Part shown: positions 1-64,000 of the stretch, one piece after another
Layout: each line of letters starts with the position of its first letter
Numbering within the stretch: position 1 is the stretch's first letter
From: Bacteroidales bacterium
Lineage (GTDB): Bacteria > Bacteroidota > Bacteroidia > Bacteroidales > UBA932
Assembly (NCBI GenBank): GCA_024402135.1
Contig: JAKSJN010000013.1
Coordinates: forward strand, 1-64,000
Direction of reading: 5' to 3'
DNA: 64,000 bases
Notes under the pieces: generated by a model
Told to the model about the DNA's origin: nothing
The model's input: only the letters and a program-made list of their open reading frames with translations
The model's database searches: none
Program-made: the position numbers and the translations under genes

Positions 1-53
1 GCGGTTTAGGGACTTTCACCCGTTAGAGTACGTTCGTGCTGGACGAACTACGA

Positions 54-83
54 AAGACGGAGGCTCGATCGAGCCTCCGTCTT
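54..83. terminator. Perfect palindrome, terminator of the GH97 operon
   Basis: A 15-bp perfect inverted repeat without spacer lies just past the stop codon of the leftward GH97 gene. It has no long T-run on either side, so termination strength is uncertain. A smaller 6-bp hairpin (GTTCGT/ACGAAC) lies at 32-48. The first 53 bases hold no gene I can recognise. Confidence 0.6.
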
Positions 84-102
84 CTGTATATGGCTGCCAA
101 TG

Positions 103-1977
103 TTAGCGGATCACGGCGAGGAAACCGCCGCGCTCGATACAATGGACAGACTTCAGATCGGCAGCGTCAAGGCTGCTGATGGTGAAGCCGTGCTGCTCTG
201 TGCCGTCGGCGTAGAGAGACACTTTCGCGCCATCCTTGAGGCCGAGGCGTTCGAGACTGAAGCTGAGGTCAGCTGCCTCGTCGCGGCCGTTCAGGCCGGC
301 AATATACCAGGCATCGCCGCTGCGACGTGCGATCACGACTTCCTGTCCTGGATAACCAGCAAGAAGCTTGGTATCGTCCCATACGGTAGGAAGAGTCATA
401 AGCTCTGTGCGGACAGCCTCAGGAAGCTCAGCGTACGCTGAAGGACGGTCCGGCATGTGCTGCATTGCTGACTCGAATGCAACCATGAGGGCAAGCTCAT
501 GTCCGTCAGAGGTGATGTGAGGATTCTGGGAATCGGTGAAGGTTCCCGGGGTGTAGTCCATAGGGCCGACCACGTTGCGGGTGAACGGAATGGTGGTGTT
601 GTGGACTGCGGCACGTGTGGTGAGGAATGAGTTGTTGTTGTACCACTCCGCACCATAGACTGCCTCGACGGTCATAAGGTTTGGATATGTTCTCTGCCAG
701 CCGCGAGGGACAGTCGCACCATGGAAGGTAAGGGTAAGATGGTATGGAACGGCATCCTCGAGAAGGTCGAGGTAGTAATCCATGGTAGAAGCCTTGTCAT
801 CAGGGAAGAAATCGATCTTGATACCGGTCACTCCGTTGTCCTTCAGCATCTGGTACTCCTTGAGACGATCCTCACGCTCGTTGAGACGGAACTTAGGGGT
901 AGGAGCTCCATTGATCCATCCTATGCTGCAGTTGTACCAGAGCATAGGCTTGACACCCTTTTCATGTGCGTATGCAAGTGCGTCATAAACGTCTCCGCCG
1001 TTGCCCATGAGGTCCCACTCTGCATCGATAAGGCTGTAAGGCCACTTCATCTCTGCAGCGAGATCGATATATTCCTTCACAAGCTGAAGGTCCTGCGAGC
1101 CATGGTTGTATGCCCAGTAGATCCAGGAAGCGACACCCGGCTTGATCCACGATGTATCATCAAGCTTTGAAGGCTCAGCAAGGTCGGTCACGAGAGTTGA
1201 CTCGACGATGTCCGCAAGCGAACCTGCGATGATGGTTCTCCATGGTGACTCCCAGTTGCCCTTGAAGGCAAGGGAATCCGATCCGAGAAGTACCTTGTAC
1301 GCATTCTCGTTATCAGAATTGTCAAGCAGCGATCCAGGATGGCCGCGGCGGATGTCCGACTCGGTGATAAGCATGAAATGTCCGTCCACAGGCTCCACGA
1401 GTGCAGGATAGCCGTACTGGGTCTGTGCCTTCACCCATGGATAAGGGCTTCCCTTCTGGGCCTTGCCGTCGGTTGCAAGCGGATACATACGCTCGTAGCT
1501 GTCCGGCGAATATGTAGACATCCAACGCTTGGTACCGTCAGCGACCGGATACAATGTTTCCTCGCTTATGACCATATCGTCACCGCTGAGAATGTAGCGG
1601 AAGGCTGCACCGTCATCGTATGCGCGGAACTCGACCTGCATGCTTGCACCAGCCTCGTTCTTGAACGTATAGGTACGCCCTGCTGCGCTGTTGCTGCAGT
1701 GAAGACGCTTGCCCGCAATCATGTCGTATGATTCATTGATCTGGCTGGCCTTACCAGCCTTTGCGAGCTTTAGACCCGTGCTGAAGTCGTTGGCTGCGGT
1801 CTTGTATCCGAGGCTGGCGTTGTCAAGAATGACCACTCCGCTTTCGCAGACAGTGAAATGACCGTCCTCGGAAACACTGACGGCAATCTTGCCGTTAGGA
1901 GAGACAAGATCGGTGTTGGCAGAGCAGCCGGCAAGCACAAAAGCTGCGGATGCGATTGCGACAAATATTCTTTTCAT
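103..1977 (-). CDS. GH97 family glycoside hydrolase, lipoprotein
   Basis: Exported glycosidase of family GH97, 624 aa, last gene of the leftward operon. I start it at the ATG 2 nt after the permease stop because this gives a lipoprotein signal (VLAGC, Cys18); a longer in-frame start would run about 380 nt into the permease gene. The N-terminal half (about 25-280) is the family's beta-sandwich, followed by a (beta/alpha)8 barrel. GIKIDFF places an Asp at residue 389 and TVEAVYG a Glu at 438. In GH97 an Asp at the first site is known from the retaining, alpha-galactosidase-like branch, while SusB-type inverting alpha-glucosidases use Glu. The retaining mechanism is therefore likely, but the sugar is inference. 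Its neighbours process L-fucose/L-galactose-type sugars, so it may release the substrate for the permease and dehydrogenases. Confidence 0.88.
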   Translation of the reverse strand: MKRIFVAIASAAFVLAGCSANTDLVSPNGKIAVSVSEDGHFTVCESGVVILDNASLGYKTAANDFSTGLKLAKAGKASQINESYDMIAGKRLHCSNSAAGRTYTFKNEAGASMQVEFRAYDDGAAFRYILSGDDMVISEETLYPVADGTKRWMSTYSPDSYERMYPLATDGKAQKGSPYPWVKAQTQYGYPALVEPVDGHFMLITESDIRRGHPGSLLDNSDNENAYKVLLGSDSLAFKGNWESPWRTIIAGSLADIVESTLVTDLAEPSKLDDTSWIKPGVASWIYWAYNHGSQDLQLVKEYIDLAAEMKWPYSLIDAEWDLMGNGGDVYDALAYAHEKGVKPMLWYNCSIGWINGAPTPKFRLNEREDRLKEYQMLKDNGVTGIKIDFFPDDKASTMDYYLDLLEDAVPYHLTLTFHGATVPRGWQRTYPNLMTVEAVYGAEWYNNNSFLTTRAAVHNTTIPFTRNVVGPMDYTPGTFTDSQNPHITSDGHELALMVAFESAMQHMPDRPSAYAELPEAVRTELMTLPTVWDDTKLLAGYPGQEVVIARRSGDAWYIAGLNGRDEAADLSFSLERLGLKDGAKVSLYADGTEQHGFTISSLDAADLKSVHCIERGGFLAVIR

Positions 1978-1979
1978 GG

Positions 1980-3233
1980 CTAGTCTTTGATTACGTGACC
2001 CTTCCATCCGTACCATGCGCAGACTGCGAAGCAGATGAGAGGGAGAATGTATGCGATGTGATAGATTCCAGGGTTGTGGTCCATGATCAGACCGGTGAGA
2101 GGCGGAACGACTACGTTGCCGACGATGGCCATCACAAGGAAAGCCGAGCCGCTCTTGGTCTGGCCGCCAAGATCCTCGATCGCCAGCGAGAACTGGGTAG
2201 GATACATGATGGACATGAAGAACGAGATGGCAAGCATCGCGTAAAGGCCCACCATTCCGCCGAAGACAGCCACGATGACGCAGAGAAGCACATTGGCCAC
2301 AGCGTATACGGTAAGCATGTTCTGCGGCTTGAAACGGCCCATCAGAAGGGTTCCGATCCATCTTCCGAGCAGGAACATCAGCATGTAAAGGCCGAAGAAA
2401 GTGGTAGCGCGCGACTCGGCGAGGCCGACATACTTGCAGCAGTAGATGAGGAACATCGAATTGAGTGCGGTCTGGCCACCGTTATAGAAGAACTGGGCGA
2501 TCACGCCGCCGCGGAGATGAGAGCGCTTGAGCACCTTGAAATCAATGAGCTTGGCGTCCTTGTCCTCGCCTTCTTCCTGGCCGCCCTCGGTAATCTTGGG
2601 GAGCTTTGCCGCCCAGATGAGGACTGCAACGGTAAGAAGCACAAGCGCAAGAATGAGATATGGAAGTCTCATTGCCGCAGTCTCGGTTGCCACGAAACCG
2701 TCCCAGCCGCCTGGATAGTCAGCAGGAATGGTCTCGGAGGTATAGTCGTTGCCGCTGAGGACCAGCTTGCTGAGGAACATCGCTGCGACGAAAGCGCCTA
2801 GGCCGTTGAACGACTGGGCAAGATTGAGTCTGCGCGACGCTGTCTTAGGGTCTCCAAGGACTGTCACATATGGGTTTGCTGCAGTCTCGAGGAAGCACAT
2901 TCCGGTTGCGATGATGAAGAAGATTGCAAGATAAGCCCAGTACTCGCGGATCATCGAAGCCGGGAAGAAAAGCAGTCCGCCTACAGCTGCGATACACAGA
3001 CCGAGGATGATACCGGACTTGTAGCTGTAGCGCTTCATGAACATCGCTATAGGTATAGGGAAGATGAAGTATGCAATCCAGTACGAAGCCTCGGTGAGTG
3101 AAGCGGTGAACGCACTGAGTTCAAAGGTCTTCATCAGCTGACGCACCATTGTCGGCAGCAGGTTGGAACTGATTGCCCATATGAAGAACAGGCTGAAGAT
3201 CAGGACCAGTGACAGTTTCTGTCTTGATTTCAT
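1980..3233 (-). CDS. fucP: FucP-like sugar:H+ symporter (MFS, FHS family)
   Basis: Inner-membrane major facilitator, 417 aa, with about 12 hydrophobic segments. The ETAANPY motif after the fifth segment and the following FNGLGAF are hallmarks of the L-fucose:H+ symporter (FHS) family; the length fits the family. It sits 18 nt after the amidohydrolase and 2 nt before GH97, so it is surely cotranscribed. The companion aldo/keto reductase resembles L-galactose/L-fucose dehydrogenases, which supports L-fucose or another 6-deoxy/L-sugar as cargo. FHS members also carry glucose, galactose, N-acetylglucosamine or mannose, so the cargo is inferred from context. Confidence 0.88.
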   Translation of the reverse strand: MKSRQKLSLVLIFSLFFIWAISSNLLPTMVRQLMKTFELSAFTASLTEASYWIAYFIFPIPIAMFMKRYSYKSGIILGLCIAAVGGLLFFPASMIREYWAYLAIFFIIATGMCFLETAANPYVTVLGDPKTASRRLNLAQSFNGLGAFVAAMFLSKLVLSGNDYTSETIPADYPGGWDGFVATETAAMRLPYLILALVLLTVAVLIWAAKLPKITEGGQEEGEDKDAKLIDFKVLKRSHLRGGVIAQFFYNGGQTALNSMFLIYCCKYVGLAESRATTFFGLYMLMFLLGRWIGTLLMGRFKPQNMLTVYAVANVLLCVIVAVFGGMVGLYAMLAISFFMSIMYPTQFSLAIEDLGGQTKSGSAFLVMAIVGNVVVPPLTGLIMDHNPGIYHIAYILPLICFAVCAWYGWKGHVIKD

Positions 3234-3251
3234 TATGTGGTTGGTTATTTG

Positions 3252-4178
3252 TTATTCTACCATGTTGACGATATATGGGAGCTCGATAAGCTTGCTGCGC
3301 TCGAATCCATAGAAGCGCTCGGCATTGAGGCCCAGGAATGCAGCCTTCTCCTCCTCCGTCATCTCATTCGTCTTCTCGATGAAGTCATACGACATGGTGT
3401 AGGTGATTGCAGTCATGGTTCTAGGATAGTCGGAGCCCCACATGAGCTTATCCCAGCCCACAAGGTCGGCAGACTCGCGGATTGCAGCGACTGCCCCGCG
3501 GTACGGATAGAACTCCTTGTGGAAAAGCCAGGTGATACCGCCGGACTCGACCATGACGTTCTTGTGGCGGGCAAGCTTTATCTGCTCCTGCCAGTGCGGA
3601 GTGGTCACCATTCCGAAGTGGCCGATGGCGATCTTGAGGTCAGGATGCGCCGCGATGACTTCCTCGACTTCTGCGACCTGGATGTCTCCGTCTGCGAGTT
3701 CGAGAGCAAGGATGACTCCCCTCTTCTCCAGAAGATCGAACAGTTCCATCATAGGCTCTGATGTGAGCCAGATGCGTCTGTCGGACATTATCAGTCTCTG
3801 GGCAGGCAGTTTCATCGCGCGGAAGCCGCTGTCGATCAGCTGTCTTGCCTGTTCAAGGAATCCAGGTTCGCGGACATCGACCATGGCGCAGCAGAGGAAC
3901 CTGTCCGGATACTTTGCAGCAACCTCGGCGAGATAGTCGTTCTGAAGGCCATCCATGTATTCCTGGGTGATGACGGCTGCACTGACACGGGAATAGTCCA
4001 TGTTGGACAGGAACATCTCCGCGGTATTGGCGCCGTCAAGCATGTATGGAGGCATCATCTGACGCTCCTCGCCCATGAAATCGGCACGTCCGTTAGGCTT
4101 CGATATGACCTTGCGCCCATCGATGAGGCCGTTCTGGCGCAGCCACAGGTGGGCATGCGCATCGATTATCGGATACAT
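3252..4178 (-). CDS. Amidohydrolase family protein, probable sugar lactonase
   Basis: Metal-dependent TIM-barrel hydrolase of the amidohydrolase-2 type, 308 aa, cytoplasmic (no signal). The N-terminal H8-A-H10 metal motif (IDAHAHLW) and the late Asp in GSDYP (Asp250) are present. Several members of this group hydrolyse sugar lactones, including L-fucono-lactone, and it lies between a FucP-like permease and two sugar dehydrogenases. Lactonase action on the product of the aldo/keto reductase is therefore the best inference. It begins 3 nt after the zinc dehydrogenase stop, showing tight coupling. It could instead be a decarboxylase-type member, since the superfamily is diverse. Confidence 0.75.
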   Translation of the reverse strand: MYPIIDAHAHLWLRQNGLIDGRKVISKPNGRADFMGEERQMMPPYMLDGANTAEMFLSNMDYSRVSAAVITQEYMDGLQNDYLAEVAAKYPDRFLCCAMVDVREPGFLEQARQLIDSGFRAMKLPAQRLIMSDRRIWLTSEPMMELFDLLEKRGVILALELADGDIQVAEVEEVIAAHPDLKIAIGHFGMVTTPHWQEQIKLARHKNVMVESGGITWLFHKEFYPYRGAVAAIRESADLVGWDKLMWGSDYPRTMTAITYTMSYDFIEKTNEMTEEEKAAFLGLNAERFYGFERSKLIELPYIVNMVE

Positions 4179-4181
4179 AGG

Positions 4182-5198
4182 CTATATCTTGAGAAGGATA
4201 CGGAATACCTCACCAGGCTTTGCTGCCCATGCCTCGAGAGCCTCATGAGCCTCCTCGAATGAGACCTCGCGGCTGATCAGCTTCTCAACAGGACAGATGC
4301 CACGCTTCATGTATGCCATCACAGCCTCGAAGTCGCTTGGGAGCGCGTTGCGGGAGCCTCTGATGTCAAGTTCCTTCTTGACGAAGTACGAAGTATCGAA
4401 TGAGACCTCGGCCTTTGCGTAGCCGATATAGGTGACACGGCCGGTGAACGCGGTCTCCGCGATTGCAGCGCGATAGGTCTCAGGTCGGCCTACAGCCTCG
4501 ATGGTGACATCCACGCCGCGGCCATCGGTGATGCGCTGTATCTCCTCGTGGAGGTTCTGGGTCATCGAATTGACGGTGTATGCTGCACCCATCTCCTTTG
4601 CAAGCGCAAGCTTCGAGTCGTCCACATCCACAGCGATCACACGTGCTCCGCGGATTACTGAACGTACCATGGCGCCAAGTCCGACCATACCGCATCCGAA
4701 TACCATGACGGTGTCGATGTCCTTGACGGCTGCACGGTCAGCGGCATGGAAGCCGACGCTCATCGGCTCGACCAGAGCGAGTTCCCTTGTATCAAGGCCT
4801 TCGCAAGGAAGGACCTTCTCCCAAGGGAGAACTATATATTCAGCCATTGCTCCGTCACGCTGAACACCGAGTGTCTCGTTGTTCTCGCATGCATTCGGAC
4901 GGAAATTGCGGCATGCAGGACAGTGGCCGCAGTTTGAATAAGGGTTTACAGTCACTGCCATTCCTGACTTGAGATAGCCCGGAACACCCTCTCCGATGCG
5001 TTCGATGCGTGCACCGATCTCGTGTCCAGGGATACGTGGAAGGGTCACAAGCGGATTGAAGCCGCGGAAAGTATTGAGGTCGGATCCGCAGAATCCTACA
5101 TATTCAAGCTTGAGCAGAACCTGTCCAGGTCCTGCGACAGGAGCGGGAACGTTTACGACCGCAGTCTTTCCTGTCTCGATTATCTGAAGTGCCTTCAT
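4182..5198 (-). CDS. Zinc-dependent medium-chain dehydrogenase (sugar/polyol type)
   Basis: Cytoplasmic NAD(P)-dependent alcohol/polyol dehydrogenase, 338 aa. Catalytic zinc ligands are in VGFCGSD and PGHEIG; the structural zinc site is the Cys cluster NCGHCPACRN plus a fourth Cys. The Rossmann nucleotide loop is VFGCGMVGLG. Overall layout is that of L-threonine, sorbitol or L-gulonate 5-dehydrogenases. Placed 4 nt after the aldo/keto reductase and 3 nt before the lactonase candidate, it probably oxidises an acid intermediate or the sugar itself in a non-phosphorylating L-fucose/L-galactose route. The exact substrate cannot be read from the sequence. Confidence 0.85.
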   Translation of the reverse strand: MKALQIIETGKTAVVNVPAPVAGPGQVLLKLEYVGFCGSDLNTFRGFNPLVTLPRIPGHEIGARIERIGEGVPGYLKSGMAVTVNPYSNCGHCPACRNFRPNACENNETLGVQRDGAMAEYIVLPWEKVLPCEGLDTRELALVEPMSVGFHAADRAAVKDIDTVMVFGCGMVGLGAMVRSVIRGARVIAVDVDDSKLALAKEMGAAYTVNSMTQNLHEEIQRITDGRGVDVTIEAVGRPETYRAAIAETAFTGRVTYIGYAKAEVSFDTSYFVKKELDIRGSRNALPSDFEAVMAYMKRGICPVEKLISREVSFEEAHEALEAWAAKPGEVFRILLKI

Positions 5199-5202
5199 GA
5201 TT

Positions 5203-6135
5203 CTAGCTGTTCACCCAGGTGTCACGATATCCTGGCTCGAAAATCTTGCGTACCTCTGCCATGATCTCAGGATCTACCGGTTCCTCGGCGTATGCGATGG
5301 TCTTGAGCACGTTCTCTGGCTTTGATGTGCTGAACAGCGTGCTGGCAATGCGAGGATTGTTCATGGAGAAGTTTACTGCAAGTCTCTCGATATCGAGTCC
5401 CTTTGACTCGCAATATGCGACTGCCTTGCGGCTCAGACGGACGAGTGCACCAGGAGCAGGATGCCAGTCCGGTGCTCCCCTCTTGGTCAGCAGGCCCATT
5501 GAGTATGGAGATGCGTTGAGCACACCCACACCCTTGGACTCGAAGTAGTCGAGATAGTCGATGAGAGCATCGTCGTTAAGTGTATAATGACAGAACGAAA
5601 GCACGCTTTCGACTGTGCCTGCAGGTACATGATCGATTACATACTTGAAGTGACGCAGGGTAAGGTTGGTGATGCCGACATGGCTCACTACACCCTCGTT
5701 ACGAAGGTCGACGAGAGCCGGAAGGGTCTCGTTGCATACCTGCTCGAGGTCCGCGAACTCAATGTCATGAACATTGATGAGGTCGATATGGTCGACGTTC
5801 AGTCGCTCCATGCTCTCATATACGCTTTCCTTTGCGCGCTTGCCGCTGTAGTCCCAGCTGTTGACGCCGTCCTTGCCGTAACGGCCGACCTTGGTTGAAA
5901 GGTAGTAGCGGTTGCGGTCAATCTCCTTCAGCGCCTTGCCGAGAACGGTTTCTGCCTTGAGATGTCCGTAATATGGAGAAACGTCGATGAAGTTGATTCC
6001 GTTGTCAACTGCAGTATGGACAGCCTGGATGCCTTCGCTCTCATTGATGCTGTGGAACACGGAACCGAGAGAGGAAGCTCCCAGTCCGACGTTCGAGAGG
6101 ACCATGCCTGTATGTCCGAGTTCTGTGTATTTCAT
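5203..6135 (-). CDS. Aldo/keto reductase, L-galactose/L-fucose dehydrogenase type
   Basis: NAD(P)-dependent aldose 1-dehydrogenase of the aldo/keto reductase fold, 310 aa. Sequence blocks such as GLGASSLGSVF, DVSPYYG, VHDIEFADL, SFCHYTLNDD and ASPYSMGLLT match those I recall from plant L-galactose dehydrogenase and bacterial L-fucose/D-threo-aldose dehydrogenases. The Asp and Tyr of DVSPYYG, the Lys of STKVGRYG and the His of NVHDIEF form the catalytic tetrad. It would oxidise the C1 hydroxyl of an L-sugar to the 1,5-lactone, which the neighbouring amidohydrolase could open. The start ATG lies 27 nt after the transglutaminase stop. Confidence 0.85.
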   Translation of the reverse strand: MKYTELGHTGMVLSNVGLGASSLGSVFHSINESEGIQAVHTAVDNGINFIDVSPYYGHLKAETVLGKALKEIDRNRYYLSTKVGRYGKDGVNSWDYSGKRAKESVYESMERLNVDHIDLINVHDIEFADLEQVCNETLPALVDLRNEGVVSHVGITNLTLRHFKYVIDHVPAGTVESVLSFCHYTLNDDALIDYLDYFESKGVGVLNASPYSMGLLTKRGAPDWHPAPGALVRLSRKAVAYCESKGLDIERLAVNFSMNNPRIASTLFSTSKPENVLKTIAYAEEPVDPEIMAEVRKIFEPGYRDTWVNS

Positions 6136-6162
6136 ATGTGGTTGTAGTAAGTGGTTGCAAGT

Positions 6163-7569
6163 CTAGAGATATTCGATATCCATGTGGTAGTCCCACAGGT
6201 CGAAATAGAGGTTTCCAAGATCAGACTCGACCTCGCCGCGCTGGAAATCGACAGTCTCGCTGCGAGGATAGGTCTTTGCAGGGCTGAACGGCATGCCGTA
6301 GTCCTGGTTTACAATCATTCGGTAGCAGTCGGTTCCGCCAAGGTAGAAATAGCGTCCAGCCTCATCCTCGGCAGCATAGTTGATACCGTTTGACTGGTCG
6401 GCAGGAACCCATCCGATGCCCTCGAAATACACCTCGGCCCAGTCGTGGAGATTCCAGAATCCATGAGGCTTCATGTTGAAACCGCTCTGGAAGTGAGCAG
6501 GGATTCCACAGATACGGCAGAGGGTGATGAAGAGCAGCGACTGCTGGCCGCAGTCTCCGTGACGTACATCAAGAACGTACTCAGGGATGTTCTCGATGGT
6601 CGAGTACTCACGGGCACCTGCCCAAGGGAAGTTGTCCGATATCCAGGTGAATATTACCTTGGCCTTGTCGTAAGGATTGACGAGACCTGCGGTGAGCTCT
6701 TCTGCGAGGGCCTTCATCCTGTCCGAGAAAATGATGTGAGCCTCACGCTCCGAAGTCATCTCCGCATACTCGGCCGTAGCATTGTAATAATCCGCCGTGC
6801 TTGAGAATGAATCCTTGCCGGTTGCGGCCTTGGCTGCAGCCTCGACCTTCGAGGCGTCGAGTTTGAAATCCTCGGCAATGAAGGTGTATTCAAACATCTC
6901 GTTGAAGACGGTAGGCTCGCCGGCCTTGGCTATCTGCTCGAGATAGAGGCTCCTGTGCCTTGACTCAGGATCGGAGAACACGCCGTCCTCGGGATAGCTG
7001 CCGATGAACTTGAAATCCTTCTGGCGGGACACGTCCTCGCGAGGAAGCGGCAGCCAGCATCTGAGCATGGTCCCGTCAGGAACCGCGTCGGCGTCAACGG
7101 TAAGGGTGTACTTCACTCTCATGCGCTGGGAATGGGATGCAGGGGCATTTGCCGATGGCTCGCCGACCATCACAGTACGGTAGATTTCGGTGTTGAATGC
7201 GTCCTCGAAGGCCTCGTCAGCCCTGTCCTCGGCGGTCATTGCCGCGCGTTTGAGAATCTTTGCCTCTGGAACGACACGGAAAAGGTTCGGAGCGGTACGG
7301 TCAAAATACATGAGTTCTCCGTCAATCATGCGGGACTCGAGTATGCCGGACTTCGTCCATTCATCGATTGCCTCGTCGGTAACGTCGGGCATATATCGTG
7401 CGATATAATCCTTGACATCCTGGCGGGTCTTGTTATAATCTACCGCATAGCGGTGTGCAAGGTCATTCTCCCAGGAATAATCAGGATTCGGGTACTGTGA
7501 GCCGTTTCCGGAGGTGCAGGCCACAGCAAGCACTGCCATTGCAGCAAGTGATATCAGCTTTCTTCTCAT
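6163..7569 (-). CDS. Transglutaminase-like domain lipoprotein
   Basis: Periplasm-facing lipoprotein (VAC, Cys18), 468 aa, with a C-terminal transglutaminase/cysteine-protease fold. The triad is visible: Cys340 in GDCGQQ, His375 in LHDWAEV and Asp391 in PADQS, with family spacing. The first 300 residues form a region I do not recognise, with a predicted beta-rich part around 150-270. Such domains in bacteria are usually peptidases or amidases. Its neighbour is a dipeptide epimerase, so cleavage of cell-wall or dietary peptides that feed that epimerase is plausible. Start chosen for the signal sequence; it lies 5 nt after the epimerase stop. Confidence 0.85.
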   Translation of the reverse strand: MRRKLISLAAMAVLAVACTSGNGSQYPNPDYSWENDLAHRYAVDYNKTRQDVKDYIARYMPDVTDEAIDEWTKSGILESRMIDGELMYFDRTAPNLFRVVPEAKILKRAAMTAEDRADEAFEDAFNTEIYRTVMVGEPSANAPASHSQRMRVKYTLTVDADAVPDGTMLRCWLPLPREDVSRQKDFKFIGSYPEDGVFSDPESRHRSLYLEQIAKAGEPTVFNEMFEYTFIAEDFKLDASKVEAAAKAATGKDSFSSTADYYNATAEYAEMTSEREAHIIFSDRMKALAEELTAGLVNPYDKAKVIFTWISDNFPWAGAREYSTIENIPEYVLDVRHGDCGQQSLLFITLCRICGIPAHFQSGFNMKPHGFWNLHDWAEVYFEGIGWVPADQSNGINYAAEDEAGRYFYLGGTDCYRMIVNQDYGMPFSPAKTYPRSETVDFQRGEVESDLGNLYFDLWDYHMDIEYL

Positions 7570-7574
7570 ATCCG

Positions 7575-8732
7575 CTAGAGCTTGATAAGGCCAAGACCAG
7601 GACGGTCAGGAAGAATCATCTTGCCGCCTTCCACTACCATTCCTTCGAATCTGTCGTTCGCGATGAGCAGGTTTCCGTCGAGATCGGCGAAATCGATTAC
7701 AGGACTGAGATGCGCTGCTGCAGTTGTGGCGCAGCTGGTCTCGGTCATACAGCCGACCATGACCTTCATGCCCTCGGCACGGGCGTATGTCATCATCTTG
7801 CGGGCCTCGAGAAGGCCTGTACACTTCATGAGCTTGATGTTGATTCCGGTGAATGCGCCCTTGAGGTGAGGAATGTCACAGAGACGCTGGCAGCTTTCGT
7901 CGGCGAAGATAGGGAGCGGGCTGCGCTCGGTCACCCATGCGATGTCGTCAATCTGCTCCTTAGGCATAGGCTGCTCGACCATGACGATACCCTGTTCCTT
8001 GAGCCAGAGGATCTCGTCGAGGGCCTTGTATTTGTCCTTCCAGCCCTGGTTGGCATCCACTGCCAGAGGGAGGTCAGTGACCGAGCGGATGGTACGGATC
8101 ATCTCCTCGTCATTCTCCAGGCCTACCTTGACCTTGAGGATGTTGAACTTCTCCGCGCACTCGAGGGTCTTCTCGCGGACCACGTCAGCCGTATCGATTC
8201 CGATGGTGAATGTGGTGCTGCCGGCCTTGGCTGCGTCATAGCCCCAGATGCGATAGAGAGGCTGGCCAAGAAGCTTGCCGACAAGGTCATGGAGAGCGAT
8301 GTCGATTGCGGCCTTTGCAGGTGCGTCACCCTCGGAGATGCTGTCCACGTATGCCATGATGTCCTCGATGCAGAAAGGATCCGCAAACTGCTCAAGATCC
8401 ACCTTTGCGAGGAATGCGCATACGCTCTCGACAGTATGGCCAAGATATGGAGGCATGGATGCCTCGCCGTAGCCGATGAATCCGTCATACTCGATCTCGA
8501 CCTGTACGTCAGGTGTAGTGGTACGTGAATATGATGCCACGGTGAATGTATGTGCAAGCTTAAGTTCGTATGGCTCGTATCTGAGTTTCATCCTGGCGGT
8601 AGCGCCATGGGTATTGATGCTGTAAGGTCGTGGAAGGCTGTCACCTTTGTCCAGGATAGGACGGCAGGAATAGAGAAGTCCGGAGCCTGCGGTGGCAACG
8701 GCTGCGGTCTTGAGGAAATCTCTTCTGTTCAT
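7575..8732 (-). CDS. Tat-exported dipeptide epimerase (enolase superfamily)
   Basis: Member of the muconate-lactonizing/enolase superfamily, 385 aa from the ATG that opens a Tat signal (RRDFLK at residues 3-8, then a hydrophobic stretch ending LLYSC). Epimerase features are present: the KVKVG lysine pair, metal ligands in DANQGW, VEQP and ADES, the second catalytic lysine in KLMKCTG, and GCMTET and DLDGNLL near the C-terminus. This is the pattern of L-Ala-D/L-Glu type dipeptide epimerases, which recycle murein peptides. Acid-sugar dehydratases use a His-Asp dyad instead, so I reject fuconate dehydratase. It is the first gene of the operon. An in-frame N-terminal extension of 45 residues would cross the promoter and hide the Tat signal. 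Confidence 0.87.
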   Translation of the reverse strand: MNRRDFLKTAAVATAGSGLLYSCRPILDKGDSLPRPYSINTHGATARMKLRYEPYELKLAHTFTVASYSRTTTPDVQVEIEYDGFIGYGEASMPPYLGHTVESVCAFLAKVDLEQFADPFCIEDIMAYVDSISEGDAPAKAAIDIALHDLVGKLLGQPLYRIWGYDAAKAGSTTFTIGIDTADVVREKTLECAEKFNILKVKVGLENDEEMIRTIRSVTDLPLAVDANQGWKDKYKALDEILWLKEQGIVMVEQPMPKEQIDDIAWVTERSPLPIFADESCQRLCDIPHLKGAFTGINIKLMKCTGLLEARKMMTYARAEGMKVMVGCMTETSCATTAAAHLSPVIDFADLDGNLLIANDRFEGMVVEGGKMILPDRPGLGLIKL

Positions 8733-8782
8733 ATGATTGCGTTTTTGTTGTTTCAAGCTTGTGGCTGAAGGCAGCCATCTTC

Positions 8783-8790
8783 CAAAGTTA
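8783..8790 (-). promoter_or_regulatory. -7 box of the leftward seven-gene operon
   Basis: TAACTTTG on the minus strand fits the Bacteroidota -7 consensus TAnnTTTG. A TTG lies about 22 nt further upstream (8813-8815). Transcription would begin near 8776, giving a leader of about 45 nt before the epimerase ATG. Confidence 0.6.
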
Positions 8791-8806
8791 TGGAATAATT
8801 CCATAA
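8788..8806. promoter_or_regulatory. 19-bp palindrome between divergent promoters, candidate operator
   Basis: TTATGGAATAATTCCATAA is two perfect 9-bp arms around one central base. It overlaps the upstream end of the leftward -7 box and lies about 17 nt upstream of the rightward -7 box, so a bound dimer could affect both operons. No regulator gene sits beside it. Confidence 0.5.
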
Positions 8807-8822
8807 TCTCCACAATTTTAAC

Positions 8823-8830
8823 TACATTTG
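8823..8830 (+). promoter_or_regulatory. -7 box of the rightward nine-gene operon
   Basis: TACATTTG matches TAnnTTTG exactly. Only 6 nt separate it from the ATG of the first gene, so the transcript may be leaderless. No clear -33 TTTG is seen at the usual spacing. Confidence 0.55.
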
Positions 8831-8836
8831 CATCAT

Positions 8837-9463
8837 ATGAAACCTTTTTTCCCCTTATTGGCAGCAATGCTGGCGGTCTGTGTCAATGCAGCGGCTCAGC
8901 AAAGCCGAAGCTATGACGATTTCATGGCCGAAGCCGGAGAGAACTCCGTGCTTTACCGTGGACACCGCGCAATGCAATATGAGTTCCGCTGTAACGGACA
9001 TCAGTATTGGGGCAGCCGCAGCTTCGAACGCGGATCGGTCGAATTCAACGGCAAATCCTATGACAACATACTGCTCAACATCGACTGCTGCAACCAGGAT
9101 CTGGTCGCAATCTTTGACAATGAGCTCGCGGCGGTCGTTCTGGATCATGAACATATCGGTGAAATCCATATAGGAGACCGGCGTTTCGCGCTGGCGGAAA
9201 GCATCAGTCCGATATTCCCTACGCGCTTCGTCGAGATCTTCGACGCTGATGGAATCCAGGTTTACCGTTGCAGGAAAAAGGATGTGAAGAAATCGTCCGA
9301 CGCGCCCAACCCGTCAAAGCTGGGATACGAGGTTGACAATTTCAACTTCAATGTCAACCAGTACTTCATGTTACAAGAGTCATGGTACACAGAGCGCAAG
9401 GGTGAACTGCGCAGGATAGGACGCCGGAAGGCACTGAAGATGATTGGAAATGAGACACGTTAG
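8837..9463 (+). CDS. Secreted protein of unknown function, cassette copy 1 (protein A1)
   Basis: 208-aa protein with a Sec signal peptide (MKPFFPLLAAMLAVCVNAAA, cleavage near residue 21). I recognise no family. It is homologous to the protein at 14932-15567: both share LxRGxRAxQY, YNG/CNGHxxW, a SGxVxYNG-like strand, LMNID/LLNID and a basic end (LRRIGRRKALK/LRKIGRSKASK). It is mostly predicted beta-strand and probably periplasmic or surface. The ATG at 8837 is preferred over an in-frame TTG at 8828, which lies inside the promoter box. Its last 14 nt overlap the TonB receptor gene, so the two are translationally coupled. Confidence 0.85.
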   Translation: MKPFFPLLAAMLAVCVNAAAQQSRSYDDFMAEAGENSVLYRGHRAMQYEFRCNGHQYWGSRSFERGSVEFNGKSYDNILLNIDCCNQDLVAIFDNELAAVVLDHEHIGEIHIGDRRFALAESISPIFPTRFVEIFDADGIQVYRCRKKDVKKSSDAPNPSKLGYEVDNFNFNVNQYFMLQESWYTERKGELRRIGRRKALKMIGNETR

Positions 9464-12092
9464 GACCATTGTTGCGGCGCTTGCCTGCCTGATCATCACC
9501 ATGTCGACAGCTTCGGCCCAGCAGGTCGAAGTCAAGCGCGTTTCCTCTGACTCGCTGGTCCGATTCATCAAGACCAGGTTCAACGAGAAGGTCTATTTTC
9601 TCAAGGATGCCGAAGACGTTTCGGACTACAGCGTCAGCGCCGACAGCAAGGATTTCGTCAAGGCAGCCCTCTCCGAACTCGGAGCAAAGGGCTACACTGT
9701 ATCCAGCTACGGCGGCTCCTGGTTTGTAAGCCGAGGAAACCCTATATCAGCCAGCCTGCCTGTCGGATTCTTCGACCAGGACAATTCCGACATCGTCTAT
9801 GGCGACGGAGAAGAAAGCAATACCCAGGTGACATTCCAGAACAAGATCTACGAGATCGGAGAATACAAGGAAGGACGCAAGGGGAAGGCATACGTCCAGG
9901 GATATGTGCGCGATGCGGCGTCCGGCGAGCCTATAGTCGGCGTGGCCGTCCACAGTCCGGACGGAACGGCATACTCCGTGACCGACTCCTACGGATTCTA
10001 CCGGCTCCAGCTTCCTGTCGGAGACAACCGGCTGAACTTCAGCGGATATTCCCTCGAAGAACTCCAGCTCAACCTGCTCGTCCATGACGACGGCGGGCTG
10101 GACGTGACCATGAAGGAGATGGTCACCGCCCTCAATGGTGCAGTCGTTTCCGCCGAAAGTGTATCCCATCACCGCGATTCCCGCATGGGCATCGAGAAGG
10201 TCCGCATGAACACCATACGAAAGATTCCTTCAGCTTTCGGCGAGGCTGACGTCATCAAGGCCGTGCTCACCCTCCCTGGTGTCAAGACAGTCGGCGAGGC
10301 GTCCAGCGGTTTCAACGTCCGCGGCGGCGCAGTGGACCAGAACCTTATCCTGTTCAACGACGGAACAGTATTCAACCCAAGCCATCTGTTCGGCATTTTC
10401 TCGGCATTCAACCCCGACATCGTGAACGAGATGGAGCTTTACAAGAGCTCGATCCCGGCAGAATTCGGAGGCCGTATTTCTTCTGTGCTTGACATCCATA
10501 GCAAGGAAGGCAACAGCAACAAGCTCACCGGAACCATCGGACTGGGAATGCTTACCAGCAGTTTCAGCCTGGAAGGTCCAATAGCAAAGGGCAAGACCAC
10601 CTTCGTGCTCGGCGGCCGTACCACATACAGCAACTGGATACTCAACATGCTTCCAGAGAACAGCGGATACAATGGAGGAAAGGCTTCGTTCAGCGACATC
10701 AACGCGGGAATAACCCACAGGTTCAACGAGCGGAACACCCTCCACGCCAACGTCTACTGGTCGGCAGACAGGTTCTCTTTCAGCGGAGACACCACCTTCC
10801 GCTATTCCAACCTCAACGCTTCTGTCAAGCTGCGCAGCCAGCTCAGCCTGCGCCATACAATGACCCTGAGCGGCGGAATGGACGGCTATTCGAACAGGCT
10901 TGACGACAACTGCAACCCATATACCGCATATACCCTCGCGACCGATGTGCGACAGGCACACGCCAAGGCCGACTTCAGCTACAGCATCGGACAGGCGCAC
11001 AAGCTCTCTTACGGAGCACAGGGCATATTCTATGACATGAACCCAGGGACCACGACAGCCATCGGCGAGAAATCCTTCTTTGAGGGTGCCGCCCTTGACA
11101 AGGAGAATGCTGTCGAAGCCGCTGCGTACGCAGGTGATACCTGGTCTCCCGACCGCAGGGTGGCAGTGGAATACGGAACACGTTTCACTGCCTTCCTGAA
11201 CCATGGAACGACGTACATGGCCCCTGATTTCCGCATTTCCGGCAAGTACTCGTTCCGCGACAACCTGAGCCTCAAGGCGGGATTCAACAGCATGCACCAG
11301 AACATCCATATGCTTACCAACTCGTCTTCCATTTCCCCAATGGACACATGGAAGATCAGTGATGAGCGCATCCGTCCGCAGAGCGGCTGGCAGGCTGCAT
11401 CCGGACTCTACTGGACCGTCGCAGACAACAAGGTGGATCTCTCGCTTGAGGGCTATTGGAAGCAGATGTCCCGCTATCTGGACTACAAGTCAGGAGCGCA
11501 GCTCAGCATGAACCCCAACCTCGCGGACGACCTCGTGGAGACACGTGGAAAGGCCTATGGAGTCGAGGTCATGGCACGCAAGACCCTTGGCAAGCTCAAC
11601 GGATGGGTATCATACACTTGGTCACGCGCACTGCTCCAGGAGATGGAGGACCGCGGCATCGAGACCATCAACGGCGGCAAGTGGTACAACGCCCCACATG
11701 ACAAACCGCATGACTTCAAACTGGTCGGCAACTATATGTTCACCCACCGATACAGCCTTTCGATCAACATCGACTATTCGACCGGACGCCCTGTCACCAT
11801 CCCTATCGCCAAGTACTGGTACAAGGAGGGGTGGCGTCTTGCATATTCCGAGCGTAACAGCTATCGCATCCCTGACTATTTCCGAATGGACATGGCATTC
11901 AACATAGACCCGGGACACTACCTCAAGCAGCTGGCACATATGACCGTGACACTCGGTGTCTATAACGTCACCGGCAGGAAGAATGCATATTCGATTTATT
12001 ATACAAACCATGGAGGAGCAAGCATAAACGGATACAAGATCTCCGTCTTCGCCTGTCCAGTTCCGTACATCAACCTTAACCTGAAATTCTGA
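9450..12092 (+). CDS. TonB-dependent outer-membrane receptor with STN domain, cassette copy 1 (B1)
   Basis: Outer-membrane transporter, 880 aa. Order: signal peptide (to about 25); STN-like domain (about 26-95; RFIKTRFNEKVYFLKD); carboxypeptidase-like beta-sandwich (about 149-230; GYVRDAASGEPIVG); plug (about 245-350; GFNVRGGAVDQNLILFND, GRISSVLDIHSKEG); 22-strand-type barrel to a terminal Phe. The start at 9450 gives a clean signal peptide; an in-frame TTG 6 nt earlier is less likely. It overlaps A1 by 14 nt and the DUF4249 gene by 1 nt. STN domains often signal to anti-sigma factors, but no such gene is next door. There is no SusD partner; the DUF4249 lipoprotein takes that place. The ligand is unknown, with peptide or protein guessed from the S9 peptidase at the operon end. 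Confidence 0.92.
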   Translation: MRHVRTIVAALACLIITMSTASAQQVEVKRVSSDSLVRFIKTRFNEKVYFLKDAEDVSDYSVSADSKDFVKAALSELGAKGYTVSSYGGSWFVSRGNPISASLPVGFFDQDNSDIVYGDGEESNTQVTFQNKIYEIGEYKEGRKGKAYVQGYVRDAASGEPIVGVAVHSPDGTAYSVTDSYGFYRLQLPVGDNRLNFSGYSLEELQLNLLVHDDGGLDVTMKEMVTALNGAVVSAESVSHHRDSRMGIEKVRMNTIRKIPSAFGEADVIKAVLTLPGVKTVGEASSGFNVRGGAVDQNLILFNDGTVFNPSHLFGIFSAFNPDIVNEMELYKSSIPAEFGGRISSVLDIHSKEGNSNKLTGTIGLGMLTSSFSLEGPIAKGKTTFVLGGRTTYSNWILNMLPENSGYNGGKASFSDINAGITHRFNERNTLHANVYWSADRFSFSGDTTFRYSNLNASVKLRSQLSLRHTMTLSGGMDGYSNRLDDNCNPYTAYTLATDVRQAHAKADFSYSIGQAHKLSYGAQGIFYDMNPGTTTAIGEKSFFEGAALDKENAVEAAAYAGDTWSPDRRVAVEYGTRFTAFLNHGTTYMAPDFRISGKYSFRDNLSLKAGFNSMHQNIHMLTNSSSISPMDTWKISDERIRPQSGWQAASGLYWTVADNKVDLSLEGYWKQMSRYLDYKSGAQLSMNPNLADDLVETRGKAYGVEVMARKTLGKLNGWVSYTWSRALLQEMEDRGIETINGGKWYNAPHDKPHDFKLVGNYMFTHRYSLSINIDYSTGRPVTIPIAKYWYKEGWRLAYSERNSYRIPDYFRMDMAFNIDPGHYLKQLAHMTVTLGVYNVTGRKNAYSIYYTNHGGASINGYKISVFACPVPYINLNLKF

Positions 12093-13249
12093 TGAAGAGA
12101 CTGATTTATCTTATAACCGCCATGCTGGCTGCAGTCTCATGCGTCTACCCGTTCACGGCAGACATCAGCTCAGTCAATATCGACTCGATAGTCATCGAAG
12201 GAGACATAATAATAGGCGGAAGCAGCCATTTCAAGATGTCAGAGATGCTCGCTATCGAAGGGGAAAGCAACCTGCAGCCGCAGGACGTACCTGCAACCTT
12301 CACCGTCGAAGATGACAAGGGCGGCAAATACCAGGCAGATGCGGACGGCAACCTCGACCTCACATCCGCACCGTCAGACAGAAGATACAGGCTCCGCGCC
12401 GTCAACCATAACAGCAGCAAGGAATATGTCTCTTCATGGCAGACCATCATGGAAACATGCGAGATCGACAGCCTGTCCTTCATGCCGAATGAATCAAACG
12501 GAACCCTGGATCTCCGCATCAGCCTTCACGGACCTGACGATTATCGCCTGTACCAGTTCATAATGGACGAGGTCTGGGAGTACAAGGCCTTCTATCGCGC
12601 CACCCACTACTACGTTGAACCTTCCAGCTCCCTTCCACTGGATTACAGGAACTCTGGCATGATCGTTCCTTTTGAAAATGGAGAGAACACCTACTATTGC
12701 TGGAAGAGGCGCAACGTACCGACGCTGAACGTGATCAGCAACGAGGATCTCAGCGAGAACAGGCTCGTGAACGAAAAGATCCACGCAGTTCCGAATTACG
12801 ACAACAAGCTGTCATACATCTACTGTCTGAACGTATCGGCAATGGCCATCAGCCAGGAGCATCTCTCGTATCTGAAGCACCTCAACGAAGTATCCCACTA
12901 CACCGGAAGCCTCTTCTCTCCAAATCCAAGCGAGATGCGTGGAAACATACGATGCGTCAGCGATACAACCGAGTTCGTGCTCGGTTACATCGGAGCCGGC
13001 AAACTGTCTTCGTCCAGGGTATTCTACTACAATGACAAAGTTCATTTCTTCAAGCCCGTATATGAAGCTCACAGCAGCAAGATCATCGCAAAGAGAGACT
13101 GGTACAGATCCTGGAAATTCGATGGGCTGCTTCCTATGAACGGTGATCCTGTCCAGGGCTATGAATGGGCAGAAAGCCGCTGCATAGACTGCAGGCTTAT
13201 GGGCGGAAACAAGGAGAAGCCTGAATACTGGCCGAACAATCACAATTAG
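12092..13249 (+). CDS. DUF4249 lipoprotein, cassette copy 1 (C1)
   Basis: Lipoprotein (AAVSC, Cys17), 385 aa, of the DUF4249 type that commonly follows TonB receptors with carboxypeptidase-like domains. The N-terminal half looks Ig-like (IDSIVIEGDIIIG; TFTVEDDKGG). The C-terminus carries the conserved pattern CxDCRxxGGNKxKPxxWxNNH, also seen in the second copy. It probably sits at the outer membrane and helps the receptor bind its ligand; that role is inferred from position. Start and receptor stop share one base (TGATG). Confidence 0.88.
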   Translation: MKRLIYLITAMLAAVSCVYPFTADISSVNIDSIVIEGDIIIGGSSHFKMSEMLAIEGESNLQPQDVPATFTVEDDKGGKYQADADGNLDLTSAPSDRRYRLRAVNHNSSKEYVSSWQTIMETCEIDSLSFMPNESNGTLDLRISLHGPDDYRLYQFIMDEVWEYKAFYRATHYYVEPSSSLPLDYRNSGMIVPFENGENTYYCWKRRNVPTLNVISNEDLSENRLVNEKIHAVPNYDNKLSYIYCLNVSAMAISQEHLSYLKHLNEVSHYTGSLFSPNPSEMRGNIRCVSDTTEFVLGYIGAGKLSSSRVFYYNDKVHFFKPVYEAHSSKIIAKRDWYRSWKFDGLLPMNGDPVQGYEWAESRCIDCRLMGGNKEKPEYWPNNHN

Positions 13250-13255
13250 GAGGAC

Positions 13256-14935
13256 ATGAAAAAGATTGCATCTATCATATTGTTCTGTCTCATCTCCGCA
13301 TATGTCCATGCCGGTGACGTAGCGGAGAGGGTCTATCTAGCCACCGACAGACAGGTCTATGTCGCAGGAGAAAGCCTTCGCTGTTCGGCATGGTGCCTGG
13401 ACTCAAGGGAGCCTGTCCTTTCCGAGGTCAGCGCGATAGCGTACGTTGAACTGCATTCCTCTGACGGTCTGGCATGCACCGGCCGCATAGCTCTCAGCAA
13501 TGGTCGTGGAAGCGCTGAGATAGAGCTGCCGAAGAGCCTGCCCAGCGGCAATTACAAGCTCTTCGCCTATACGGCTCTGGAACTTGACAGCAGGGATTCT
13601 CATCCGGCTGATGGAGCGAAGCTTATTTCCATAATCAATCCATACAGCACACTCCGGTCCGGTGTACGCATCGCCAGCGAAAGCGAGTATGCTTCAGCTC
13701 TCGGCACAAAAGCATCAACAGCCGGGACAGGCATAGCCAAGGCATCCATCCCAACGACTGCCAAGGCCGGCAGCAAGACCCTTATCACACTGTCATCCAC
13801 AAAGGACGCCAGCCTTGCCGTTTCTGTATATCGCAAGGACGGAATAATCGAGCCGGCATCAGTGGGAATGGCGGGATTCCTGGATGTCAGCAGCTACGAC
13901 GGAGACATTTTCGGAGACAGGGTTGCCGAATACGAAGGAGAGATCATAAAAGCAAGGATCGCAGGCCTTGACGCTGACGGCCTGAACCATAGGAGCGGTC
14001 AGTTCGCATTCATTTCCGCTCCTGGAGAGAAGTCTGACATATACTCCGCCAAGATGAACAACGAGGGTCAGCTCCGTTTCTTCACCAACAATATCTATGG
14101 CCACAAGGACCTTATCTGCGAGATAGAAGGTGAACCTGCGGACTCTCCCGCCCACCTTGAAATCCTGTCACCATTTGCAGACATAGACCCGGGCACGATT
14201 CCGGAATTGCTTCTCAGCGAATCGACCGCCAACGACATCACTCAGCGCGCATATTCAGCCCAGATTGAAAAGGCCTTCAGATCGGACACCCTGTTCCAGT
14301 TCCTGCCCAAGCGTGAAAACCTGCTGTTTCCAGAGCAGGCAAAGACGTATATCCTGGACGACTACACCCGCTTCCCCCAGATGGAAGAGGTCATAACTGA
14401 GTACATCCCGGAACTCAGGGCGAGAAAGGACGATGGGAAAGGCGTAGTCCTGGTCCTGATGGAAGACTCATACAGAAACAGCTACTTCTCTCGCGGAACA
14501 GCCCTGCTGATGGTTGACGGAGTCCCTATCTTCGACCATGAGAAAGTCCTGAATTACGACCCTCTTCTGGTCGAAAGCATCAACATCTATCAGTCCCGTT
14601 ACTTCATCGGCTCACGCTATTACGAAGGAATCGTGAACTTCGTGACCTACAAACACAATCTCCCGTCGATGAAGTTCAACCCGAACGTCCGCATCATCGA
14701 CTTCCAGGGAGCATCCTACCCCACAGCATACACATGCGAGGGAATCGACGCTGACAACTACCCGGACTTCCGCATGACCGCATACTGGCATCCGGTCATC
14801 GAGATCAAGGGCGGCGAGGAAAGGCCTGTCAACGTCAGGATTCCCGAGGTTCCCGGCGATTATGAAGTCAAGATCGAAGGACTTGCAGCCGATGGCAGTC
14901 CTGTCATGGAACATTATGGATTCACAGTCTTATGA
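13256..14935 (+). CDS. MG2-like/plug-like secreted protein, cassette copy 1 (D1)
   Basis: Secreted protein, 559 aa, signal peptide to about residue 19. Residues about 24-110 (ERVYLATDRQVYVAGE ... LPSGNYKLFAYT) resemble the MG2 domain of alpha-2-macroglobulins. Residues about 413-470 (ALLMVDGVPIFD, LLVESINIYQSRYF, GIVNFVTY) resemble the end of a TonB-receptor plug, but no barrel follows. The middle is beta-rich and unassigned. There is no thioester motif, so it is not a trapping macroglobulin. A good RBS (GGAGG) lies in the 6-nt gap after C1, and its last 4 nt overlap A2. It may work with the B receptor as a periplasmic or surface accessory; the function is unknown. Confidence 0.83.
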   Translation: MKKIASIILFCLISAYVHAGDVAERVYLATDRQVYVAGESLRCSAWCLDSREPVLSEVSAIAYVELHSSDGLACTGRIALSNGRGSAEIELPKSLPSGNYKLFAYTALELDSRDSHPADGAKLISIINPYSTLRSGVRIASESEYASALGTKASTAGTGIAKASIPTTAKAGSKTLITLSSTKDASLAVSVYRKDGIIEPASVGMAGFLDVSSYDGDIFGDRVAEYEGEIIKARIAGLDADGLNHRSGQFAFISAPGEKSDIYSAKMNNEGQLRFFTNNIYGHKDLICEIEGEPADSPAHLEILSPFADIDPGTIPELLLSESTANDITQRAYSAQIEKAFRSDTLFQFLPKRENLLFPEQAKTYILDDYTRFPQMEEVITEYIPELRARKDDGKGVVLVLMEDSYRNSYFSRGTALLMVDGVPIFDHEKVLNYDPLLVESINIYQSRYFIGSRYYEGIVNFVTYKHNLPSMKFNPNVRIIDFQGASYPTAYTCEGIDADNYPDFRMTAYWHPVIEIKGGEERPVNVRIPEVPGDYEVKIEGLAADGSPVMEHYGFTVL

Positions 14936-15567
14936 AACCATTCCGTATATACACATTGATTCTATTGATCCTGTCCTTGCCGGCAGTCGCCCAACAGCGT
15001 ACCGACAAGGATTATTCGGATTATATTTCCGATGCCCAGGAAAACGCGCTGCTGTTCCGGGGAAGGAGAGCGTTGCAGTACGACTCGAAATATAACGGTC
15101 ATCCTTTCTGGAGCCGCGAAGAGTACATCTCAGGAACTGTCACCTACAACGGCAGGGAGTATTACGATGTTCTCATGAACATCGACGCCCACACCCAGGA
15201 ACTGCTCGTGAAGAAAGACGAAATCGCCTCTGCCATAAGGCTTGAGAGGGAATATGTCAGCGCTCTTACCATAGGCGAAACCAGCTATGCCAATCTCATC
15301 CTCAAAGGTGTGGACAAAGCCGAAGAGGGTTTCTACGAGGTTCTCAAGGACGGCAGCCAGCCGGTATACAGGAGAGTGGCCAAGGTATACATCGAACCGC
15401 CGCTCCCTATCCATGAAGGAGACCTGGGCTATCCTGTTTCATCATTCAACCCACGCTACTACGACTACTTCGAAAAACGCACAGCTCTGTTCACGGTAAA
15501 GGACGGACGTCTGCGCAAGATAGGCAGGTCCAAGGCGTCAAAACTTGCAGGCTATGAAATCAGGTAA
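14932..15567 (+). CDS. Secreted protein of unknown function, cassette copy 2 (protein A2)
   Basis: 211-aa paralogue of A1 with signal peptide (MKPFRIYTLILLILSLPAVA). Shared features are ENALLFRGRRALQY, a YNGHPFW turn, LMNID and a basic C-terminus. It lacks the CC pair present in A1. It begins inside the D1 stop (ATGA, 4-nt overlap) and ends 14 nt inside the second receptor gene, the same overlap length as in copy 1. Function unknown. Confidence 0.85.
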   Translation: MKPFRIYTLILLILSLPAVAQQRTDKDYSDYISDAQENALLFRGRRALQYDSKYNGHPFWSREEYISGTVTYNGREYYDVLMNIDAHTQELLVKKDEIASAIRLEREYVSALTIGETSYANLILKGVDKAEEGFYEVLKDGSQPVYRRVAKVYIEPPLPIHEGDLGYPVSSFNPRYYDYFEKRTALFTVKDGRLRKIGRSKASKLAGYEIR

Positions 15568-18211
15568 GATACTGCTTCTAGGCATGGTGCTGCTCGTCCT
15601 GTCCATGACAGGGCTGAAGGCCGCAGCTCCCCAGAGCAATCCTTTGGACATAAAGAGAGCCGACTCCGAGACATTGGTACGCTTCCTGCGAAAGGAGTTC
15701 AATGAGACCATCTACTTCCTGAAAGACGAAAAGGACGTCGCTTCGTTCACCATATCGGCAGAGCGCAGTGCTTTCCTCAGCAAGGCGATGGACGAGCTTC
15801 GCGAGGTCGGCTACAATGTTTACAACTATGACGGTGCCTGGTTCATCTACCATGGCCGCATCATCAGCCAGTCTCTTCCTTTCGACTATTTCGCAGAGGC
15901 CGCTGAAACTGAAACCGTGCTGGAGGATGAAAGCACCCAGGCCACCTTCCAGAACAAAATCTACGAGATCGGTGACCGCAAGGAAGGACGCAAGGGCAAG
16001 GCATTTGTCCATGGATATGTCCGTGACGCCGTATCCGGAGAGCCTGTCATCGGTGCCGCCGTACATACTCCTGACGGTACTGCATACGCAGTGACGGACT
16101 CGTACGGATTCTACCGTCTCCAGCTTCCTATCGGAAACAATGTCCTCAAATTCAACGGCTATTCGCTCGAGGAGCTTGAACTGAACCTTCTGGTCAACGA
16201 CGACGGCGGACTGGACGTCGCCATGAAGGAGATGGTCACCACACTTACCGGAGCCATCGTTTCCGCCGAGGGCGTATCACATCACCGTGATTCCCGCATG
16301 GGCATCGAGAAGGTGCGCATGAACACCATACGAAAGATACCGACAGCATTCGGAGAGGCTGACGTTCTCAAGGCCGTACTGACCCTTCCAGGAGTCAAGA
16401 CAGTCGGAGAGGCATCCAGCGGCTTCAACGTACGAGGCGGTTCTGTCGACCAGAACCTCATCCTCATGAACGACGGAACCATTTTCAATCCGAGCCATAT
16501 GTTCGGAATCTTCTCCGCATTCAATCCCGACATCGTCAGCGAGATGGAGCTTTACAAGAGCTCTATTCCAGCCGAGTTCGGAGGCCGAATCTCATCAGTT
16601 CTCGATGTACGCAGCAAGGAAGGAAACAGCAAGAAGATCTCCGGCACGCTCGGTCTCGGCCTACTCACCAGCAGTTTCAGCCTGGAAGGGCCTATCATAA
16701 AGGACAAGACAACCTTCATCATCGGCGGACGAACCACCTATTCCGACTGGATGCTCAACTACCTGCCTGAGAACAGCGGCTATTCAGGAGGATCGGCATC
16801 GTTCTATGACGTGAACTTCGGTCTCAGCCACAAGTTCAACGAGAGGAACGACCTGCATCTGAATGCGTACGCATCGAATGACCAGTTCTCTTTCAGCACC
16901 GACACGACTTTCCACTACTCGAACTTCAATGCATCGATGAAGTTCCGCAGCCAGCTTAGCCAGAAGCTGACCATGGCTATCGTCGGAGGTGTTGACTCAT
17001 ACGGCAACGTACTTGACGACAAGACCTACGGCAACGGAGCATTCTCACTCAGCACTGATGTAAGCCAGGCGTACGGCAAGCTCACCTTCGACCATCAGGT
17101 CAACGACCATCACAAGCTGAGCTACGGTGGTCAGGGCATTTCCTACCTGATGAATCCGGGCATCATGACACCATACGGCGAAGAGTCGACAATCCAGGAG
17201 ACAGCGCTGGACGAGGAGACCGCGATCGAGGCTTCCCTGTTCGCAAGCGAAAGCTGGAGCCCAGGATCCAAGAAACTTGCATTCGAGCTTGGAACCAGAC
17301 TCAACATGTTCATCATGCCTGAAGGTGATCCATACAGATCTGCCGACCTGAGACTGTCTGGAAAATACTCTTTCCTGGACAATCTCAGCATCAAGGCAGG
17401 TCTCAACACGATGCACCAGAACATACACATGATCACCAACTCGTCATCTATCTCGCCTATGGACACCTGGAAACTCAGCGATGAGCGCATACGTCCACAG
17501 TCAGGCTGGCAGGGCGCCGGCGGTCTGTACTGGACAATCGCTGACAACAAGGTCGATCTGTCCCTGGAAGGCTACTGGAAGGAGATGTACCACTATCTGG
17601 ACTACAAGTCAGGTGCTCAGCTCAGCATGAACCCCAACCTCGCCGACGACCTCGTCGAGACCCAGGGAAAGGCTTACGGAGTCGAGTTCATGCTACGCAA
17701 GAACATCGGAAAGCTCAACGGATGGGTTTCCTACACATGGTCCCGCGCATTCCTGAAGGAGACCGAGGATCGTGGCTCCGAAACCATCAACAACGGTAAC
17801 TGGTACTGCGCCCCACACGACAAGCCGCATGATGTCAAGCTGGTCGGCAACTACAAGTTTACACATCGCTACAGCATGTCCGTTAACGTTGATTATTCAA
17901 CAGGACGTCCTGTAACCATTCCTATTGCCAAGTACTGGTATGACGGCGGCTGGAGACTCGCGTACTCGGAGCGCAATGGAAGAAGAATTCCTGACTATTT
18001 CCGCATGGACCTCGCATTCAACATCGAGCCAAGCCACTACCTCAGGAAGCTGACTCACATGACCGTCACCTTTGGAGTGTACAATGTGACCGGACGCAAG
18101 AACGCGTATTCTATCTATTACACATCTTCCGGCGGCACAAACATCAACGGATACAAGATTTCCGTATTCGCCACCCAGATCCCATATATCAACCTCAACA
18201 TGAAATTCTGA
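15554..18211 (+). CDS. TonB-dependent outer-membrane receptor with STN domain, cassette copy 2 (B2)
   Basis: 885-aa paralogue of B1 with the same domain order: signal peptide, STN-like domain, carboxypeptidase-like domain (GYVRDAVSGEPVIG), plug and barrel. The plug and the last third of the barrel are nearly identical to B1 (for example FNVRGGSVDQNLIL, SSSISPMDTWK, GYKISVFA). The centre of the barrel, about 455-575, differs strongly, with changed lengths and charges. This fits a duplicated transporter whose ligand-facing loops have diverged. Start at the ATG overlapping A2 by 14 nt; an in-frame TTG 9 nt upstream is disfavoured. Stop shares one base with the next ATG. Confidence 0.92.
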   Translation: MKSGKILLLGMVLLVLSMTGLKAAAPQSNPLDIKRADSETLVRFLRKEFNETIYFLKDEKDVASFTISAERSAFLSKAMDELREVGYNVYNYDGAWFIYHGRIISQSLPFDYFAEAAETETVLEDESTQATFQNKIYEIGDRKEGRKGKAFVHGYVRDAVSGEPVIGAAVHTPDGTAYAVTDSYGFYRLQLPIGNNVLKFNGYSLEELELNLLVNDDGGLDVAMKEMVTTLTGAIVSAEGVSHHRDSRMGIEKVRMNTIRKIPTAFGEADVLKAVLTLPGVKTVGEASSGFNVRGGSVDQNLILMNDGTIFNPSHMFGIFSAFNPDIVSEMELYKSSIPAEFGGRISSVLDVRSKEGNSKKISGTLGLGLLTSSFSLEGPIIKDKTTFIIGGRTTYSDWMLNYLPENSGYSGGSASFYDVNFGLSHKFNERNDLHLNAYASNDQFSFSTDTTFHYSNFNASMKFRSQLSQKLTMAIVGGVDSYGNVLDDKTYGNGAFSLSTDVSQAYGKLTFDHQVNDHHKLSYGGQGISYLMNPGIMTPYGEESTIQETALDEETAIEASLFASESWSPGSKKLAFELGTRLNMFIMPEGDPYRSADLRLSGKYSFLDNLSIKAGLNTMHQNIHMITNSSSISPMDTWKLSDERIRPQSGWQGAGGLYWTIADNKVDLSLEGYWKEMYHYLDYKSGAQLSMNPNLADDLVETQGKAYGVEFMLRKNIGKLNGWVSYTWSRAFLKETEDRGSETINNGNWYCAPHDKPHDVKLVGNYKFTHRYSMSVNVDYSTGRPVTIPIAKYWYDGGWRLAYSERNGRRIPDYFRMDLAFNIEPSHYLRKLTHMTVTFGVYNVTGRKNAYSIYYTSSGGTNINGYKISVFATQIPYINLNMKF

Positions 18212-19395
18212 TGAAACGACTTGCATTACTCTTGACAACGGGGCTCATGCTGGTTGCATGCATCTACCCGATAGACGATACTGAGGAGCTCACCGGATAC
18301 GAAGGTGTCGCAATCGAAGGAACCATCACCGTCGGCGCCGTATCTTCATTCGCGATGTATCCTCTCCAAGCCCTCAACTACGATGAAAATGAAGGCAAAG
18401 GAACAGTTTCCGCTTCCTTCACAGTCGAGGACGATATGGGGCATTCATGGCCAGGTACCCCTGACAGGAAGGGATGGTCTTCCGACCTGCAGGAAGCAGG
18501 AACTTCATTCGTGGATCTGACAGATGCCGACCCTGCAAGGAAGTATCGTCTCCGCGCCAGGAACCTTGAAACAAACGAATCCTATGTATCGGAATGGGTG
18601 GAGGTTGTGCCGGCCTGTACGATCGACTCGGTTAATTTCATCAAGAACATCGATGAAGATGAACTCCTCATCAATCTCAACGTACACGGCAACGGCGGTG
18701 CCGGCTGCTACCGTCTCATGACCCGTGAGGACTGGGAATACAAGGCTGACTACTCGGCAGCACTGGTCTACATCCCGAACGACAAGAAGAGCCGTGACCC
18801 TGGAGTGATGGTAAATTCTGGAGGCCAAGGTCCGCTTTATTACTGCTGGAAGAAAGCAATAGACTCCAAGCTCAACATCTTCGACACACGTACCCTTACC
18901 TCCGACGAAGTCACCCGGCCACTGATGAAGATTCCGCGCACAGACGAACGTCTCGGATACGTCTACAGCATAACAGCTGGTGTTATGAGCATTTCTGAAG
19001 AACACTACGCATATCTGGAACATCTCGCGACCGTATCGGATTACAACGGAAGCCTCTTCTCCCCTAACCCTAGCGAGATGCACGGCAACATACGCAACGA
19101 GAGCGACTCCACACATTTCGTTGCAGGTTTCATCGGCGCCGGCACACTGGTTCAGCAGCGCTTATTCTATGAAAACGAGAAAGAGTACTACTACATCCCA
19201 GGAAAGAGGAACGTCTCCGAGCTGGAATCGGTCCAGGCGCAAGATTGGCAGTACGCTTACTGGTATGAATCTAAGATGCCTGTCTACTACACTATAACGG
19301 AAGGATATCTTTGGACAGAAAAGAGATGCGTCGATTGCAGATACAAGGGCGGAAACAAGGACAAGCCAGACTTCTGGATCAACAACCATGAATAG
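18211..19395 (+). CDS. DUF4249 lipoprotein, cassette copy 2 (C2)
   Basis: 394-aa lipoprotein (LVAC, Cys17), paralogue of C1. It keeps the motifs VAIEGTITVG, ASFTVEDDMG, YNGSLFSPNPSEMHGNI and the C-terminal RCVDCRYKGGNKDKP. The central segment that would face a ligand is much less alike than the termini. It starts on the last base of the receptor stop codon and is followed after 9 nt by D2. Expected to be an outer-membrane partner of B2. Confidence 0.88.
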   Translation: MKRLALLLTTGLMLVACIYPIDDTEELTGYEGVAIEGTITVGAVSSFAMYPLQALNYDENEGKGTVSASFTVEDDMGHSWPGTPDRKGWSSDLQEAGTSFVDLTDADPARKYRLRARNLETNESYVSEWVEVVPACTIDSVNFIKNIDEDELLINLNVHGNGGAGCYRLMTREDWEYKADYSAALVYIPNDKKSRDPGVMVNSGGQGPLYYCWKKAIDSKLNIFDTRTLTSDEVTRPLMKIPRTDERLGYVYSITAGVMSISEEHYAYLEHLATVSDYNGSLFSPNPSEMHGNIRNESDSTHFVAGFIGAGTLVQQRLFYENEKEYYYIPGKRNVSELESVQAQDWQYAYWYESKMPVYYTITEGYLWTEKRCVDCRYKGGNKDKPDFWINNHE

Positions 19396-19404
19396 GAGGG
19401 CTCT

Positions 19405-21096
19405 ATGAAACTTAGAACAATAATAAGCATATTCCTGACCGCAGCATCACTGGTGGCCAATGCCCAAAGCAGGGGTGAAAGGGTCTATATCTCCACCGAC
19501 CGACAGATATATATCGCCGGCGAGAACATCCGATGTTCAGCATACTGTATCGGCAACGACGGCCGGCTGTCGAATTTCAGCATGACAGCCTATCTTGAAC
19601 TGCACTCCAGTTCCGGCATGGCAGCCAACGGTCGTGCCGCCCTTCTCGGCGGCAGAGGCTGCGCCGAAATAGAGATTCCACGCAGCCTTCCTACCGGCAA
19701 CTACAGCCTCATGGCCTATACCAAGGTCGGTTTGATGCGCGAGAACTGCAACCCTGCGGCCGGTTCAAGAATCATCACCATCATAAACCCTTATGGCAGC
19801 GAGCGTGTGGACAATGGCGTCAAGATAGTCGATGCCGGTGCCTATGCGGCCATCAGGGCAGCCCAGCCGGAAACCGCAGGCAACATTTCAGCAAGCCTTG
19901 ACGGGGTGAAGCGTGCCGGTTCGACAATGGCTGTGCAACTAACCAACAACGGTTCATCCGAGGCTTCACTGGATGTCTCCATCGTGCGCATGGATGGCAT
20001 AGCGGAGCCTGACAACCGAGGTATGGCTGGTTTTCTTGACGCTGACGCAAAGGGACCCGCCCTCGCAGGAGCGATGACACCAGACTACGAAGGAGAAGTC
20101 ATCAACGCACGCGTGGCAGGTATTCCTGAATCCGAGGTCGGCATGATGGAAGGAAGGATCGCATTCATATCCGCTCCTGGCGACAAGTCCGATGTCTATT
20201 CCAGCACCATCGCAGCTGACGGCACAATGAGCTTCTACACCTCAAACATCAACGGCAACAAGGATCTCATCTGCGAGATAGAGGATAAACTTGAAGGCTC
20301 TCCAGCCCACATCGAGATTGTGTCGCCATTCGTCAATGTAAATCCTGGCGAAATCCCTGTCCTGCCCCTCTGCGAAGGCATGCGCAGTGACATATTGGCT
20401 CGCAGCATGGCAGCACAGCTCAGCGCGAGTTTTGCCAGCGAGACAATCAGTGACTATCTACAGATACGTCCAAGCCTGCTGTTCAGCGGACAATGTAGAT
20501 CATATGTCCTTGACGACTATACACGCTTCCCTACCATGGAAGAAGTCATGGTCGAGTTCATACCGGAACTAAGGATCAGGAAGGGTGACGAGGGCAAGCG
20601 CCAGATCAACGTTCTGGTAAATGATTCATACAAGAATCCTGAGTTTTCCCAGGGAACAGCGCTCACTCTTGTCGACGGTGTCCCGATCTTCGACTACGAA
20701 CAGATATTGGCATATGACCCGCTGCTCGTCCAGACTGTGGATATATATACCTCACGCTTCTTCATCGGTGCGCGGTACTATGATGGAATCGTCAATTTCG
20801 TCACTTACGCACACAACCTCCCATCCATGAAGTTCACCCCCGACGTCCGTGTGGTATCATTCAAGGGAACTGCCCTTCCAGGAATCCTCAACGGCATGTC
20901 AATCGACTCCGAGAACGGTCCTGACTACCGCCAGACTGCATTCTGGCATCCTCTCGTAAAGCTTAAGGCAGGAGAATCGGACAGCTATGAATTTCACGTT
21001 CCTGGAGTTCCTGGCGATTATTTATTGAAGATCGAAGGCATGGATTCTCAGGGAAATCCTATATTTGCAACCCAGAAAATCACAATCACAAAATAA
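19405..21096 (+). CDS. MG2-like/plug-like secreted protein, cassette copy 2 (D2)
   Basis: 563-aa paralogue of D1. Signal peptide to about residue 20; MG2-like N-domain (ERVYISTDRQIYIAGE; IPRSLPTGNYSLMAYT); unassigned middle with AFISAPGDKSDVY and NGNKDLICEIED; plug-like part at about 416-470 (LTLVDGVPIFD; GIVNFVTYAHNLPSM); short C-terminal Ig-like tail (VPGVPGDYLLKIEG). The gap after C2 contains a GGAGGG ribosome site. Its stop shares a base with the S9 peptidase ATG. As with D1, no barrel or thioester is present. Confidence 0.83.
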   Translation: MKLRTIISIFLTAASLVANAQSRGERVYISTDRQIYIAGENIRCSAYCIGNDGRLSNFSMTAYLELHSSSGMAANGRAALLGGRGCAEIEIPRSLPTGNYSLMAYTKVGLMRENCNPAAGSRIITIINPYGSERVDNGVKIVDAGAYAAIRAAQPETAGNISASLDGVKRAGSTMAVQLTNNGSSEASLDVSIVRMDGIAEPDNRGMAGFLDADAKGPALAGAMTPDYEGEVINARVAGIPESEVGMMEGRIAFISAPGDKSDVYSSTIAADGTMSFYTSNINGNKDLICEIEDKLEGSPAHIEIVSPFVNVNPGEIPVLPLCEGMRSDILARSMAAQLSASFASETISDYLQIRPSLLFSGQCRSYVLDDYTRFPTMEEVMVEFIPELRIRKGDEGKRQINVLVNDSYKNPEFSQGTALTLVDGVPIFDYEQILAYDPLLVQTVDIYTSRFFIGARYYDGIVNFVTYAHNLPSMKFTPDVRVVSFKGTALPGILNGMSIDSENGPDYRQTAFWHPLVKLKAGESDSYEFHVPGVPGDYLLKIEGMDSQGNPIFATQKITITK

Positions 21097-23183
21097 TGAA
21101 AAGAATCATTCTCATCTGTGCTGCCCTCGGCATGTTCGCCACAGCAGCAAACGCCCAGAGCTTCGATGCAAAATGGGACAAGGTAAAGGATGCATCTTCC
21201 CTCAGGGAACTCGTCCTTCATGGTGCTGTCACCCCTCAGTGGAACCAGGACGGCACATTCGGCTACACCGTCCGCGAAGAGAACGGAATGCAGAGCTACA
21301 TCGTGAACCCTGCAACCAAGACCAAGACCGCAGTTGAGTCTCTTCAGCCAGCTGAAAGACGTCCATACAACTGGCGTGGAAATGCACAGGCAGCAGTCTC
21401 TCCTGACGGAGACTGGGAGGCATACATCCTCGACAACAATGTCTGGATCGCTCCTTATGAAGGATCACAGTCAGAGGCTCCCGCAGCAATGCCACGTGTT
21501 CCACAGGCTCAGACCCGCCGTCCAGGCGCTGTCCAGCTCAGCTTTGACGGAACCACCCAGTTCCCTTACAATGCAGTAATCTGGTCTCCAGACAGCAAGA
21601 AGATTGCTGCCACCAGGTTCGAGGTTGTCCAGGAGCGTCAGATTCCGCTCATCGCATCTTCTCCAGAAGACCAGATCCAGCCAAAGCTCCGCTGGCTCGA
21701 CTATGCAAAGCCAGGTGACCGCCTTCCACAGGAAGAGGTCGCTCTCTTTGACGCTGTAGCAAAGAAGCAGATCGCTGTCGACAATCGTCCATTCAGCAAC
21801 CAGTTCAACCTCCGCTTTGGCCAGTGGTCTCCTAAGAGCGACTACTTCACCTTCGAGTACAACCAGCGCGGCCATCAGCTCTACCAGCTCGTAGCCGTTG
21901 ATGCGACCACCGGAAAGACCCGCATCGCCGCTGAAGAGAAGACCAACACCTTCGTTTACTATAACGAGTGCTACCGCTACTATTTCGAGGACGGCAAGCG
22001 TGCCCTCTGGGCATCAGAGCGCGACGACTGGCGTCACCTCTACATGGTTGACCTCTACACCGGAGCCATCAGCCAGATCGACAAGGGCGAGTGGAACATC
22101 CGCACCGTATATTACGTAAACGAGAAGGAGGGATACCTCCTTGCAGATGCCAACGGTCTCCATGCAATCAACGAGAAGGGCGGCAAGCCACAGGGCGAAG
22201 ACCCATACAACAAGCATCTCATCCGCCTGGACTTCAACGGCAAGGTTACCGACCTCACTCCAGAGAACGCCAACCATACCATCAGCCTCAGCCCGGACGC
22301 AAAGTACTTCGTCGACAGCTACTCACGTCCAGACCTTCCTCCTACATCAGTGCTCCGCGCCCAGGACGGAACCATCGTCATGGAGCTCGAGAAGGCTGAC
22401 ATCAGCCGCCTCCTCGCAACCGGTTACACCATGCCTGAGGTATTCGTCGCAAAGGGCCGTGACGGCAAGACCGACATCTGGGGTACCATTTTCCGCCCTG
22501 CAAACTTCAAGGCCAAGGGCAAGTACCCAGTCATCGAATACATCTACGCAGGTCCTCATGACAACCATGTAGTAAAGGATTTCGAGGCATATACCCGTAA
22601 CAGCTTCCTCCAGGGCCTTGGTTTCGTAGTCGTAACTATCGACGGTATGGGTACCGACAACCGCAGCAAGTCATTCCAGGACGTTGCATTCCGCAACCTC
22701 AAGGACGCCGGTTTCCCTGACCGTATCCTCTGGATGCAGGCTGCCCAGAAGCAGTACAAGTATCTTGATCTCGACAAGGTTGGTATCTATGGATATTCAG
22801 CAGGTGGCCAGAACACACTCTCAGCCCTCCTGTTCCATCCTGAGTTCTACAAGGTCGGCGTATCAATGTGCGGCTGTCACGACAACCGTATGGACAAGAT
22901 CTGGTGGAATGAGCAGTGGATGGGCTATCCTATCGGACCATGGTATGACGAGAGTTCCAACGTTGTAAACGCTCACCTCCTCCAGGGTGACCTCCTCATC
23001 ATGAACGGTGAACTTGACGACAATGTTGACCCTACCTCTACCCTTCAGGTCGTAAATGCTCTCTTCAATGCCAACAAGGACTTCAGCCAGTTCTACCTCC
23101 CAAGCCACACCCACAACATGGGTGACATGTGGGTAACCCGCCAGGCATTCAAGTACTTCTACGAAAAGATCATGGTGAAGTAA
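21096..23183 (+). CDS. S9 family peptidase, dipeptidyl-peptidase IV-like
   Basis: Exported serine peptidase of the prolyl-oligopeptidase/DPP IV clan, 695 aa, signal peptide MKRIILICAALGMFATAANA. An N-terminal beta-propeller is followed by an alpha/beta-hydrolase domain. The nucleophile is Ser568 in GYSAGG; the acid is Asp641 in GELDDNVDP; the base is His673 in SHTHNMGD. It closes the nine-gene operon, overlapping D2 by one base. It most likely trims dipeptides from peptides in the periplasm, and its place here is the main clue that the duplicated receptors handle peptides. Codons are more strongly biased towards CTC/AAG/ATC than in the receptor genes, suggesting high expression. Confidence 0.92.
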   Translation: MKRIILICAALGMFATAANAQSFDAKWDKVKDASSLRELVLHGAVTPQWNQDGTFGYTVREENGMQSYIVNPATKTKTAVESLQPAERRPYNWRGNAQAAVSPDGDWEAYILDNNVWIAPYEGSQSEAPAAMPRVPQAQTRRPGAVQLSFDGTTQFPYNAVIWSPDSKKIAATRFEVVQERQIPLIASSPEDQIQPKLRWLDYAKPGDRLPQEEVALFDAVAKKQIAVDNRPFSNQFNLRFGQWSPKSDYFTFEYNQRGHQLYQLVAVDATTGKTRIAAEEKTNTFVYYNECYRYYFEDGKRALWASERDDWRHLYMVDLYTGAISQIDKGEWNIRTVYYVNEKEGYLLADANGLHAINEKGGKPQGEDPYNKHLIRLDFNGKVTDLTPENANHTISLSPDAKYFVDSYSRPDLPPTSVLRAQDGTIVMELEKADISRLLATGYTMPEVFVAKGRDGKTDIWGTIFRPANFKAKGKYPVIEYIYAGPHDNHVVKDFEAYTRNSFLQGLGFVVVTIDGMGTDNRSKSFQDVAFRNLKDAGFPDRILWMQAAQKQYKYLDLDKVGIYGYSAGGQNTLSALLFHPEFYKVGVSMCGCHDNRMDKIWWNEQWMGYPIGPWYDESSNVVNAHLLQGDLLIMNGELDDNVDPTSTLQVVNALFNANKDFSQFYLPSHTHNMGDMWVTRQAFKYFYEKIMVK

Positions 23184-23209
23184 CAGGCTTCACTATCGAG
23201 TATATTGAA

Positions 23210-23235
23210 AGAGGCTGGCCATAAGGTCAGCCTCT
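23210..23235 (+). terminator. Hairpin after the nine-gene operon
   Basis: AGAGGCTGGCC and GGTCAGCCTCT form an 11-bp stem with one G-T pair and an ATAA loop, 27 nt after the S9 peptidase stop. No T-run follows, so it may be a weak terminator or an RNA 3' end stabiliser. Confidence 0.6.
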
Positions 23236-23417
23236 ACTGGTTCCATCAACACCATATAACCACGAATGATTCTTCTACGAGAATTTTTGATTGATAGAAA
23301 CAGTTCAATTCATTGAATTTAACCCTTGATCTGAATCCACTCCAAGTGGTAGTTTCGGGTCCACTGAAAACAATAATACAGACCCAGGAATCAGTTCCCG
23401 GATCATATAATTCAGCC
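23236..23417. other. Non-coding stretch without recognised gene
   Basis: AT-rich sequence without a convincing open frame. It holds a small hairpin (TTCAAT/ATTGAA). I see no tRNA or mobile element. Confidence 0.5.
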
Positions 23418-23425
23418 CAGCTTTG
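23418..23425 (+). promoter_or_regulatory. Possible -7 box for a small RNA
   Basis: CAGCTTTG fits xAnnTTTG. The predicted transcription start, about 7 nt downstream, falls at the 5' base of the terminal helix of the structured RNA that follows. No clear -33 element is seen. Confidence 0.35.
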
Positions 23426-23428
23426 TAT

Positions 23429-23524
23429 AAGCCGGGATATTGTCTGTTAGGGAGTTTAAGAGACGGACAGCCGAAGGCGCAATGAAAACGTCTGGAATAG
23501 ACAGCACTGCTGCCCGGCTTTTAT
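23429..23524 (+). ncRNA. Candidate structured small RNA, unassigned
   Basis: About 95 nt closed by an 8-bp terminal helix (AAGCCGGG with CCCGGCTT) followed by a short T-run, as expected for an RNA 3' end. Inside are a second helix (TGTCTGTT/AATAGACA, one G-T) and a third (AGACG/CGTCT) that encloses GCC-GAA-GGC. It matches no family I know. The core CCGAAGGCGCAA superficially resembles a glycine riboswitch, but the helices do not fit. The next rightward gene is over 1 kb away, so it would be free-standing rather than a leader. Confidence 0.4.
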
Positions 23525-23667
23525 TATCAGGTTGCATTGGGTCGGTTTGGTTGGTTTGATATCCAAATATAATTCATCCTGTGCAGGAAACAAAACCTTT
23601 GACCAATTTTCAACCCATTATGAAAGTTTTTGGACGCCCATAGAAGTTTTGACTGTAGAGAGATCTG

Positions 23668-24453
23668 TCATGGACGTACTGTCGGATATCCTCGGAATCC
23701 TCCTTCAGCCGGAGGAGGCGGCGGATTATGACGATTCTGCATCATCATGTATCCCTGCTTCATCATCGGACCAACATCGACCCCAACCTTTACATCTCCG
23801 ATACGGATTGTTGGCACGACGACAGGATAGACTTCCCAGCGTTGTGTATAGGGATCGAACTCTCGCCTTGCTCCGACCTGCATGCCCCAGTTGTCGTTCT
23901 GGTAGTTGATGGTAGCGCCATACCTGGAGGTCGTCACGAATGGATATGCCTGCATGGAAATGAACACAGGATTGATTGCATATTGTCCGAAGGCTGACAC
24001 CGACCAGTTTTCATTGAAGGCATAGCTCACTGCGCCGCTGAAATAAGGATTGTTTGCGGTGGCATAATTGAACATGTACTTGTCAACTCCGACTCCGACG
24101 CTGTATGAAAGCGGTCCATTGCCACCACGATAACCCATGTTGACATTGGCGACTGTTCCCAAGCCAATGTAACTGCTTTTTGAGGATCCACCATACAGCC
24201 ATGACGGGACCTTTGGAGGCTCGACAACGATAGGTGTGAAACGCGGAGCTGCCAACGACTCCACAGCATCAGCTTCCAGTTCTCCAAACTGCCCCCAGGA
24301 TGGTTCTTCATTCTGTCCCTGTGTGGCTTCAATGATGGCATTTCTCTCCTGAACAGTTTTATTGGACGTGGTATCCTGCCGCACAGTAACCTCCTGCGCA
24401 CCCAACGAAAGCCCAGAAAGCATCAGCACCAATATGAACACCCAGCGACGCAT
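23668..24453 (-). CDS. Predicted outer-membrane beta-barrel protein
   Basis: 261 aa with signal peptide (MRRWVFILVLMLSGLSLGAQ). After a polar linker (about 20-85) come alternating strands rich in Gly, Tyr and aromatic ends (SYIGLGTVANVNMGYRGG, LSYSVGVGVDKYMF, FSGAVSYAFNENW). This looks like a small barrel of 8-10 strands. The C-terminus is unusual: a Met/Pro-rich tail (MMKQGYMMMQNRHNPPPPPAEGG). I recognise no specific family. It is transcribed alone, facing the regulator gene across a 174-bp gap. Its start codon is only 6 nt from a good -7 box, so the message may be leaderless. Confidence 0.75.
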   Translation of the reverse strand: MRRWVFILVLMLSGLSLGAQEVTVRQDTTSNKTVQERNAIIEATQGQNEEPSWGQFGELEADAVESLAAPRFTPIVVEPPKVPSWLYGGSSKSSYIGLGTVANVNMGYRGGNGPLSYSVGVGVDKYMFNYATANNPYFSGAVSYAFNENWSVSAFGQYAINPVFISMQAYPFVTTSRYGATINYQNDNWGMQVGARREFDPYTQRWEVYPVVVPTIRIGDVKVGVDVGPMMKQGYMMMQNRHNPPPPPAEGGFRGYPTVRP

Positions 24454-24459
24454 ACCTCA

Positions 24460-24467
24460 CAAAGGTA
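24460..24467 (-). promoter_or_regulatory. -7 box of the barrel protein gene
   Basis: TACCTTTG on the minus strand is an exact TAnnTTTG match, 6 nt from the ATG. This is the same spacing as at the nine-gene operon. Confidence 0.5.
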
Positions 24468-24574
24468 GCAAGAATTGTGCAAAGCCAGGGGTATCACACA
24501 GGGGCGATGGAAACTATTACATTTTGCAGCATTGATTACCATATTGTTAAGTTTTCCAAAATGAGACTTTATTT

Positions 24575-24604
24575 TTTGACGTGGATAGAATAGTTGGTAT
24601 ATTG
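24575..24604 (+). promoter_or_regulatory. Promoter of the TPR/HTH regulator gene
   Basis: TTTG at 24575-24578, a 19-nt spacer, then TATATTG (one base short of TAnnTTTG). Transcription from here starts near 24611, so translation from the GTG at 24604 is unlikely and the ATG at 24628 is preferred. Confidence 0.5.
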
Positions 24605-24627
24605 TGAAGTATTATCAAGCCGATTTC

Positions 24628-26247
24628 ATGAAAAAAATTCATCTCTTTATACTCGCCTTCATCCTTCTCGCGACATCGTGCCAGAGGTCATCCTCCGGCG
24701 TAGACGAGGCTCTCTCCGAGGCAGCGGCTCTTATGGAGGGCAACCACGAACAGGCCTACACCATACTCGAATCGCTGGACACCGTTGCCCTGAACCGCAG
24801 GGACGCGGCACGCTACAGCCTTCTCAAGTCGATGGCACTGGACAAGAAATACATCGACCTTACCACCGACTCCCTCATTGCCCCGGCTGTGAAATACTAT
24901 GCCCATCATGGCAGCGCCGACGACAAGCTCAAGACGGCATACTATCATGCCCGGATCCTCGAGAACACCGGAGAGTCGGACTCGGCGCTGGATATGATAA
25001 TCAGGGGCGAGCAATTCACGAAGAAGGCCGAAGACCACCTATTTGCAGGAAGATACTATATCAAGAAAAGCCAGCTTTACTCCGACAAGTTTGAATGGGA
25101 TAAAGCGCTCAATGCCTCGCTTGCCGCAGAACAGCACAGCAGGATGGTCGATGATTACCGTGGACTTGCCACGGCTCTGTTGTCATGCAGTTCAAATTCC
25201 AAGATTTTACACAAAGATGACAGCGCATATTATTATCTGTCTCAAATCAAACCAATATGGAATAAGATTAATGATTTCCGGAAAGCGCAGTATTACCGCA
25301 ATCTTCTGACTTTCTCTCTACTTGGTTCAAAGTCTGACGCAGATAGTATCTACAATGAGTGTGTAGCTTCAGACATTAATATATCTAACCTTCCTTATTT
25401 AGTTTTCACTGACTATTTTATCAGCAAAGGTAATTCAGAAGCCGCCATGGAAACCCTAACGGCCTCCATCTCGTATGGACAAGTTGAACCAGGTTCAAAG
25501 GAGTATGAACTTCGTCGATATAAGATTGAGGCATTAGCAGGCGACTATCAAGCCGCATACGAAACGATGTCCAGATACTATGAGCGGATTGAAGAATATG
25601 AACACGGAATTCTCACTTCAGACACTAGAATACTTGAAGAGCGGATAAACGCTGCGAGAAAAGAGATTGCCGCAAAATATAGGTTCTGGACAAGCATGGT
25701 CTTATTAATCGTCATTGCCATGCTTGCGTTTGCAATTATTCTGCGACTGATCAAGCAGCAACGGACGGTGCACCAAGCTCTGGATAATGCACTAATAGAG
25801 AAGCAACAGTTAGAAGCACTGCTTGAAAACGGGACACAGATATCCGAAGACATGACCGATCTCCTGTCCGATAGAATCAAGGCCCTGAACGAGGTCATCA
25901 TCGGCCGGCTGACCTTGAGTAAAAATATCGGAAATGATTCAACAGCAATAATTGATTCTTTGACAGATGACCGGAATGGTTTTATCCTAGGTATCGCCAT
26001 GCAATATTCACTGAGCCATCCTGCTTTTGTCAAGCATCTGAAATCATTCGGCCTCTCCAACTGGGAGATAGGATACTGCTGCCTCTTCATCATCGGCATG
26101 ACAGGAAAAGACATCGCAGGATATGTGCTGTCATCCTCAACGACTGCATATGGCATCGCAAGCAAAATCCGTCAGAAGTTCGGCTTAGGTCCACGTGATA
26201 CTAATCTTTCGAAATACGTGAAAGAAACCTTCCAAACATTTCAATAA
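24628..26247 (+). CDS. Membrane TPR regulator with C-terminal LuxR-like helix-turn-helix
   Basis: 539 aa. A lipobox-like N-terminus (LLATSC, Cys18) is followed by tetratricopeptide-type helices (about 25-340), a transmembrane helix (about 352-374), a coiled coil (about 375-420) and a helix-turn-helix-like C-terminus (about 478-535; NWEIGYCC ... IAGYVL ... AYGIASKIRQKFGL). This build is common in Bacteroidota: a periplasmic sensor joined to a cytoplasmic DNA-binding domain. DNA binding is inferred. Codon use changes inside the gene: GC-rich up to about 25190, then AT-rich with GC-rich islands. It ends in a strong terminator. Adjacent small secreted proteins are plausible targets. Confidence 0.82.
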   Translation: MKKIHLFILAFILLATSCQRSSSGVDEALSEAAALMEGNHEQAYTILESLDTVALNRRDAARYSLLKSMALDKKYIDLTTDSLIAPAVKYYAHHGSADDKLKTAYYHARILENTGESDSALDMIIRGEQFTKKAEDHLFAGRYYIKKSQLYSDKFEWDKALNASLAAEQHSRMVDDYRGLATALLSCSSNSKILHKDDSAYYYLSQIKPIWNKINDFRKAQYYRNLLTFSLLGSKSDADSIYNECVASDINISNLPYLVFTDYFISKGNSEAAMETLTASISYGQVEPGSKEYELRRYKIEALAGDYQAAYETMSRYYERIEEYEHGILTSDTRILEERINAARKEIAAKYRFWTSMVLLIVIAMLAFAIILRLIKQQRTVHQALDNALIEKQQLEALLENGTQISEDMTDLLSDRIKALNEVIIGRLTLSKNIGNDSTAIIDSLTDDRNGFILGIAMQYSLSHPAFVKHLKSFGLSNWEIGYCCLFIIGMTGKDIAGYVLSSSTTAYGIASKIRQKFGLGPRDTNLSKYVKETFQTFQ

Positions 26248-26272
26248 CGATCAGAATATTGTATGCTCATAG

Positions 26273-26313
26273 AAAAGGAACCGATTGTCCATCCGACAAT
26301 CGGTTCCTTTTTT
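26273..26313 (+). terminator. Strong intrinsic terminator of the regulator gene
   Basis: A 17-bp perfect stem with a CATCC loop, flanked by A4 and T6. It could work in both directions. Confidence 0.92.
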
Positions 26314-26417
26314 ACAAGAATCCCAGACGGGACTCAATGAAAAAACATGACAATAAACTTTTATATAATCTAACATTGATTATCAGCATGTTAGATATTG
26401 CTTCGATAAACTTTCTT

Positions 26418-26449
26418 TTTGCAGGACAATCTCCGTTTCTCGAAATTTG
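26418..26449 (+). promoter_or_regulatory. Promoter of the lipoprotein gene at 26500
   Basis: TTTG at 26418-26421, a 20-nt spacer, then GAAATTTG at 26442-26449. Spacing and boxes match the Bacteroidota consensus; the leader would be about 45 nt. Confidence 0.55.
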
Positions 26450-26499
26450 TATAAAGGAAATACCAATTTCATACTAATCAACAATAAACCCTTATATTT

Positions 26500-27153
26500 A
26501 TGAAAAGAGCTTCAACAATCTTATTGATGAGTCTCGGACTGGCGTCCCTCTGCTCATGCTGCATTGACACCTCTGGTCTGGGATATCCGATGCGATATGA
26601 CTTTTCCTTCATCTTTCTGGACGCAGATGGAAACAACCTGGCGGAAGGCATCGACATCGTGGATCAGAATCCAAGGAACGTACCAAGGGAAGACGCGACC
26701 TTCGGGGTGGTGAGTGACAAGGGCACAAGACTGGACATCATCCTTTCCAACCCGGGAGACAAGTATGACAACAACAATTACCGTGAGATCGGCTTCTTCC
26801 CAGACACTCCATACGGTCTTCCAGAGCCGGAGACACAGCCTTATTTCGTCTATAAAAAGGTTGGAGGTATTTCCCTCATCGCGAATGATTTCGTTTTGTT
26901 TGCAAATGCATGCGAGCCTCAGGAGATCCTTACTTACCAGATTGTCTGCCCATATATCTTCGGTGACGATGATGTGCATGCTGTGACCACCTACTGGAAA
27001 GAGCAAGGCAAGGAGGACGGTATGGTTAACAAGGAATACTTCATGGAATGCTACAAGGTTGAATTTGAGGGCAAGGTCATAAATGACATCAACCATGACT
27101 GGGAGAGTCTGCTATACGAATCCAATTCTGTTGCGATCACTATCGACAGGTAG
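26500..27153 (+). CDS. Lipoprotein of unknown function
   Basis: 217 aa with a lipoprotein signal ending in a Cys pair (LASLCSCC). The mature part begins with a strand pattern FSFIFLDADGNNL, often seen in Bacteroidota lipoproteins of unknown role; the protein at 62529-63062 has a comparable stretch (YFSIKATDSEGEDLF). The rest looks like one or two beta-sandwich domains. I recognise no catalytic motif. It has its own promoter and lies between the TPR regulator and a short secreted peptide gene, so these may form one functional unit. Confidence 0.75.
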   Translation: MKRASTILLMSLGLASLCSCCIDTSGLGYPMRYDFSFIFLDADGNNLAEGIDIVDQNPRNVPREDATFGVVSDKGTRLDIILSNPGDKYDNNNYREIGFFPDTPYGLPEPETQPYFVYKKVGGISLIANDFVLFANACEPQEILTYQIVCPYIFGDDDVHAVTTYWKEQGKEDGMVNKEYFMECYKVEFEGKVINDINHDWESLLYESNSVAITIDR

Positions 27154-27294
27154 CGCTTATACGTCACAATTTGCAGCTATCAATCCCTCAGTAGTTCGGG
27201 AATCTATAGTATGTCCCTGCCGTCAGTCAGCGGAACATTCTACTTGTTCATGACAACTCCTACCCTCTGCGCATACGTGACAGTCACATTGTAA

Positions 27295-27302
27295 CATATT
27301 TG
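27295..27302 (+). promoter_or_regulatory. Possible -7 box of the peptide gene
   Basis: CATATTTG fits xAnnTTTG, 62 nt upstream of the peptide ATG. No -33 TTTG at normal spacing, so tentative. The rest of 27154-27294 shows nothing I can assign. Confidence 0.35.
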
Positions 27303-27364
27303 CTACTCGACTATGAAAAAGAGTAGATACATATACATCTATCAACCACTAGTATAACAAAGCC

Positions 27365-27580
27365 ATGAAAAAAAGAATCTCATTCATCATGTCCATTTTC
27401 CTGATGGCAGGAATGCTGCTGACGCTAAACGATGCTTCTGGACAACCTTGTTCGTTTGTAGAGAGTGAAGCCATTTACATATGTACTGGCGATGATTGTT
27501 TATGTAAGGGCAATAAGGCCAATTGTACAGGTATCAAACTCAAGGTGATGGACGTCCATCCTTCACTTCCTGAGGATTGA
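27365..27580 (+). CDS. Short secreted Cys-rich peptide precursor
   Basis: 71 aa. A signal peptide (MKKRISFIMSIFLMAGMLLT, ending near residue 26) leaves a mature peptide of about 45 residues with five cysteines at 29, 40, 45, 47 and 54, then an acidic tail. Size, signal and Cys-rich end recall the NVEALA-type exported peptides of Bacteroidales, which often stand next to TolB-like propeller lipoproteins as here. The NVEALA motif itself is absent, so I do not assign the family. With an odd number of cysteines, dimerisation or a redox partner is possible. A hairpin follows 35 nt after the stop. Confidence 0.7.
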   Translation: MKKRISFIMSIFLMAGMLLTLNDASGQPCSFVESEAIYICTGDDCLCKGNKANCTGIKLKVMDVHPSLPED

Positions 27581-27615
27581 TGAACGGTATCATTGTAACT
27601 ATTGATATTGTTCAG

Positions 27616-27643
27616 TTTGCCCAGGTGACATCGCCTGGGCAAA
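27616..27643 (+). other. Intercistronic stem-loop after the peptide gene
   Basis: TTTGCCCAGG and CCTGGGCAAA form a 10-bp perfect stem with an 8-nt loop. It has no proper T-run. It lies between the peptide gene and the CxxC lipoprotein gene, where it could act as a partial terminator or mRNA processing site that keeps peptide mRNA high. Confidence 0.65.
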
Positions 27644-27694
27644 TGTTTAGTGCCTTGAGTGTGAACCCCAAGACGCCACCTAAAAAAGTTTATT

Positions 27695-28216
27695 ATGAAT
27701 AGAAACCTATCATTAAACCTGCTCAAAACTATCATCCCTCTGGCTGTGCTGCTTGTCATGATTTCTGGTTGCAAACGCAGCTCAGCGAAAGAATTGGATC
27801 GATTTGAGAAAGAGGCCATATTAAGGCTGTTTTTGAAAGGTGAGAAGGGCATTGGCAACTCGGCCGTCCATTGTGAAGTGGACTCGCTCATATACTCTGA
27901 ATTCGTCATCCAGAAAGAAGGTATTCATTATGTATATGTTCTGGACGGGAGTTGCTCTTCATGTATATCATCCGCCATTGATTTCATCTCCTGCCTTATG
28001 GACACAGGGCTTCTATCCGTTGACGATGTAGCATTCCTCAGCAAATCGGAAGAGAATGATCTTTATAGATACTATTTTCAGAAACACTTCGAATCAGAAG
28101 GGATAGATATAATGGTTCCACATTGCATCACGATAGAGGATAGGGGAAACATCGGCAACGGTCTGTACAGAATAGTCGATGGATTTGTTACAGGATACAT
28201 TCCATGGAACTATTGA
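27695..28216 (+). CDS. CxxC lipoprotein, possible thioredoxin-like protein
   Basis: 173 aa lipoprotein (MISGC). The segment HYVYVLDGSCSSCISSAIDF has the form of a thioredoxin-fold strand followed by a CxxC active site at the start of a helix, and a further Cys follows. The protein is shorter than TlpA-type thioredoxins and the rest of the fold is not obvious. A disulfide role would suit the five-cysteine peptide encoded just upstream, but that is inference. Its last 13 nt overlap the propeller gene. Confidence 0.65.
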   Translation: MNRNLSLNLLKTIIPLAVLLVMISGCKRSSAKELDRFEKEAILRLFLKGEKGIGNSAVHCEVDSLIYSEFVIQKEGIHYVYVLDGSCSSCISSAIDFISCLMDTGLLSVDDVAFLSKSEENDLYRYYFQKHFESEGIDIMVPHCITIEDRGNIGNGLYRIVDGFVTGYIPWNY

Positions 28217-29247
28217 CAAGAAGAATGACGTTTATGTTGGTCGCAGCGATCATGACTGTGTCGTGTTCGATCAATGATGACACTTCCGTCATCTCCATGG
28301 ATGATCTTACGGAAAGTTCTGTACATCTCCGCGGAATAATCTGCAAAACCCTTCCTGACAGTCTTACGACTACCTTCATAATATGTGACTCCGTAGTCGT
28401 TTCTCAGCGACATTACCATGAGGGCGACCATGTATTGGGGCTGACATATATCAACGACACATCATTCTTGTGGTTCGGACAATATGGCATTGAAGAAGAT
28501 AGGATGATGAACTCGCTGGTAACACGATGTGAAAACCGAGTGCTGCTCTATGACATTGTCAAGGAGAAAATCACCGTCATAGATGTCTCCACCGGCATCG
28601 ACAATCCTTCCATCATTTCATATGACACAGGGCTCTCCACGCAATACGTCCTGCCAGTCACGATGAGGAAGGGACTATTCTTGGCACATGAGTCGTTCAA
28701 GGGAAAGAGAAGGAGAGTCAGGACGACGGGGGATGAGTACCAACCGGACAGGCACAATGTAGGAAGATATGATGCATTCAATGTCGTTCTAGGTGAATTG
28801 GCCTGCAGCAATGTTAGAAATAGATCCGTCTTTGCTGACAGAGTTGATTCCAAGGTCGAGATTCTTGACACAGACGGAAAGCTTCTGAAGAGGATTATGT
28901 TCATATCACAAGGTGACAAGGAAAGGCAACAGTATTCGAAAGATGAGTCTGAAGGGGTGACTTATTATACTTTTCTAGGTAGCGTCAAACAGTCATTCAC
29001 TGATGTATGCTGTAACGACAGCACCATCGCACTGCTCTACAGGCCTGGGCTCATCACGCCGTCATCAGTCTCAATATCGGATCACCCATACGTAGTTCTC
29101 ATGGACTGGGACGGCAATGTCAGGGCCACATACGTGATGGACGATGAGTTTGACAGAATCTCAATCACTTCCGACGGAAGATGTCTGTTCTGCTTCTCCT
29201 CACGAGAAGGGGGAAATTCTGTCATGAGATATGACCTGACAGAGTGA
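28204..29247 (+). CDS. TolB-like six-bladed beta-propeller lipoprotein
   Basis: 347 aa lipoprotein (MTVSC). Repeating four-strand units with turns such as DTDGKLLKRI, DWDGNVRATYVMDD and ITSDGRCLFCFSS suggest the TolB-like 6-bladed propeller lipoproteins of Bacteroidales that commonly accompany short secreted peptides. I choose the first ATG because it supplies the basic n-region (TRR) of the signal; a second ATG at 28225 is possible. Role unknown, probably ligand or peptide binding at the cell surface. Confidence 0.72.
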   Translation: MELLTRRMTFMLVAAIMTVSCSINDDTSVISMDDLTESSVHLRGIICKTLPDSLTTTFIICDSVVVSQRHYHEGDHVLGLTYINDTSFLWFGQYGIEEDRMMNSLVTRCENRVLLYDIVKEKITVIDVSTGIDNPSIISYDTGLSTQYVLPVTMRKGLFLAHESFKGKRRRVRTTGDEYQPDRHNVGRYDAFNVVLGELACSNVRNRSVFADRVDSKVEILDTDGKLLKRIMFISQGDKERQQYSKDESEGVTYYTFLGSVKQSFTDVCCNDSTIALLYRPGLITPSSVSISDHPYVVLMDWDGNVRATYVMDDEFDRISITSDGRCLFCFSSREGGNSVMRYDLTE

Positions 29248-29281
29248 CGGGAAATCTTCTTCAATTTAGCACTATTATACC

Positions 29282-30157
29282 ATGAAAACAAGAATTGCAA
29301 CGATCGTATCCCTATGCCTCGCTATCCAATTCGCAGTACATGGACAGACGCTGGAGACATCCAGCGCGAGGTACAACGACACCAATTATGCTCTATATCT
29401 TGACAGCCAGGCTTATTCGGTGACCCCATTGGACACATCGGTCTTCTCTGTGACCTATGATCTGGCAATCATGGTCGATACGCTCAAACGGGAGACCTTC
29501 AACTCCATGTATATCCTCCTGGTCGGGAGTCATGTCAACAAGTTCCTGCCATTTGCGAAGTTCACCTATGATAGGTACACCAGGAAAAGCCCTTATAATT
29601 TCGGAGGGGACATGATCCATAACCAGCACCATGTCTTTTACTATGAGGCAATTTATCAGGACAGGCGAACTGGAATGACAACAATCACAGAGAGGCTCTG
29701 CGAGGATGACTTCATCACCACCGAGGATACTCCAGTCCAGGAATGGACGATCACAAGTCATAGAAAGGACATAGGGGAGTATGAGTGCAACCTGGCTGAA
29801 TGTGACTTCAGAGGACGCCACTACTATGCATGGTACGCCGAGGACATCCCCATGCCATACGGGCCCTGGAAACTGGGTGGCCTGCCGGGGCTGATAGTGT
29901 CCGCATATGACTCCGACCATCAGTACGAATACTCCATGGTTTCGGTAGAGCAGTCCCTATGGCCAATATTCAGAACTGATTACAACTATATCGAAGCCGA
30001 CAGGAGGAGACTAAATAGACAGGTCAACGAGATTCTGCACAAACCACTGGTCTATATGGATAAACACTTCCATCTGACCACGAGAAGGGTCGATCCTGGA
30101 AGTCTATTCAAGGAAAGGGACCTCGTCTATCAGTATGACGCCATCGAAAAGGATTGA
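29282..30157 (+). CDS. GLPGLI family protein
   Basis: 291 aa, signal peptide MKTRIATIVSLCLAIQFAVHG. The family-defining motif is present: GPWKLGG followed by GLPGLI (residues 194-205), then VSAYDSD. The length is typical. The function of GLPGLI proteins is unknown; they are secreted or periplasmic, found only in Bacteroidota as far as I know, and often sit next to TonB receptors with carboxypeptidase-like domains, as here. It is 4 nt from the receptor start, so they are coupled. Confidence 0.92.
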   Translation: MKTRIATIVSLCLAIQFAVHGQTLETSSARYNDTNYALYLDSQAYSVTPLDTSVFSVTYDLAIMVDTLKRETFNSMYILLVGSHVNKFLPFAKFTYDRYTRKSPYNFGGDMIHNQHHVFYYEAIYQDRRTGMTTITERLCEDDFITTEDTPVQEWTITSHRKDIGEYECNLAECDFRGRHYYAWYAEDIPMPYGPWKLGGLPGLIVSAYDSDHQYEYSMVSVEQSLWPIFRTDYNYIEADRRRLNRQVNEILHKPLVYMDKHFHLTTRRVDPGSLFKERDLVYQYDAIEKD

Positions 30158-30161
30158 AAGC

Positions 30162-32768
30162 ATGTCAAGGAACGGACTGATAGTCTCGATACTGCTGATC
30201 GCCCTCCTGCAGCTGTCTTCGATCCTTCCGGTAAGCGCACAGACATCCTCAGTAACCGGGCAGGTCGTTGACGGGTCCGGCCCCCTTGCCGGAGTCATCG
30301 TTCAGGGCAAGGCCTCCAACGGAAAGGCCACGGGATACTGCATCACGGATAAGGCCGGGCATTTCACTTTGAATCTCGGCCAAGAGACATCAATGGTCAC
30401 CTTCTCGCTGATGGGCTACGTAAGAGTGGACGTTAGAACTCCGTTCGGCAGCACTCTGGACGTCATGATGAAGGAGGCGAAGGTGGATCTCAAGGCCTCC
30501 AAAGTCTCTGCATCCATAGCATCGATAAGGAACGACACAATTCGTTATACCGCATCAACTGTGGTCCAGAAGGAGGATAAGGTTCTCGGGGACATGCTCA
30601 AGAGGCTTCCGGGGATAGAGGTTGCCGACAACGGAAGGGTCACCTACAACGGAGTGGGAATCAACAGACTCTACGTCGAGGGCAGGAACATCCTCGACGA
30701 CGACTACCATCTAGCCACAAAGAATCTGGATATCAAGGCCATCAAGGCTGTCAATATCTATGAGAACCACCAACCGATTAAGGTTCTCAGGAATATCGTC
30801 CAGACCAGGTCCGCTGCTCTGGACATAGAACTTGAGGACAGCGCCCGGGACTCCTGGTTGGTGAACGCCACACTGCAGGGAGGATATATGTACGATTCCG
30901 GCGTCCCGTACTATGGCAAGGGTACAGCAATGAAGATTGGAGGTCAGGACTCGTACGTTGTCATTGCTGATGCTGACGCAACAGGACACGTTAACGACGG
31001 TATCTTGAGGAAAGAGTATACGTCACAGGATGACCTGGCAGATTATTATAGCCTGTCGCCTTTACTGAACTCACGTCTTGACATACTTGATCTGGATAGT
31101 TCGCTCTCCGTGTTCAATCATTCAGGCTCTGCGCAGACCAAGAACAAGTTTTCCATCGCGGAGGATGTGGTTCTGGGAGTGGATGTCAGGCTGCTCGGGG
31201 ATGTGGCATCGAATGCACTCAGTAACAGGACCGTCTATTCGCGCCCTGAGATGGAATTGTCGCAGGTGATCGACCAAGCTACTGAAGGCGGGACCGTATA
31301 TGCCGACTTGAGCATCGAGACCAATAGGGACAGAGGTTACTTCAGGGACGAGGTCTCCGTTATGACGCAGGTGAACGATGCAATGTCTGCGATGGACGGC
31401 ACTATGGCGTTGGATGAGAGCACGAGTGTAAGGAAGACGGACTTTTGTAATGCAATCAACTTTGCCACCGTATCCGGGAAGGGGGCATCGTTCAGAGGAC
31501 ACATCTATTCACAATACACACGAGACGGAGGGGAATATATGTCATCCTATGGCGACCTGATGCAGACATATGCCAGAGAAGTTTGGTGGAATAGGGCGAC
31601 CGTTCACGGCTCCACCAGGCAGTACGGCAACGTAAAGGTATCGCTGACGCCTTCTGCGACGATTTACCATGGGACGTTCATTAGCGACTTGGCAGGACTG
31701 ATTCCGGATGGATTGCCTGGAGAGAGGGCTAACGACCTGGTTATCACCAACGCAAATCCAGAGATAGCTATGGGACTCTTGTACCAGCGGCAAAGGTTCA
31801 GTTCCACCATGGCAGGGAAGCTGACATGGAGGCTCTTCGACATAAACAATGGGCCATTGCATAGAGTAGCTTCATTCCTGTCTCCATCACTCGTCTGGCT
31901 GACACAATATAGGACACCGCACCTGAGCACGGAACTGACTGTTACTCTAGCGGACGATGCTACATCATGTGACAAGCTTGGTGGGGCGATGATGGTGACC
32001 GGATATAACTCAATCCATAGGGGAAGGGATATCCCCAAAACGCTCCCTTCAGCCACGGCGGCATGGGAACTCAAGTATAGCAACCCGATGGACGGATTCT
32101 ACTCCGGACTCAGCCTTGATGCTTCTCGGAGATCCATGCTGATCGCCGACAGGGCCATCGTCGGCAACCACGTCCTCACCAGCGACTCTGACTACGTCTC
32201 GGATATGAACAGTCTCGGAGGAATACTCTCCCTGTCCAAAGGATTCTTCTCATTGGATGGAAAGATCGATGCCTTGCTGGGATACTCGGCCTACACAGCA
32301 CAGCTGCTTCAGAACGGCATCTCTTATGACTACGAGGGAAGGACAATCTCCGTATCGGCCGAGTGGACACTGTCTCCGGTAAAGTGGCTCGTCCTCAGCA
32401 GCAAGTCACGGTTCTCATCGCTTGCCATCGGCGTCTCGGGCGTCGCGAAACAAATACCGAACAGCAAGCTGATGGAGGACTTCGAAATGGTATTCAGGGC
32501 CACGGACAGGATTTCCCTCAATGCCTCCGTCAATTACTATCTCAACGTCTCGGGGAGGACCAGAGCACAATTGGCCCTGGTCAACGCCGCGTGCGTGATG
32601 ATGCTCCAGAACGGCATGAACCTCTTCCTGCGCTGCTCCAACATCCTCAACGAGACGGAGTACGGCTACTCGACTTACGGGCCACTCATGGAAAGCTACA
32701 CATACTACACCATACGGCCGATGAACGTTATCGCTGGCATCGATTTCAGCCTGAGATTCGGAAGATGA
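30162..32768 (+). CDS. TonB-dependent receptor-like protein with carboxypeptidase-regulatory domain
   Basis: 868 aa from the ATG with a signal peptide (ending PVSAQ); an ATG 27 nt upstream overlaps the GLPGLI stop and adds a polar extension, so I reject it. Order: carboxypeptidase-like sandwich (about 28-105; VTGQVVDGSGPLAGVIV), plug-like part (about 125-225; LKRLPGIEVADNGRVTYNGVGINRLYVEGRNIL), then a barrel ending in SLRFGR. It belongs to the shorter, SusD-less group that follows GLPGLI genes. I see no TonB box with confidence. It may export or import a peptide; the neighbouring 71-aa Cys peptide is a candidate partner. Confidence 0.88.
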   Translation: MSRNGLIVSILLIALLQLSSILPVSAQTSSVTGQVVDGSGPLAGVIVQGKASNGKATGYCITDKAGHFTLNLGQETSMVTFSLMGYVRVDVRTPFGSTLDVMMKEAKVDLKASKVSASIASIRNDTIRYTASTVVQKEDKVLGDMLKRLPGIEVADNGRVTYNGVGINRLYVEGRNILDDDYHLATKNLDIKAIKAVNIYENHQPIKVLRNIVQTRSAALDIELEDSARDSWLVNATLQGGYMYDSGVPYYGKGTAMKIGGQDSYVVIADADATGHVNDGILRKEYTSQDDLADYYSLSPLLNSRLDILDLDSSLSVFNHSGSAQTKNKFSIAEDVVLGVDVRLLGDVASNALSNRTVYSRPEMELSQVIDQATEGGTVYADLSIETNRDRGYFRDEVSVMTQVNDAMSAMDGTMALDESTSVRKTDFCNAINFATVSGKGASFRGHIYSQYTRDGGEYMSSYGDLMQTYAREVWWNRATVHGSTRQYGNVKVSLTPSATIYHGTFISDLAGLIPDGLPGERANDLVITNANPEIAMGLLYQRQRFSSTMAGKLTWRLFDINNGPLHRVASFLSPSLVWLTQYRTPHLSTELTVTLADDATSCDKLGGAMMVTGYNSIHRGRDIPKTLPSATAAWELKYSNPMDGFYSGLSLDASRRSMLIADRAIVGNHVLTSDSDYVSDMNSLGGILSLSKGFFSLDGKIDALLGYSAYTAQLLQNGISYDYEGRTISVSAEWTLSPVKWLVLSSKSRFSSLAIGVSGVAKQIPNSKLMEDFEMVFRATDRISLNASVNYYLNVSGRTRAQLALVNAACVMMLQNGMNLFLRCSNILNETEYGYSTYGPLMESYTYYTIRPMNVIAGIDFSLRFGR

Positions 32769-32884
32769 CAAATCATATGTCTCCTGTGAAACCTGTGATT
32801 GTCCGAGGCTATACAGAAGCTGACACGAAAACGGCAGTATATGTGACACCTAGACCTTCCCCAAAGCGCCAGAATGGATACAAA

Positions 32885-32910
32885 AAAGGACGGCCCGAGG
32901 GTCGTCCTTT
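32885..32910. terminator. Bidirectional terminator between the TonB gene and pnp
   Basis: An 11-bp stem with one G-T pair and a CGAG loop, with six T on the minus strand side and three on the plus side. It serves the leftward pnp gene best and the rightward operon as well. Confidence 0.85.
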
Positions 32911-32952
32911 ATGATAGTATTGCTGAATGATCAGTCTAGAAGCGGGGAGCTA

Positions 32953-35325
32953 TTAAAAGAACTCCTCCTGCTTTGGCATATCGTCAGCTGGAGCCTCCTT
33001 TGGAGCAGCTGGCTTGCGGAAGCTGTGACGCTCGCCATCACGATGGTCGTCACGACGCTCTCTGCGCTCGCCATCGCGACGCTCGCCGCCACGACGGTCA
33101 TCACGACGGTCACCGCCTCTGCGCTCGCCTCCGCGACGGTCGTCGCGACGCTCACCACGCTCAGGACGGTCACCTCTTGGACGACGCTCAGGCTCTACAT
33201 AACCCTCTGGCTTCTCGGTAAGGGCGCGCATTGAAAGACGCATCTTGCCGGTCTTTGCATCGATCTCGAGGAGCTTGACATCAACCTCATCACCTACCTT
33301 GAGCACGTCCTCAACCTTCTCGGTCTTGGTCCATGCGATCTCGGATACGTGGAGGAGACCTTCCTTGCCAGGGAGAATCTCAACGAAAGCGCCGAACTCA
33401 AGGATAGATACAACCTTTCCGTGGTAGGTCTCGCCTGCCTCAGGAACTGCACAGATAGACATGATCCAGTCGTATGCCTTCTTCATAGCCTCTGCGTCGT
33501 TGGTAGCGATATCTACGATACCCTTGCCGTCAACCTCGTCGATGTTTACGGTAGCACCGGTCTGAGCCTGGATCTTCTGGATGGTCTCGCCACCCTTTCC
33601 GATGATAGCTCCGATGAACTCCTTGGCAACCTCGAATGACTGGATACGTGGAACGAATGGCTTGTAGTCCTCACGTGGCTCGGCGATGGTCTTCATCATC
33701 TCGCCCATGATGTGCATACGGCCCTGACGTGCCTGCTCGAGAGCCTTCTCGAGAACCTCGTATGAAAGACCGTCAACCTTGATATCCATCTGGGTTGCGG
33801 TGATACCGTCCTTGGTACCGGTTACCTTGAAGTCCATGTCGCCGAGGTGGTCCTCGTCACCGAGGATATCGGTAAGGATTGCGTAACGGTCGTTAGGACG
33901 CTCTGCGTCGGTGATAAGACCCATTGCTACACCTGCAACAGGCTTGGTGATCTTTACACCTGCATCCATGAGTGCGAGGCAGCCGCCACACACTGATGCC
34001 ATTGATGATGAGCCGTTAGACTCGAGGATATCTGATACGACGCGAACTGCGTATGGGTTCTCAGGTGCCATAGGGATGACAGGCTTGAGTGCACGCATTG
34101 CGAGGTTTCCGTGTCCGATCTCGCGGCGGCCTACACCACGCTGCGGCTTAGCCTCACCGGTAGCGAATGGAGGGAAGTTGTAATGGAGGACGAACTGCTG
34201 GTCATCCTGGATGAGAACCTCGTCGGTCTCCTTCATATCCATCTTGGTACCGAGGGTAACGGTAGCCAGTGACTGGGTTTCACCACGGGTGAAGATTGCT
34301 GAACCATGTGCGCATGGGAGGTAGTCAACCTCGCACCAGATAGGACGGACCTCGTCGCATACACGACCGTCGAGGCGCTTGCCCTCGTCGAGAATCATGT
34401 TGCGCATAGCCTCCTTCTCCTCTGCGTGATAGTATCTGTTCACGAGTGGGGTCTTCTCCTCGAGCTCCTCCTCAGGGATGGTAGCGAGGAATTCAGCCTT
34501 GATGGCCTCGAAGCCCTCTGCACGCTCGTGCTTTGGCTTTGCAGCTGTTGCGAGTGCATAGCACTTGTCGTAGCAGAACTCGTGAACTGCCTTGCGGAGC
34601 TCCTCGTCCTCTACATCGTGTGGATAGTCGCGCTTAACCTCGTTGCCGAGCTCAGCGATGAGCTCTTTCTGGACGCGGCAGTGCTTCTTGATCTCTTCGT
34701 GTGCGAACTTGATAGCCTCGAGCATGTCGTGCTCGCTTACCTCGTTCATCTCACCCTCAACCATCATGATGTTCTCCTCGGTAGCTGCAACCATAAGGTC
34801 GAGGTCGCAGTTTGCCATCTCGGAGAATGCAGGGTTGATCTTGAACTCGCCGTTGATGCGGCCTACACGTACCTCAGAGATAGGGCCTCCGAACGGAAGG
34901 TTGCTTGCTGCGAGTGCGCATGATGCTGCAAGACCTGCGAGTGCATCAGGCTGGATGTCCTTCTCTGCTGAGATAAGGGTTACATTTACGAATACCTCGA
35001 GGTGGAAATCATCTGGCCAGAGAGGGCGGATAGGGCGGTCGATAAGACGTGAGATAAGAATCTCATAGTCGCTTGACTTGCCCTCTCTCTTCATGAAACC
35101 GCCTGGGAAACGGCCTGCAGAATAGTATTTCTCCTTGTAGTCTACGGTCAGAGGCATGAAATCGGTACCCTCCTTGACCTCGGTAGCTGCAGTCACGGTA
35201 GCGAGAAGCATGGTGCCTCCCATCTTGACAACAGCTGAGCCGGCAGCCTGCTTTGCGAGCTTACCGGTCTCGATCTCGATCACTCTTCCATCAGGAAGTT
35301 CGATCTTCTTGTTGATTACGTTCAT
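32953..35325 (-). CDS. pnp: Polyribonucleotide nucleotidyltransferase (PNPase)
   Basis: Phosphorolytic 3'-5' exoribonuclease, 790 aa, cytoplasmic. Two RNase PH domains (about 1-220 and 310-540), a KH domain ([13 protein letters not shown], about 555-615) and an S1 domain ([28 protein letters not shown], about 625-695) are in normal order. About 80 extra residues follow, an Arg/Asp/Gly/Glu tail of repeated units such as [10 protein letters not shown], ending in an acidic-aromatic EEFF. E. coli PNPase has 711 residues, so the tail is an addition, probably disordered and RNA-binding. The gene lies downstream of rpsO, as in many bacteria, with a long hairpin in between. Confidence 0.97.
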
Positions 35326-35464
35326 CAGTTTGTCTTTTCGGTCTGCCTCCCCCGTTGGGAGTCATTATACATCTTATGTTCTACATCCACCCGACGCAGA
35401 CCGTATTTAATCGGGCAGCGGAGATATGTCGGCCGCCTTTGGGCGGAAAACGTTTTAGGAATGA
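35326..35464 (-). promoter_or_regulatory. pnp leader region
   Basis: 139 nt between the pnp ATG and the long hairpin, without an open frame. I find no good TAnnTTTG box, so pnp may rely on read-through from rpsO or on a divergent promoter type. A GGCCGCC/GGGCGG-type hairpin lies at about 35430-35446. Confidence 0.4.
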
Positions 35465-35609
35465 TGAAAAAATAAGTTGGTAAAGATTTATGGTGAATTT
35501 CAGAGGACAGATTCATTTATAAAGAGGGAGCGTAGCAGTAGCTACGTGACCGATTAATAAATGAATATGGGACTGAAAGGCACATAAAGATTACCAAGTT
35601 ATTTTTTCA
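35465..35609. repeat. 145-nt imperfect palindrome (long hairpin) between rpsO and pnp
   Basis: Two arms of about 70 nt pair around the centre CGTAGC-AGTA-GCTACG. Well-paired blocks are TGAAAAAATAA with TTATTTTTTCA, TTGGTAA with TTACCAA, TTTATG with CATAAA, TTTCAG with CTGAAA and ATTCATTTAT with ATAAATGAAT, broken by small bulges. In the pnp transcript it would be a long double-stranded RNA, resembling in place the RNase III-cut leader of E. coli pnp. It could equally be a MITE-like insertion; I see no clear target duplication. Confidence 0.8.
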
Positions 35610-35624
35610 GAGTGACTTAATACA

Positions 35625-35651
35625 AAAAAGGGATGGTCGGAAAACCATCCC
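35625..35651 (-). terminator. rpsO terminator
   Basis: GGGATGGT/ACCATCCC, 8-bp stem with a 6-nt loop, followed on the minus strand by six T. It stands 20 nt after the rpsO stop. Confidence 0.88.
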
Positions 35652-35670
35652 GTGCAAGTTCCTATCTAGA

Positions 35671-35946
35671 TTATCGACGGAGACCGAGCTCCTTGACGAT
35701 CTTTCTGTATCTCTCGATATCAACTGCCTGGAGGTAGTCCAGGAGCTGACGTCTCTTACCAACGAGGCGAAGAAGTGAACGACGGGTTACCACGTCCTTC
35801 TTGTTCTTCTTAACGTGCTCGGTAAGATGCTGGATACGGTAGGAAAACAGTGCCACCTGGCTCTCTGCAGAACCGGTGTCCTTATTAGACTTTCCGTACT
35901 TTGCGAAAATCTCTTGCTTTTTCTCAGGCATCAGATATTCAGCCAT
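35671..35946 (-). CDS. rpsO: 30S ribosomal protein S15
   Basis: 91 aa, the usual size for S15. It carries the characteristic [19 protein letters not shown] and [12 protein letters not shown] segments and ends in KELGLRR. The ATG giving [14 protein letters not shown] is chosen; a longer in-frame start would pass through the promoter box. It binds 16S rRNA in the 30S platform. pnp follows downstream past a terminator and a long hairpin. Confidence 0.97.
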
Positions 35947-36012
35947 CTTGCAAAAGTTTTTGTTGTTAATAATAAAAATACTACGATTTGACACTATTTG
36001 CGCAAATCGGTG

Positions 36013-36046
36013 CAAAATTACTCAATTTTTCGGATTCCACAACAAA
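36013..36046 (-). promoter_or_regulatory. rpsO promoter
   Basis: On the minus strand TTTG (36043-36046), a 22-nt spacer, then TAATTTTG (36013-36020). Leader about 60 nt. Confidence 0.6.
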
Positions 36047-36053
36047 AAATCAT

Positions 36054-36061
36054 TATCTTTG
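36054..36061 (+). promoter_or_regulatory. -7 box of upp
   Basis: TATCTTTG is an exact TAnnTTTG match, 21 nt upstream of the upp ATG. It is back to back with the rpsO promoter. Confidence 0.6.
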
Positions 36062-36082
36062 AGAACATTAACCACAAATAAC

Positions 36083-36712
36083 ATGAGCCAGTTACATATC
36101 ATCAACCATCCGATGATCCAGCATAAGCTGACGATCATGAGAAGCAAGGAGACAGGTTCCAAGGACTTCAGAGAGCTCCTCCGAGAAATCTCCATGCTTA
36201 TGGGATATGAAGTCACCCGCGACTTTCCTCTCCAGAGCGTAGAGATCGAGACCCCTATGTGCAAGATGAACGGCTATCAGATTCTCGGCAGAAAGGTTGC
36301 CGTCGTGCCGATTCTCCGCGCAGGTCTGGGCATGGTGGACGGACTTCTCACACTGATTCCTGTCGCAAAGGTAGGCCACATCGGACTGTACCGCGACGAG
36401 GAGACCCGCAAGCCGGTATTCTACTATTTCAAGATGCCTGAGGATATCCAGGAGCGCACAGTCATCGTCACAGACCCTATGCTTGCAACAGGCGGCAGCG
36501 CAAGCGACGCCATCACCAGACTCAAGGAATGCGGCTGCACCAATATCCGCCTCATGTGTCTCGTAGCAGCTCCGGAAGGAGTCCGTGCTCTCCAGGAAGC
36601 ACATCCAGACGTTGACATCTTCACTGCATCACTCGACGAGAAGCTCAACGACAGGGCTTACATTCTCCCTGGCCTCGGCGATGCCGGCGACAGAATCTTC
36701 GGAACAAAATAG
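36083..36712 (+). CDS. upp: Uracil phosphoribosyltransferase
   Basis: Salvage enzyme making UMP from uracil and PRPP, 209 aa, cytoplasmic. The PRPP-binding loop is [14 protein letters not shown]; the family segments [13 protein letters not shown] and [16 protein letters not shown] near the C-terminus bind the base. The ATG at 36083 follows the promoter; an earlier in-frame start would lie within the divergent rpsO region. Monocistronic, ended by a strong hairpin. Confidence 0.96.
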
Positions 36713-36730
36713 TGATTGACAAATATGATG

Positions 36731-36765
36731 AAATGGCGCAAGGGTATGATTCCTTGCGCCATTTT
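36731..36765. terminator. Bidirectional terminator between upp and the flotillin gene
   Basis: A 13-bp perfect stem (AAATGGCGCAAGG) with an 8-nt loop and T4 after it; A's on the other side allow use by the leftward flotillin operon. Confidence 0.88.
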
Positions 36766-36809
36766 CGTATCGTTGTTGAATCAAGGGTGTTGAGTCCTTG
36801 ATTCTTTTT

Positions 36810-38225
36810 TTACTGTTCTTCGGCCGGAGTTTCCTCTGCGGCAGCCTCCTTGCCCTTGAGGTATGAAGGGAGTTCCATGCCTGCCATCTTGAAGAGTTCA
36901 TCGAGAGGAGGTACTGACTTCATCATGCCGGAGATGAAGTTCGAGGTCGCGGTCTTGCCGTCGGTGCCATTGCCGGTATCCCATACGGTAACCTTGTCGA
37001 TGTTGATGCCCTTGACAGCCTCAACCTGAGTCTTGACGAGTTCAGGAAGCTTGTCTGCGATAAGCATGAGCACGGCCTTCTGCGGATCACCGGCAGCAGC
37101 CTTGACCATCTCGTTGAAACCTTCAGCCTGCTTGCTGAGGATCTCGAGAGTACCGCGTGCCTGTGCATCCATCTTTGCATAGATAGCGTCAGCCTCACCC
37201 TTTGCCTTGCGGCGGATCTGCTCAGCCTCTGCCTCAGCCTCGATGATGGCCTTCTCACGCTCGATCTGAGCAGCGACCACGATATTGGCCTGCTGGGTAG
37301 CCTTCTCACGTTCCGCACGGGCAAGCTCGGCGTCACGCTCTGACTTGTAAGCCTCCTCGAGAGCCTTTGCAGCCTGAACCTTCTCGGCCGCTACTGCAAG
37401 GCGCTCAGCCTCTGCCTGGCGCTCACGACGGGTTGCGTCGGACTGGGCGATGGCAATCTTCGAGTTGTTCTCTCCCTCGACAGCCTTTGCATTGGCGTCA
37501 GCGGTCCTGATTCGGGTATCTCTTGATGTCTCGGCGATACGGATGTCCTTGTCCCTGTCTGCCTCTGCCTTACCGATCTCACCATAGCGGTTCTGCTCGG
37601 CAACGCTCTTCTTTGCGTCGTTGATAGCCTTTGCGGCAGCCTCCTTACCGAGGGCCTCGATATAGCCTGACTCGTCACGGATATCGGTAACGTTGACGTT
37701 GATGAGCTTGAGACCGATCTTGCGGAGCTCAGCCTCGACGTTGGTGCTGACATTCGCAAGGAACTTGTCACGGTCAGAGTTGATTTCCTCGATATCCATG
37801 GTAGCGATAACGAGACGGAGCTGACCGAACAGGATATCGGTAGCGATGTTGCGGATATCCTCGGTCTTGAGGCCGAGAAGACGCTCAGCAGCGTTGTTCA
37901 TGCTGTCAACATCTGTGGTCACACCGACGGTGAATCGGCAAGGGACGTCGACGCGGATATTCTGCTTTGAAAGCGCATTGGTAAGGTTGCAGTCGATTCC
38001 GATAGGCTTGAGGTCCAGGAACTCGTAGCTCTGGAACACAGGCCAGATGAATGCCGCACCGCCATGGATGCACTTGGCAGTCGAATTGCCGCCCTGCTTG
38101 GTCTTACCGGTCTTACCGTAGATCACGAGAATCTTGTCGGAAGGACAGCGCTTGTAGCGGCGCAGGATTGCTGTGAAGGTCACAAAGACCACGAAGATGA
38201 TGATTGGAAGAAGATACATTTCCAT
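36810..38225 (-). CDS. Flotillin-like protein (SPFH/band 7 family)
   Basis: Membrane-organising scaffold, 471 aa. An N-terminal hairpin membrane segment (about 4-20) leads into the SPFH domain (about 25-200; FIWPVFQSYEFLDLKPIGID), followed by a long Ala/Glu/Arg coiled coil (about 210-370) with EAEAEAEQIRRKAKGEADA and a C-terminal oligomerisation part. This is the flotillin/YuaG layout. The preceding gene encodes an NfeD-like protein, the normal partner. In bacteria the pair forms membrane microdomains. The tail KGKEAAAEETPAEEQ is acidic and probably disordered. Confidence 0.92.
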   Translation of the reverse strand: MEMYLLPIIIFVVFVTFTAILRRYKRCPSDKILVIYGKTGKTKQGGNSTAKCIHGGAAFIWPVFQSYEFLDLKPIGIDCNLTNALSKQNIRVDVPCRFTVGVTTDVDSMNNAAERLLGLKTEDIRNIATDILFGQLRLVIATMDIEEINSDRDKFLANVSTNVEAELRKIGLKLINVNVTDIRDESGYIEALGKEAAAKAINDAKKSVAEQNRYGEIGKAEADRDKDIRIAETSRDTRIRTADANAKAVEGENNSKIAIAQSDATRRERQAEAERLAVAAEKVQAAKALEEAYKSERDAELARAEREKATQQANIVVAAQIEREKAIIEAEAEAEQIRRKAKGEADAIYAKMDAQARGTLEILSKQAEGFNEMVKAAAGDPQKAVLMLIADKLPELVKTQVEAVKGINIDKVTVWDTGNGTDGKTATSNFISGMMKSVPPLDELFKMAGMELPSYLKGKEAAAEETPAEEQ

Positions 38226-38266
38226 AGTATTCCGTTTTAATACGAGGTGCCGTTTCTGGGCAGTCT

Positions 38267-38836
38267 CTATTTCTTTTCAACAAGGAGAGTGTTTTCATTG
38301 ATTACCTCGACTACCTTTACCGGAGTACCGGTAGCGAGTTCGGAGCCCGCAGTCTGGGCGGCATACTCACGGAGAGAGCCCTTGATCGAGATCTGGACCT
38401 TACCGTCGCCTTCGCGTGCGGCAGGGACAGGGAGATACACGGTGCCGGTACAGCCGACTGCCGACTCACGGACATCGATATTACCGGACTGCTGCATGCC
38501 TGCAAGCCACTTGAAAAGCATCATCACGAGTGCTACAAGGAGGACGCCGACAAGGATGGAGAGTACGATGAGAACAGGGACCGAACTTATGCTGTCGTGC
38601 AGCAGGATTGCGGTCCAGCCGAAGCCCAGTGCGAAGTTGACGAAGTTGCGGAAGGTCAGAAGCCCCATGCCGCTGCCATCAGCATCGCCGCCATCCATGT
38701 CAAAGTCCGTGTCGGCATCTGCGCCGATGAAGGTCAGCACGGACTGGATGAGGAAGATCAGCGATGCAGCAAGGGTGACACCCCAGAGCACCTGCATAGG
38801 GGTCGTCAGCTGTGTCCAAAGTTCAAGCATTTTCAT
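38267..38836 (-). CDS. NfeD-like membrane protein (YuaF type)
   Basis: 189 aa. Two to three membrane helices (about 17-38, 65-80 and 84-112) with an Asp-rich loop between the first two (GADADTDFDMDGGDADG), then a C-terminal OB-fold-like domain (about 120-189; GCTGTVYLPVPAAREG). It lies 41 nt before the flotillin gene, matching the yuaF-yuaG pairing of Bacillus. It probably recruits or stabilises the flotillin assembly. Confidence 0.85.
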   Translation of the reverse strand: MKMLELWTQLTTPMQVLWGVTLAASLIFLIQSVLTFIGADADTDFDMDGGDADGSGMGLLTFRNFVNFALGFGWTAILLHDSISSVPVLIVLSILVGVLLVALVMMLFKWLAGMQQSGNIDVRESAVGCTGTVYLPVPAAREGDGKVQISIKGSLREYAAQTAGSELATGTPVKVVEVINENTLLVEKK

Positions 38837-38856
38837 ATAAGTTTAGATGGTAATGT

Positions 38857-40446
38857 CTAGTCTGTGTACAGGCCGTCGCGTGAAAGGATGTGCGACAGGT
38901 TTGCAAGGCCCCAGGTGAACACTGCGGTGATGGTAGAAGACTGTTCCTGGTAGTCAGGATAGCTCATCTGGTAGGTGTCACGGTCGGTATGCCAGATCTC
39001 ACCGTACTGGAAGTCATAGCCGCAAGGGTCGCCGAGCTGGAATCCCATGGTAGGAACGCCGTTCATCGCGAAATAAGCATGGTCACTACCGCCGGCAGTG
39101 GTAGGACGCGGACCGGCTGCACCCTGACGCTTTACGACCTGGAGAGGATATGCTGCTGTAGCCTTGTAGTTCTTGAGAGGCTCAGCGATTGCGACCATGT
39201 CGTCATACATGGCATCGGTGACACTGATTGCGACAGGAACGGTCGGGCCTGAGTCGCGGTTGAAGTAATTCGAGATTTTCTTGATCTTGTCCTTGCTGCA
39301 GTGCTCCACGAAGTACTTGGATCCCCAAAGACCATACTCCTCGGCTGCCCAGAGACAGATCTGGATGCTGCGGAGAGGCTTGCACTCCTTGGTAGCGCCT
39401 GCTGCAGAAAGCATGCGGCCGACCTCGAGAGCCACTGATGCACCGTTGCCGTCATCAACGCCGCCGGTAGCGCTGTCGAAAGCGTCAAGATGGCCGCCGA
39501 CGATCACGTACTCATCAGGATACTTGCTTCCCTTGATGGTAGCGATGACGTTATGGTACTTCACCGGACCAGGATAGAAGTTGTTGCGGATGTCGAACTC
39601 GAGTTGGAAATACTCGTTACGGTCAACCATTGACGCAATCATATCGTACTGCTCGCTGTCGAGCTTGATGTCTGGAAGAGTCGGCAGATTGTCGAAACTC
39701 ATGTCCATGAGGTTCTTTCTGTCGTAAAGTGTGGTGATCGGCACCTTCGCGCTCTGGATGATGCCGAGAGCACCTGCCTCGATCATCTCCTTGTAGAAGA
39801 GAGCCGGGGTCTGACGGAGGGTCGCACCTTCTGCGCGGTTGCGTGGAAGAGCTGCGATGCTGTCATTGTATGCCTTGTCGATGGCGCGCTGGTTCTCGCC
39901 AGCCTCGCCCCAGTCGATAGGCCATCCATTGTTGGTTCCGCCGATGAGCACCCATGCGCCCTTGATCTTGCCCTTCATGCGTTCGAAATCACGGGTGGTC
40001 AAAGGCTCACGTACTACATGTCCACGCTGCACTCCCTTGGTTCCGGAAGTATAGGAAGGAGTGGTAAAATGAAGAACGGTACCGCTTCCGAAGGCGGTCT
40101 TGCTGTCGCCGATACCGACGATACGGCCTGACCATGGTCCACGGTTGAATCCGACAGGAACCTCGCCCACTTCCTGGACCTCGACGTCGAATCCCCACTT
40201 GCGGAACTGGTCTGCACACCAGTAGGTAGCGGCTGTATAGTTTGGAGAGCCGACAATGCGTCCGCCGAAACGGTTTGCGAGGTAGTCGAGCTGAACCATT
40301 GTCTGGTTATTGTCGGTTCCCTCTTCTATGATCTTTGCGGTAACGGCCTCCTGGGCCTTCTTTGATGTCTTCTGGGCTGATGCTGCCGGCTGGACGCCGA
40401 TGAAAGCTGCAACAGCAATAGCTGCGATAATGAATTTGCGCTTCAT
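38857..40446 (-). CDS. M28 family zinc aminopeptidase, exported
   Basis: 529 aa, signal peptide MKRKFIIAAIAVAAFIGVQPAASAQ; an in-frame extension of 31 residues upstream is rejected because it crosses the promoter. The M28 zinc ligands are seen: HLDAFDSATGGVDDGNG (His and Asp), AAEEYGLWGS (catalytic and ligand Glu), NRDSG (Asp) and the late His in EIWHTDRDTY. A protease-associated (PA) insert likely occupies about 150-270. It removes N-terminal residues from periplasmic peptides. Only 20 nt separate it from the nfeD gene, so the three leftward genes may form one operon. Confidence 0.92.
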   Translation of the reverse strand: MKRKFIIAAIAVAAFIGVQPAASAQKTSKKAQEAVTAKIIEEGTDNNQTMVQLDYLANRFGGRIVGSPNYTAATYWCADQFRKWGFDVEVQEVGEVPVGFNRGPWSGRIVGIGDSKTAFGSGTVLHFTTPSYTSGTKGVQRGHVVREPLTTRDFERMKGKIKGAWVLIGGTNNGWPIDWGEAGENQRAIDKAYNDSIAALPRNRAEGATLRQTPALFYKEMIEAGALGIIQSAKVPITTLYDRKNLMDMSFDNLPTLPDIKLDSEQYDMIASMVDRNEYFQLEFDIRNNFYPGPVKYHNVIATIKGSKYPDEYVIVGGHLDAFDSATGGVDDGNGASVALEVGRMLSAAGATKECKPLRSIQICLWAAEEYGLWGSKYFVEHCSKDKIKKISNYFNRDSGPTVPVAISVTDAMYDDMVAIAEPLKNYKATAAYPLQVVKRQGAAGPRPTTAGGSDHAYFAMNGVPTMGFQLGDPCGYDFQYGEIWHTDRDTYQMSYPDYQEQSSTITAVFTWGLANLSHILSRDGLYTD

Positions 40447-40496
40447 AAGTTCGTTATTTGTTGTCAGTATGATTGCGGTTAAGGACCGCATCCTCA

Positions 40497-40504
40497 CAAA
40501 TATA
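40497..40504 (-). promoter_or_regulatory. -7 box of the M28-nfeD-flotillin operon
   Basis: TATATTTG on the minus strand fits TAnnTTTG, giving a leader of about 44 nt. The -33 element is unclear. Confidence 0.5.
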
Positions 40505-40547
40505 AATATTAATTCGTTATTTTCGCACGCTGAAACCAACTTGCAAC

Positions 40548-41495
40548 ATGTCCGATTTTTCCAACAAACTGATCAATTCGATAAAGAGAGTCCTGCCCGG
40601 AACAATAAAGACCTGTCTCTGGATGATAGAGATGACCGTGATAGTTTCATTTGCGGTTCTCGTCCTTCGCCAGTTCGGAATCCTTGACTGGCTGTCCAGA
40701 CAGCTGGGGCCTCTTTTCAGCCATTTCGGCCTTCCCGGTGAAGCCGCATTGGCATATGTGACTGGATACTTCGTCAACAACTATTCGGCTATCGCAGTTG
40801 CCGTAACCCTCGGACTGGACGTCCGTCAGATGACGATACTTGCCGTCATGGCACTCTGCTCACACAACATGTTCATCGAAACCTCGGTCCAGAAGATGAC
40901 GGGCAGCAAGGTCTGGGATGTGGTCCTCGTGCGTACCCTGTCCGGAATCATCCTGGCTTTCGTTCTTAATCTGATCCTTCCTTCCGGAGACGTTCTGGGC
41001 ACTCTTGCCGCCACAGGGGAAGCTGATGCTGCAGTTGCTGTCCCTTTCATGCAGCAGCTGGGAGCCTGGGCAATCTCGACCCTGAAGCTCTGTGTGAAGA
41101 TGACCATATTGATCACACTTCTCAACTTCCTCCAGGCCATACTGACCGATTTCGGCATCGCCAAGATAATCTCCAGGTTCCTGAAGCCGCTCATGACCGT
41201 TTTCGGCCTGCCGGAGAAGGTTTCATTCCTATGGATCATCGCCAACGTGGTCGGACTCGGATATGGTGCAGCAGCGATGAAAGAAGAGCTGCGCGGCGGA
41301 AATGTATCGACCGATGACGTAGACCTGCTCAATACGCACATCGGCATCGCACACAGCAACCTTGAGGACCTGACCCTCTTCGCCTCTGTAGGAGGAATCT
41401 GGTGGGTTCTCCTCCTCTCCCGCTGGGCCATGGCCGCCGTCCTCGTCTGGGGACGAAGAGGTATCATGGGGATAACTAAAAAATCCGGTGAGTGA
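40548..41495 (+). CDS. Nucleoside recognition (Gate) domain membrane protein
   Basis: 315 aa inner-membrane protein with about eight hydrophobic helices in two similar halves. Each half has the Gate-type pattern found in nucleoside transporters and spore-maturation proteins (VTGYFVNNYSAIAVAV; VVGLGYGAAAMKEELRGG). The cargo is unknown for such paired-Gate proteins. It is monocistronic. Its stop codon lies in the loop of the terminator hairpin, an economical arrangement. Confidence 0.8.
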   Translation: MSDFSNKLINSIKRVLPGTIKTCLWMIEMTVIVSFAVLVLRQFGILDWLSRQLGPLFSHFGLPGEAALAYVTGYFVNNYSAIAVAVTLGLDVRQMTILAVMALCSHNMFIETSVQKMTGSKVWDVVLVRTLSGIILAFVLNLILPSGDVLGTLAATGEADAAVAVPFMQQLGAWAISTLKLCVKMTILITLLNFLQAILTDFGIAKIISRFLKPLMTVFGLPEKVSFLWIIANVVGLGYGAAAMKEELRGGNVSTDDVDLLNTHIGIAHSNLEDLTLFASVGGIWWVLLLSRWAMAAVLVWGRRGIMGITKKSGE

Positions 41496-41507
41496 TCACC
41501 GGATTTT
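41480..41507. terminator. Terminator overlapping a stop codon
   Basis: AAAATCCGGTGA/TCACCGGATTTT, 12-bp stem with a GTGA loop that contains part of the TGA stop of the Gate protein. T-rich on both sides, so it also serves the leftward Na/Pi transporter operon. Confidence 0.88.
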
Positions 41508-41525
41508 CTTTTATGATGCAAAGTC

Positions 41526-43238
41526 CTATCTGACCTTTCTGTTCTCGTCTCCCTTGAGGAGTTTGATGGTCTTTCCGACGTTGAGCAAGTGGTCTGCAAC
41601 ACGCTCCACGTTGGTTGAGAGCTGGAGGTACTGGGCGCCTACCGTAGATGTACAGAGACCTTCTGCGAGTCTGCGGATGTGGTTCTCCTCCATCTGCTTG
41701 GTGAATTCGTCGATGTCCTCCTCGATCTTGTATGCCTTTCCGAGAGAGAATGCATCTCCATCCCTGTAGGCAGCGATTACGTTGCGATACATGCGGTTCA
41801 CAAGCTGACGCATATAGTCGATCTCCTTGAGAGCCATGTCAGAGAAGTGCTCGTTGGTGCTCTGGAGGTGATCGGTATACTCGATGATGTTCTCGGCATA
41901 GTCACCGATACGCTCGAGATCACGGACTGTTCGGAAAGTAGTTGTAAGATATGTCGAGTCGGAATCGCTGAGTCCCTTGCACTTCGAAAGCTTCACGACG
42001 AAATCGGTAAGAGCATGGTTCAGGAAGTCCAGTTCTTCCTCATTCTTGCGGAATACAGCGACATTGGAGTAGTCCATAGTTGTGATGATGTCGAGTGAGC
42101 GGTTGAAGTTCGCCATTGCGATATCCGCCATATTGACGATCTCGGCCTTGGTCTGCTCAACAGCGACAGGCGGAGTCTTGAGCATGTGCTTGTCGATGAA
42201 GTAGAGTTTGAGGCCGTTTTCTTCCTCGGCATCCTTGTCGCTGTCCTTGACGATCTTGCAAACCATGTTCACCAAAAGGCCTGTCAGAGGCAGAATGATC
42301 ACGACAGTCAGCACGTTGAAGATGGTATGGAACATAGCCAGCTGGGTCTGAGGAGCGCCAGGGAACATAGTCTCGAAAAGGCTTCCGAACGACAGGTTGC
42401 CACCGGAAAGGAGAACCAGAAGCCAGCCTATGATCATGAAGATGACGACACCGCTGCAGTTGAAGATGAGATGGATAAGCGCAGTTCTCTTCGCGTTCTT
42501 GCTGCTGCTGAGACCGGCGATGAGGGCAACCACGCAGGATCCGATATTCGAACCCATGGTCAGGTATATGCCCTGATCCAGTCTCACGAGACCTGCAACA
42601 ACCATGGTGATGGCGATCGAGGTCATGACCGAAGAACTCTGGATGATAGCTGTGAACACGGCTCCGATAAGCACAAGAAGGATGGAGCTGCGGATGCTGG
42701 CGAGGAAAGTCTTGACACCATCCAGGGCGGCAAAATCGGACATCGAGCCGCTCATCATGGACAATCCGACGAAGAGCATACCGAAACCGGTCAGGATACC
42801 GCCTACGCTCTTCCATACCGCTTCCTTCGAGAACAGGGACATGAAAGCGCCTACTCCGGCGAATGCCGAGAAGATAATCGTTGTGGACAATCCGCTTCCA
42901 CCGCCGAACATACCCAACGCGACAATCTGGGCTGTCACGGTGGTACCGATGTTCGCACCATAGATGATGGTTGCCGCCTGGACGAGCGAGATGATTCCGG
43001 CATTCACAAAACCGATGACCATGACAGTGGTAGCACCGGAACTCTGTATGGCTGCGGTACCGACTGTACCGATACCGACACCCAGCAGTTTGCTCTTGCT
43101 TGCCTTTGCGAACAGATTCTTCAGTCTTCGCGAGCTTACGGCCTCAAGGTTCGAACTCATCATCTGGCAGGCGATAAGGAAGATACCTATTCCGGCCAGG
43201 AGAGTCAGGATTGCGGAAAATACTGCAGTGCTTGACAT
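41526..43238 (-). CDS. Na+/phosphate cotransporter with PhoU-like C-terminus
   Basis: 570 aa. Two inverted membrane repeats carry the NptA/PNaS signatures QSSGATT and QSSSVMT; GANIGTTVTAQ and GSNIGSCVVAL are the paired re-entrant loops. Residues about 350-570 form a PhoU-like helical domain in the cytoplasm. It imports phosphate with sodium. It starts 2 nt after the tyrA stop, so it appears to be the last gene of the aromatic amino-acid operon, an unexpected partner. Confidence 0.93.
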   Translation of the reverse strand: MSSTAVFSAILTLLAGIGIFLIACQMMSSNLEAVSSRRLKNLFAKASKSKLLGVGIGTVGTAAIQSSGATTVMVIGFVNAGIISLVQAATIIYGANIGTTVTAQIVALGMFGGGSGLSTTIIFSAFAGVGAFMSLFSKEAVWKSVGGILTGFGMLFVGLSMMSGSMSDFAALDGVKTFLASIRSSILLVLIGAVFTAIIQSSSVMTSIAITMVVAGLVRLDQGIYLTMGSNIGSCVVALIAGLSSSKNAKRTALIHLIFNCSGVVIFMIIGWLLVLLSGGNLSFGSLFETMFPGAPQTQLAMFHTIFNVLTVVIILPLTGLLVNMVCKIVKDSDKDAEEENGLKLYFIDKHMLKTPPVAVEQTKAEIVNMADIAMANFNRSLDIITTMDYSNVAVFRKNEEELDFLNHALTDFVVKLSKCKGLSDSDSTYLTTTFRTVRDLERIGDYAENIIEYTDHLQSTNEHFSDMALKEIDYMRQLVNRMYRNVIAAYRDGDAFSLGKAYKIEEDIDEFTKQMEENHIRRLAEGLCTSTVGAQYLQLSTNVERVADHLLNVGKTIKLLKGDENRKVR

Positions 43239-43240
43239 AT

Positions 43241-44068
43241 TTATTTGATGTTGTTACGTACAGTCTCGAGGAACTGCTTCATTCCTGCTGCGTCCTTTTC
43301 GTGGACTATGGTCTTGAGAAGGCTGATCCTGTCGATGATATTCTGGAGTTCACCCTCGGTATATGGGTTGAAGAGTACTTCCTGGAGCAGGTAATCATCT
43401 TCGCTCATAAGTCCGTTGGCGATTGCCATATGCTTCTTGAAAGTGGTTCCAGGAGCATCCTGATGCTTCATGATCGAACCGAACACGAGAGTCGATGCGA
43501 ACGGGATAGACAGCGAATATGCAACGACCTCGTCATGGCCGTTGAATGTGTACTCGCATACGTTCAGCTTGAGGCGGTTGAAGATGTCGCGGAAGAAAAC
43601 CATGCCCATATAGTCGGTTCCGCGTACAGTCGTCACAGTGTTTCCGTCAGCCATGCGTTCGCGTACGGAAGGCTCGTTGATGATGATGGCGTTCTCGGTC
43701 TGGAGGTTGCCAAGATTGGCGAAGGTCGGACCGAACATCGGATGCACGGACACATAGCGCATGCCTGTTGCCTCGTAATAGTCCATGAGACCTGTCTTGA
43801 CTGATGCAATGTCCGAAAGTATGCAGGTCTTGGGAAGATAAGGCATGATCTTCTCGAAGGCACTTACGGTATAGCTGAGGGTCACGCAGTTGATGAGCAG
43901 TTCAGGCTCGAATGCGCGGACTTCTTCATAGTCGGTGAAGCGCTGTGCGTTATAGATGAAGCGCATGCGGCGGGGATCATTGTCCATGACCGCCACTTCA
44001 TGGTCGAAGCTGAGCAGGTCGGTAAAGAACGAGCCCATCTTGCCGGCTCCGAGAATGAGAATCTTCAT
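43241..44068 (-). CDS. tyrA: Prephenate dehydrogenase
   Basis: NAD-dependent enzyme forming 4-hydroxyphenylpyruvate for tyrosine synthesis, 275 aa. Rossmann loop ILGAGKMGSFF at the N-terminus; SVHPMFGPTFANL carries the family's substrate-binding His. No ACT domain, so feedback control is likely exerted elsewhere. It sits 6 nt after the DAHP synthase/chorismate mutase gene. Confidence 0.92.
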   Translation of the reverse strand: MKILILGAGKMGSFFTDLLSFDHEVAVMDNDPRRMRFIYNAQRFTDYEEVRAFEPELLINCVTLSYTVSAFEKIMPYLPKTCILSDIASVKTGLMDYYEATGMRYVSVHPMFGPTFANLGNLQTENAIIINEPSVRERMADGNTVTTVRGTDYMGMVFFRDIFNRLKLNVCEYTFNGHDEVVAYSLSIPFASTLVFGSIMKHQDAPGTTFKKHMAIANGLMSEDDYLLQEVLFNPYTEGELQNIIDRISLLKTIVHEKDAAGMKQFLETVRNNIK

Positions 44069-44074
44069 AAGGAA

Positions 44075-45142
44075 TTATTTCATTATTTCCATCTGGACCC
44101 TTACGGATTCCTCGTGGATCGATTTCATGATTGAATCTACGAACTCAGGCGAGATGTTGAGAGCCTCAGCCATCTTGTTGCGGTTCTCGAGGAGCTGGTT
44201 GTAGCGGCCGCTCTGGAGGACTGTCATGTTATGCTCCTTCTTGTATGTGCCGATCTCGCGGGAGATGCGCATACGCTTCGAGAGCATGGTAAGGATGTTC
44301 TCGTCAATCTCGTCGATCTGCTTGCGGAGTACCGAGATATTCTCGGTGCTCTGAGGCTGGCCGTCACGGACTACAAGCATCTTCAGGGTGTATCCGAGCA
44401 CGTCAGGGGTAAGCTGCTGCTTTGCGTCGCTGAGCGCACAATCAGGGTTGCAGTGGCTCTCGATGATCAGGCCGTCGAAGCAGAGGTCAAGTGCCTGCTG
44501 AGAGAGAGGTGCGACAAGCTCGCGCTTTCCTCCCATATGGCTAGGATCCGCGATGATTGTGATCTCCGGGAAACGGCGGCGGAGCTCGATAGGGATGTGC
44601 CAGAGAGGGGCATTGCGGTAGAGCTTCGCATCGTATGAGCTGAATCCGCGATGGATGACGCCGATATTGGTAAGGCCCGCATTGTAGAGGCGCTGGATTG
44701 CACCTATCCACAGTTCGAGGTCAGGGTTGACAGGGTTCTTGACGAGGACAGGGATATCTACGCCCTTGAGAGCATCTGCAAGTTCCTGCATCGCAAACGG
44801 GTTGGAAACGGTTCTTGCGCCGATCCAGAGGATGTCGATGCCGGCCTTGATCGACTCAAGCACGTGAGTAGGAGTGGCGACCTCGGTAGCCACGAGCATG
44901 CCGGTCTTCTGCTTCACCTCCTTGAGCCAAGGGAGGCCTACGGTTCCTATTCCCTCGAATCCGCCCGGTTTGGTCCTGGGTTTCCAGATTCCTGCTCTGA
45001 ATATCTTGACACCCTGCTCTGCGAGCTGGGTTGCTGTTTCAAGTACCTGTTCTCTGCTTTCTGCACTGCATGGACCCGAAATGATGATCGGGTTCTCTTT
45101 CTCAAGACCTCCAAGTCTGAGCTTGGTTATCTTCATCTCCAT
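44075..45142 (-). CDS. Bifunctional DAHP synthase / chorismate mutase
   Basis: 355 aa fusion. The N-terminal 265 residues are a type I-beta 3-deoxy-D-arabino-heptulosonate 7-phosphate synthase (SGPCSAES, GIWKPRTKPGGFEG, VIHRGF, DPSHMGGKRE). The C-terminal 85 residues are an AroQ-type chorismate mutase helix bundle (LRKQIDEIDENILTMLSKRM, split by a kink). The same protein thus starts the shikimate pathway and commits chorismate to Phe/Tyr; this fusion is normal in Bacteroidales. A second Met two codons later is an alternative start. Confidence 0.94.
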   Translation of the reverse strand: MEMKITKLRLGGLEKENPIIISGPCSAESREQVLETATQLAEQGVKIFRAGIWKPRTKPGGFEGIGTVGLPWLKEVKQKTGMLVATEVATPTHVLESIKAGIDILWIGARTVSNPFAMQELADALKGVDIPVLVKNPVNPDLELWIGAIQRLYNAGLTNIGVIHRGFSSYDAKLYRNAPLWHIPIELRRRFPEITIIADPSHMGGKRELVAPLSQQALDLCFDGLIIESHCNPDCALSDAKQQLTPDVLGYTLKMLVVRDGQPQSTENISVLRKQIDEIDENILTMLSKRMRISREIGTYKKEHNMTVLQSGRYNQLLENRNKMAEALNISPEFVDSIMKSIHEESVRVQMEIMK

Positions 45143-45151
45143 ATTTCTTTA

Positions 45152-46348
45152 TTACTTTTTCAGGTTTTCAATCCTCTCAAGAGCCTCGGCGAGAGTTTCC
45201 TCGTTGGCACAGAGAGATATTCTCACATAGTCGTTTCCGTTGCTGCCGAAGATGAATCCAGGAGTAAGGAATACCTTGGCATCGTAAAGGACGCGGTCAC
45301 AGATCGCCTGTCCTGAGCTTATGCCGTCCTTTGCGGCAGAGGTATCCTGGACCTTGGCCCAGAGGAACAGTCCAACCTGATCCTCACGAGGCTCGGTGCC
45401 GACAGCACGGAGTATGCGTCGTGCAAGGTCACGGCGACGTGAGTACACGTCGTTCATTCCATCGAACCATGCCTTGTCAGCCTTGAGCGCCTCGACTGCG
45501 GCGAGCTGAAGGCCCTTGAACATACCGGAATCCATATTGCTCTTGACACGCAGGATCCACTCCACGAAACGAGGGTTGGATGCAAGCATTCCGATACGCC
45601 AGCCAGGCATGTTGAAACTCTTGCTCATAGAGTTGAGCTCGATGCATATGTCCTTTGCACCAGGTACTGCAAGTATGCTGATAGGATGCTCGTTCAGCAC
45701 GAAGCTGTACGGATTGTCGTGACAGATGATGATGTCATGACGCTTTCCGAAATCCACCAGGTCGCGGAACAGTTCCTCGGAGCCGTTTGCTCCGGTAGGC
45801 ATGTTCGGATAGTTGCACCACATGAGCTTGACAGCATCCAGATTGATCTCTCCCCTCTCGTGGCGTGCCTCGAGGTCTGCGAAGTCCGGATGCCATTCAT
45901 GGTCTGCATCGAGAGAATAGGTGATCATCTCTGCTCCAACCAGTTTGCTGACTGAGCTGTATGTAGGATAACCCGGATTTGGAACCAGGACTCCATCGCC
46001 CGGATTGACGAAGGCCATGGAGATATGCATGATGCCTTCCTTGCTGCCCATGAGCGGAAGTACTTCCTTTGCCGGATCGAGCTCGACTCCATACCACTTC
46101 CTGTAGAAATCCGCGAATCCTGCGCGGAGCTGGGGGATACCGACATATGGCTGGTATCCATGGGTATCCGGTCTGCGCGCGCAGTCCGTGAGAGCATCCA
46201 CTGTTGCCTCTGATGGTGGCAGGTCAGGGCTTCCGATGCCAAGATTGATGACGTTGGCGCCCTCTGCATTCATGGCAGCGATTTCCTTGAGCTTGACTGA
46301 GAAGTAATACTCGCTGACGCTGCTTATTCTATCTGCTGGTGCAATCAT
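45152..46348 (-). CDS. Class I/II aminotransferase, probably aromatic/aspartate type
   Basis: PLP enzyme, 398 aa, cytoplasmic. The Schiff-base lysine is in NSMSKSFNMPGWRIG; NYPNMPTGA and HDNPYSFV bind the cofactor, and the late Arg in YVRISLC binds the substrate carboxylate. Between pheA and the DAHP synthase gene, it most likely transaminates phenylpyruvate or 4-hydroxyphenylpyruvate, or prephenate. Start ATG overlaps the pheA stop by 4 nt (ATGA). Confidence 0.9.
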   Translation of the reverse strand: MIAPADRISSVSEYYFSVKLKEIAAMNAEGANVINLGIGSPDLPPSEATVDALTDCARRPDTHGYQPYVGIPQLRAGFADFYRKWYGVELDPAKEVLPLMGSKEGIMHISMAFVNPGDGVLVPNPGYPTYSSVSKLVGAEMITYSLDADHEWHPDFADLEARHERGEINLDAVKLMWCNYPNMPTGANGSEELFRDLVDFGKRHDIIICHDNPYSFVLNEHPISILAVPGAKDICIELNSMSKSFNMPGWRIGMLASNPRFVEWILRVKSNMDSGMFKGLQLAAVEALKADKAWFDGMNDVYSRRRDLARRILRAVGTEPREDQVGLFLWAKVQDTSAAKDGISSGQAICDRVLYDAKVFLTPGFIFGSNGNDYVRISLCANEETLAEALERIENLKK

Positions 46349-47220
46349 AGCTTGTTTTCTATCGATTTCTGTCCCTCCATGTACTCGCCGAGGATGCGGA
46401 ATTCCTTGGTCAGAGGGAGTATTGCATTGATCGCCTGGCGATAACGGGTATAGTTATCGAACATCAGGCTTGAGTAGAACTGGTATTCCCACTCCTTTCC
46501 GATGATCGGAAGGGACTGGATCATGGTAAGGTTCATGTCATAGAATGACAGGACCGTAAGTATCTTCGAAAGGCTTCCAGGAGTATGCGGCAGGGTGAAC
46601 ACCAGTTCGCTCTTGTTCACATGGCCTTCAACATCGCCGCCCGGGCACTGATCGACCATGATTTTCTGGGCTACATCAGGATGTGCCACAATCAGGAAGC
46701 GTGTGAAATTGCGCTTGTTGGTCTCGATACCGTCAGCGAGGACTTCCATGCCGAAGAGTTCAGCCGCGTCAGCCGGACAGATTGCGGCGTGGTCGCGAAG
46801 ATTGTTCTCCGAAATCCACCTTGCAGCTCCGGCGGTATCATCCTTCTCGACGAGTCTGAGACTTCCGAGGCGTTCAAGGTAGTCCGCACACTGCATGAGT
46901 GCCATAGGATGGGTATTTACCTCGACGATATCCTCGATCTTTACACCGGGAAGAGCCACAAGGGCGTGCTTGATACGGAGCTTGTATTCTCCGACGACCT
47001 TCAGGCCAGCCTCACGTATTATGCGGTAATTCTGGAGGAGACTTCCTGCGATGGTATTCTCAATCGCCATGATGCCAAGGATATCCGGATCCTCAGCAAC
47101 GAGACGGGCCAGTTCCTTGAATGTGTCGCAGTCAATGGTCTCGATTTCCTTGCCTGCGAAATATTTCTTGGCTGCGACGTAATGGTTACAGCCCTTGATT
47201 CCTTGAATCGCTACTTTCAT
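46345..47220 (-). CDS. pheA: Prephenate dehydratase with ACT domain
   Basis: 291 aa from the ATG giving MKVAIQGIKG; the in-frame extension upstream runs through the promoter. The catalytic domain (about 1-185) holds the family TRF motif in NKRNFTRFLIV and MAIENTIAGSL. The ACT regulatory domain follows (about 200-280; TLPHTPGSLSKILTVLSFYDMN), which normally binds phenylalanine. First gene of the five-gene operon. Confidence 0.93.
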   Translation of the reverse strand: MKVAIQGIKGCNHYVAAKKYFAGKEIETIDCDTFKELARLVAEDPDILGIMAIENTIAGSLLQNYRIIREAGLKVVGEYKLRIKHALVALPGVKIEDIVEVNTHPMALMQCADYLERLGSLRLVEKDDTAGAARWISENNLRDHAAICPADAAELFGMEVLADGIETNKRNFTRFLIVAHPDVAQKIMVDQCPGGDVEGHVNKSELVFTLPHTPGSLSKILTVLSFYDMNLTMIQSLPIIGKEWEYQFYSSLMFDNYTRYRQAINAILPLTKEFRILGEYMEGQKSIENKL

Positions 47221-47259
47221 TGCTTTTTTACGACGTGCAAAAAAACACGTATAATCGGT

Positions 47260-47267
47260 CAAAGTTA
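47260..47267 (-). promoter_or_regulatory. -7 box of the pheA operon
   Basis: TAACTTTG on the minus strand, an exact TAnnTTTG match, 40 nt from the pheA ATG. Confidence 0.55.
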
Positions 47268-47288
47268 GAAATAAGCGCGGGATTTTCA

Positions 47289-47296
47289 TAATTTTG
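47289..47296 (+). promoter_or_regulatory. -7 box of the HAD phosphatase gene
   Basis: TAATTTTG, exact consensus match, 30 nt upstream of the ATG and divergent from the pheA promoter. Confidence 0.55.
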
Positions 47297-47326
47297 CAGC
47301 CTGATAATTCTTACAGACATTCAACG

Positions 47327-47971
47327 ATGGCAATCAAGATAGTCATACTCGATTTCGACGGCACTCTCGCCGACACCACAGGAGTCATTCTGCGTACCCA
47401 GCAGGGAACCATCAGGGAACTTGGTCTTCCATCCCGTACAGATGCCCAGTGCACCGCCCTCATCGGCCTTCCTCTCGACGTAACAGTCAAGACTCTTTTC
47501 CCCGAAGGCGGATTCGATCCGGCTCTTTACCAGTCAACCTACAGAAGACTGTTCAAGGAAAACGAGAAGCTCACACCGGCACCGCTGTACGAGGGCGTAC
47601 TTGACACGCTCAGAATCCTGAAGGACAGGGGGATAGTCCTTACCATCGCCAGCAGCCGCAACAAGCCGTCACTGCTTGACTATTGCCATAGACTCGGCTT
47701 CGAGCCATACATCGGATACGTGCTGGGGGCAGGTGATGTCGAGCGTCCGAAACCGGACCCGGACCCTGTTCTCAAGACTCTCGAAGACCTTGGATTCCAG
47801 CCCGAAGAGGCTCTTGTCGTGGGGGACACCCCATTTGATGTGCTCATGGGAGTACGTGCCGGTGCGCATGCCTTCGGCGTCAGCTATGGAAACGGCTCAC
47901 CGGCCGAGATGACCGAAGCCGGAGCCGAGAAGATTCTCGATTCCTTCAGCGAACTGCTTGATCTGATCTAG
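47327..47971 (+). CDS. HAD-family hydrolase, phosphoglycolate phosphatase-like
   Basis: 214 aa, cytoplasmic. Motif I DFDGTLADT at the N-terminus, motif II TIASSR, motif III Lys in VERPKPDPD and motif IV VVGDTPFDV are all present, with a helical cap after motif I. This is the pattern of small-molecule phosphatases such as phosphoglycolate phosphatase or beta-phosphoglucomutase. Substrate unknown. The ATG directly follows the promoter; an in-frame TTG at 47294 lies in the -7 box and is rejected. The acetyltransferase begins on the very next base after its stop. Confidence 0.88.
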   Translation: MAIKIVILDFDGTLADTTGVILRTQQGTIRELGLPSRTDAQCTALIGLPLDVTVKTLFPEGGFDPALYQSTYRRLFKENEKLTPAPLYEGVLDTLRILKDRGIVLTIASSRNKPSLLDYCHRLGFEPYIGYVLGAGDVERPKPDPDPVLKTLEDLGFQPEEALVVGDTPFDVLMGVRAGAHAFGVSYGNGSPAEMTEAGAEKILDSFSELLDLI

Positions 47972-48547
47972 ATGGACACCATCACATACCGCCCTGCGAC
48001 CCTTGAGGATGTCGCATTCATAGCTTCTGCCGTACTTGCCGGTGTCGGATACGAATACTGGGATGGCAAGGCAATGAGCGAAGACATCCCTATCAATTAC
48101 GAAAGGATGCGCGACCTGATCTGCACTGCGGAAAACACGCTATACAGCTACAGAAACGCCGTAATCGCAGAATGCGAGGGCAGGATCGCCGCCTGCATGA
48201 TTTCTTACAGCGGAGACAACTATCTGGAATACAGGGAAAACGTCTCCACTGCAATGGGTTGGGACAGTGTTCCGGAAGAGTTCGGGACAGAGGTGGAACC
48301 AGGAGAATACTACCTTGACACGCTCGCCGCCCATCCGGACTTCCGCGGCCGTGGCATAGGCGCAGGTCTGCTCAAGAAAACGGCAGAGGACCATAAGGAC
48401 GAGAATCCCTGTCTCATCGTGGAAACTGGGCACGACAAGGTCATTGAACTTTATGAGTCACTTGGATTCTGCAAGACCGGCATCCATGTATCCCTGTTCG
48501 GAACGGACTACATGAAAATGTATTACAGACCGGACGGCAGGAAATGA
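47972..48547 (+). CDS. GNAT-family N-acetyltransferase
   Basis: 191 aa. The acetyl-CoA loop is HPDFRGRGIGAGLLKK (R/Q-x-x-G-x-G/A type), preceded by the strand YYLDTLAA and followed by LIVETGHDKVIELYESLGF. The N-terminal 70 residues define the unknown acceptor. It is translationally coupled to the HAD gene (no gap). It converges with the next gene with only 3 nt between stops and no terminator. Confidence 0.88.
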   Translation: MDTITYRPATLEDVAFIASAVLAGVGYEYWDGKAMSEDIPINYERMRDLICTAENTLYSYRNAVIAECEGRIAACMISYSGDNYLEYRENVSTAMGWDSVPEEFGTEVEPGEYYLDTLAAHPDFRGRGIGAGLLKKTAEDHKDENPCLIVETGHDKVIELYESLGFCKTGIHVSLFGTDYMKMYYRPDGRK

Positions 48548-48550
48548 GCC

Positions 48551-49021
48551 TTACCGCTCCGCTATCCCATTTAGATATTCGCCGAAGATTCTCGCTGCCG
48601 AGATTATCTGCTTCACGCAAGGACGTGTACGATAGTATTCCTCGGTACGCTCGCTTGCCGTATAAGTCAGAGGCTCCCCCTTCTTCAGTTTAAGCAGTTC
48701 CATGCAGCTGATCGACCCATGCTCCTTCTCGAACTGCGAGGACAGTTCCTGTACGACTTTGTAGCAGGCCGACTTTCCTTCATTGTCACCAGGAGTAACG
48801 CTTCCGCACTGAAGTCCCGCCAGTACAGCAAGGCCGCAGACGGCGCCGCAGGTCAATCTCATGCGGCCGATGCCGGCACCAAGGCCGGCGCTGAACCTCA
48901 GCGCCTGTTCCTCGGTATATCCGTAAACATCTGCATATGCGGCCACTACGCTCTGGGAGCAGTTGAAGCCTTTCATGAACAGCTGCTCGGCACGGGCCAT
49001 CCTTTCATGGACATCAACCAT
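48551..49021 (-). CDS. C_GCAxxG_C_C family redox-type protein
   Basis: 156 aa, cytoplasmic. Hallmark cysteines are in GFNCSQSV, LTCGAVCGL, LQCGS, SACYKVV, ISCMELL and RPCVKQII. The family is small, probably a metal or redox protein, of unproven function. It starts 2 nt after the GH2 stop, so it is the third gene of the GH127-GH2 operon, an odd companion for two exported glycosidases. Confidence 0.88.
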   Translation of the reverse strand: MVDVHERMARAEQLFMKGFNCSQSVVAAYADVYGYTEEQALRFSAGLGAGIGRMRLTCGAVCGLAVLAGLQCGSVTPGDNEGKSACYKVVQELSSQFEKEHGSISCMELLKLKKGEPLTYTASERTEEYYRTRPCVKQIISAARIFGEYLNGIAER

Positions 49022-49023
49022 CG

Positions 49024-50841
49024 CTATTCTTGTCCGGCAAGTTCCTTATACCACTTCTGGAGGACGTAGAATGCCGGCTTGCGCTGTCCCTTGTCCGAAA
49101 TCAAGCCCTTGCGGTTGAAGTCATCCTGGATGTCGGCAAGGTGACGGCGAGGCGAACGGAAATCCTTGAGAATCCAAGGAGCCACACCGGACAGGCCCGG
49201 GATGCGCTTGAGCATGGCCACGTGATGCTCATAGAGAGCGGTCTGGTATTCTTCAGTGAAACGCTCCTTGTCGCTGCCATGGTAGCCATAGACACCGCCA
49301 CCACCGCACTCGGTGATAAGGACAGGCTTGTCGATGTCGAAGCTCCAGTCAACCCTGTCACACTTCTCCCAGTTGCCGTCATACCAGCCCACGTACTCGT
49401 TGAAGCTCAGCACGTCCAGCACCTTGCCAAGAGGATCGTTGATGGTAAGCTTTCCCGGGACAGGCTCATCTTTTTCCATAGCGGCTCCGACAAGGCGTGA
49501 ACCATCAAGTTCACGGGCCTTGTTGACCAGTCTGGTAAGGAATTCGTTGCGAGGCTCGCTGCGCGGAGTCTCGTTAGCCACTGACCAGATGATTATGTTC
49601 GCGCGGTTGATATCGCGGCCTATCATATCGCTCAGCTGAGCTTCAGCATTTGCGTATGTATCAGGATTGTTCCAGTGAATTGTCCAGTAGACAGGGATCT
49701 CGCTCCACACCATCAGGCCCATTCGCTCGGCTTCGCGGACCATCTCCTCGTTGTGAGGATAATGTGCCAGACGCACGAAGTTGCAACCAAGCTCCTTTGC
49801 CCACGAGAGCAGGGTGTGTGCGTGCTCACGAGACCATGCACGGCCACTGTCGTAAGCAGTCTCCTCATGAATGCAGATACCCCTGAGGAACACTTCCTTG
49901 CCGTTGAGGAGCAGCTTGTTGCCCTTTGTCTCGATCGTGCGGAAGCCTATCTCATCCTTTACTGTCTCTTCTCCGGAAGAAATGTTGACTGCATAGAGCT
50001 TAGGATTCTCAGGAGTCCATAGTTCCGGGCTTGCCTTTACCTCGAAAGAGAGCTTTCCGTCAGCTCCGGTGACCGCATTGCGCTTGATCTTCAGTTCAGG
50101 AATCTCGACAGTAACCTCACGGCCGGCAGCCTGCGGGCCATCAAGAGTCACACTGCACTCTATCTTCTTTACATCCTTGTTCTTGAGACCCACAGCATGT
50201 GACTTGATGAAAGTCGAAGAGGTCTCGATCAGCGAAACAGGACGTGTGATTCCACCGAAATTCCACCAGTCAGAATTAACGGTCGGGACACCTTCATGAT
50301 GACGTTTGTTGTCCACCTTGACCACAATGCTGTTTTCACCCTTCTTTACCACGTCGGTTATCTCGAAGCAGAATGGTGTGAAACCTCCGATGTGCTGGCC
50401 GACACGCTTGCCGTTGACCCATACGATAGTTTCGTAATTGGCTGCGCCGAAATGAGCGAACAGACGCTTGCCCTCGGCGAGGTCATAGTCGAAACGCTTG
50501 CGGTACCATACAGTTCCCTCATAGTAGTAGAGCCTGTCCGACTGGGTATTCCAGTCTCCCGGTACCGCGAGCTGGCTCGCAGTAGCGAAATCATACTCCT
50601 GGAGGCGTGTATGGTCGTCGTAGCTGCGGTCCTGGGCGTAGCCACCGTCAGTAGGGTTAAGACGATAGTCGTAGTATCCGTTCTCGAACGGATCGACGAT
50701 ATTGCGCCACATTCCGTCAAGGGAGGTCACATTTTCGCGGCCGGAGATGCTATATAAGTCAACCTTCCTGCTATTCTGGGCAGGAAGGCTGAAAATACTT
50801 GCAAGCAATGCTGTGGCGAGGCTTATTACAAGCTTCTTCAT
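49024..50841 (-). CDS. GH2 family glycosidase, beta-glucuronidase-like
   Basis: 605 aa, signal peptide MKKLVISLATALLASIFSLPAQ. Sugar-binding jelly roll (about 30-200; YYYEGTVWYRKRFDYD), Ig-like domain (about 200-300) and TIM barrel (about 300-600). Acid/base Glu424 in SVANETP and nucleophile Glu511 in LITECGGGG. The length and FLRGICIHEE block suit the beta-glucuronidase/beta-galactosidase branch. Cotranscribed with a GH127 enzyme, 23 nt downstream of it, so both probably act on the same plant-type side chain; the exact bond is inference. Confidence 0.92.
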   Translation of the reverse strand: MKKLVISLATALLASIFSLPAQNSRKVDLYSISGRENVTSLDGMWRNIVDPFENGYYDYRLNPTDGGYAQDRSYDDHTRLQEYDFATASQLAVPGDWNTQSDRLYYYEGTVWYRKRFDYDLAEGKRLFAHFGAANYETIVWVNGKRVGQHIGGFTPFCFEITDVVKKGENSIVVKVDNKRHHEGVPTVNSDWWNFGGITRPVSLIETSSTFIKSHAVGLKNKDVKKIECSVTLDGPQAAGREVTVEIPELKIKRNAVTGADGKLSFEVKASPELWTPENPKLYAVNISSGEETVKDEIGFRTIETKGNKLLLNGKEVFLRGICIHEETAYDSGRAWSREHAHTLLSWAKELGCNFVRLAHYPHNEEMVREAERMGLMVWSEIPVYWTIHWNNPDTYANAEAQLSDMIGRDINRANIIIWSVANETPRSEPRNEFLTRLVNKARELDGSRLVGAAMEKDEPVPGKLTINDPLGKVLDVLSFNEYVGWYDGNWEKCDRVDWSFDIDKPVLITECGGGGVYGYHGSDKERFTEEYQTALYEHHVAMLKRIPGLSGVAPWILKDFRSPRRHLADIQDDFNRKGLISDKGQRKPAFYVLQKWYKELAGQE

Positions 50842-50864
50842 ATGTAGTTGCTGCTATTTTAATG

Positions 50865-53234
50865 TTACTGTTTTTTTACCAGACGTACTGAATAGATTCC
50901 GCCGACGGTGTCTCTCGGACCTGCCGATTCGAACTTGACGGTGATTATCTCCTTGCCATCGAGAAGTGATGCAGGAATAGGATATTCAACGTTGAAGAAT
51001 GCGCTGCGGTTCCACTTGGAAGCAATGTTCTCGGAAGCGATCTCGGTATCATCCACAAAGATCTTGAAACTGCGGTTGCCGCTCTCTGCACCCCAGAAGC
51101 GGAGCATCAGCGCGAGTTCGGTCTGACCCTTGGTCTCAAGCTCATAGCTGAACCAGCTGCCCATAGCCTGACGGTAAGCCTCGCCCTGGTTATTGCCCTT
51201 TGAAGAGCGGCCGACCTGCATTCTGTGGTCGATTTCAGGCTGCTGCTCGCCGGTCTGGACAGCGTCGATGGTGCGTGCGTCAAGAGCCATGCGCTCAGCC
51301 TCACGGGTCTTTGCCTCGTTGACCTTTGCATCATATCCCTTCTCGTCAAGGCAGAGATAGTAGATCGAGTAACGGCTGTCGTGGATGCCGTAGAACGGCT
51401 CAAGCTCGGCATTTGCAAATTCGCCCTTGAAGAGGCCAGGAACCGTGAAATGGAATGGCTTTCCTTCCACAGGGACAGCAAGCTGAAGCTTGGCGAGGAT
51501 CTCGTCATCTGAAGCGACGATCACAGGGGCGTCATCGAATGCCGACTGAAGCGGACCATGTGCTATATGTGCCCAGCGGCCGTCATCGGATACGAGGCCG
51601 TCCATGTCACGCTGGTTGGTCTTTACACCCAGAAGGATAGGACCGCGCTTGATGGCGATATAATCCTGAACATTTTCGAGTCTCTCGATGCGTGTCGACA
51701 TAGGAAGTGCAACGGAAACAACATCACCCTTCTTCCACTTGCGGGAAACGGACACATAGCCGTTCTCTGCCACCTCAACAGGCCATGACGCGCCATTGAC
51801 GCGTACTTCCATACCCTCTGTCCACTCAGGGCAGCGGATGAGCAGGTTCACCTTCGACTTCTTCTTTGATGTCACGGTAAGAGTGGTACCCTCCTCGCTA
51901 GGGAATGCGGTATCCTGACGGAGAGAGAATTCCTTCTCCTTCCAGTTCAGTTCTGATGCAATGAACAGGTTGACATACAGGTCATCGCCATCATGAGCAT
52001 AGATGAACTCTCCATACTTTCCATGGTTCTCCATACCTGTTCCCACACAGCACCACATGCCGCTGTTAGGCTGTGAATATACTCTGTAGTGCGAAGGACG
52101 TGCAGGGGTGAAATAAACGTAGCCACCGTGCTGAGGGTGCTGGGTAGAAAGGATATGATTGTACAGAGCGTTCTCGTAATAGTCCGCGTATACTGCGTCA
52201 GGCTTGATTCTGAAGAGGTTCTCGGTAAGCTTGAGCATGTTGTTGGTGTTGCAGGATTCAGGTCCCTCGCGCTCCTCCATATAGCTCTCGTAATCGGTCA
52301 CTGCAGGGAAATGCTCACGGCGTGAATTTCCTCCGAATGCTACCGAACGATGGTCTGCGACACTCTCCCAGAAGAAATCGGAAGCCTTGAAGTAGTCATT
52401 GTCACCGGCAAGTTCTGCATAACGGGCATAGCCGACGATCTTCGGAACCTGGGTGTTCGCATGACGGTTGTCAAGGTTGTCGATACCTGCCAGCATGCTG
52501 TCGAAGATCTCGTGATGGGTCAGCTTGTGCGCCGCATCAAGATACTTGCGGTCGCCGGTGATGGCATATGCATCGGCGTAAACCTCGTTGAGACCGCCAT
52601 GCTCCTGCGAAAGCATGTTCTCGAAAAGTTCATCGCTGAAATCGCCGAAGATTCCGATACCCCAGTCACAGAGCTTGAGGAACATTTCCTTCGCGAGCTC
52701 CGAGCCTGCGTACATATATGCGTCACGGAGACCAGCATAGATCTTGTGAAGGTTGTACCATGGAACCCACATCGAGTGCATGCGTCTCAGGTTTCCGCTC
52801 TTGACCTCAGGCCAGAGTTCATCGCTGTTTGGAACACCGCCGAGATAGCCGTCTCCGTTCGCATCCTGGCAGCGCTTGAGCTCAGAAAGCATATAGTTCA
52901 GGCGATCGAGACATTCCTGATTGCCTGTCGCAGCATAATGGATTGCCAGTGCTGACACATAATGACCTCCGATGTGGCCATCAAGGCCTTCCCAGTTAGG
53001 AAAAGCTTCTGCCTTAGGTTCCAGGCCGGCCTGCTTCAGGAAAGGCTGGAGAAGCCTGTCCATGTCATATTCGAGAAGAACCTCGACATTGAGGTCCTGG
53101 GCATGCTTGAAAGGGCCGTCCAGCAGAGTCACGTCTCCGAGGTTGAACTGCTGAGGGTAAAGTTTTTCCTGTGCTCCAAGGCTGAGTACCGTGGCGGCGA
53201 GTGCCGCGACTGCGGTCAAAAAGCGGTATTTCAT
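50865..53234 (-). CDS. GH127-type beta-L-arabinofuranosidase
   Basis: 789 aa, signal peptide MKYRFLTAVAALAATVLSLGAQ. The (alpha/alpha)6 barrel spans about 30-440. The zinc-thiolate site of GH127 is visible: Glu326 and Cys328 in GPESCNTNN and Cys395-Cys396 in MWCCVGTGMENH, the same E-x-C ... C-C pattern as HypBA1, where a Cys is the nucleophile. Beta-sandwich domains follow (about 450-789), including a DUF4986-like part. It should release beta-L-arabinofuranose from plant glycans or glycoproteins. GH146 is a close alternative. Confidence 0.88.
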   Translation of the reverse strand: MKYRFLTAVAALAATVLSLGAQEKLYPQQFNLGDVTLLDGPFKHAQDLNVEVLLEYDMDRLLQPFLKQAGLEPKAEAFPNWEGLDGHIGGHYVSALAIHYAATGNQECLDRLNYMLSELKRCQDANGDGYLGGVPNSDELWPEVKSGNLRRMHSMWVPWYNLHKIYAGLRDAYMYAGSELAKEMFLKLCDWGIGIFGDFSDELFENMLSQEHGGLNEVYADAYAITGDRKYLDAAHKLTHHEIFDSMLAGIDNLDNRHANTQVPKIVGYARYAELAGDNDYFKASDFFWESVADHRSVAFGGNSRREHFPAVTDYESYMEEREGPESCNTNNMLKLTENLFRIKPDAVYADYYENALYNHILSTQHPQHGGYVYFTPARPSHYRVYSQPNSGMWCCVGTGMENHGKYGEFIYAHDGDDLYVNLFIASELNWKEKEFSLRQDTAFPSEEGTTLTVTSKKKSKVNLLIRCPEWTEGMEVRVNGASWPVEVAENGYVSVSRKWKKGDVVSVALPMSTRIERLENVQDYIAIKRGPILLGVKTNQRDMDGLVSDDGRWAHIAHGPLQSAFDDAPVIVASDDEILAKLQLAVPVEGKPFHFTVPGLFKGEFANAELEPFYGIHDSRYSIYYLCLDEKGYDAKVNEAKTREAERMALDARTIDAVQTGEQQPEIDHRMQVGRSSKGNNQGEAYRQAMGSWFSYELETKGQTELALMLRFWGAESGNRSFKIFVDDTEIASENIASKWNRSAFFNVEYPIPASLLDGKEIITVKFESAGPRDTVGGIYSVRLVKKQ

Positions 53235-53309
53235 ACGGTTGTAATAATTGATTATCAGTTTATGAATTCGTAAATGTAAACATTATTCCGCGAATTGCGA
53301 AAATATGGT

Positions 53310-53317
53310 TACCTTTG
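53310..53317 (+). promoter_or_regulatory. -7 box of the phosphatase operon
   Basis: TACCTTTG, exact TAnnTTTG, with transcription expected near 53324, just before the GTG start at 53336. Confidence 0.5.
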
Positions 53318-53333
53318 TTTGTTAAACAAACAA
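53315..53333. promoter_or_regulatory. 19-bp palindrome over the transcription start, candidate operator
   Basis: TTGTTTGTTAAACAAACAA is two perfect 9-bp arms around one central A. It begins inside the -7 box and covers the expected +1, an ideal repressor site. Confidence 0.5.
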
Positions 53334-53335
53334 TC

Positions 53336-54655
53336 GTGAAAAGATTACTGTTCCCTCTCTGCGCAGCATTCGCGATGATGCTCGCAGTTCCTGGCGCCAA
53401 CGCCCAGACAGCCCGCGAGGAGATAAATGCCAACCCTGCTCTCGCAGCAAGCAACCACCTCGCCTACATCACACCGACAAAGAAACTCAGTCCCGCGCCG
53501 AAAGGATACACTCCTTTCTACATCAGTCATTATGGACGTCACGGGTCACGCTGGCTCATCGAGCCTGAGCAGTACCTGGGCCCTGTCGAGACCCTGAGGA
53601 AGGCGGATTCTCTCGGAGTCCTCACAACATACGGCAAGGACGTGCTCTCCAGACTCGAGAAAGTCAGCGAAGCCGCTGTCGGCCGATATGGAGAACTGAC
53701 TCCTCTCGGACATCGCCAGCACCGTGGAATTGCAGAGCGCATGTACAGCAACTTCCAGCCTGTATTCAAGGGCAAGACCCGCGTGGAGGCCCGTTCCAGC
53801 ACCGTCATCCGCTGCATCCTGAGCATGACATCCGAGACCCAGCGCCTCGCCGAACTCAACCCGCAGCTTGACATACATACAGACGCTTCGGAAGGTGACA
53901 TGAAATACATCAACAATCCGGACAACTGGAGACCACGCGCCTATTCCTTCCGCGCCGGAGGCATGAACGAGACCCAGAAATTCAACAGGAACCATATCCA
54001 TCCGGAACGTCTCATGGGCGCACTCTTCACAAATCCGTCATACCTTGACAGAAGGAAGGCAACCAGTTTCATGGACGATCTCTGGGCCGTGGCGACCAAT
54101 CAGCAGAGCCTGGATATGGATTTCGACTTCGAAGACCTGTTCACCATTGACGAGAAATACGACCTCTGGCAGTGCCAGAACGTGAAATGGTACAACGAGT
54201 TCGGCCCTTCAAAGCTCACGAAGGAGATGATGCCTTATTTCCAGGCTCCTCTTCTCCAGAATATTCTTGACACTGCCGACAGCTGCATCGTATCGAAGAA
54301 CAACAACGTCAGCCTCCGCTTCGGACACGAGGTGGTTATTCTTCCTCTTGCCTGTCTCATGGAGCTCGGCAACAGCGGAGCTCTCGTGGACGACATGGAA
54401 GACCTTGACGAAAACTGGAAGAACTACGAGATCTACCCAATGGGTGCAAACATCCAGCTGATATTCTACCGTTCGAAGAAGGCCAATCAGCCTGTGCTTG
54501 TAAAGGCACTCCTCAACGAGAAAGAAGTGACTCTCCCGGTAGAGACCAACATGTTCCCATACTATTCGTGGGACAAAGTCGAAGGCTATTACCGAGGCAA
54601 GCTTGCGAACTACGAGAAATACCTCAAGAACATCGAAACTCCAAATAACAGATAA
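53336..54655 (+). CDS. Histidine-type phosphatase, MINPP/acid phosphatase-like
   Basis: 439 aa from a GTG start that gives a clean signal peptide (MKRLLFPLCAAFAMMLAVPGANA); an in-frame TTG 21 nt upstream lies in the promoter box. The phosphohistidine motif RHGSR is at residues 68-72 and the distal proton donor pair is His331-Glu332 (GHEVVILPL). The arrangement resembles multiple inositol polyphosphate phosphatases and other branch 2 histidine phosphatases that act on phytate-like esters. Substrate not certain. First gene of a five-gene operon. Confidence 0.85.
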   Translation: MKRLLFPLCAAFAMMLAVPGANAQTAREEINANPALAASNHLAYITPTKKLSPAPKGYTPFYISHYGRHGSRWLIEPEQYLGPVETLRKADSLGVLTTYGKDVLSRLEKVSEAAVGRYGELTPLGHRQHRGIAERMYSNFQPVFKGKTRVEARSSTVIRCILSMTSETQRLAELNPQLDIHTDASEGDMKYINNPDNWRPRAYSFRAGGMNETQKFNRNHIHPERLMGALFTNPSYLDRRKATSFMDDLWAVATNQQSLDMDFDFEDLFTIDEKYDLWQCQNVKWYNEFGPSKLTKEMMPYFQAPLLQNILDTADSCIVSKNNNVSLRFGHEVVILPLACLMELGNSGALVDDMEDLDENWKNYEIYPMGANIQLIFYRSKKANQPVLVKALLNEKEVTLPVETNMFPYYSWDKVEGYYRGKLANYEKYLKNIETPNNR

Positions 54656-54666
54656 TTCCCCTGAAG

Positions 54667-57120
54667 ATGAAAAAGAACATACTCATCCTGGCGCTTTGCC
54701 TCCTCGGCAGCGCAAGTCTCTCGGCAGAGAGCATCAAGGTCGACTCATTCCGCCATGCCGGTCCGTATCCGGTCATGAAGCCATACATGGTCGACGAGGT
54801 AAACGTGAACTCCAAGGCTTTTGACGAAAAGACAATGCTCGAGGCCCAGCTCTCAAAGGAGGGTCTCAAGGAAGGAAACACCGTTTCCGGCAACTCGCTT
54901 CCACAGGCAAACGCAGACTATGCGCTCAACTGGGCAGCATTCACTTTCCAGAATACCGGCTATGCTACCGCAACTCTCAAGGTTGAAGGTCTCAGCGACT
55001 ACAAGGTATTCGTTGACGGCAAGCCCGCAGCCGGCCAGCTCAAGCTCAACCCTGCGACACACGAAGTCGAGATCAAGTATCTTTCAAAAGCAGGCAAGAA
55101 GGAGAGCCTCAACGTGACTCTCGAGACCGCTGACGAAGGAAAGATTTCACTCTGCGAGGGCGGCAAGCATCTCTACGGCATGAAGGACGTGCTCCTCGGA
55201 ACCCGTTTCGCAGGCGTAGAGGTATCTCCTGATGGCAAGTACATGATCGTATCATACACCACAACCTTCGAGGGTGGCAGATCGACATCAGCAAGCAAGA
55301 TCAAGGAGATCGCAACAGGCAAGGTTGTATCCCAGAGACCTGAGAGAGCGTCATGGATGCCTAAGTCAAACAAGTACTGGTACTCACGCAGAGGCATCGA
55401 GGGTACCGACCTCATGGTCGTTGATCCTGCCACCGGCGCAGAGGAGGTTCTTGCAGCCAACATCCCTGACGGCCGTTTCCAGATCGCTCCAAGCGAGGAT
55501 TTCCTCCTTTATTCATTCAGCGAGGACGGTCCTGCCGAGAAGCCTGAGATCTACCAGATCCTCACTCCTGACGATCGTCAGCCTGGTTGGAGAAGCCGTT
55601 CGTACTCCGCAAAGTATGACCTCAAGACCGGAATCATGCAGCGCCTTACCTACGGCTACCATGATTCATACATCTCAGACGTTACCGCAGATGGCAAGTT
55701 CGCCCTTCTCCGCGTCAGCAAGGAGCGCCTCACCGCCCGTCCTACAACTGTAGGTTCGCTCTATCTCCTCAACCTCGAGACTCTCGCGGCAGAGACTCTC
55801 GTCGAGGAAGACGGCTTCATGAGCCGCGCAATGTTCTCACCTGACGGCAAGCAGATCCTTCTCAGCGGCTCGCCTGAGGCCTTCAACCGCGTCGGCATGA
55901 ACGTAAAGCCTGGCCAGACCCCTAGCCTTACCGAGACCGAGCTCTATCTCATGGACCTCTCAAGCAAGAAGATCAGCCCTCTGACCAAGAACTTCGACCC
56001 TAACGTCCAGTCAGTGGTATGGAGCAAGGCAGACGGCCAGATCTACTTCACCGCAGAGAACCGTGATTTCTACAGTCTCTACAAGATGAACCCTAAGAAC
56101 GGCAAGATCGAGCAGATCGACACCAAGGAAGACCTCGTTAACCGTTTCTCACTCGCAGCCAATGCTCCTGTGATGGCATACTACGGCCAGGGCGCGATGA
56201 ACTCAGACCGTCTCTACACCGTTGACCTCAAGACAAAGAAGACCACCCTCAGCGAGGACCTCAGCGCAGAAATCCTCAAGGACGTAGTCCTCGGCGAGTG
56301 CCACGAGTGGAACTTCAAGAACTCCAAGGGCGAGACCGTATACGGACGCTACTATCTCCCTCCTCACTTCGATCCATCGAAGAAATACCCTATGGTTGTC
56401 AACTACTACGGTGGCTGCAGCCCTACCAGCCGAAACTTCGAGAGCCGCTACCCACACCATGCATATGCAGCACTCGGCTATGTCGTATACATCGTAGCCG
56501 TTCCTAGCGGCGCTACCGGAAACGGTCAGGAGTGGTCGGCAAGACATGTAAACACCGCCGGCCAGGGTCCTGCAGAGGACATCATCGAGGGTGCACAGAA
56601 GTTCTGCAAGGAGCACTCATTCGTGAATGACAAGAAGGTCGGCATCATCGGTGCTTCATACGGCGGATTCATGTCACAGTACATCCCTACCCTCACCGAT
56701 TTCTTCGCAACTGCAATCTCTCACGCCGGTATCAGCGATCACACCAGCTACTGGGGTTTCGGATACTGGGGATACTCATACAGCGAGACCTCAATGGCAA
56801 ACAGCTATCCTTGGACCCGCAAGGACCTCTACGTTGACCAGAGCCCTCTGTACCGTGCAGACAAGATCAATACTCCTATCCTCTTCGTCCATGGCGACGC
56901 TGACACCAACGTTCCTGTAAACGAGTCGATCCAGATGTTCACCGCCCTCAAGCTTCTCGGCAAGGAGACCGCTTTCGTGGCAGTGAAGGACCAGAACCAC
57001 CATATCCTCGATTACAACAAGCGTCTCGAGTGGCAGGACACCATCTGGGCATGGTTCGCAAAGTATCTCCAGGACGATCCTACCTGGTGGAACGCACTTT
57101 ATCCAGAGAAGAGCCTCTAA
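54667..57120 (+). CDS. S9 family peptidase, DPP IV-like, with N-terminal extension
   Basis: 817 aa, signal peptide MKKNILILALCLLGSASLSA. A 130-residue N-terminal beta-domain (YKVFVDGKPAAGQLKL) precedes the propeller (about 165-510) and the hydrolase domain. Catalytic Ser664 in GASYGG, Asp746 in HGDADTNVP and a His in DQNHHI (778/779). The extension looks like a carbohydrate-type jelly roll and is not found in the shorter S9 enzyme at 21096. Starts 11 nt after the phosphatase and ends 1 nt before the ABC gene. Confidence 0.92.
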   Translation: MKKNILILALCLLGSASLSAESIKVDSFRHAGPYPVMKPYMVDEVNVNSKAFDEKTMLEAQLSKEGLKEGNTVSGNSLPQANADYALNWAAFTFQNTGYATATLKVEGLSDYKVFVDGKPAAGQLKLNPATHEVEIKYLSKAGKKESLNVTLETADEGKISLCEGGKHLYGMKDVLLGTRFAGVEVSPDGKYMIVSYTTTFEGGRSTSASKIKEIATGKVVSQRPERASWMPKSNKYWYSRRGIEGTDLMVVDPATGAEEVLAANIPDGRFQIAPSEDFLLYSFSEDGPAEKPEIYQILTPDDRQPGWRSRSYSAKYDLKTGIMQRLTYGYHDSYISDVTADGKFALLRVSKERLTARPTTVGSLYLLNLETLAAETLVEEDGFMSRAMFSPDGKQILLSGSPEAFNRVGMNVKPGQTPSLTETELYLMDLSSKKISPLTKNFDPNVQSVVWSKADGQIYFTAENRDFYSLYKMNPKNGKIEQIDTKEDLVNRFSLAANAPVMAYYGQGAMNSDRLYTVDLKTKKTTLSEDLSAEILKDVVLGECHEWNFKNSKGETVYGRYYLPPHFDPSKKYPMVVNYYGGCSPTSRNFESRYPHHAYAALGYVVYIVAVPSGATGNGQEWSARHVNTAGQGPAEDIIEGAQKFCKEHSFVNDKKVGIIGASYGGFMSQYIPTLTDFFATAISHAGISDHTSYWGFGYWGYSYSETSMANSYPWTRKDLYVDQSPLYRADKINTPILFVHGDADTNVPVNESIQMFTALKLLGKETAFVAVKDQNHHILDYNKRLEWQDTIWAWFAKYLQDDPTWWNALYPEKSL

Positions 57121-57121
57121 T

Positions 57122-58576
57122 ATGTCAGAAACCCTGATAAGGCTGTCCGGAGCAGTGGTATCGAACCCACTCCGAAGGATGGCCGCACCGATAGACTTTG
57201 AACTTTGCGAGGGCGAGCATATCGCCCTCGTGGGTTTGAACGGCAGTGGCAAGAGCACGCTCGCGGGACTCATCGCAGGAGGATGGTATCTACGCGAGGG
57301 AACAATGGAGAACCGTTTCAGAAAAAGCGGCTACCACTCTATCAAGACCATCAGCTTCAACGGAGCATACAGCACTACCGAGATCCCATACTACCACCAG
57401 CAGCGCTGGCAGGCGTTCGAGCGCGATGCTGCCCCTCATGTCCGTGAACTGCTGGAAAAAACCATTCCGGGCGAGCCTGCCCGCGACCCGTCATACTGCA
57501 GTGAGCTGTACGAAATGCTCGGCATCGCTCCTTTGCTGGAAAAGCCTATAATCACCCTGTCCAGCGGAGAGCTTCGCCGATATCATTTCTGCAAGGCTTT
57601 GATGGACAGGCCACAGATGCTTATCCTCGAAAATCCGTTCATGGGACTGGATCCTGCGACCCGCGACCTGATCAACGAGATCATGGAGATAACATCCTCG
57701 AAGCTGGGCGTATGCTATCTCATGACCGCGACCTCACTGGCAGACCTGCCGAAGGTAATATCGCACGTATATTTCCTCGAGGAGATGAAGGTTTCACGCA
57801 AATACAGCCGCGATGAGGCATTCACCGCACCGGAGGTCAGCAGGCTCGAGGGCCAATCCGAAGACACTCCTTTCATACCCGGAGCGACAGACGCCAACCC
57901 TCCATACGACAACGTCGCCGAACTCAGGAATATCCATGTAGCCTACGGCGAGCGCGTCATCTTCGAGTCTCTGGACTGGACCGTGCGCAAGGGAGACGCC
58001 TGGCGCGTATTCGGAAGGAACGGCAGCGGCAAGAGTACTCTCCTCAGCCTGGTCTGCGCCGACAATCCAAGCGCCTATTCCATGGACATAACCCTGTTCG
58101 ACCGCAAGCGCGGCACCGGAGAAAGCATCTGGGACATAAAGAAGCGTATCGGCTATCTGTCGTCGGAGATGCACAGTTCGATCAACGTGCGCAGCAGTGC
58201 GCTGGCAATGGTCGCATCAGGCCTCAAGGACACGATAGGTGAAATCTACAGGGTTCCGGAGGAAAGCCGTGAAATATGCATGACCTGGATGAGGGCGTTC
58301 GGGGCTGAAAACCTTGCCGAAAGGAACTACATGACACTTTCCAGCGGAGAACAGAGACTTGTGCTCCTCATCCGTGCCTTTGTGAAGGATCCCGAGCTGC
58401 TTGTACTTGACGAGCCGTTCCAGGGTCTTGACCGCAAGGCAATCATACGCGCCAAGGGCATCATCGAGGAGTTCTGTTCACGTCCAGGAAAGACACTGCT
58501 GTTCGTGACACACTTCAACGACACACTTCCATCCATCATAGACAAGACAATGGACCTCAACACAATCAACGACTGA
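57122..58576 (+). CDS. Duplicated ABC ATPase, ModF-like, first site degenerate
   Basis: 484 aa soluble protein with two nucleotide-binding domains. Walker A is GLNGSGKST (first) and GRNGSGKST (second); both have LSSGE signatures. Walker B is intact in the second half (LLVLDEPF) but reads MLILENPF in the first, so the catalytic Glu is replaced by Asn and hydrolysis there is doubtful. No permease gene is adjacent. ModF-like proteins have no fixed role. It is packed between two peptidase genes. Confidence 0.87.
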   Translation: MSETLIRLSGAVVSNPLRRMAAPIDFELCEGEHIALVGLNGSGKSTLAGLIAGGWYLREGTMENRFRKSGYHSIKTISFNGAYSTTEIPYYHQQRWQAFERDAAPHVRELLEKTIPGEPARDPSYCSELYEMLGIAPLLEKPIITLSSGELRRYHFCKALMDRPQMLILENPFMGLDPATRDLINEIMEITSSKLGVCYLMTATSLADLPKVISHVYFLEEMKVSRKYSRDEAFTAPEVSRLEGQSEDTPFIPGATDANPPYDNVAELRNIHVAYGERVIFESLDWTVRKGDAWRVFGRNGSGKSTLLSLVCADNPSAYSMDITLFDRKRGTGESIWDIKKRIGYLSSEMHSSINVRSSALAMVASGLKDTIGEIYRVPEESREICMTWMRAFGAENLAERNYMTLSSGEQRLVLLIRAFVKDPELLVLDEPFQGLDRKAIIRAKGIIEEFCSRPGKTLLFVTHFNDTLPSIIDKTMDLNTIND

Positions 58577-58596
58577 CAATTCAAACATCAATCAAT

Positions 58597-61377
58597 ATGA
58601 AAAAAACAGTATTAATGATCGCTGCACTTGCAGCAGCCCTCGTTGCAGTTTCAAGCTGCAAGAGCGAGAAGCCTGCTCAGATGCACATCGACTATGAGGA
58701 GTACACCCTCGACAACGGCCTCAAGGTCATCCTCCACGAGGACCACAGCGACCCTATCGTCGCTCAGGCAATCGCTTTCCACGTCGGCAGCGCACGTGAG
58801 AAGGAGGGAAAGACCGGTTTCGCACACTTCTTCGAGCATATGCTCTTCCAGCGTTCCGAGAACCTTCCACGCAACGCCTTCTTCAACAAGATCTCCGACA
58901 TGGGCGGTACCTTCAACGGTGGAACCTCCAACGACTATACCGTATACTATGAGTGCGTACCACGCAATGCCCTCGAGAAGATCCTGTGGATGGAGTCTGA
59001 CCGTATGGGCTACTTCATCAACACCGTCACCCAGAGCGGTCTCGAGCGCGAAATCGACGTTATCTGCAACGAAAAGCGCCAGACCGAGGTGAACAACGCC
59101 TATGGTATGATGGATGACGTGATGTGCAAGGCATTCTTCCCAAAGAGACATCCTTACAGCTGGACCGTAATCGGTGAGTTCGAGGACATCAAGTCAGCTA
59201 CCATCGAGGACGTGAAGGAGTTCTACGGCACATACTATGTTCCATCAAATGCTACTCTCTGTATCGCCGGAGACATCGACATCGCCGAGACAAAGGCCCT
59301 CATCGACAAGTATTTCGCCGAGATTCCAAGCCACCCTGTAGAGAAGCCGGCAGTATGGGACGTAACCCTGGACGAGACCAAGATTCTCTACTACGAGGAT
59401 CAGTTCGCAAGCATGCCTGGCGTAGAGATCGCTTACTCAGCTGTAGCTTCAGGTCACAAGGATGAGGCCGCTCTCGACGCATTCTGCAGCCTCTTCGGCC
59501 GCGGCAAGAACTCTCCACTCTACAAGAACATCGTCGAGACAAAGCTCGCTCCAAGCGCAAGTGCATACAACTACGCCCGCGAAAGCGCCGGCATGATCGA
59601 GATCAGCGCTACCGCATATCCAGGCGTTGACATCGACGACGTCATGGCTGCAATCGAGAAGGCAAAGGCTGACTTCGAGGCAAACGGTGTTGACGAGGAA
59701 GAGCTCGCAACCCTCAAGGCTGAGAACGAAACCTCTGCTTACCGCCAGCTCTCAAGTGTTCTCGGCAAGGCTCAGATGCTTGCCCGCAACAAGGAATTCA
59801 CCGGCAAAGCTGACAAGTTCATCGAGGACATCGAGGACTTCAACGCAGTTACCGCTGAGGACGTGATGAGAGTCTATAACAAGTATGTAAAGGATGCCAA
59901 CTATATCGCTGTAGTTGCTGTTCCACAGGGACAGGTCGAGCTTTCAGTAGAGGGCAGCCAGCTTGCAAATCTCACCATGGAGGACCAGAGCAAGCAGACC
60001 ATGAAGAGCGCAGCCGGTGCTGTCGTTGACGACGATTACGAGCGCACTCCATCGAAGATCGACCGCAGCGTAGAGCCTGACTATATGGCAAACACTCCGC
60101 AGACCAACATCCCTGCGATCTGGAGAACCACCCTCGCGAACGGAATCAAGGTTGCCGGAATCACCCAGAACGAGATTCCTATGGTAACCCTCAATATCTC
60201 TATCGACGGCGGTGCACTTCTCGACCCAGCCGGCAAGAACGGTACTTCTTCCATCAACGCAAGCATGATGAACGAGGGAACCTCAGCACACACCGCTGTA
60301 GAGCTCGAGCAGGCACTCAAGAAACTCGGTGCAAGCGCCCGCATCAGCAGCGGCACCAAGAATACCACCATCAGCGTAAGCTCACTCTCGAAGAACCTCC
60401 CTGCAGTAATGGAGATCGTCAACGAGATGATCACCATGCCTAAGTTCGACGAGGAGGCATTCGACCGTGCAACCAAGAATGCAAAGTCAAACATCTCAAG
60501 GGCAAAGACCAGCATCACCACCATCGGCCAGAGAGCAGCAATGAAGCTCTGGCTCGGCGAGAGCATCTATACCGCTTACCCTACCGAAGCTGACATCGAT
60601 GCCATTACCATGGATGACGTAAAGGCATACTACAAGACCCTCACTCCAAAGAACACCAGCATCGACGTTGCAGGTGACATCGACCTCAACGCCCTCAAAC
60701 AGGCACTTGCAGCCCTCGAGGGATGGCAGGGCGAGGATGTGGCTGTTCCTGCCGCTACCGTCGGCGAGCATGCTGCTCCTGGCACCTACTTCATCGACTT
60801 CCCTGGTTCGAAGCAGTCATACATCTACATCATCGGTCCTGGCATGACCATCGACAACGCCGACTACCACAAGCTCGACGTAATCAACGAGAAGCTCGGC
60901 CATGGTTCAGCAGGCCGTCTCTTCGAGGTTCTCCGCCTCCAGAGAGGCTATACCTACGGAGCAAGCTCATCATTCACTTCTGCTCTCGACTACGGCGTAT
61001 TCTCTGCAGCCTCAAGCGTACAGGGCAGCTCTACCAAGGAGTCTCTCGCACTCTTCAAGGAGATCTTCAAGACCTTCGGCCCAGAGTTCACCGCCGAGAA
61101 GCTTGACAACGTGAAGGCATCGATGCTCCGCGCAAACGCGTCGAAGTTCGAGACCACTTCAAGCCTCGTGAGCCTGCTCAACACCATCAGAACCTACAAT
61201 CTCAGCGATGACTACATCACCAAGGAGGAGAATGTAGTAAAGGCTCTCACCATCGATGAGTTCAAGGCACTCTCCGAGAAGTACCTCAACGTCGACAACA
61301 TGATCATCGTTGTAGTAGGAGACGCTGCTACCCAGCTCAAGAACGTCCCTGGAGCAAAGGTGCTCAAGAACGAATAA
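58597..61377 (+). CDS. M16 family zinc metallopeptidase, two-domain lipoprotein
   Basis: 926 aa lipoprotein (AVSSC). The N-terminal half has the inverted zinc motif HFFEH (77-81) with the third ligand Glu159 in CNEKRQTE. The C-terminal half is a second M16 fold that lacks HxxEH, as in other two-domain members (pitrilysin/PqqL). It likely degrades small proteins or peptides in the periplasm. Strong bias to CTC/AAG/GAG codons suggests high expression. 20 nt after the ABC gene. Confidence 0.93.
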   Translation: MKKTVLMIAALAAALVAVSSCKSEKPAQMHIDYEEYTLDNGLKVILHEDHSDPIVAQAIAFHVGSAREKEGKTGFAHFFEHMLFQRSENLPRNAFFNKISDMGGTFNGGTSNDYTVYYECVPRNALEKILWMESDRMGYFINTVTQSGLEREIDVICNEKRQTEVNNAYGMMDDVMCKAFFPKRHPYSWTVIGEFEDIKSATIEDVKEFYGTYYVPSNATLCIAGDIDIAETKALIDKYFAEIPSHPVEKPAVWDVTLDETKILYYEDQFASMPGVEIAYSAVASGHKDEAALDAFCSLFGRGKNSPLYKNIVETKLAPSASAYNYARESAGMIEISATAYPGVDIDDVMAAIEKAKADFEANGVDEEELATLKAENETSAYRQLSSVLGKAQMLARNKEFTGKADKFIEDIEDFNAVTAEDVMRVYNKYVKDANYIAVVAVPQGQVELSVEGSQLANLTMEDQSKQTMKSAAGAVVDDDYERTPSKIDRSVEPDYMANTPQTNIPAIWRTTLANGIKVAGITQNEIPMVTLNISIDGGALLDPAGKNGTSSINASMMNEGTSAHTAVELEQALKKLGASARISSGTKNTTISVSSLSKNLPAVMEIVNEMITMPKFDEEAFDRATKNAKSNISRAKTSITTIGQRAAMKLWLGESIYTAYPTEADIDAITMDDVKAYYKTLTPKNTSIDVAGDIDLNALKQALAALEGWQGEDVAVPAATVGEHAAPGTYFIDFPGSKQSYIYIIGPGMTIDNADYHKLDVINEKLGHGSAGRLFEVLRLQRGYTYGASSSFTSALDYGVFSAASSVQGSSTKESLALFKEIFKTFGPEFTAEKLDNVKASMLRANASKFETTSSLVSLLNTIRTYNLSDDYITKEENVVKALTIDEFKALSEKYLNVDNMIIVVVGDAATQLKNVPGAKVLKNE

Positions 61378-61381
61378 ACCC

Positions 61382-62266
61382 ATGGAGGTAAGCCTTCAGA
61401 ACAATCTTATCCAGGTCAGGATCTCTTCCCATGGAGCTGAGATGACATCTCTCGTCGATCTTGAGAGCGGATGTCAGATGCTCTGGAATGCGGATCCTGA
61501 GTATTGGAAACGTCACTCGCCCGTACTCTTCCCTATCGTGGGAAGCGTATGGGAGGGTGTATATCGCGAGTGCGGCAAGGAGTTTCGTCTTGGCCAGCAC
61601 GGATTCGCCCGCGACATGGAGTTCACCCTCCTTTCACAGGACGGCAGTTCAGCATACTTCGAGCTCGCCTCTTCGGAAGAGACACACAAACTCTATCCCT
61701 ATGATTTCAGACTCGTGATCGGATATGAACTCTCCGGCAAGACCGTCAAGGTTGTCTGGAAGGTAATCAATCCAAGCGATGGTGAAATCCATTTCCAGAT
61801 CGGTGCCCACCCGGCATTTCTGCTCCACAATGAAGACAGCACTGTCGGCGGAGCCTTCCGCCTCAAACTTGACGGCAAGGCAGTCAGCAGGATTGACCGT
61901 TCCGTACTTGGCGAAAAGGGATGCCTCACAGAAGGCAAGAATGTCATGGAAATCAGCGACGGACGCATCGACATACGCCCCGACACTTTCAACCATGACG
62001 CTCTCGTGATCGAGAACTCCCAGGCTGACGAGGTCGAGCTTCTCGACCCCAAGGGCAACGCGTACCTGAGCGTCCGCTTTGCAGCTCCTCTGTTCGGCCT
62101 CTGGGCCCCTCGCAAGGACATGCTGTCGCCATTCGTATGCATCGAGCCATGGTACGGCCGCTGCGACCGCGTACGCTATTCCGGCGAATACAGGGACAAG
62201 GACTGGATGCAGCACCTCCCTGCCGGAGAGACCTTCGCTGTCTCATACGTCATCGCAATCCTCTAA
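61382..62266 (+). CDS. Aldose 1-epimerase family protein (LacX-like)
   Basis: 294 aa, cytoplasmic, no signal. Galactose mutarotase-type beta-supersandwich with the LacX-group blocks RHSPVLFPIVGSVWEG, GQHGFARDMEF, the catalytic-type His in QIGAHPAFLL and CIEPWYGRCD. It would interconvert sugar anomers; the sugar is unknown. Last gene of the operon, 4 nt after the M16 peptidase. Its stop codon is part of a small hairpin. Confidence 0.87.
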   Translation: MEVSLQNNLIQVRISSHGAEMTSLVDLESGCQMLWNADPEYWKRHSPVLFPIVGSVWEGVYRECGKEFRLGQHGFARDMEFTLLSQDGSSAYFELASSEETHKLYPYDFRLVIGYELSGKTVKVVWKVINPSDGEIHFQIGAHPAFLLHNEDSTVGGAFRLKLDGKAVSRIDRSVLGEKGCLTEGKNVMEISDGRIDIRPDTFNHDALVIENSQADEVELLDPKGNAYLSVRFAAPLFGLWAPRKDMLSPFVCIEPWYGRCDRVRYSGEYRDKDWMQHLPAGETFAVSYVIAIL

Positions 62267-62281
62267 GGGGTCAGCCCCCTT
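62265..62281 (+). terminator. Short hairpin at the operon end
   Basis: AAGGGG/CCCCTT stem overlapping the TAA stop. No T-run; probably secondary to the hairpin 17 nt further on. Confidence 0.45.
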
Positions 62282-62297
62282 GCACCAGCCAAAGATC

Positions 62298-62336
62298 AAT
62301 CCCGGTCCTCAACGAGCGTTGGCGACCGGGATTTCG
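62298..62336 (+). terminator. Terminator of the phosphatase operon
   Basis: AATCCCGGTC/GACCGGGATT, a 10-bp stem whose loop holds a second hairpin (CAACG/CGTTG), followed by a short T-rich stretch. Confidence 0.75.
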
Positions 62337-62341
62337 TTTAT

Positions 62342-62446
62342 GTTGGTAAGATAGTCGGGACTGTTGTGAAGGTGCTTGGAGCGCCATTCAGCCTCGTGAC
62401 CGGTCTGGACTGCGGACTCACACCCGAGCAGATTGAGGCATTGTAG
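62342..62446 (+). other. Possible small-protein remnant
   Basis: An open frame of 34 codons reads VGKIVGTVVKVLGAPFSL and ends LTPEQIEAL before TAG. It is amphipathic and protein-like, but has no ATG in frame; GTG codons at 62366 and 62372 are possible starts, and an ATG two bases out of frame lies at 62340. It may be a short membrane peptide gene, a frameshifted relic, or chance. A terminator follows 26 nt later. Confidence 0.25.
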
Positions 62447-62471
62447 ACAGTCTAACTATGATACAATTGCA

Positions 62472-62498
62472 AAAGGGCGTCCCGTCAGGGCGCCCTTT
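62472..62498. terminator. Bidirectional terminator, left end of the last leftward operon
   Basis: AAAGGGCG.../...CGCCCTTT, an 11-bp stem with one G-T pair and a 5-nt loop, followed on the minus strand by T4. Confidence 0.8.
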
Positions 62499-62528
62499 AC
62501 TTGCCGTAGGACATGGATATCGTCGTGG

Positions 62529-63062
62529 TTAGAACGTCCTTTCTATTAAGCAAGGATTATCCACTTCCTTGCCGTTGACTATCATCGTCTCGTTGACTTC
62601 TGGCATATGCTTTCCGTCCTCATATATCTTGACATCCCTGTTATATGAAACAACATCCTTCTTACCATCTGGCCAAACTATTACCAACTGAAGGCCAGAA
62701 TAGGCTGCATAAGGTTTGAAATTGCCGAATTTAAGTACATAAACGGTTTCAGCCTGTTCCAGTTTCAGTGATTTTGAATTGTCTCCTCCTTTTCCACATC
62801 GATATGTCTTACCATTGTAGCGTACCTTGACTTCGCGGTGTATGGCATTCTTGTTCGACGGGTTAAACAGGTCTTCCCCTTCAGAATCTGTGGCCTTTAT
62901 TGAAAAATATACCGGAACCCAATCGAAATTAATATAACCCATATCGTCATGCTCCCCGTTGCAGCTGATAACTTCTGGTAAAGAATATGGATCCTCTTTT
63001 TCGCAGGACGTGAAACCTAATGAGAGCCCCAGTAAACACAATAATAAAATAATTTGTTTCAT
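62529..63062 (-). CDS. Lipoprotein of unknown function
   Basis: 177 aa lipoprotein (LGFTSC). The mature part is beta-rich, with WVPVYFSIKATDSEGEDLF, VKVRYNGKTYRC and LQLVIVWPDGKKDV, resembling the Bacteroidota lipoproteins of unknown role that begin with an Ig-like strand pair; compare the protein at 26500. It lies 18 nt after a short secreted protein gene with a C10-peptidase-like tail. Small proteins beside C10 peptidases can be inhibitors, but I see no direct evidence for that here. Confidence 0.72.
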   Translation of the reverse strand: MKQIILLLCLLGLSLGFTSCEKEDPYSLPEVISCNGEHDDMGYINFDWVPVYFSIKATDSEGEDLFNPSNKNAIHREVKVRYNGKTYRCGKGGDNSKSLKLEQAETVYVLKFGNFKPYAAYSGLQLVIVWPDGKKDVVSYNRDVKIYEDGKHMPEVNETMIVNGKEVDNPCLIERTF

Positions 63063-63080
63063 GATGATACAACGTAGAAA

Positions 63081-63284
63081 TCAATATGCGCTGAACTGTG
63101 AAACCATATGCCTCCCAGTATCATAGTAATAACCATTGGTTGCCCAAGAACCAGTAGGAGAGTAGACTTCATCATTATTCATATCTCCGTCGCCCCAGTT
63201 CATTGCAACCATCAGTCCAGATGTCTCAGTAACATACGGTAATAAGGCCAGCAATAGGGTCAGTAAAATCCTGTTTGCTCTCAT
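63081..63284 (-). CDS. Short secreted protein resembling the C-terminus of C10 peptidases
   Basis: 67 aa: a signal peptide (MRANRILLTLLLALLPYVTE) followed by MNWGDGDMNNDEVYSPTGSW and a tail GYYYDTGRHMVSQF. The NWGxG ... GYYY ... M/V pattern is that found after the catalytic His in streptopain-type (C10) peptidases (HxNWGWGG ... GYxx). The catalytic Cys and His regions are missing. It may be a decayed C10 gene whose signal was joined to its end by deletion, or a genuine small secreted peptide. Cotranscribed with the following lipoprotein. Confidence 0.55.
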   Translation of the reverse strand: MRANRILLTLLLALLPYVTETSGLMVAMNWGDGDMNNDEVYSPTGSWATNGYYYDTGRHMVSQFSAY

Positions 63285-63447
63285 TTTTTTGTGTGATTAA
63301 TTTGACTCTTTAAATTTATGAGAACAAAAGGATATATTTACAAAACAGCCGCTTTTAAGCGTTACAACTCATGACAGATTTATGCCTGATACTCAACAAC
63401 TTACACATAAACAGCCTTATAAGGAAAGTTTTTTCAAGAATCATAAT

Positions 63448-63464
63448 AAGCTGATTATCAGCTT
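63448..63464 (-). terminator. Weak hairpin after the truncated regulator gene
   Basis: AAGCTGA/TCAGCTT, 7-bp stem with a 3-nt loop, 34 nt past the stop codon. A run of ten C lies between them (63469-63478). Confidence 0.4.
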
Positions 63465-63497
63465 GATACCCCCCCCCCTGTTTACAATGTAACACTT

Positions 63498-64000
63498 TTA
63501 CCTATCTGGACCTATGAAACAATCGTAGAAATCAATGTTCTTGGACTGTGAACTATGTATCTTTTTGAGAAGGCGCGTTTTCTTTACGCGCATGTTTATG
63601 ACAGTTTCATTGAAAAGTATAGACCTTGTCGTTGCATCAAAGCCAACAATCACATAACTGAGAAAACGAAAATCTGGTTCCTTGAATTCCGGGAAATCTT
63701 GACGAAGCTTCACCATGATATTGTCAAGCTCGTTGTTGATTCTTTCCTCAAACCCTTTCTGGCCCTCCTCTCCCTGACTGAGTTCCTCGATAATCTTTGC
63801 AGTCCTTGCCTTATAATGTTTCATAGCTGCGGAACCACGCCTGTCTCCAACATTACAGTAGTCGAACAAGCGTCCGATTTCGGCAAACTGGGATTGATAT
63901 GTCTTAGCGTACTGCCGTCTAAGCGCCTTAAGTTTGGCTTCAGTGATGTCCAGATCTGTTTTGGTTTCATCCAGGCTTTCGCGGGCAAGCTTCAGCATTG
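63498..64000 (-). CDS. C-terminal part of a TPR/HTH regulator (cut by window end)
   Basis: About 166 codons are visible; the start lies beyond the right edge. It shows a coiled coil (about the first 110 residues, DETKTDLDITEAKLKALRR) and a helix-turn-helix-like end (DFRFLSYVIVGF ... RSILFNE ... MRVKKTRLLKKI). This is the same C-terminal plan as the regulator at 24628 and as many Bacteroidota membrane TPR regulators, so a TPR sensor half is expected upstream. It precedes a short secreted peptide and a lipoprotein on the same strand. Confidence 0.7.
   Translation of the reverse strand, partial: MLKLARESLDETKTDLDITEAKLKALRRQYAKTYQSQFAEIGRLFDYCNVGDRRGSAAMKHYKARTAKIIEELSQGEEGQKGFEERINNELDNIMVKLRQDFPEFKEPDFRFLSYVIVGFDATTRSILFNETVINMRVKKTRLLKKIHSSQSKNIDFYDCFIGPDR

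Follow-up and report, generated by a model that had tools for sequence, protein, structure and literature searches.

A tandem-duplicated four-gene module of the Bacteroidales with a TonB-dependent receptor and a DUF4249 lipoprotein: sequence analysis of a candidate importer

The closest described systems are the BT2172/BT2173-type pair, in which a TonB transporter adjoins a DUF4249 protein (excerpt of PMC11003636), the SusCD, RagAB and BtuBG pedal-bin importers, in which a TonB channel carries a surface lipoprotein lid (excerpt of PMC10404256), and the FecA/FecR-type transducers, in which an STN domain precedes the plug of the receptor (excerpt of PMC11637429). The module described here, made of genes A, B, C and D, resembles the first in placing a receptor (B) beside a DUF4249 protein (C), but also has A, D and an STN domain that lacks a FecR partner, and its C is often longer and ends in a tail containing Cys; no reference to A or D was found in the excerpt on BT2172/BT2173 (PMC11003636). 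With the pedal-bin importers it shares a TonB channel with a putative surface lipoprotein lid, but the lid here, C, is a DUF4249 protein without any SusD match, two extra periplasmic-type proteins are present, and no enzyme or other gene is commonly found alongside. The likeness to FecA/FecR-type transducers is the STN domain before the plug of B, whereas neither FecR nor a sigma gene is adjacent; A stands there, without similarity to FecR. No description of the four-gene module was found among the matches listed in the literature on DUF4249, BT2172/BT2173, STN, SusCD/RagAB and MG2/plug proteins.

The window, a stretch of 64,000 nucleotides from a Bacteroidales bacterium, contains at positions 8837-23183 nine open frames in the same direction, with zero in-frame stops. 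These are given below with the STN-like domain of B1.

8837..9463, + strand: A1, secreted or periplasmic protein of an unnamed family, 208 aa (ORF; family profile A5)
9450..12092, + strand: B1, TonB-dependent receptor, 880 aa, with STN-like N-domain, carboxypeptidase-regulatory-like domain, plug and barrel (Pfam CarbopepD_reg_2, Plug just under cut-off; STN by profile)
9519..9749, + strand: STN-like domain of B1, approximate limits (alignment and profile)
12092..13249, + strand: C1, DUF4249 lipoprotein with Cys-containing C-terminal tail, 385 aa (PF14054, E 1.3e-20; tail from alignment)
13256..14935, + strand: D1, MG2, carboxypeptidase-regulatory-like and barrel-less plug-like domains, weak C-terminal Ig-like hint, 559 aa (profiles)
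14932..15567, + strand: A2, second A copy, 211 aa (33% identity with A1, E 4.5e-40)
15554..18211, + strand: B2, second TonB-dependent receptor, 885 aa (71% identity with B1; Pfam Plug over cut-off)
18211..19395, + strand: C2, second DUF4249 lipoprotein, 394 aa (PF14054, E 4.7e-19; 38% identity with C1)
19405..21096, + strand: D2, second D copy, 563 aa (50% identity with D1)
21096..23183, + strand: S9 family (DPP IV-like) peptidase, 695 aa, a lineage-specific neighbour and not a conserved part (Pfam; PDB relatives)

ORF and family analysis indeed agreed with the sequence-only reading, which had described A-B-C-D twice in tandem with a DPP IV-like S9 gene behind. Its claim that all junctions overlap or lie within 9 nt also held: with ATG starts they are, from A1 to the S9 gene, -14, -1, +6, -4, -14, -1, +9 and -1 nt (range -14 to +9 nt), the two A-B values assuming B starts at 9450 and 15554 and changing to -20 and -23 with earlier TTG starts. 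Both receptors have the plug and barrel of TonB receptors, and align with their relatives as far as the C-terminal F. In C1 and C2, which both exceed the PF14054 cut-off, a Cys follows the hydrophobic leader, as in a lipoprotein signal; a crude lipobox pattern was found in 39 of 73 C proteins, 4 of 54 A and 4 of 64 D. A CxDC-type motif occurred in 79/126 C proteins near a D versus 0/19 in loci lacking A and D, together with a difference in C length, although the latter loci were chosen by short open frames, so that the difference in length and tail is partly built in. No credible solved relatives of C were found.

Copy-to-copy identity at the protein level (33, 71, 38 and 50% for A, B, C and D) shows a true duplication, in line with the earlier view that the cassette was duplicated whole. 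The copies diverge most in two whole proteins, A and C, and, within B, in the STN region and part of the barrel; in the B1/B2 alignment, the first 150 columns were 29-57% identical versus 78-94% for the CTD-plug part. It is plausible that the two cassettes serve two ligands. Searches of the window's own genome returned, for A and for D alike, only the window's two genes.

The module is widespread: it occurs in many genera of Bacteroidales as well as in further families of the same phylum. A, B and C all lay within 6 kb of 55 of 66 D genes (63 loci), and B, C and D accompanied 46 of 64 A genes in an order-level sample of 60 further loci, so that in these loci A and D do not sit mostly away from such receptors. 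Family A profile A5 matched in 157 of 393 genomes of the order; one A-profile match, in locus L188, was discarded as spurious (E 7e-4). In a phylum-wide sample, a same-strand A match lay within 10 kb of 26 of the 31 strongest D matches (the window's two D genes included), while only 26 of 94 A matches had one of these 31 within that distance. A is also found alone, and DUF4249/TonB receptor pairs exist without A and D, some of them in the window's own genome, so that A and D mark a subtype. They had been proposed as obligate parts; what is supported is their conserved partnership with the receptor/DUF4249 pair.

From a structural point of view, D combines, according to profiles, an MG2 domain, a carboxypeptidase-regulatory-like domain and the plug of a TonB receptor without its barrel, for which a protein of 559 aa has no room. 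MG2, as known from alpha-2-macroglobulin and C3, of which D matches only the MG2 part, fell under the Pfam cut-off in D1 and D2 and was matched in 29 of 39 D family members at E<=0.01. The plug was assigned because a SusC homologue (E 5.5e-4) and the colicin I receptor (E 0.0099) matched in the PDB at the expected positions, rather than from B's own plug, to which the similarity in hhalign alone was weak (8-16% probability). Family A had no credible Pfam or NCBIfam match, only stray ones of single members, and its best match in the PDB (E 0.14) was not credible either. Kinship of A with FecR, STN, CTD or D was considered and rejected by profile comparisons (A versus FecR, hhalign probability 0.4%).

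Natural fusions indicate where A and D are located. A is fused to the N-terminus of B in five loci (L006, L038, L082, L113 and L114) and to the C-terminus of D in L115 and L116, a single D-A fusion lineage. On the receptor tree, the label fused/unfused takes four changes, a number already required when only branches supported at 95 or more are counted; the A-B fusions thus represent four separate events only. The N-terminus of TonB-dependent receptors of this type is periplasmic. A is therefore probably periplasmic, being fused to it, and so probably is D, since one chain joins D and A.

The STN domain of B1 and B2, typical of FecR-type signalling systems, was recognised by profiles and not by Pfam, which alone found STN in 21 of 95 cassette N-termini (E<=0.05), B1 not among them. 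The STN profile matched the signalling domain of the ferric-pseudobactin 358 receptor (2a02, E 6.6e-5) and the ferripyoverdine receptor (5odw, E 0.009), and cassette STN matched that of FecR-type receptors with an hhalign probability of 98.5%. A trimmed N-terminal profile of two-component receptors replaced a longer version, which reached into the next domain and gave false STN calls in nine receptors of an earlier set and in L196-L198. Among 96 receptor-like genes lying close to A as well as D, 93 carried STN and three (L112_6, L114_13 and L117_1) did not; these three, which scored 46-61 bits with the B profile versus at least 821 for the 93, were set apart as other receptors, two of them resembling the third, which is SusC-like, and L069_4, L076_11, L109_2 and L165_7 (49-89 bits) were excluded likewise. 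STN was accordingly present in 93/93 cassette receptors with a separate A, of which 43 came from loci outside the set used to build the profile; the count omits receptors shorter than 650 aa or cut by the locus end and L192, which has no callable receptor, and three further STN-bearing cassette receptors (L085, L104 and L108) fall outside it, their A or D lying beyond the distance limit or the contig.

A profile search found FecR within 1.5 kb of 0/93 of these receptors, adjacent FecR and ECF sigma genes thus being absent beside the cassette receptors of related loci, although FecR may lie elsewhere in those genomes; neither was found among the window's upstream neighbours that were scanned. 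DUF4249 receptors without A showed a different pattern: nine carried STN, and eight of these had an adjacent FecR, while the remaining one follows one of the eight as the second receptor of a tandem; 23 had no STN, and FecR lay alongside none of the 23. STN was absent from all five A-B fusions, the best fusion scoring 2.0 bits versus 36-79 in four unfused relatives, three of which come from loci used in building the profile. A deletion fusing A to B must take B's signal peptide and may take STN mechanically, so that this loss indicates that STN is dispensable in the fusions, and not that A contacts it.

These observations are consistent with a tandem-duplicated four-protein TonB-dependent importer with a B-A-D stack below the channel, a reading that we regard as evenly balanced between right and wrong. 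The C lipoprotein would cap the extracellular face as a lid and capture the ligand, and B would be the TonB-driven channel. In the periplasm, A would dock on B's STN, where the FecR anti-sigma factor sits in signalling receptors, and D would be linked to A, the stack either gating the channel or receiving cargo. The whole set would have been duplicated in an ancestor common to the window organism and a horse-gut relative, the copies later diverging in A and C and, within B, in STN and a portion of the barrel. A further reading, possible and held tentatively, is that A represents a new class of STN ligand and that STN was co-opted as the docking site of a periplasmic transport subunit; D may then act as a second plug together with that of the receptor and might occupy the channel, reset it or accept cargo, and STN would be lost whenever A joins the receptor chain.

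The extra parts might regulate rather than transport, A being a periplasmic relay that senses B via STN, with D downstream. In transducers, STN serves as the signalling domain, and it is described as absent from non-signalling receptors (excerpt of PMC11637429), A and FecR are never both present at any of the 93 cassette receptors, and A loci without B, C and D (L153, and L154 by A profile) adjoin an apparent response regulator and kinase, as judged by eye. Such a signalling role is nonetheless unlikely: no sigma or anti-sigma profile match lay within 1.5 kb of the 93 receptors, FecR is possible by Pfam for at most one of 63 adjacent genes, and neither A nor D was found in this analysis to have a tie with the inner membrane or DNA. 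A and D could also be periplasmic ligand handlers merely co-transcribed with B and C, in no stable complex, as might be suggested by a mirror-tree of 86 cassettes, in which A-C, A-D and C-D (partial r 0.34, 0.37 and 0.41) co-diverge more than A-STN (0.23), a pair that is not singled out. The separate A-B fusion events, the D-A fusion lineage and the strict STN pattern make this improbable.

The sequence-only reading had favoured uptake of peptides or proteins; in such a machine the S9 peptidase would do the processing. Its Pfam families are DPPIV_N and Peptidase_S9, and its best PDB relatives are bacterial DPP IV. The gene overlaps D2 by 1 nt and keeps the same place, at 97% identity, in the near relative L003, the only one among L003-L006 to have it, and RagAB is a known peptide transporter (excerpt of PMC10404256). 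No S9 relative was found in the 123 other loci, however (blastp E<=1e-4), so that the gene was rejected as a functional part of the module, which lacks the conserved peptidase of a peptide utilisation locus; any Pfam peptidase family occurred in at most two of the 63 adjacent genes. The uptake claim, which rests on this gene, is highly unlikely. A fifth conserved gene was likewise rejected: no Pfam family was common to more than three of the 63 adjacent genes (SusD types at the top, 3/63), these being 75 co-directional genes minus 12 from a locus without full cassette, cut by the locus end or repeated, and touching 51 of 106 cassette loci. Finally, B might export or insert a protein, for which A and D would act as chaperones in the periplasm or which they would themselves be as cargo, given that the TonB-dependent transporter Oar is needed to secrete a protease (excerpt of PMC6434023) and that D resembles the N-terminal half of a TonB-dependent receptor. 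We consider this most improbable, as DUF4249 lipoproteins pair with receptors even without A and D, as a capture lid would, and as the A-B and D-A fusions speak against release of A.

A, for whose family the searches yielded no Pfam or NCBIfam model, and D, a barrel-less plug protein, are constant components of a candidate uptake system of the outer membrane. Should A take over from FecR at the STN domain, STN is not solely a signalling device, and labelling all STN receptors as signal transducers would be mistaken where this class is concerned. The natural A-B fusions offer ready-made proteins for testing whether A has taken the place of FecR.

The window carries two tandem copies of a four-gene cassette, composed of A (a protein of an unnamed family), B (a TonB-dependent receptor), C (a DUF4249 lipoprotein) and D (a protein with MG2 and plug-like parts), and followed by a DPP IV-like peptidase gene, S9:

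8837-23183, plus strand: nine-gene run of open frames, A1-B1-C1-D1-A2-B2-C2-D2-S9

The tandem duplication proposed in the sequence-only reading is real, as indicated by gene order, tight junctions (neighbouring genes overlap or lie no more than 9 nt apart) and gene-by-gene homology, all four pairs being homologous (copy 1 vs copy 2 identity: A 33%, B 71%, C 38%, D 50%). Pfam assigned DUF4249 to C, CarbopepD_reg_2 and Plug to B, and DPPIV_N and Peptidase_S9 to S9, while Pfam and NCBIfam gave a weak MG2 match in D and no notable match in the A proteins (A2 against DUF1882, E 0.0015, was under the cut-off). Beyond these copies, no additional A or D genes were found in the same genome, which holds DUF4249 genes at four other sites and four more related receptors without A or D. 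The same double cassette plus S9 was found in L003, a Bacteroidales MAG from horse faeces and a near relative, and one ABCD cassette each in L004 and L005. In a receptor tree (65 receptors sampled from 130, quick method), the B1 receptors of the window and L003 paired together, as did their B2 receptors, with SH-aLRT 100 at both forks and L004 outside, which points to a single duplication preceding the window-L003 split.

B1 and B2 showed their lowest identity in the N-terminal region that holds the signalling domain STN (29-57% per 50-column block) and in one part of the barrel (B1 residues about 394-590; 40-66%); the carboxypeptidase-regulatory-like domain (CTD) and plug were 78-94% alike. 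Between window and L003 orthologues, identity was 75 and 68% for A, 65 and 67% for C, 76 and 74% for D, 91 and 85% for B and 97% for S9, so that A and C diverged fastest both between copies and between orthologues. Divergent from A1, the minus strand (6163-8795) encodes an MR_MLE enzyme with a Tat signal and a protein resembling transglutaminases, and L003 keeps much of this neighbourhood. Elsewhere in the window, a Porph_ging-family protein (29282-30157) lies upstream of, and overlaps, a receptor-sized CarbopepD_reg protein (30135-32768), a second case of a small secreted protein with a possible receptor.

Co-occurrence of A and D with a receptor and DUF4249, which that reading had inferred, was supported, and the module proved wider than first thought. 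Of 198 genomes from the order, 86 matched a D profile (E<=1e-6). Among 66 D genes at 63 loci (60 D sites taken roughly by score, plus L004-L006), 55 had A, B and C all within 6 kb, five, lying where a contig or locus ends, had an incomplete set, and six had none (two near ends, four inner, the latter of 817-880 aa and from a longer MG2 family). Conversely, A matches were found in 157 of 393 genomes by profile search; in 60 loci chosen from them (57 in genomes absent from the D sample, four chosen because of long open frames), B, C and D all lay within 6.5 kb of 46 of 64 A genes, with a partial set at seven and none at 11 (six near ends, five inner). A-sample loci without any of the three scored E 3e-31 or weaker. 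Across 247 genomes of the phylum, A occurred in 59, and 98 had matches to the D profile, many of these matches being MG2-only and to long proteins; 26 of the 31 strongest D matches (the window's two included) had a same-strand A within 10 kb, and only 26 of 94 A matches had one of these 31 within that distance. A D of cassette type thus usually implies A, while A is a wider family.

Gene order varied (ABCD, BCDA, or divergent B-A with C-D), and C was frequently repeated, in up to five copies. At L062, L063, L146 and L151, B-A and C-D lie on opposite strands, A remaining with B and C with D; L085 and L108 carry five consecutive C genes between B and D, as if a ligand-binding lid had multiplied. 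A genes lacking all three partners were seen at L143, L145, L150, L152, L153, L155 and L156, in tandem at L143 and L155, and, by eye, beside genes resembling a response regulator and kinase at L153; L154 has a similar layout, with a 234-aa gene matched by the A profile yet under the cut-off of the A-neighbour count. At L079, L089, L090 and L095, where A, B and C are all missing from the vicinity, the D-like MG2 proteins are longer (817-931 aa) and belong to a related wider family.

S9 is a local addition and not a conserved part of the module. No S9 relative was found in 123 other loci (blastp E<=1e-4), and the suggestion of peptide uptake thereby lost its main support. Furthermore, no Pfam family occurred more than three times among 63 co-directional genes adjoining cassettes; taken together, the cassette seems to travel alone.

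From its domain matches, D is best described as a putative barrel-less periplasmic half of a TonB receptor, headed by MG2. Across 39 proteins of the family, Pfam found MG2 in 29, CarboxypepD_reg in nine and Plug in one (E 0.0027). Profile positions 8-109 matched complement C3 around MG2 (E 0.0018), 227-287 NOMO2 (E 3e-4), 397-473 a SusC-homologue plug (E 5.5e-4) and 375-462 the colicin I receptor plug (E 0.0099). SusC-like receptors adjoining two cassettes (L117, L118) also matched the plug-like part, as no reversed protein out of 138 did at E<=0.01. In hhalign, the middle part aligned with the CTD of B at 97.6%, and the plug part with B's own plug at only 8-16%. Only weak Y_Y_Y and CopC matches suggest an Ig-like C-terminus.

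Gene fusions bear on location. Five loci (L006, L038, L082, L113, L114) have A joined to the N-terminus of B, and L115 and L116 (two genomes, one family) have it joined to the C-terminus of D. TonB receptors have their N-terminus on the periplasmic side; A is therefore predicted to be periplasmic, and D likewise, since it shares one chain with A. No T9SS C-terminal model matched the nine window proteins at E<=1 in NCBIfam, which we take to include such models. On the receptor tree, the A-B fusions occupy four positions, one of them shared by L038 and L113, and an unfused relative adjoins each; four changes between fused and unfused are needed, and four are also forced by branches with support >=95.

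On profile evidence, the N-terminal domain of B is STN. Pfam recognised it in 21 of 95 N-termini (E<=0.05), window B1 not among them; a family profile matched the signalling domain of the ferric-pseudobactin 358 receptor (E 6.6e-5) and the ferripyoverdine receptor (E 0.009), more weakly HasR (E 0.19) and secretins, and reached 98.5% in hhalign against STN of receptors of the type paired with FecR, the anti-sigma factor that is the usual STN partner. With both A and D in the vicinity, 96 complete receptor-like genes were counted, and STN was present in 93, of which 43 lie in loci that did not train the profile; the other three, SusC-like neighbours with far lower B scores, were rejected as cassette receptors. 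None of the 93 had a FecR or sigma profile match within 1.5 kb. STN was absent from all five A-B fusions (at most 2.0 bits; four relatives without the fusion scored 36-79, three of them in profile-building loci), and the receptor beside the D-A fusion of L116 retains it. Where DUF4249 receptors had neither A nor D, nine carried STN, eight beside FecR and the ninth second in tandem behind one of these, and 23 lacked it, none with FecR. STN is thus kept where FecR or A is present as a protein of its own, and dropped where neither is, or where A shares the receptor's chain. Fisher tests gave 4e-5 for STN vs FecR in an earlier count (7, 2, 0, 18) and 1.5e-8 for fused vs unfused, both overstated as the loci are related; four independent events against four relatives gave only 0.03. 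From this pattern, we infer that A may be the partner of STN, which follows naturally. Against it, mirror-tree correlations did not single out the A-STN pair, and a fusion that arises by deletion is prone to take STN out mechanically.

In the most likely arrangement, C would form the surface lid of a TonB-driven channel, B, while A would dock beneath B on STN and D would join through A. Gating, cargo reception and signalling are all candidate roles for A and D. C carries 1.8 acidic vs 0.6 basic residues in the eight positions after its Cys (a crude count). A CxDC tail at its C-terminus, a candidate mark of the subtype, was seen in 79 of 126 copies near D vs 0 of 19 without D, the 19 having been selected for short length. 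As a lid, C may be likened to SusD and BtuG, presented as surface lids of their channels in PMC10404256. The cassette is real and conserved, and a TonB channel with a surface lipoprotein is of a known kind; no description of the A-B-C-D module was found in the literature searched, mostly outside subscription journals and preprints. In PMC11637429, an STN-type domain is described as absent from receptors outside signalling, a restriction that this receptor class appears to contradict. What the cassette adds is two undescribed parts of putatively periplasmic type and a testable idea about STN.
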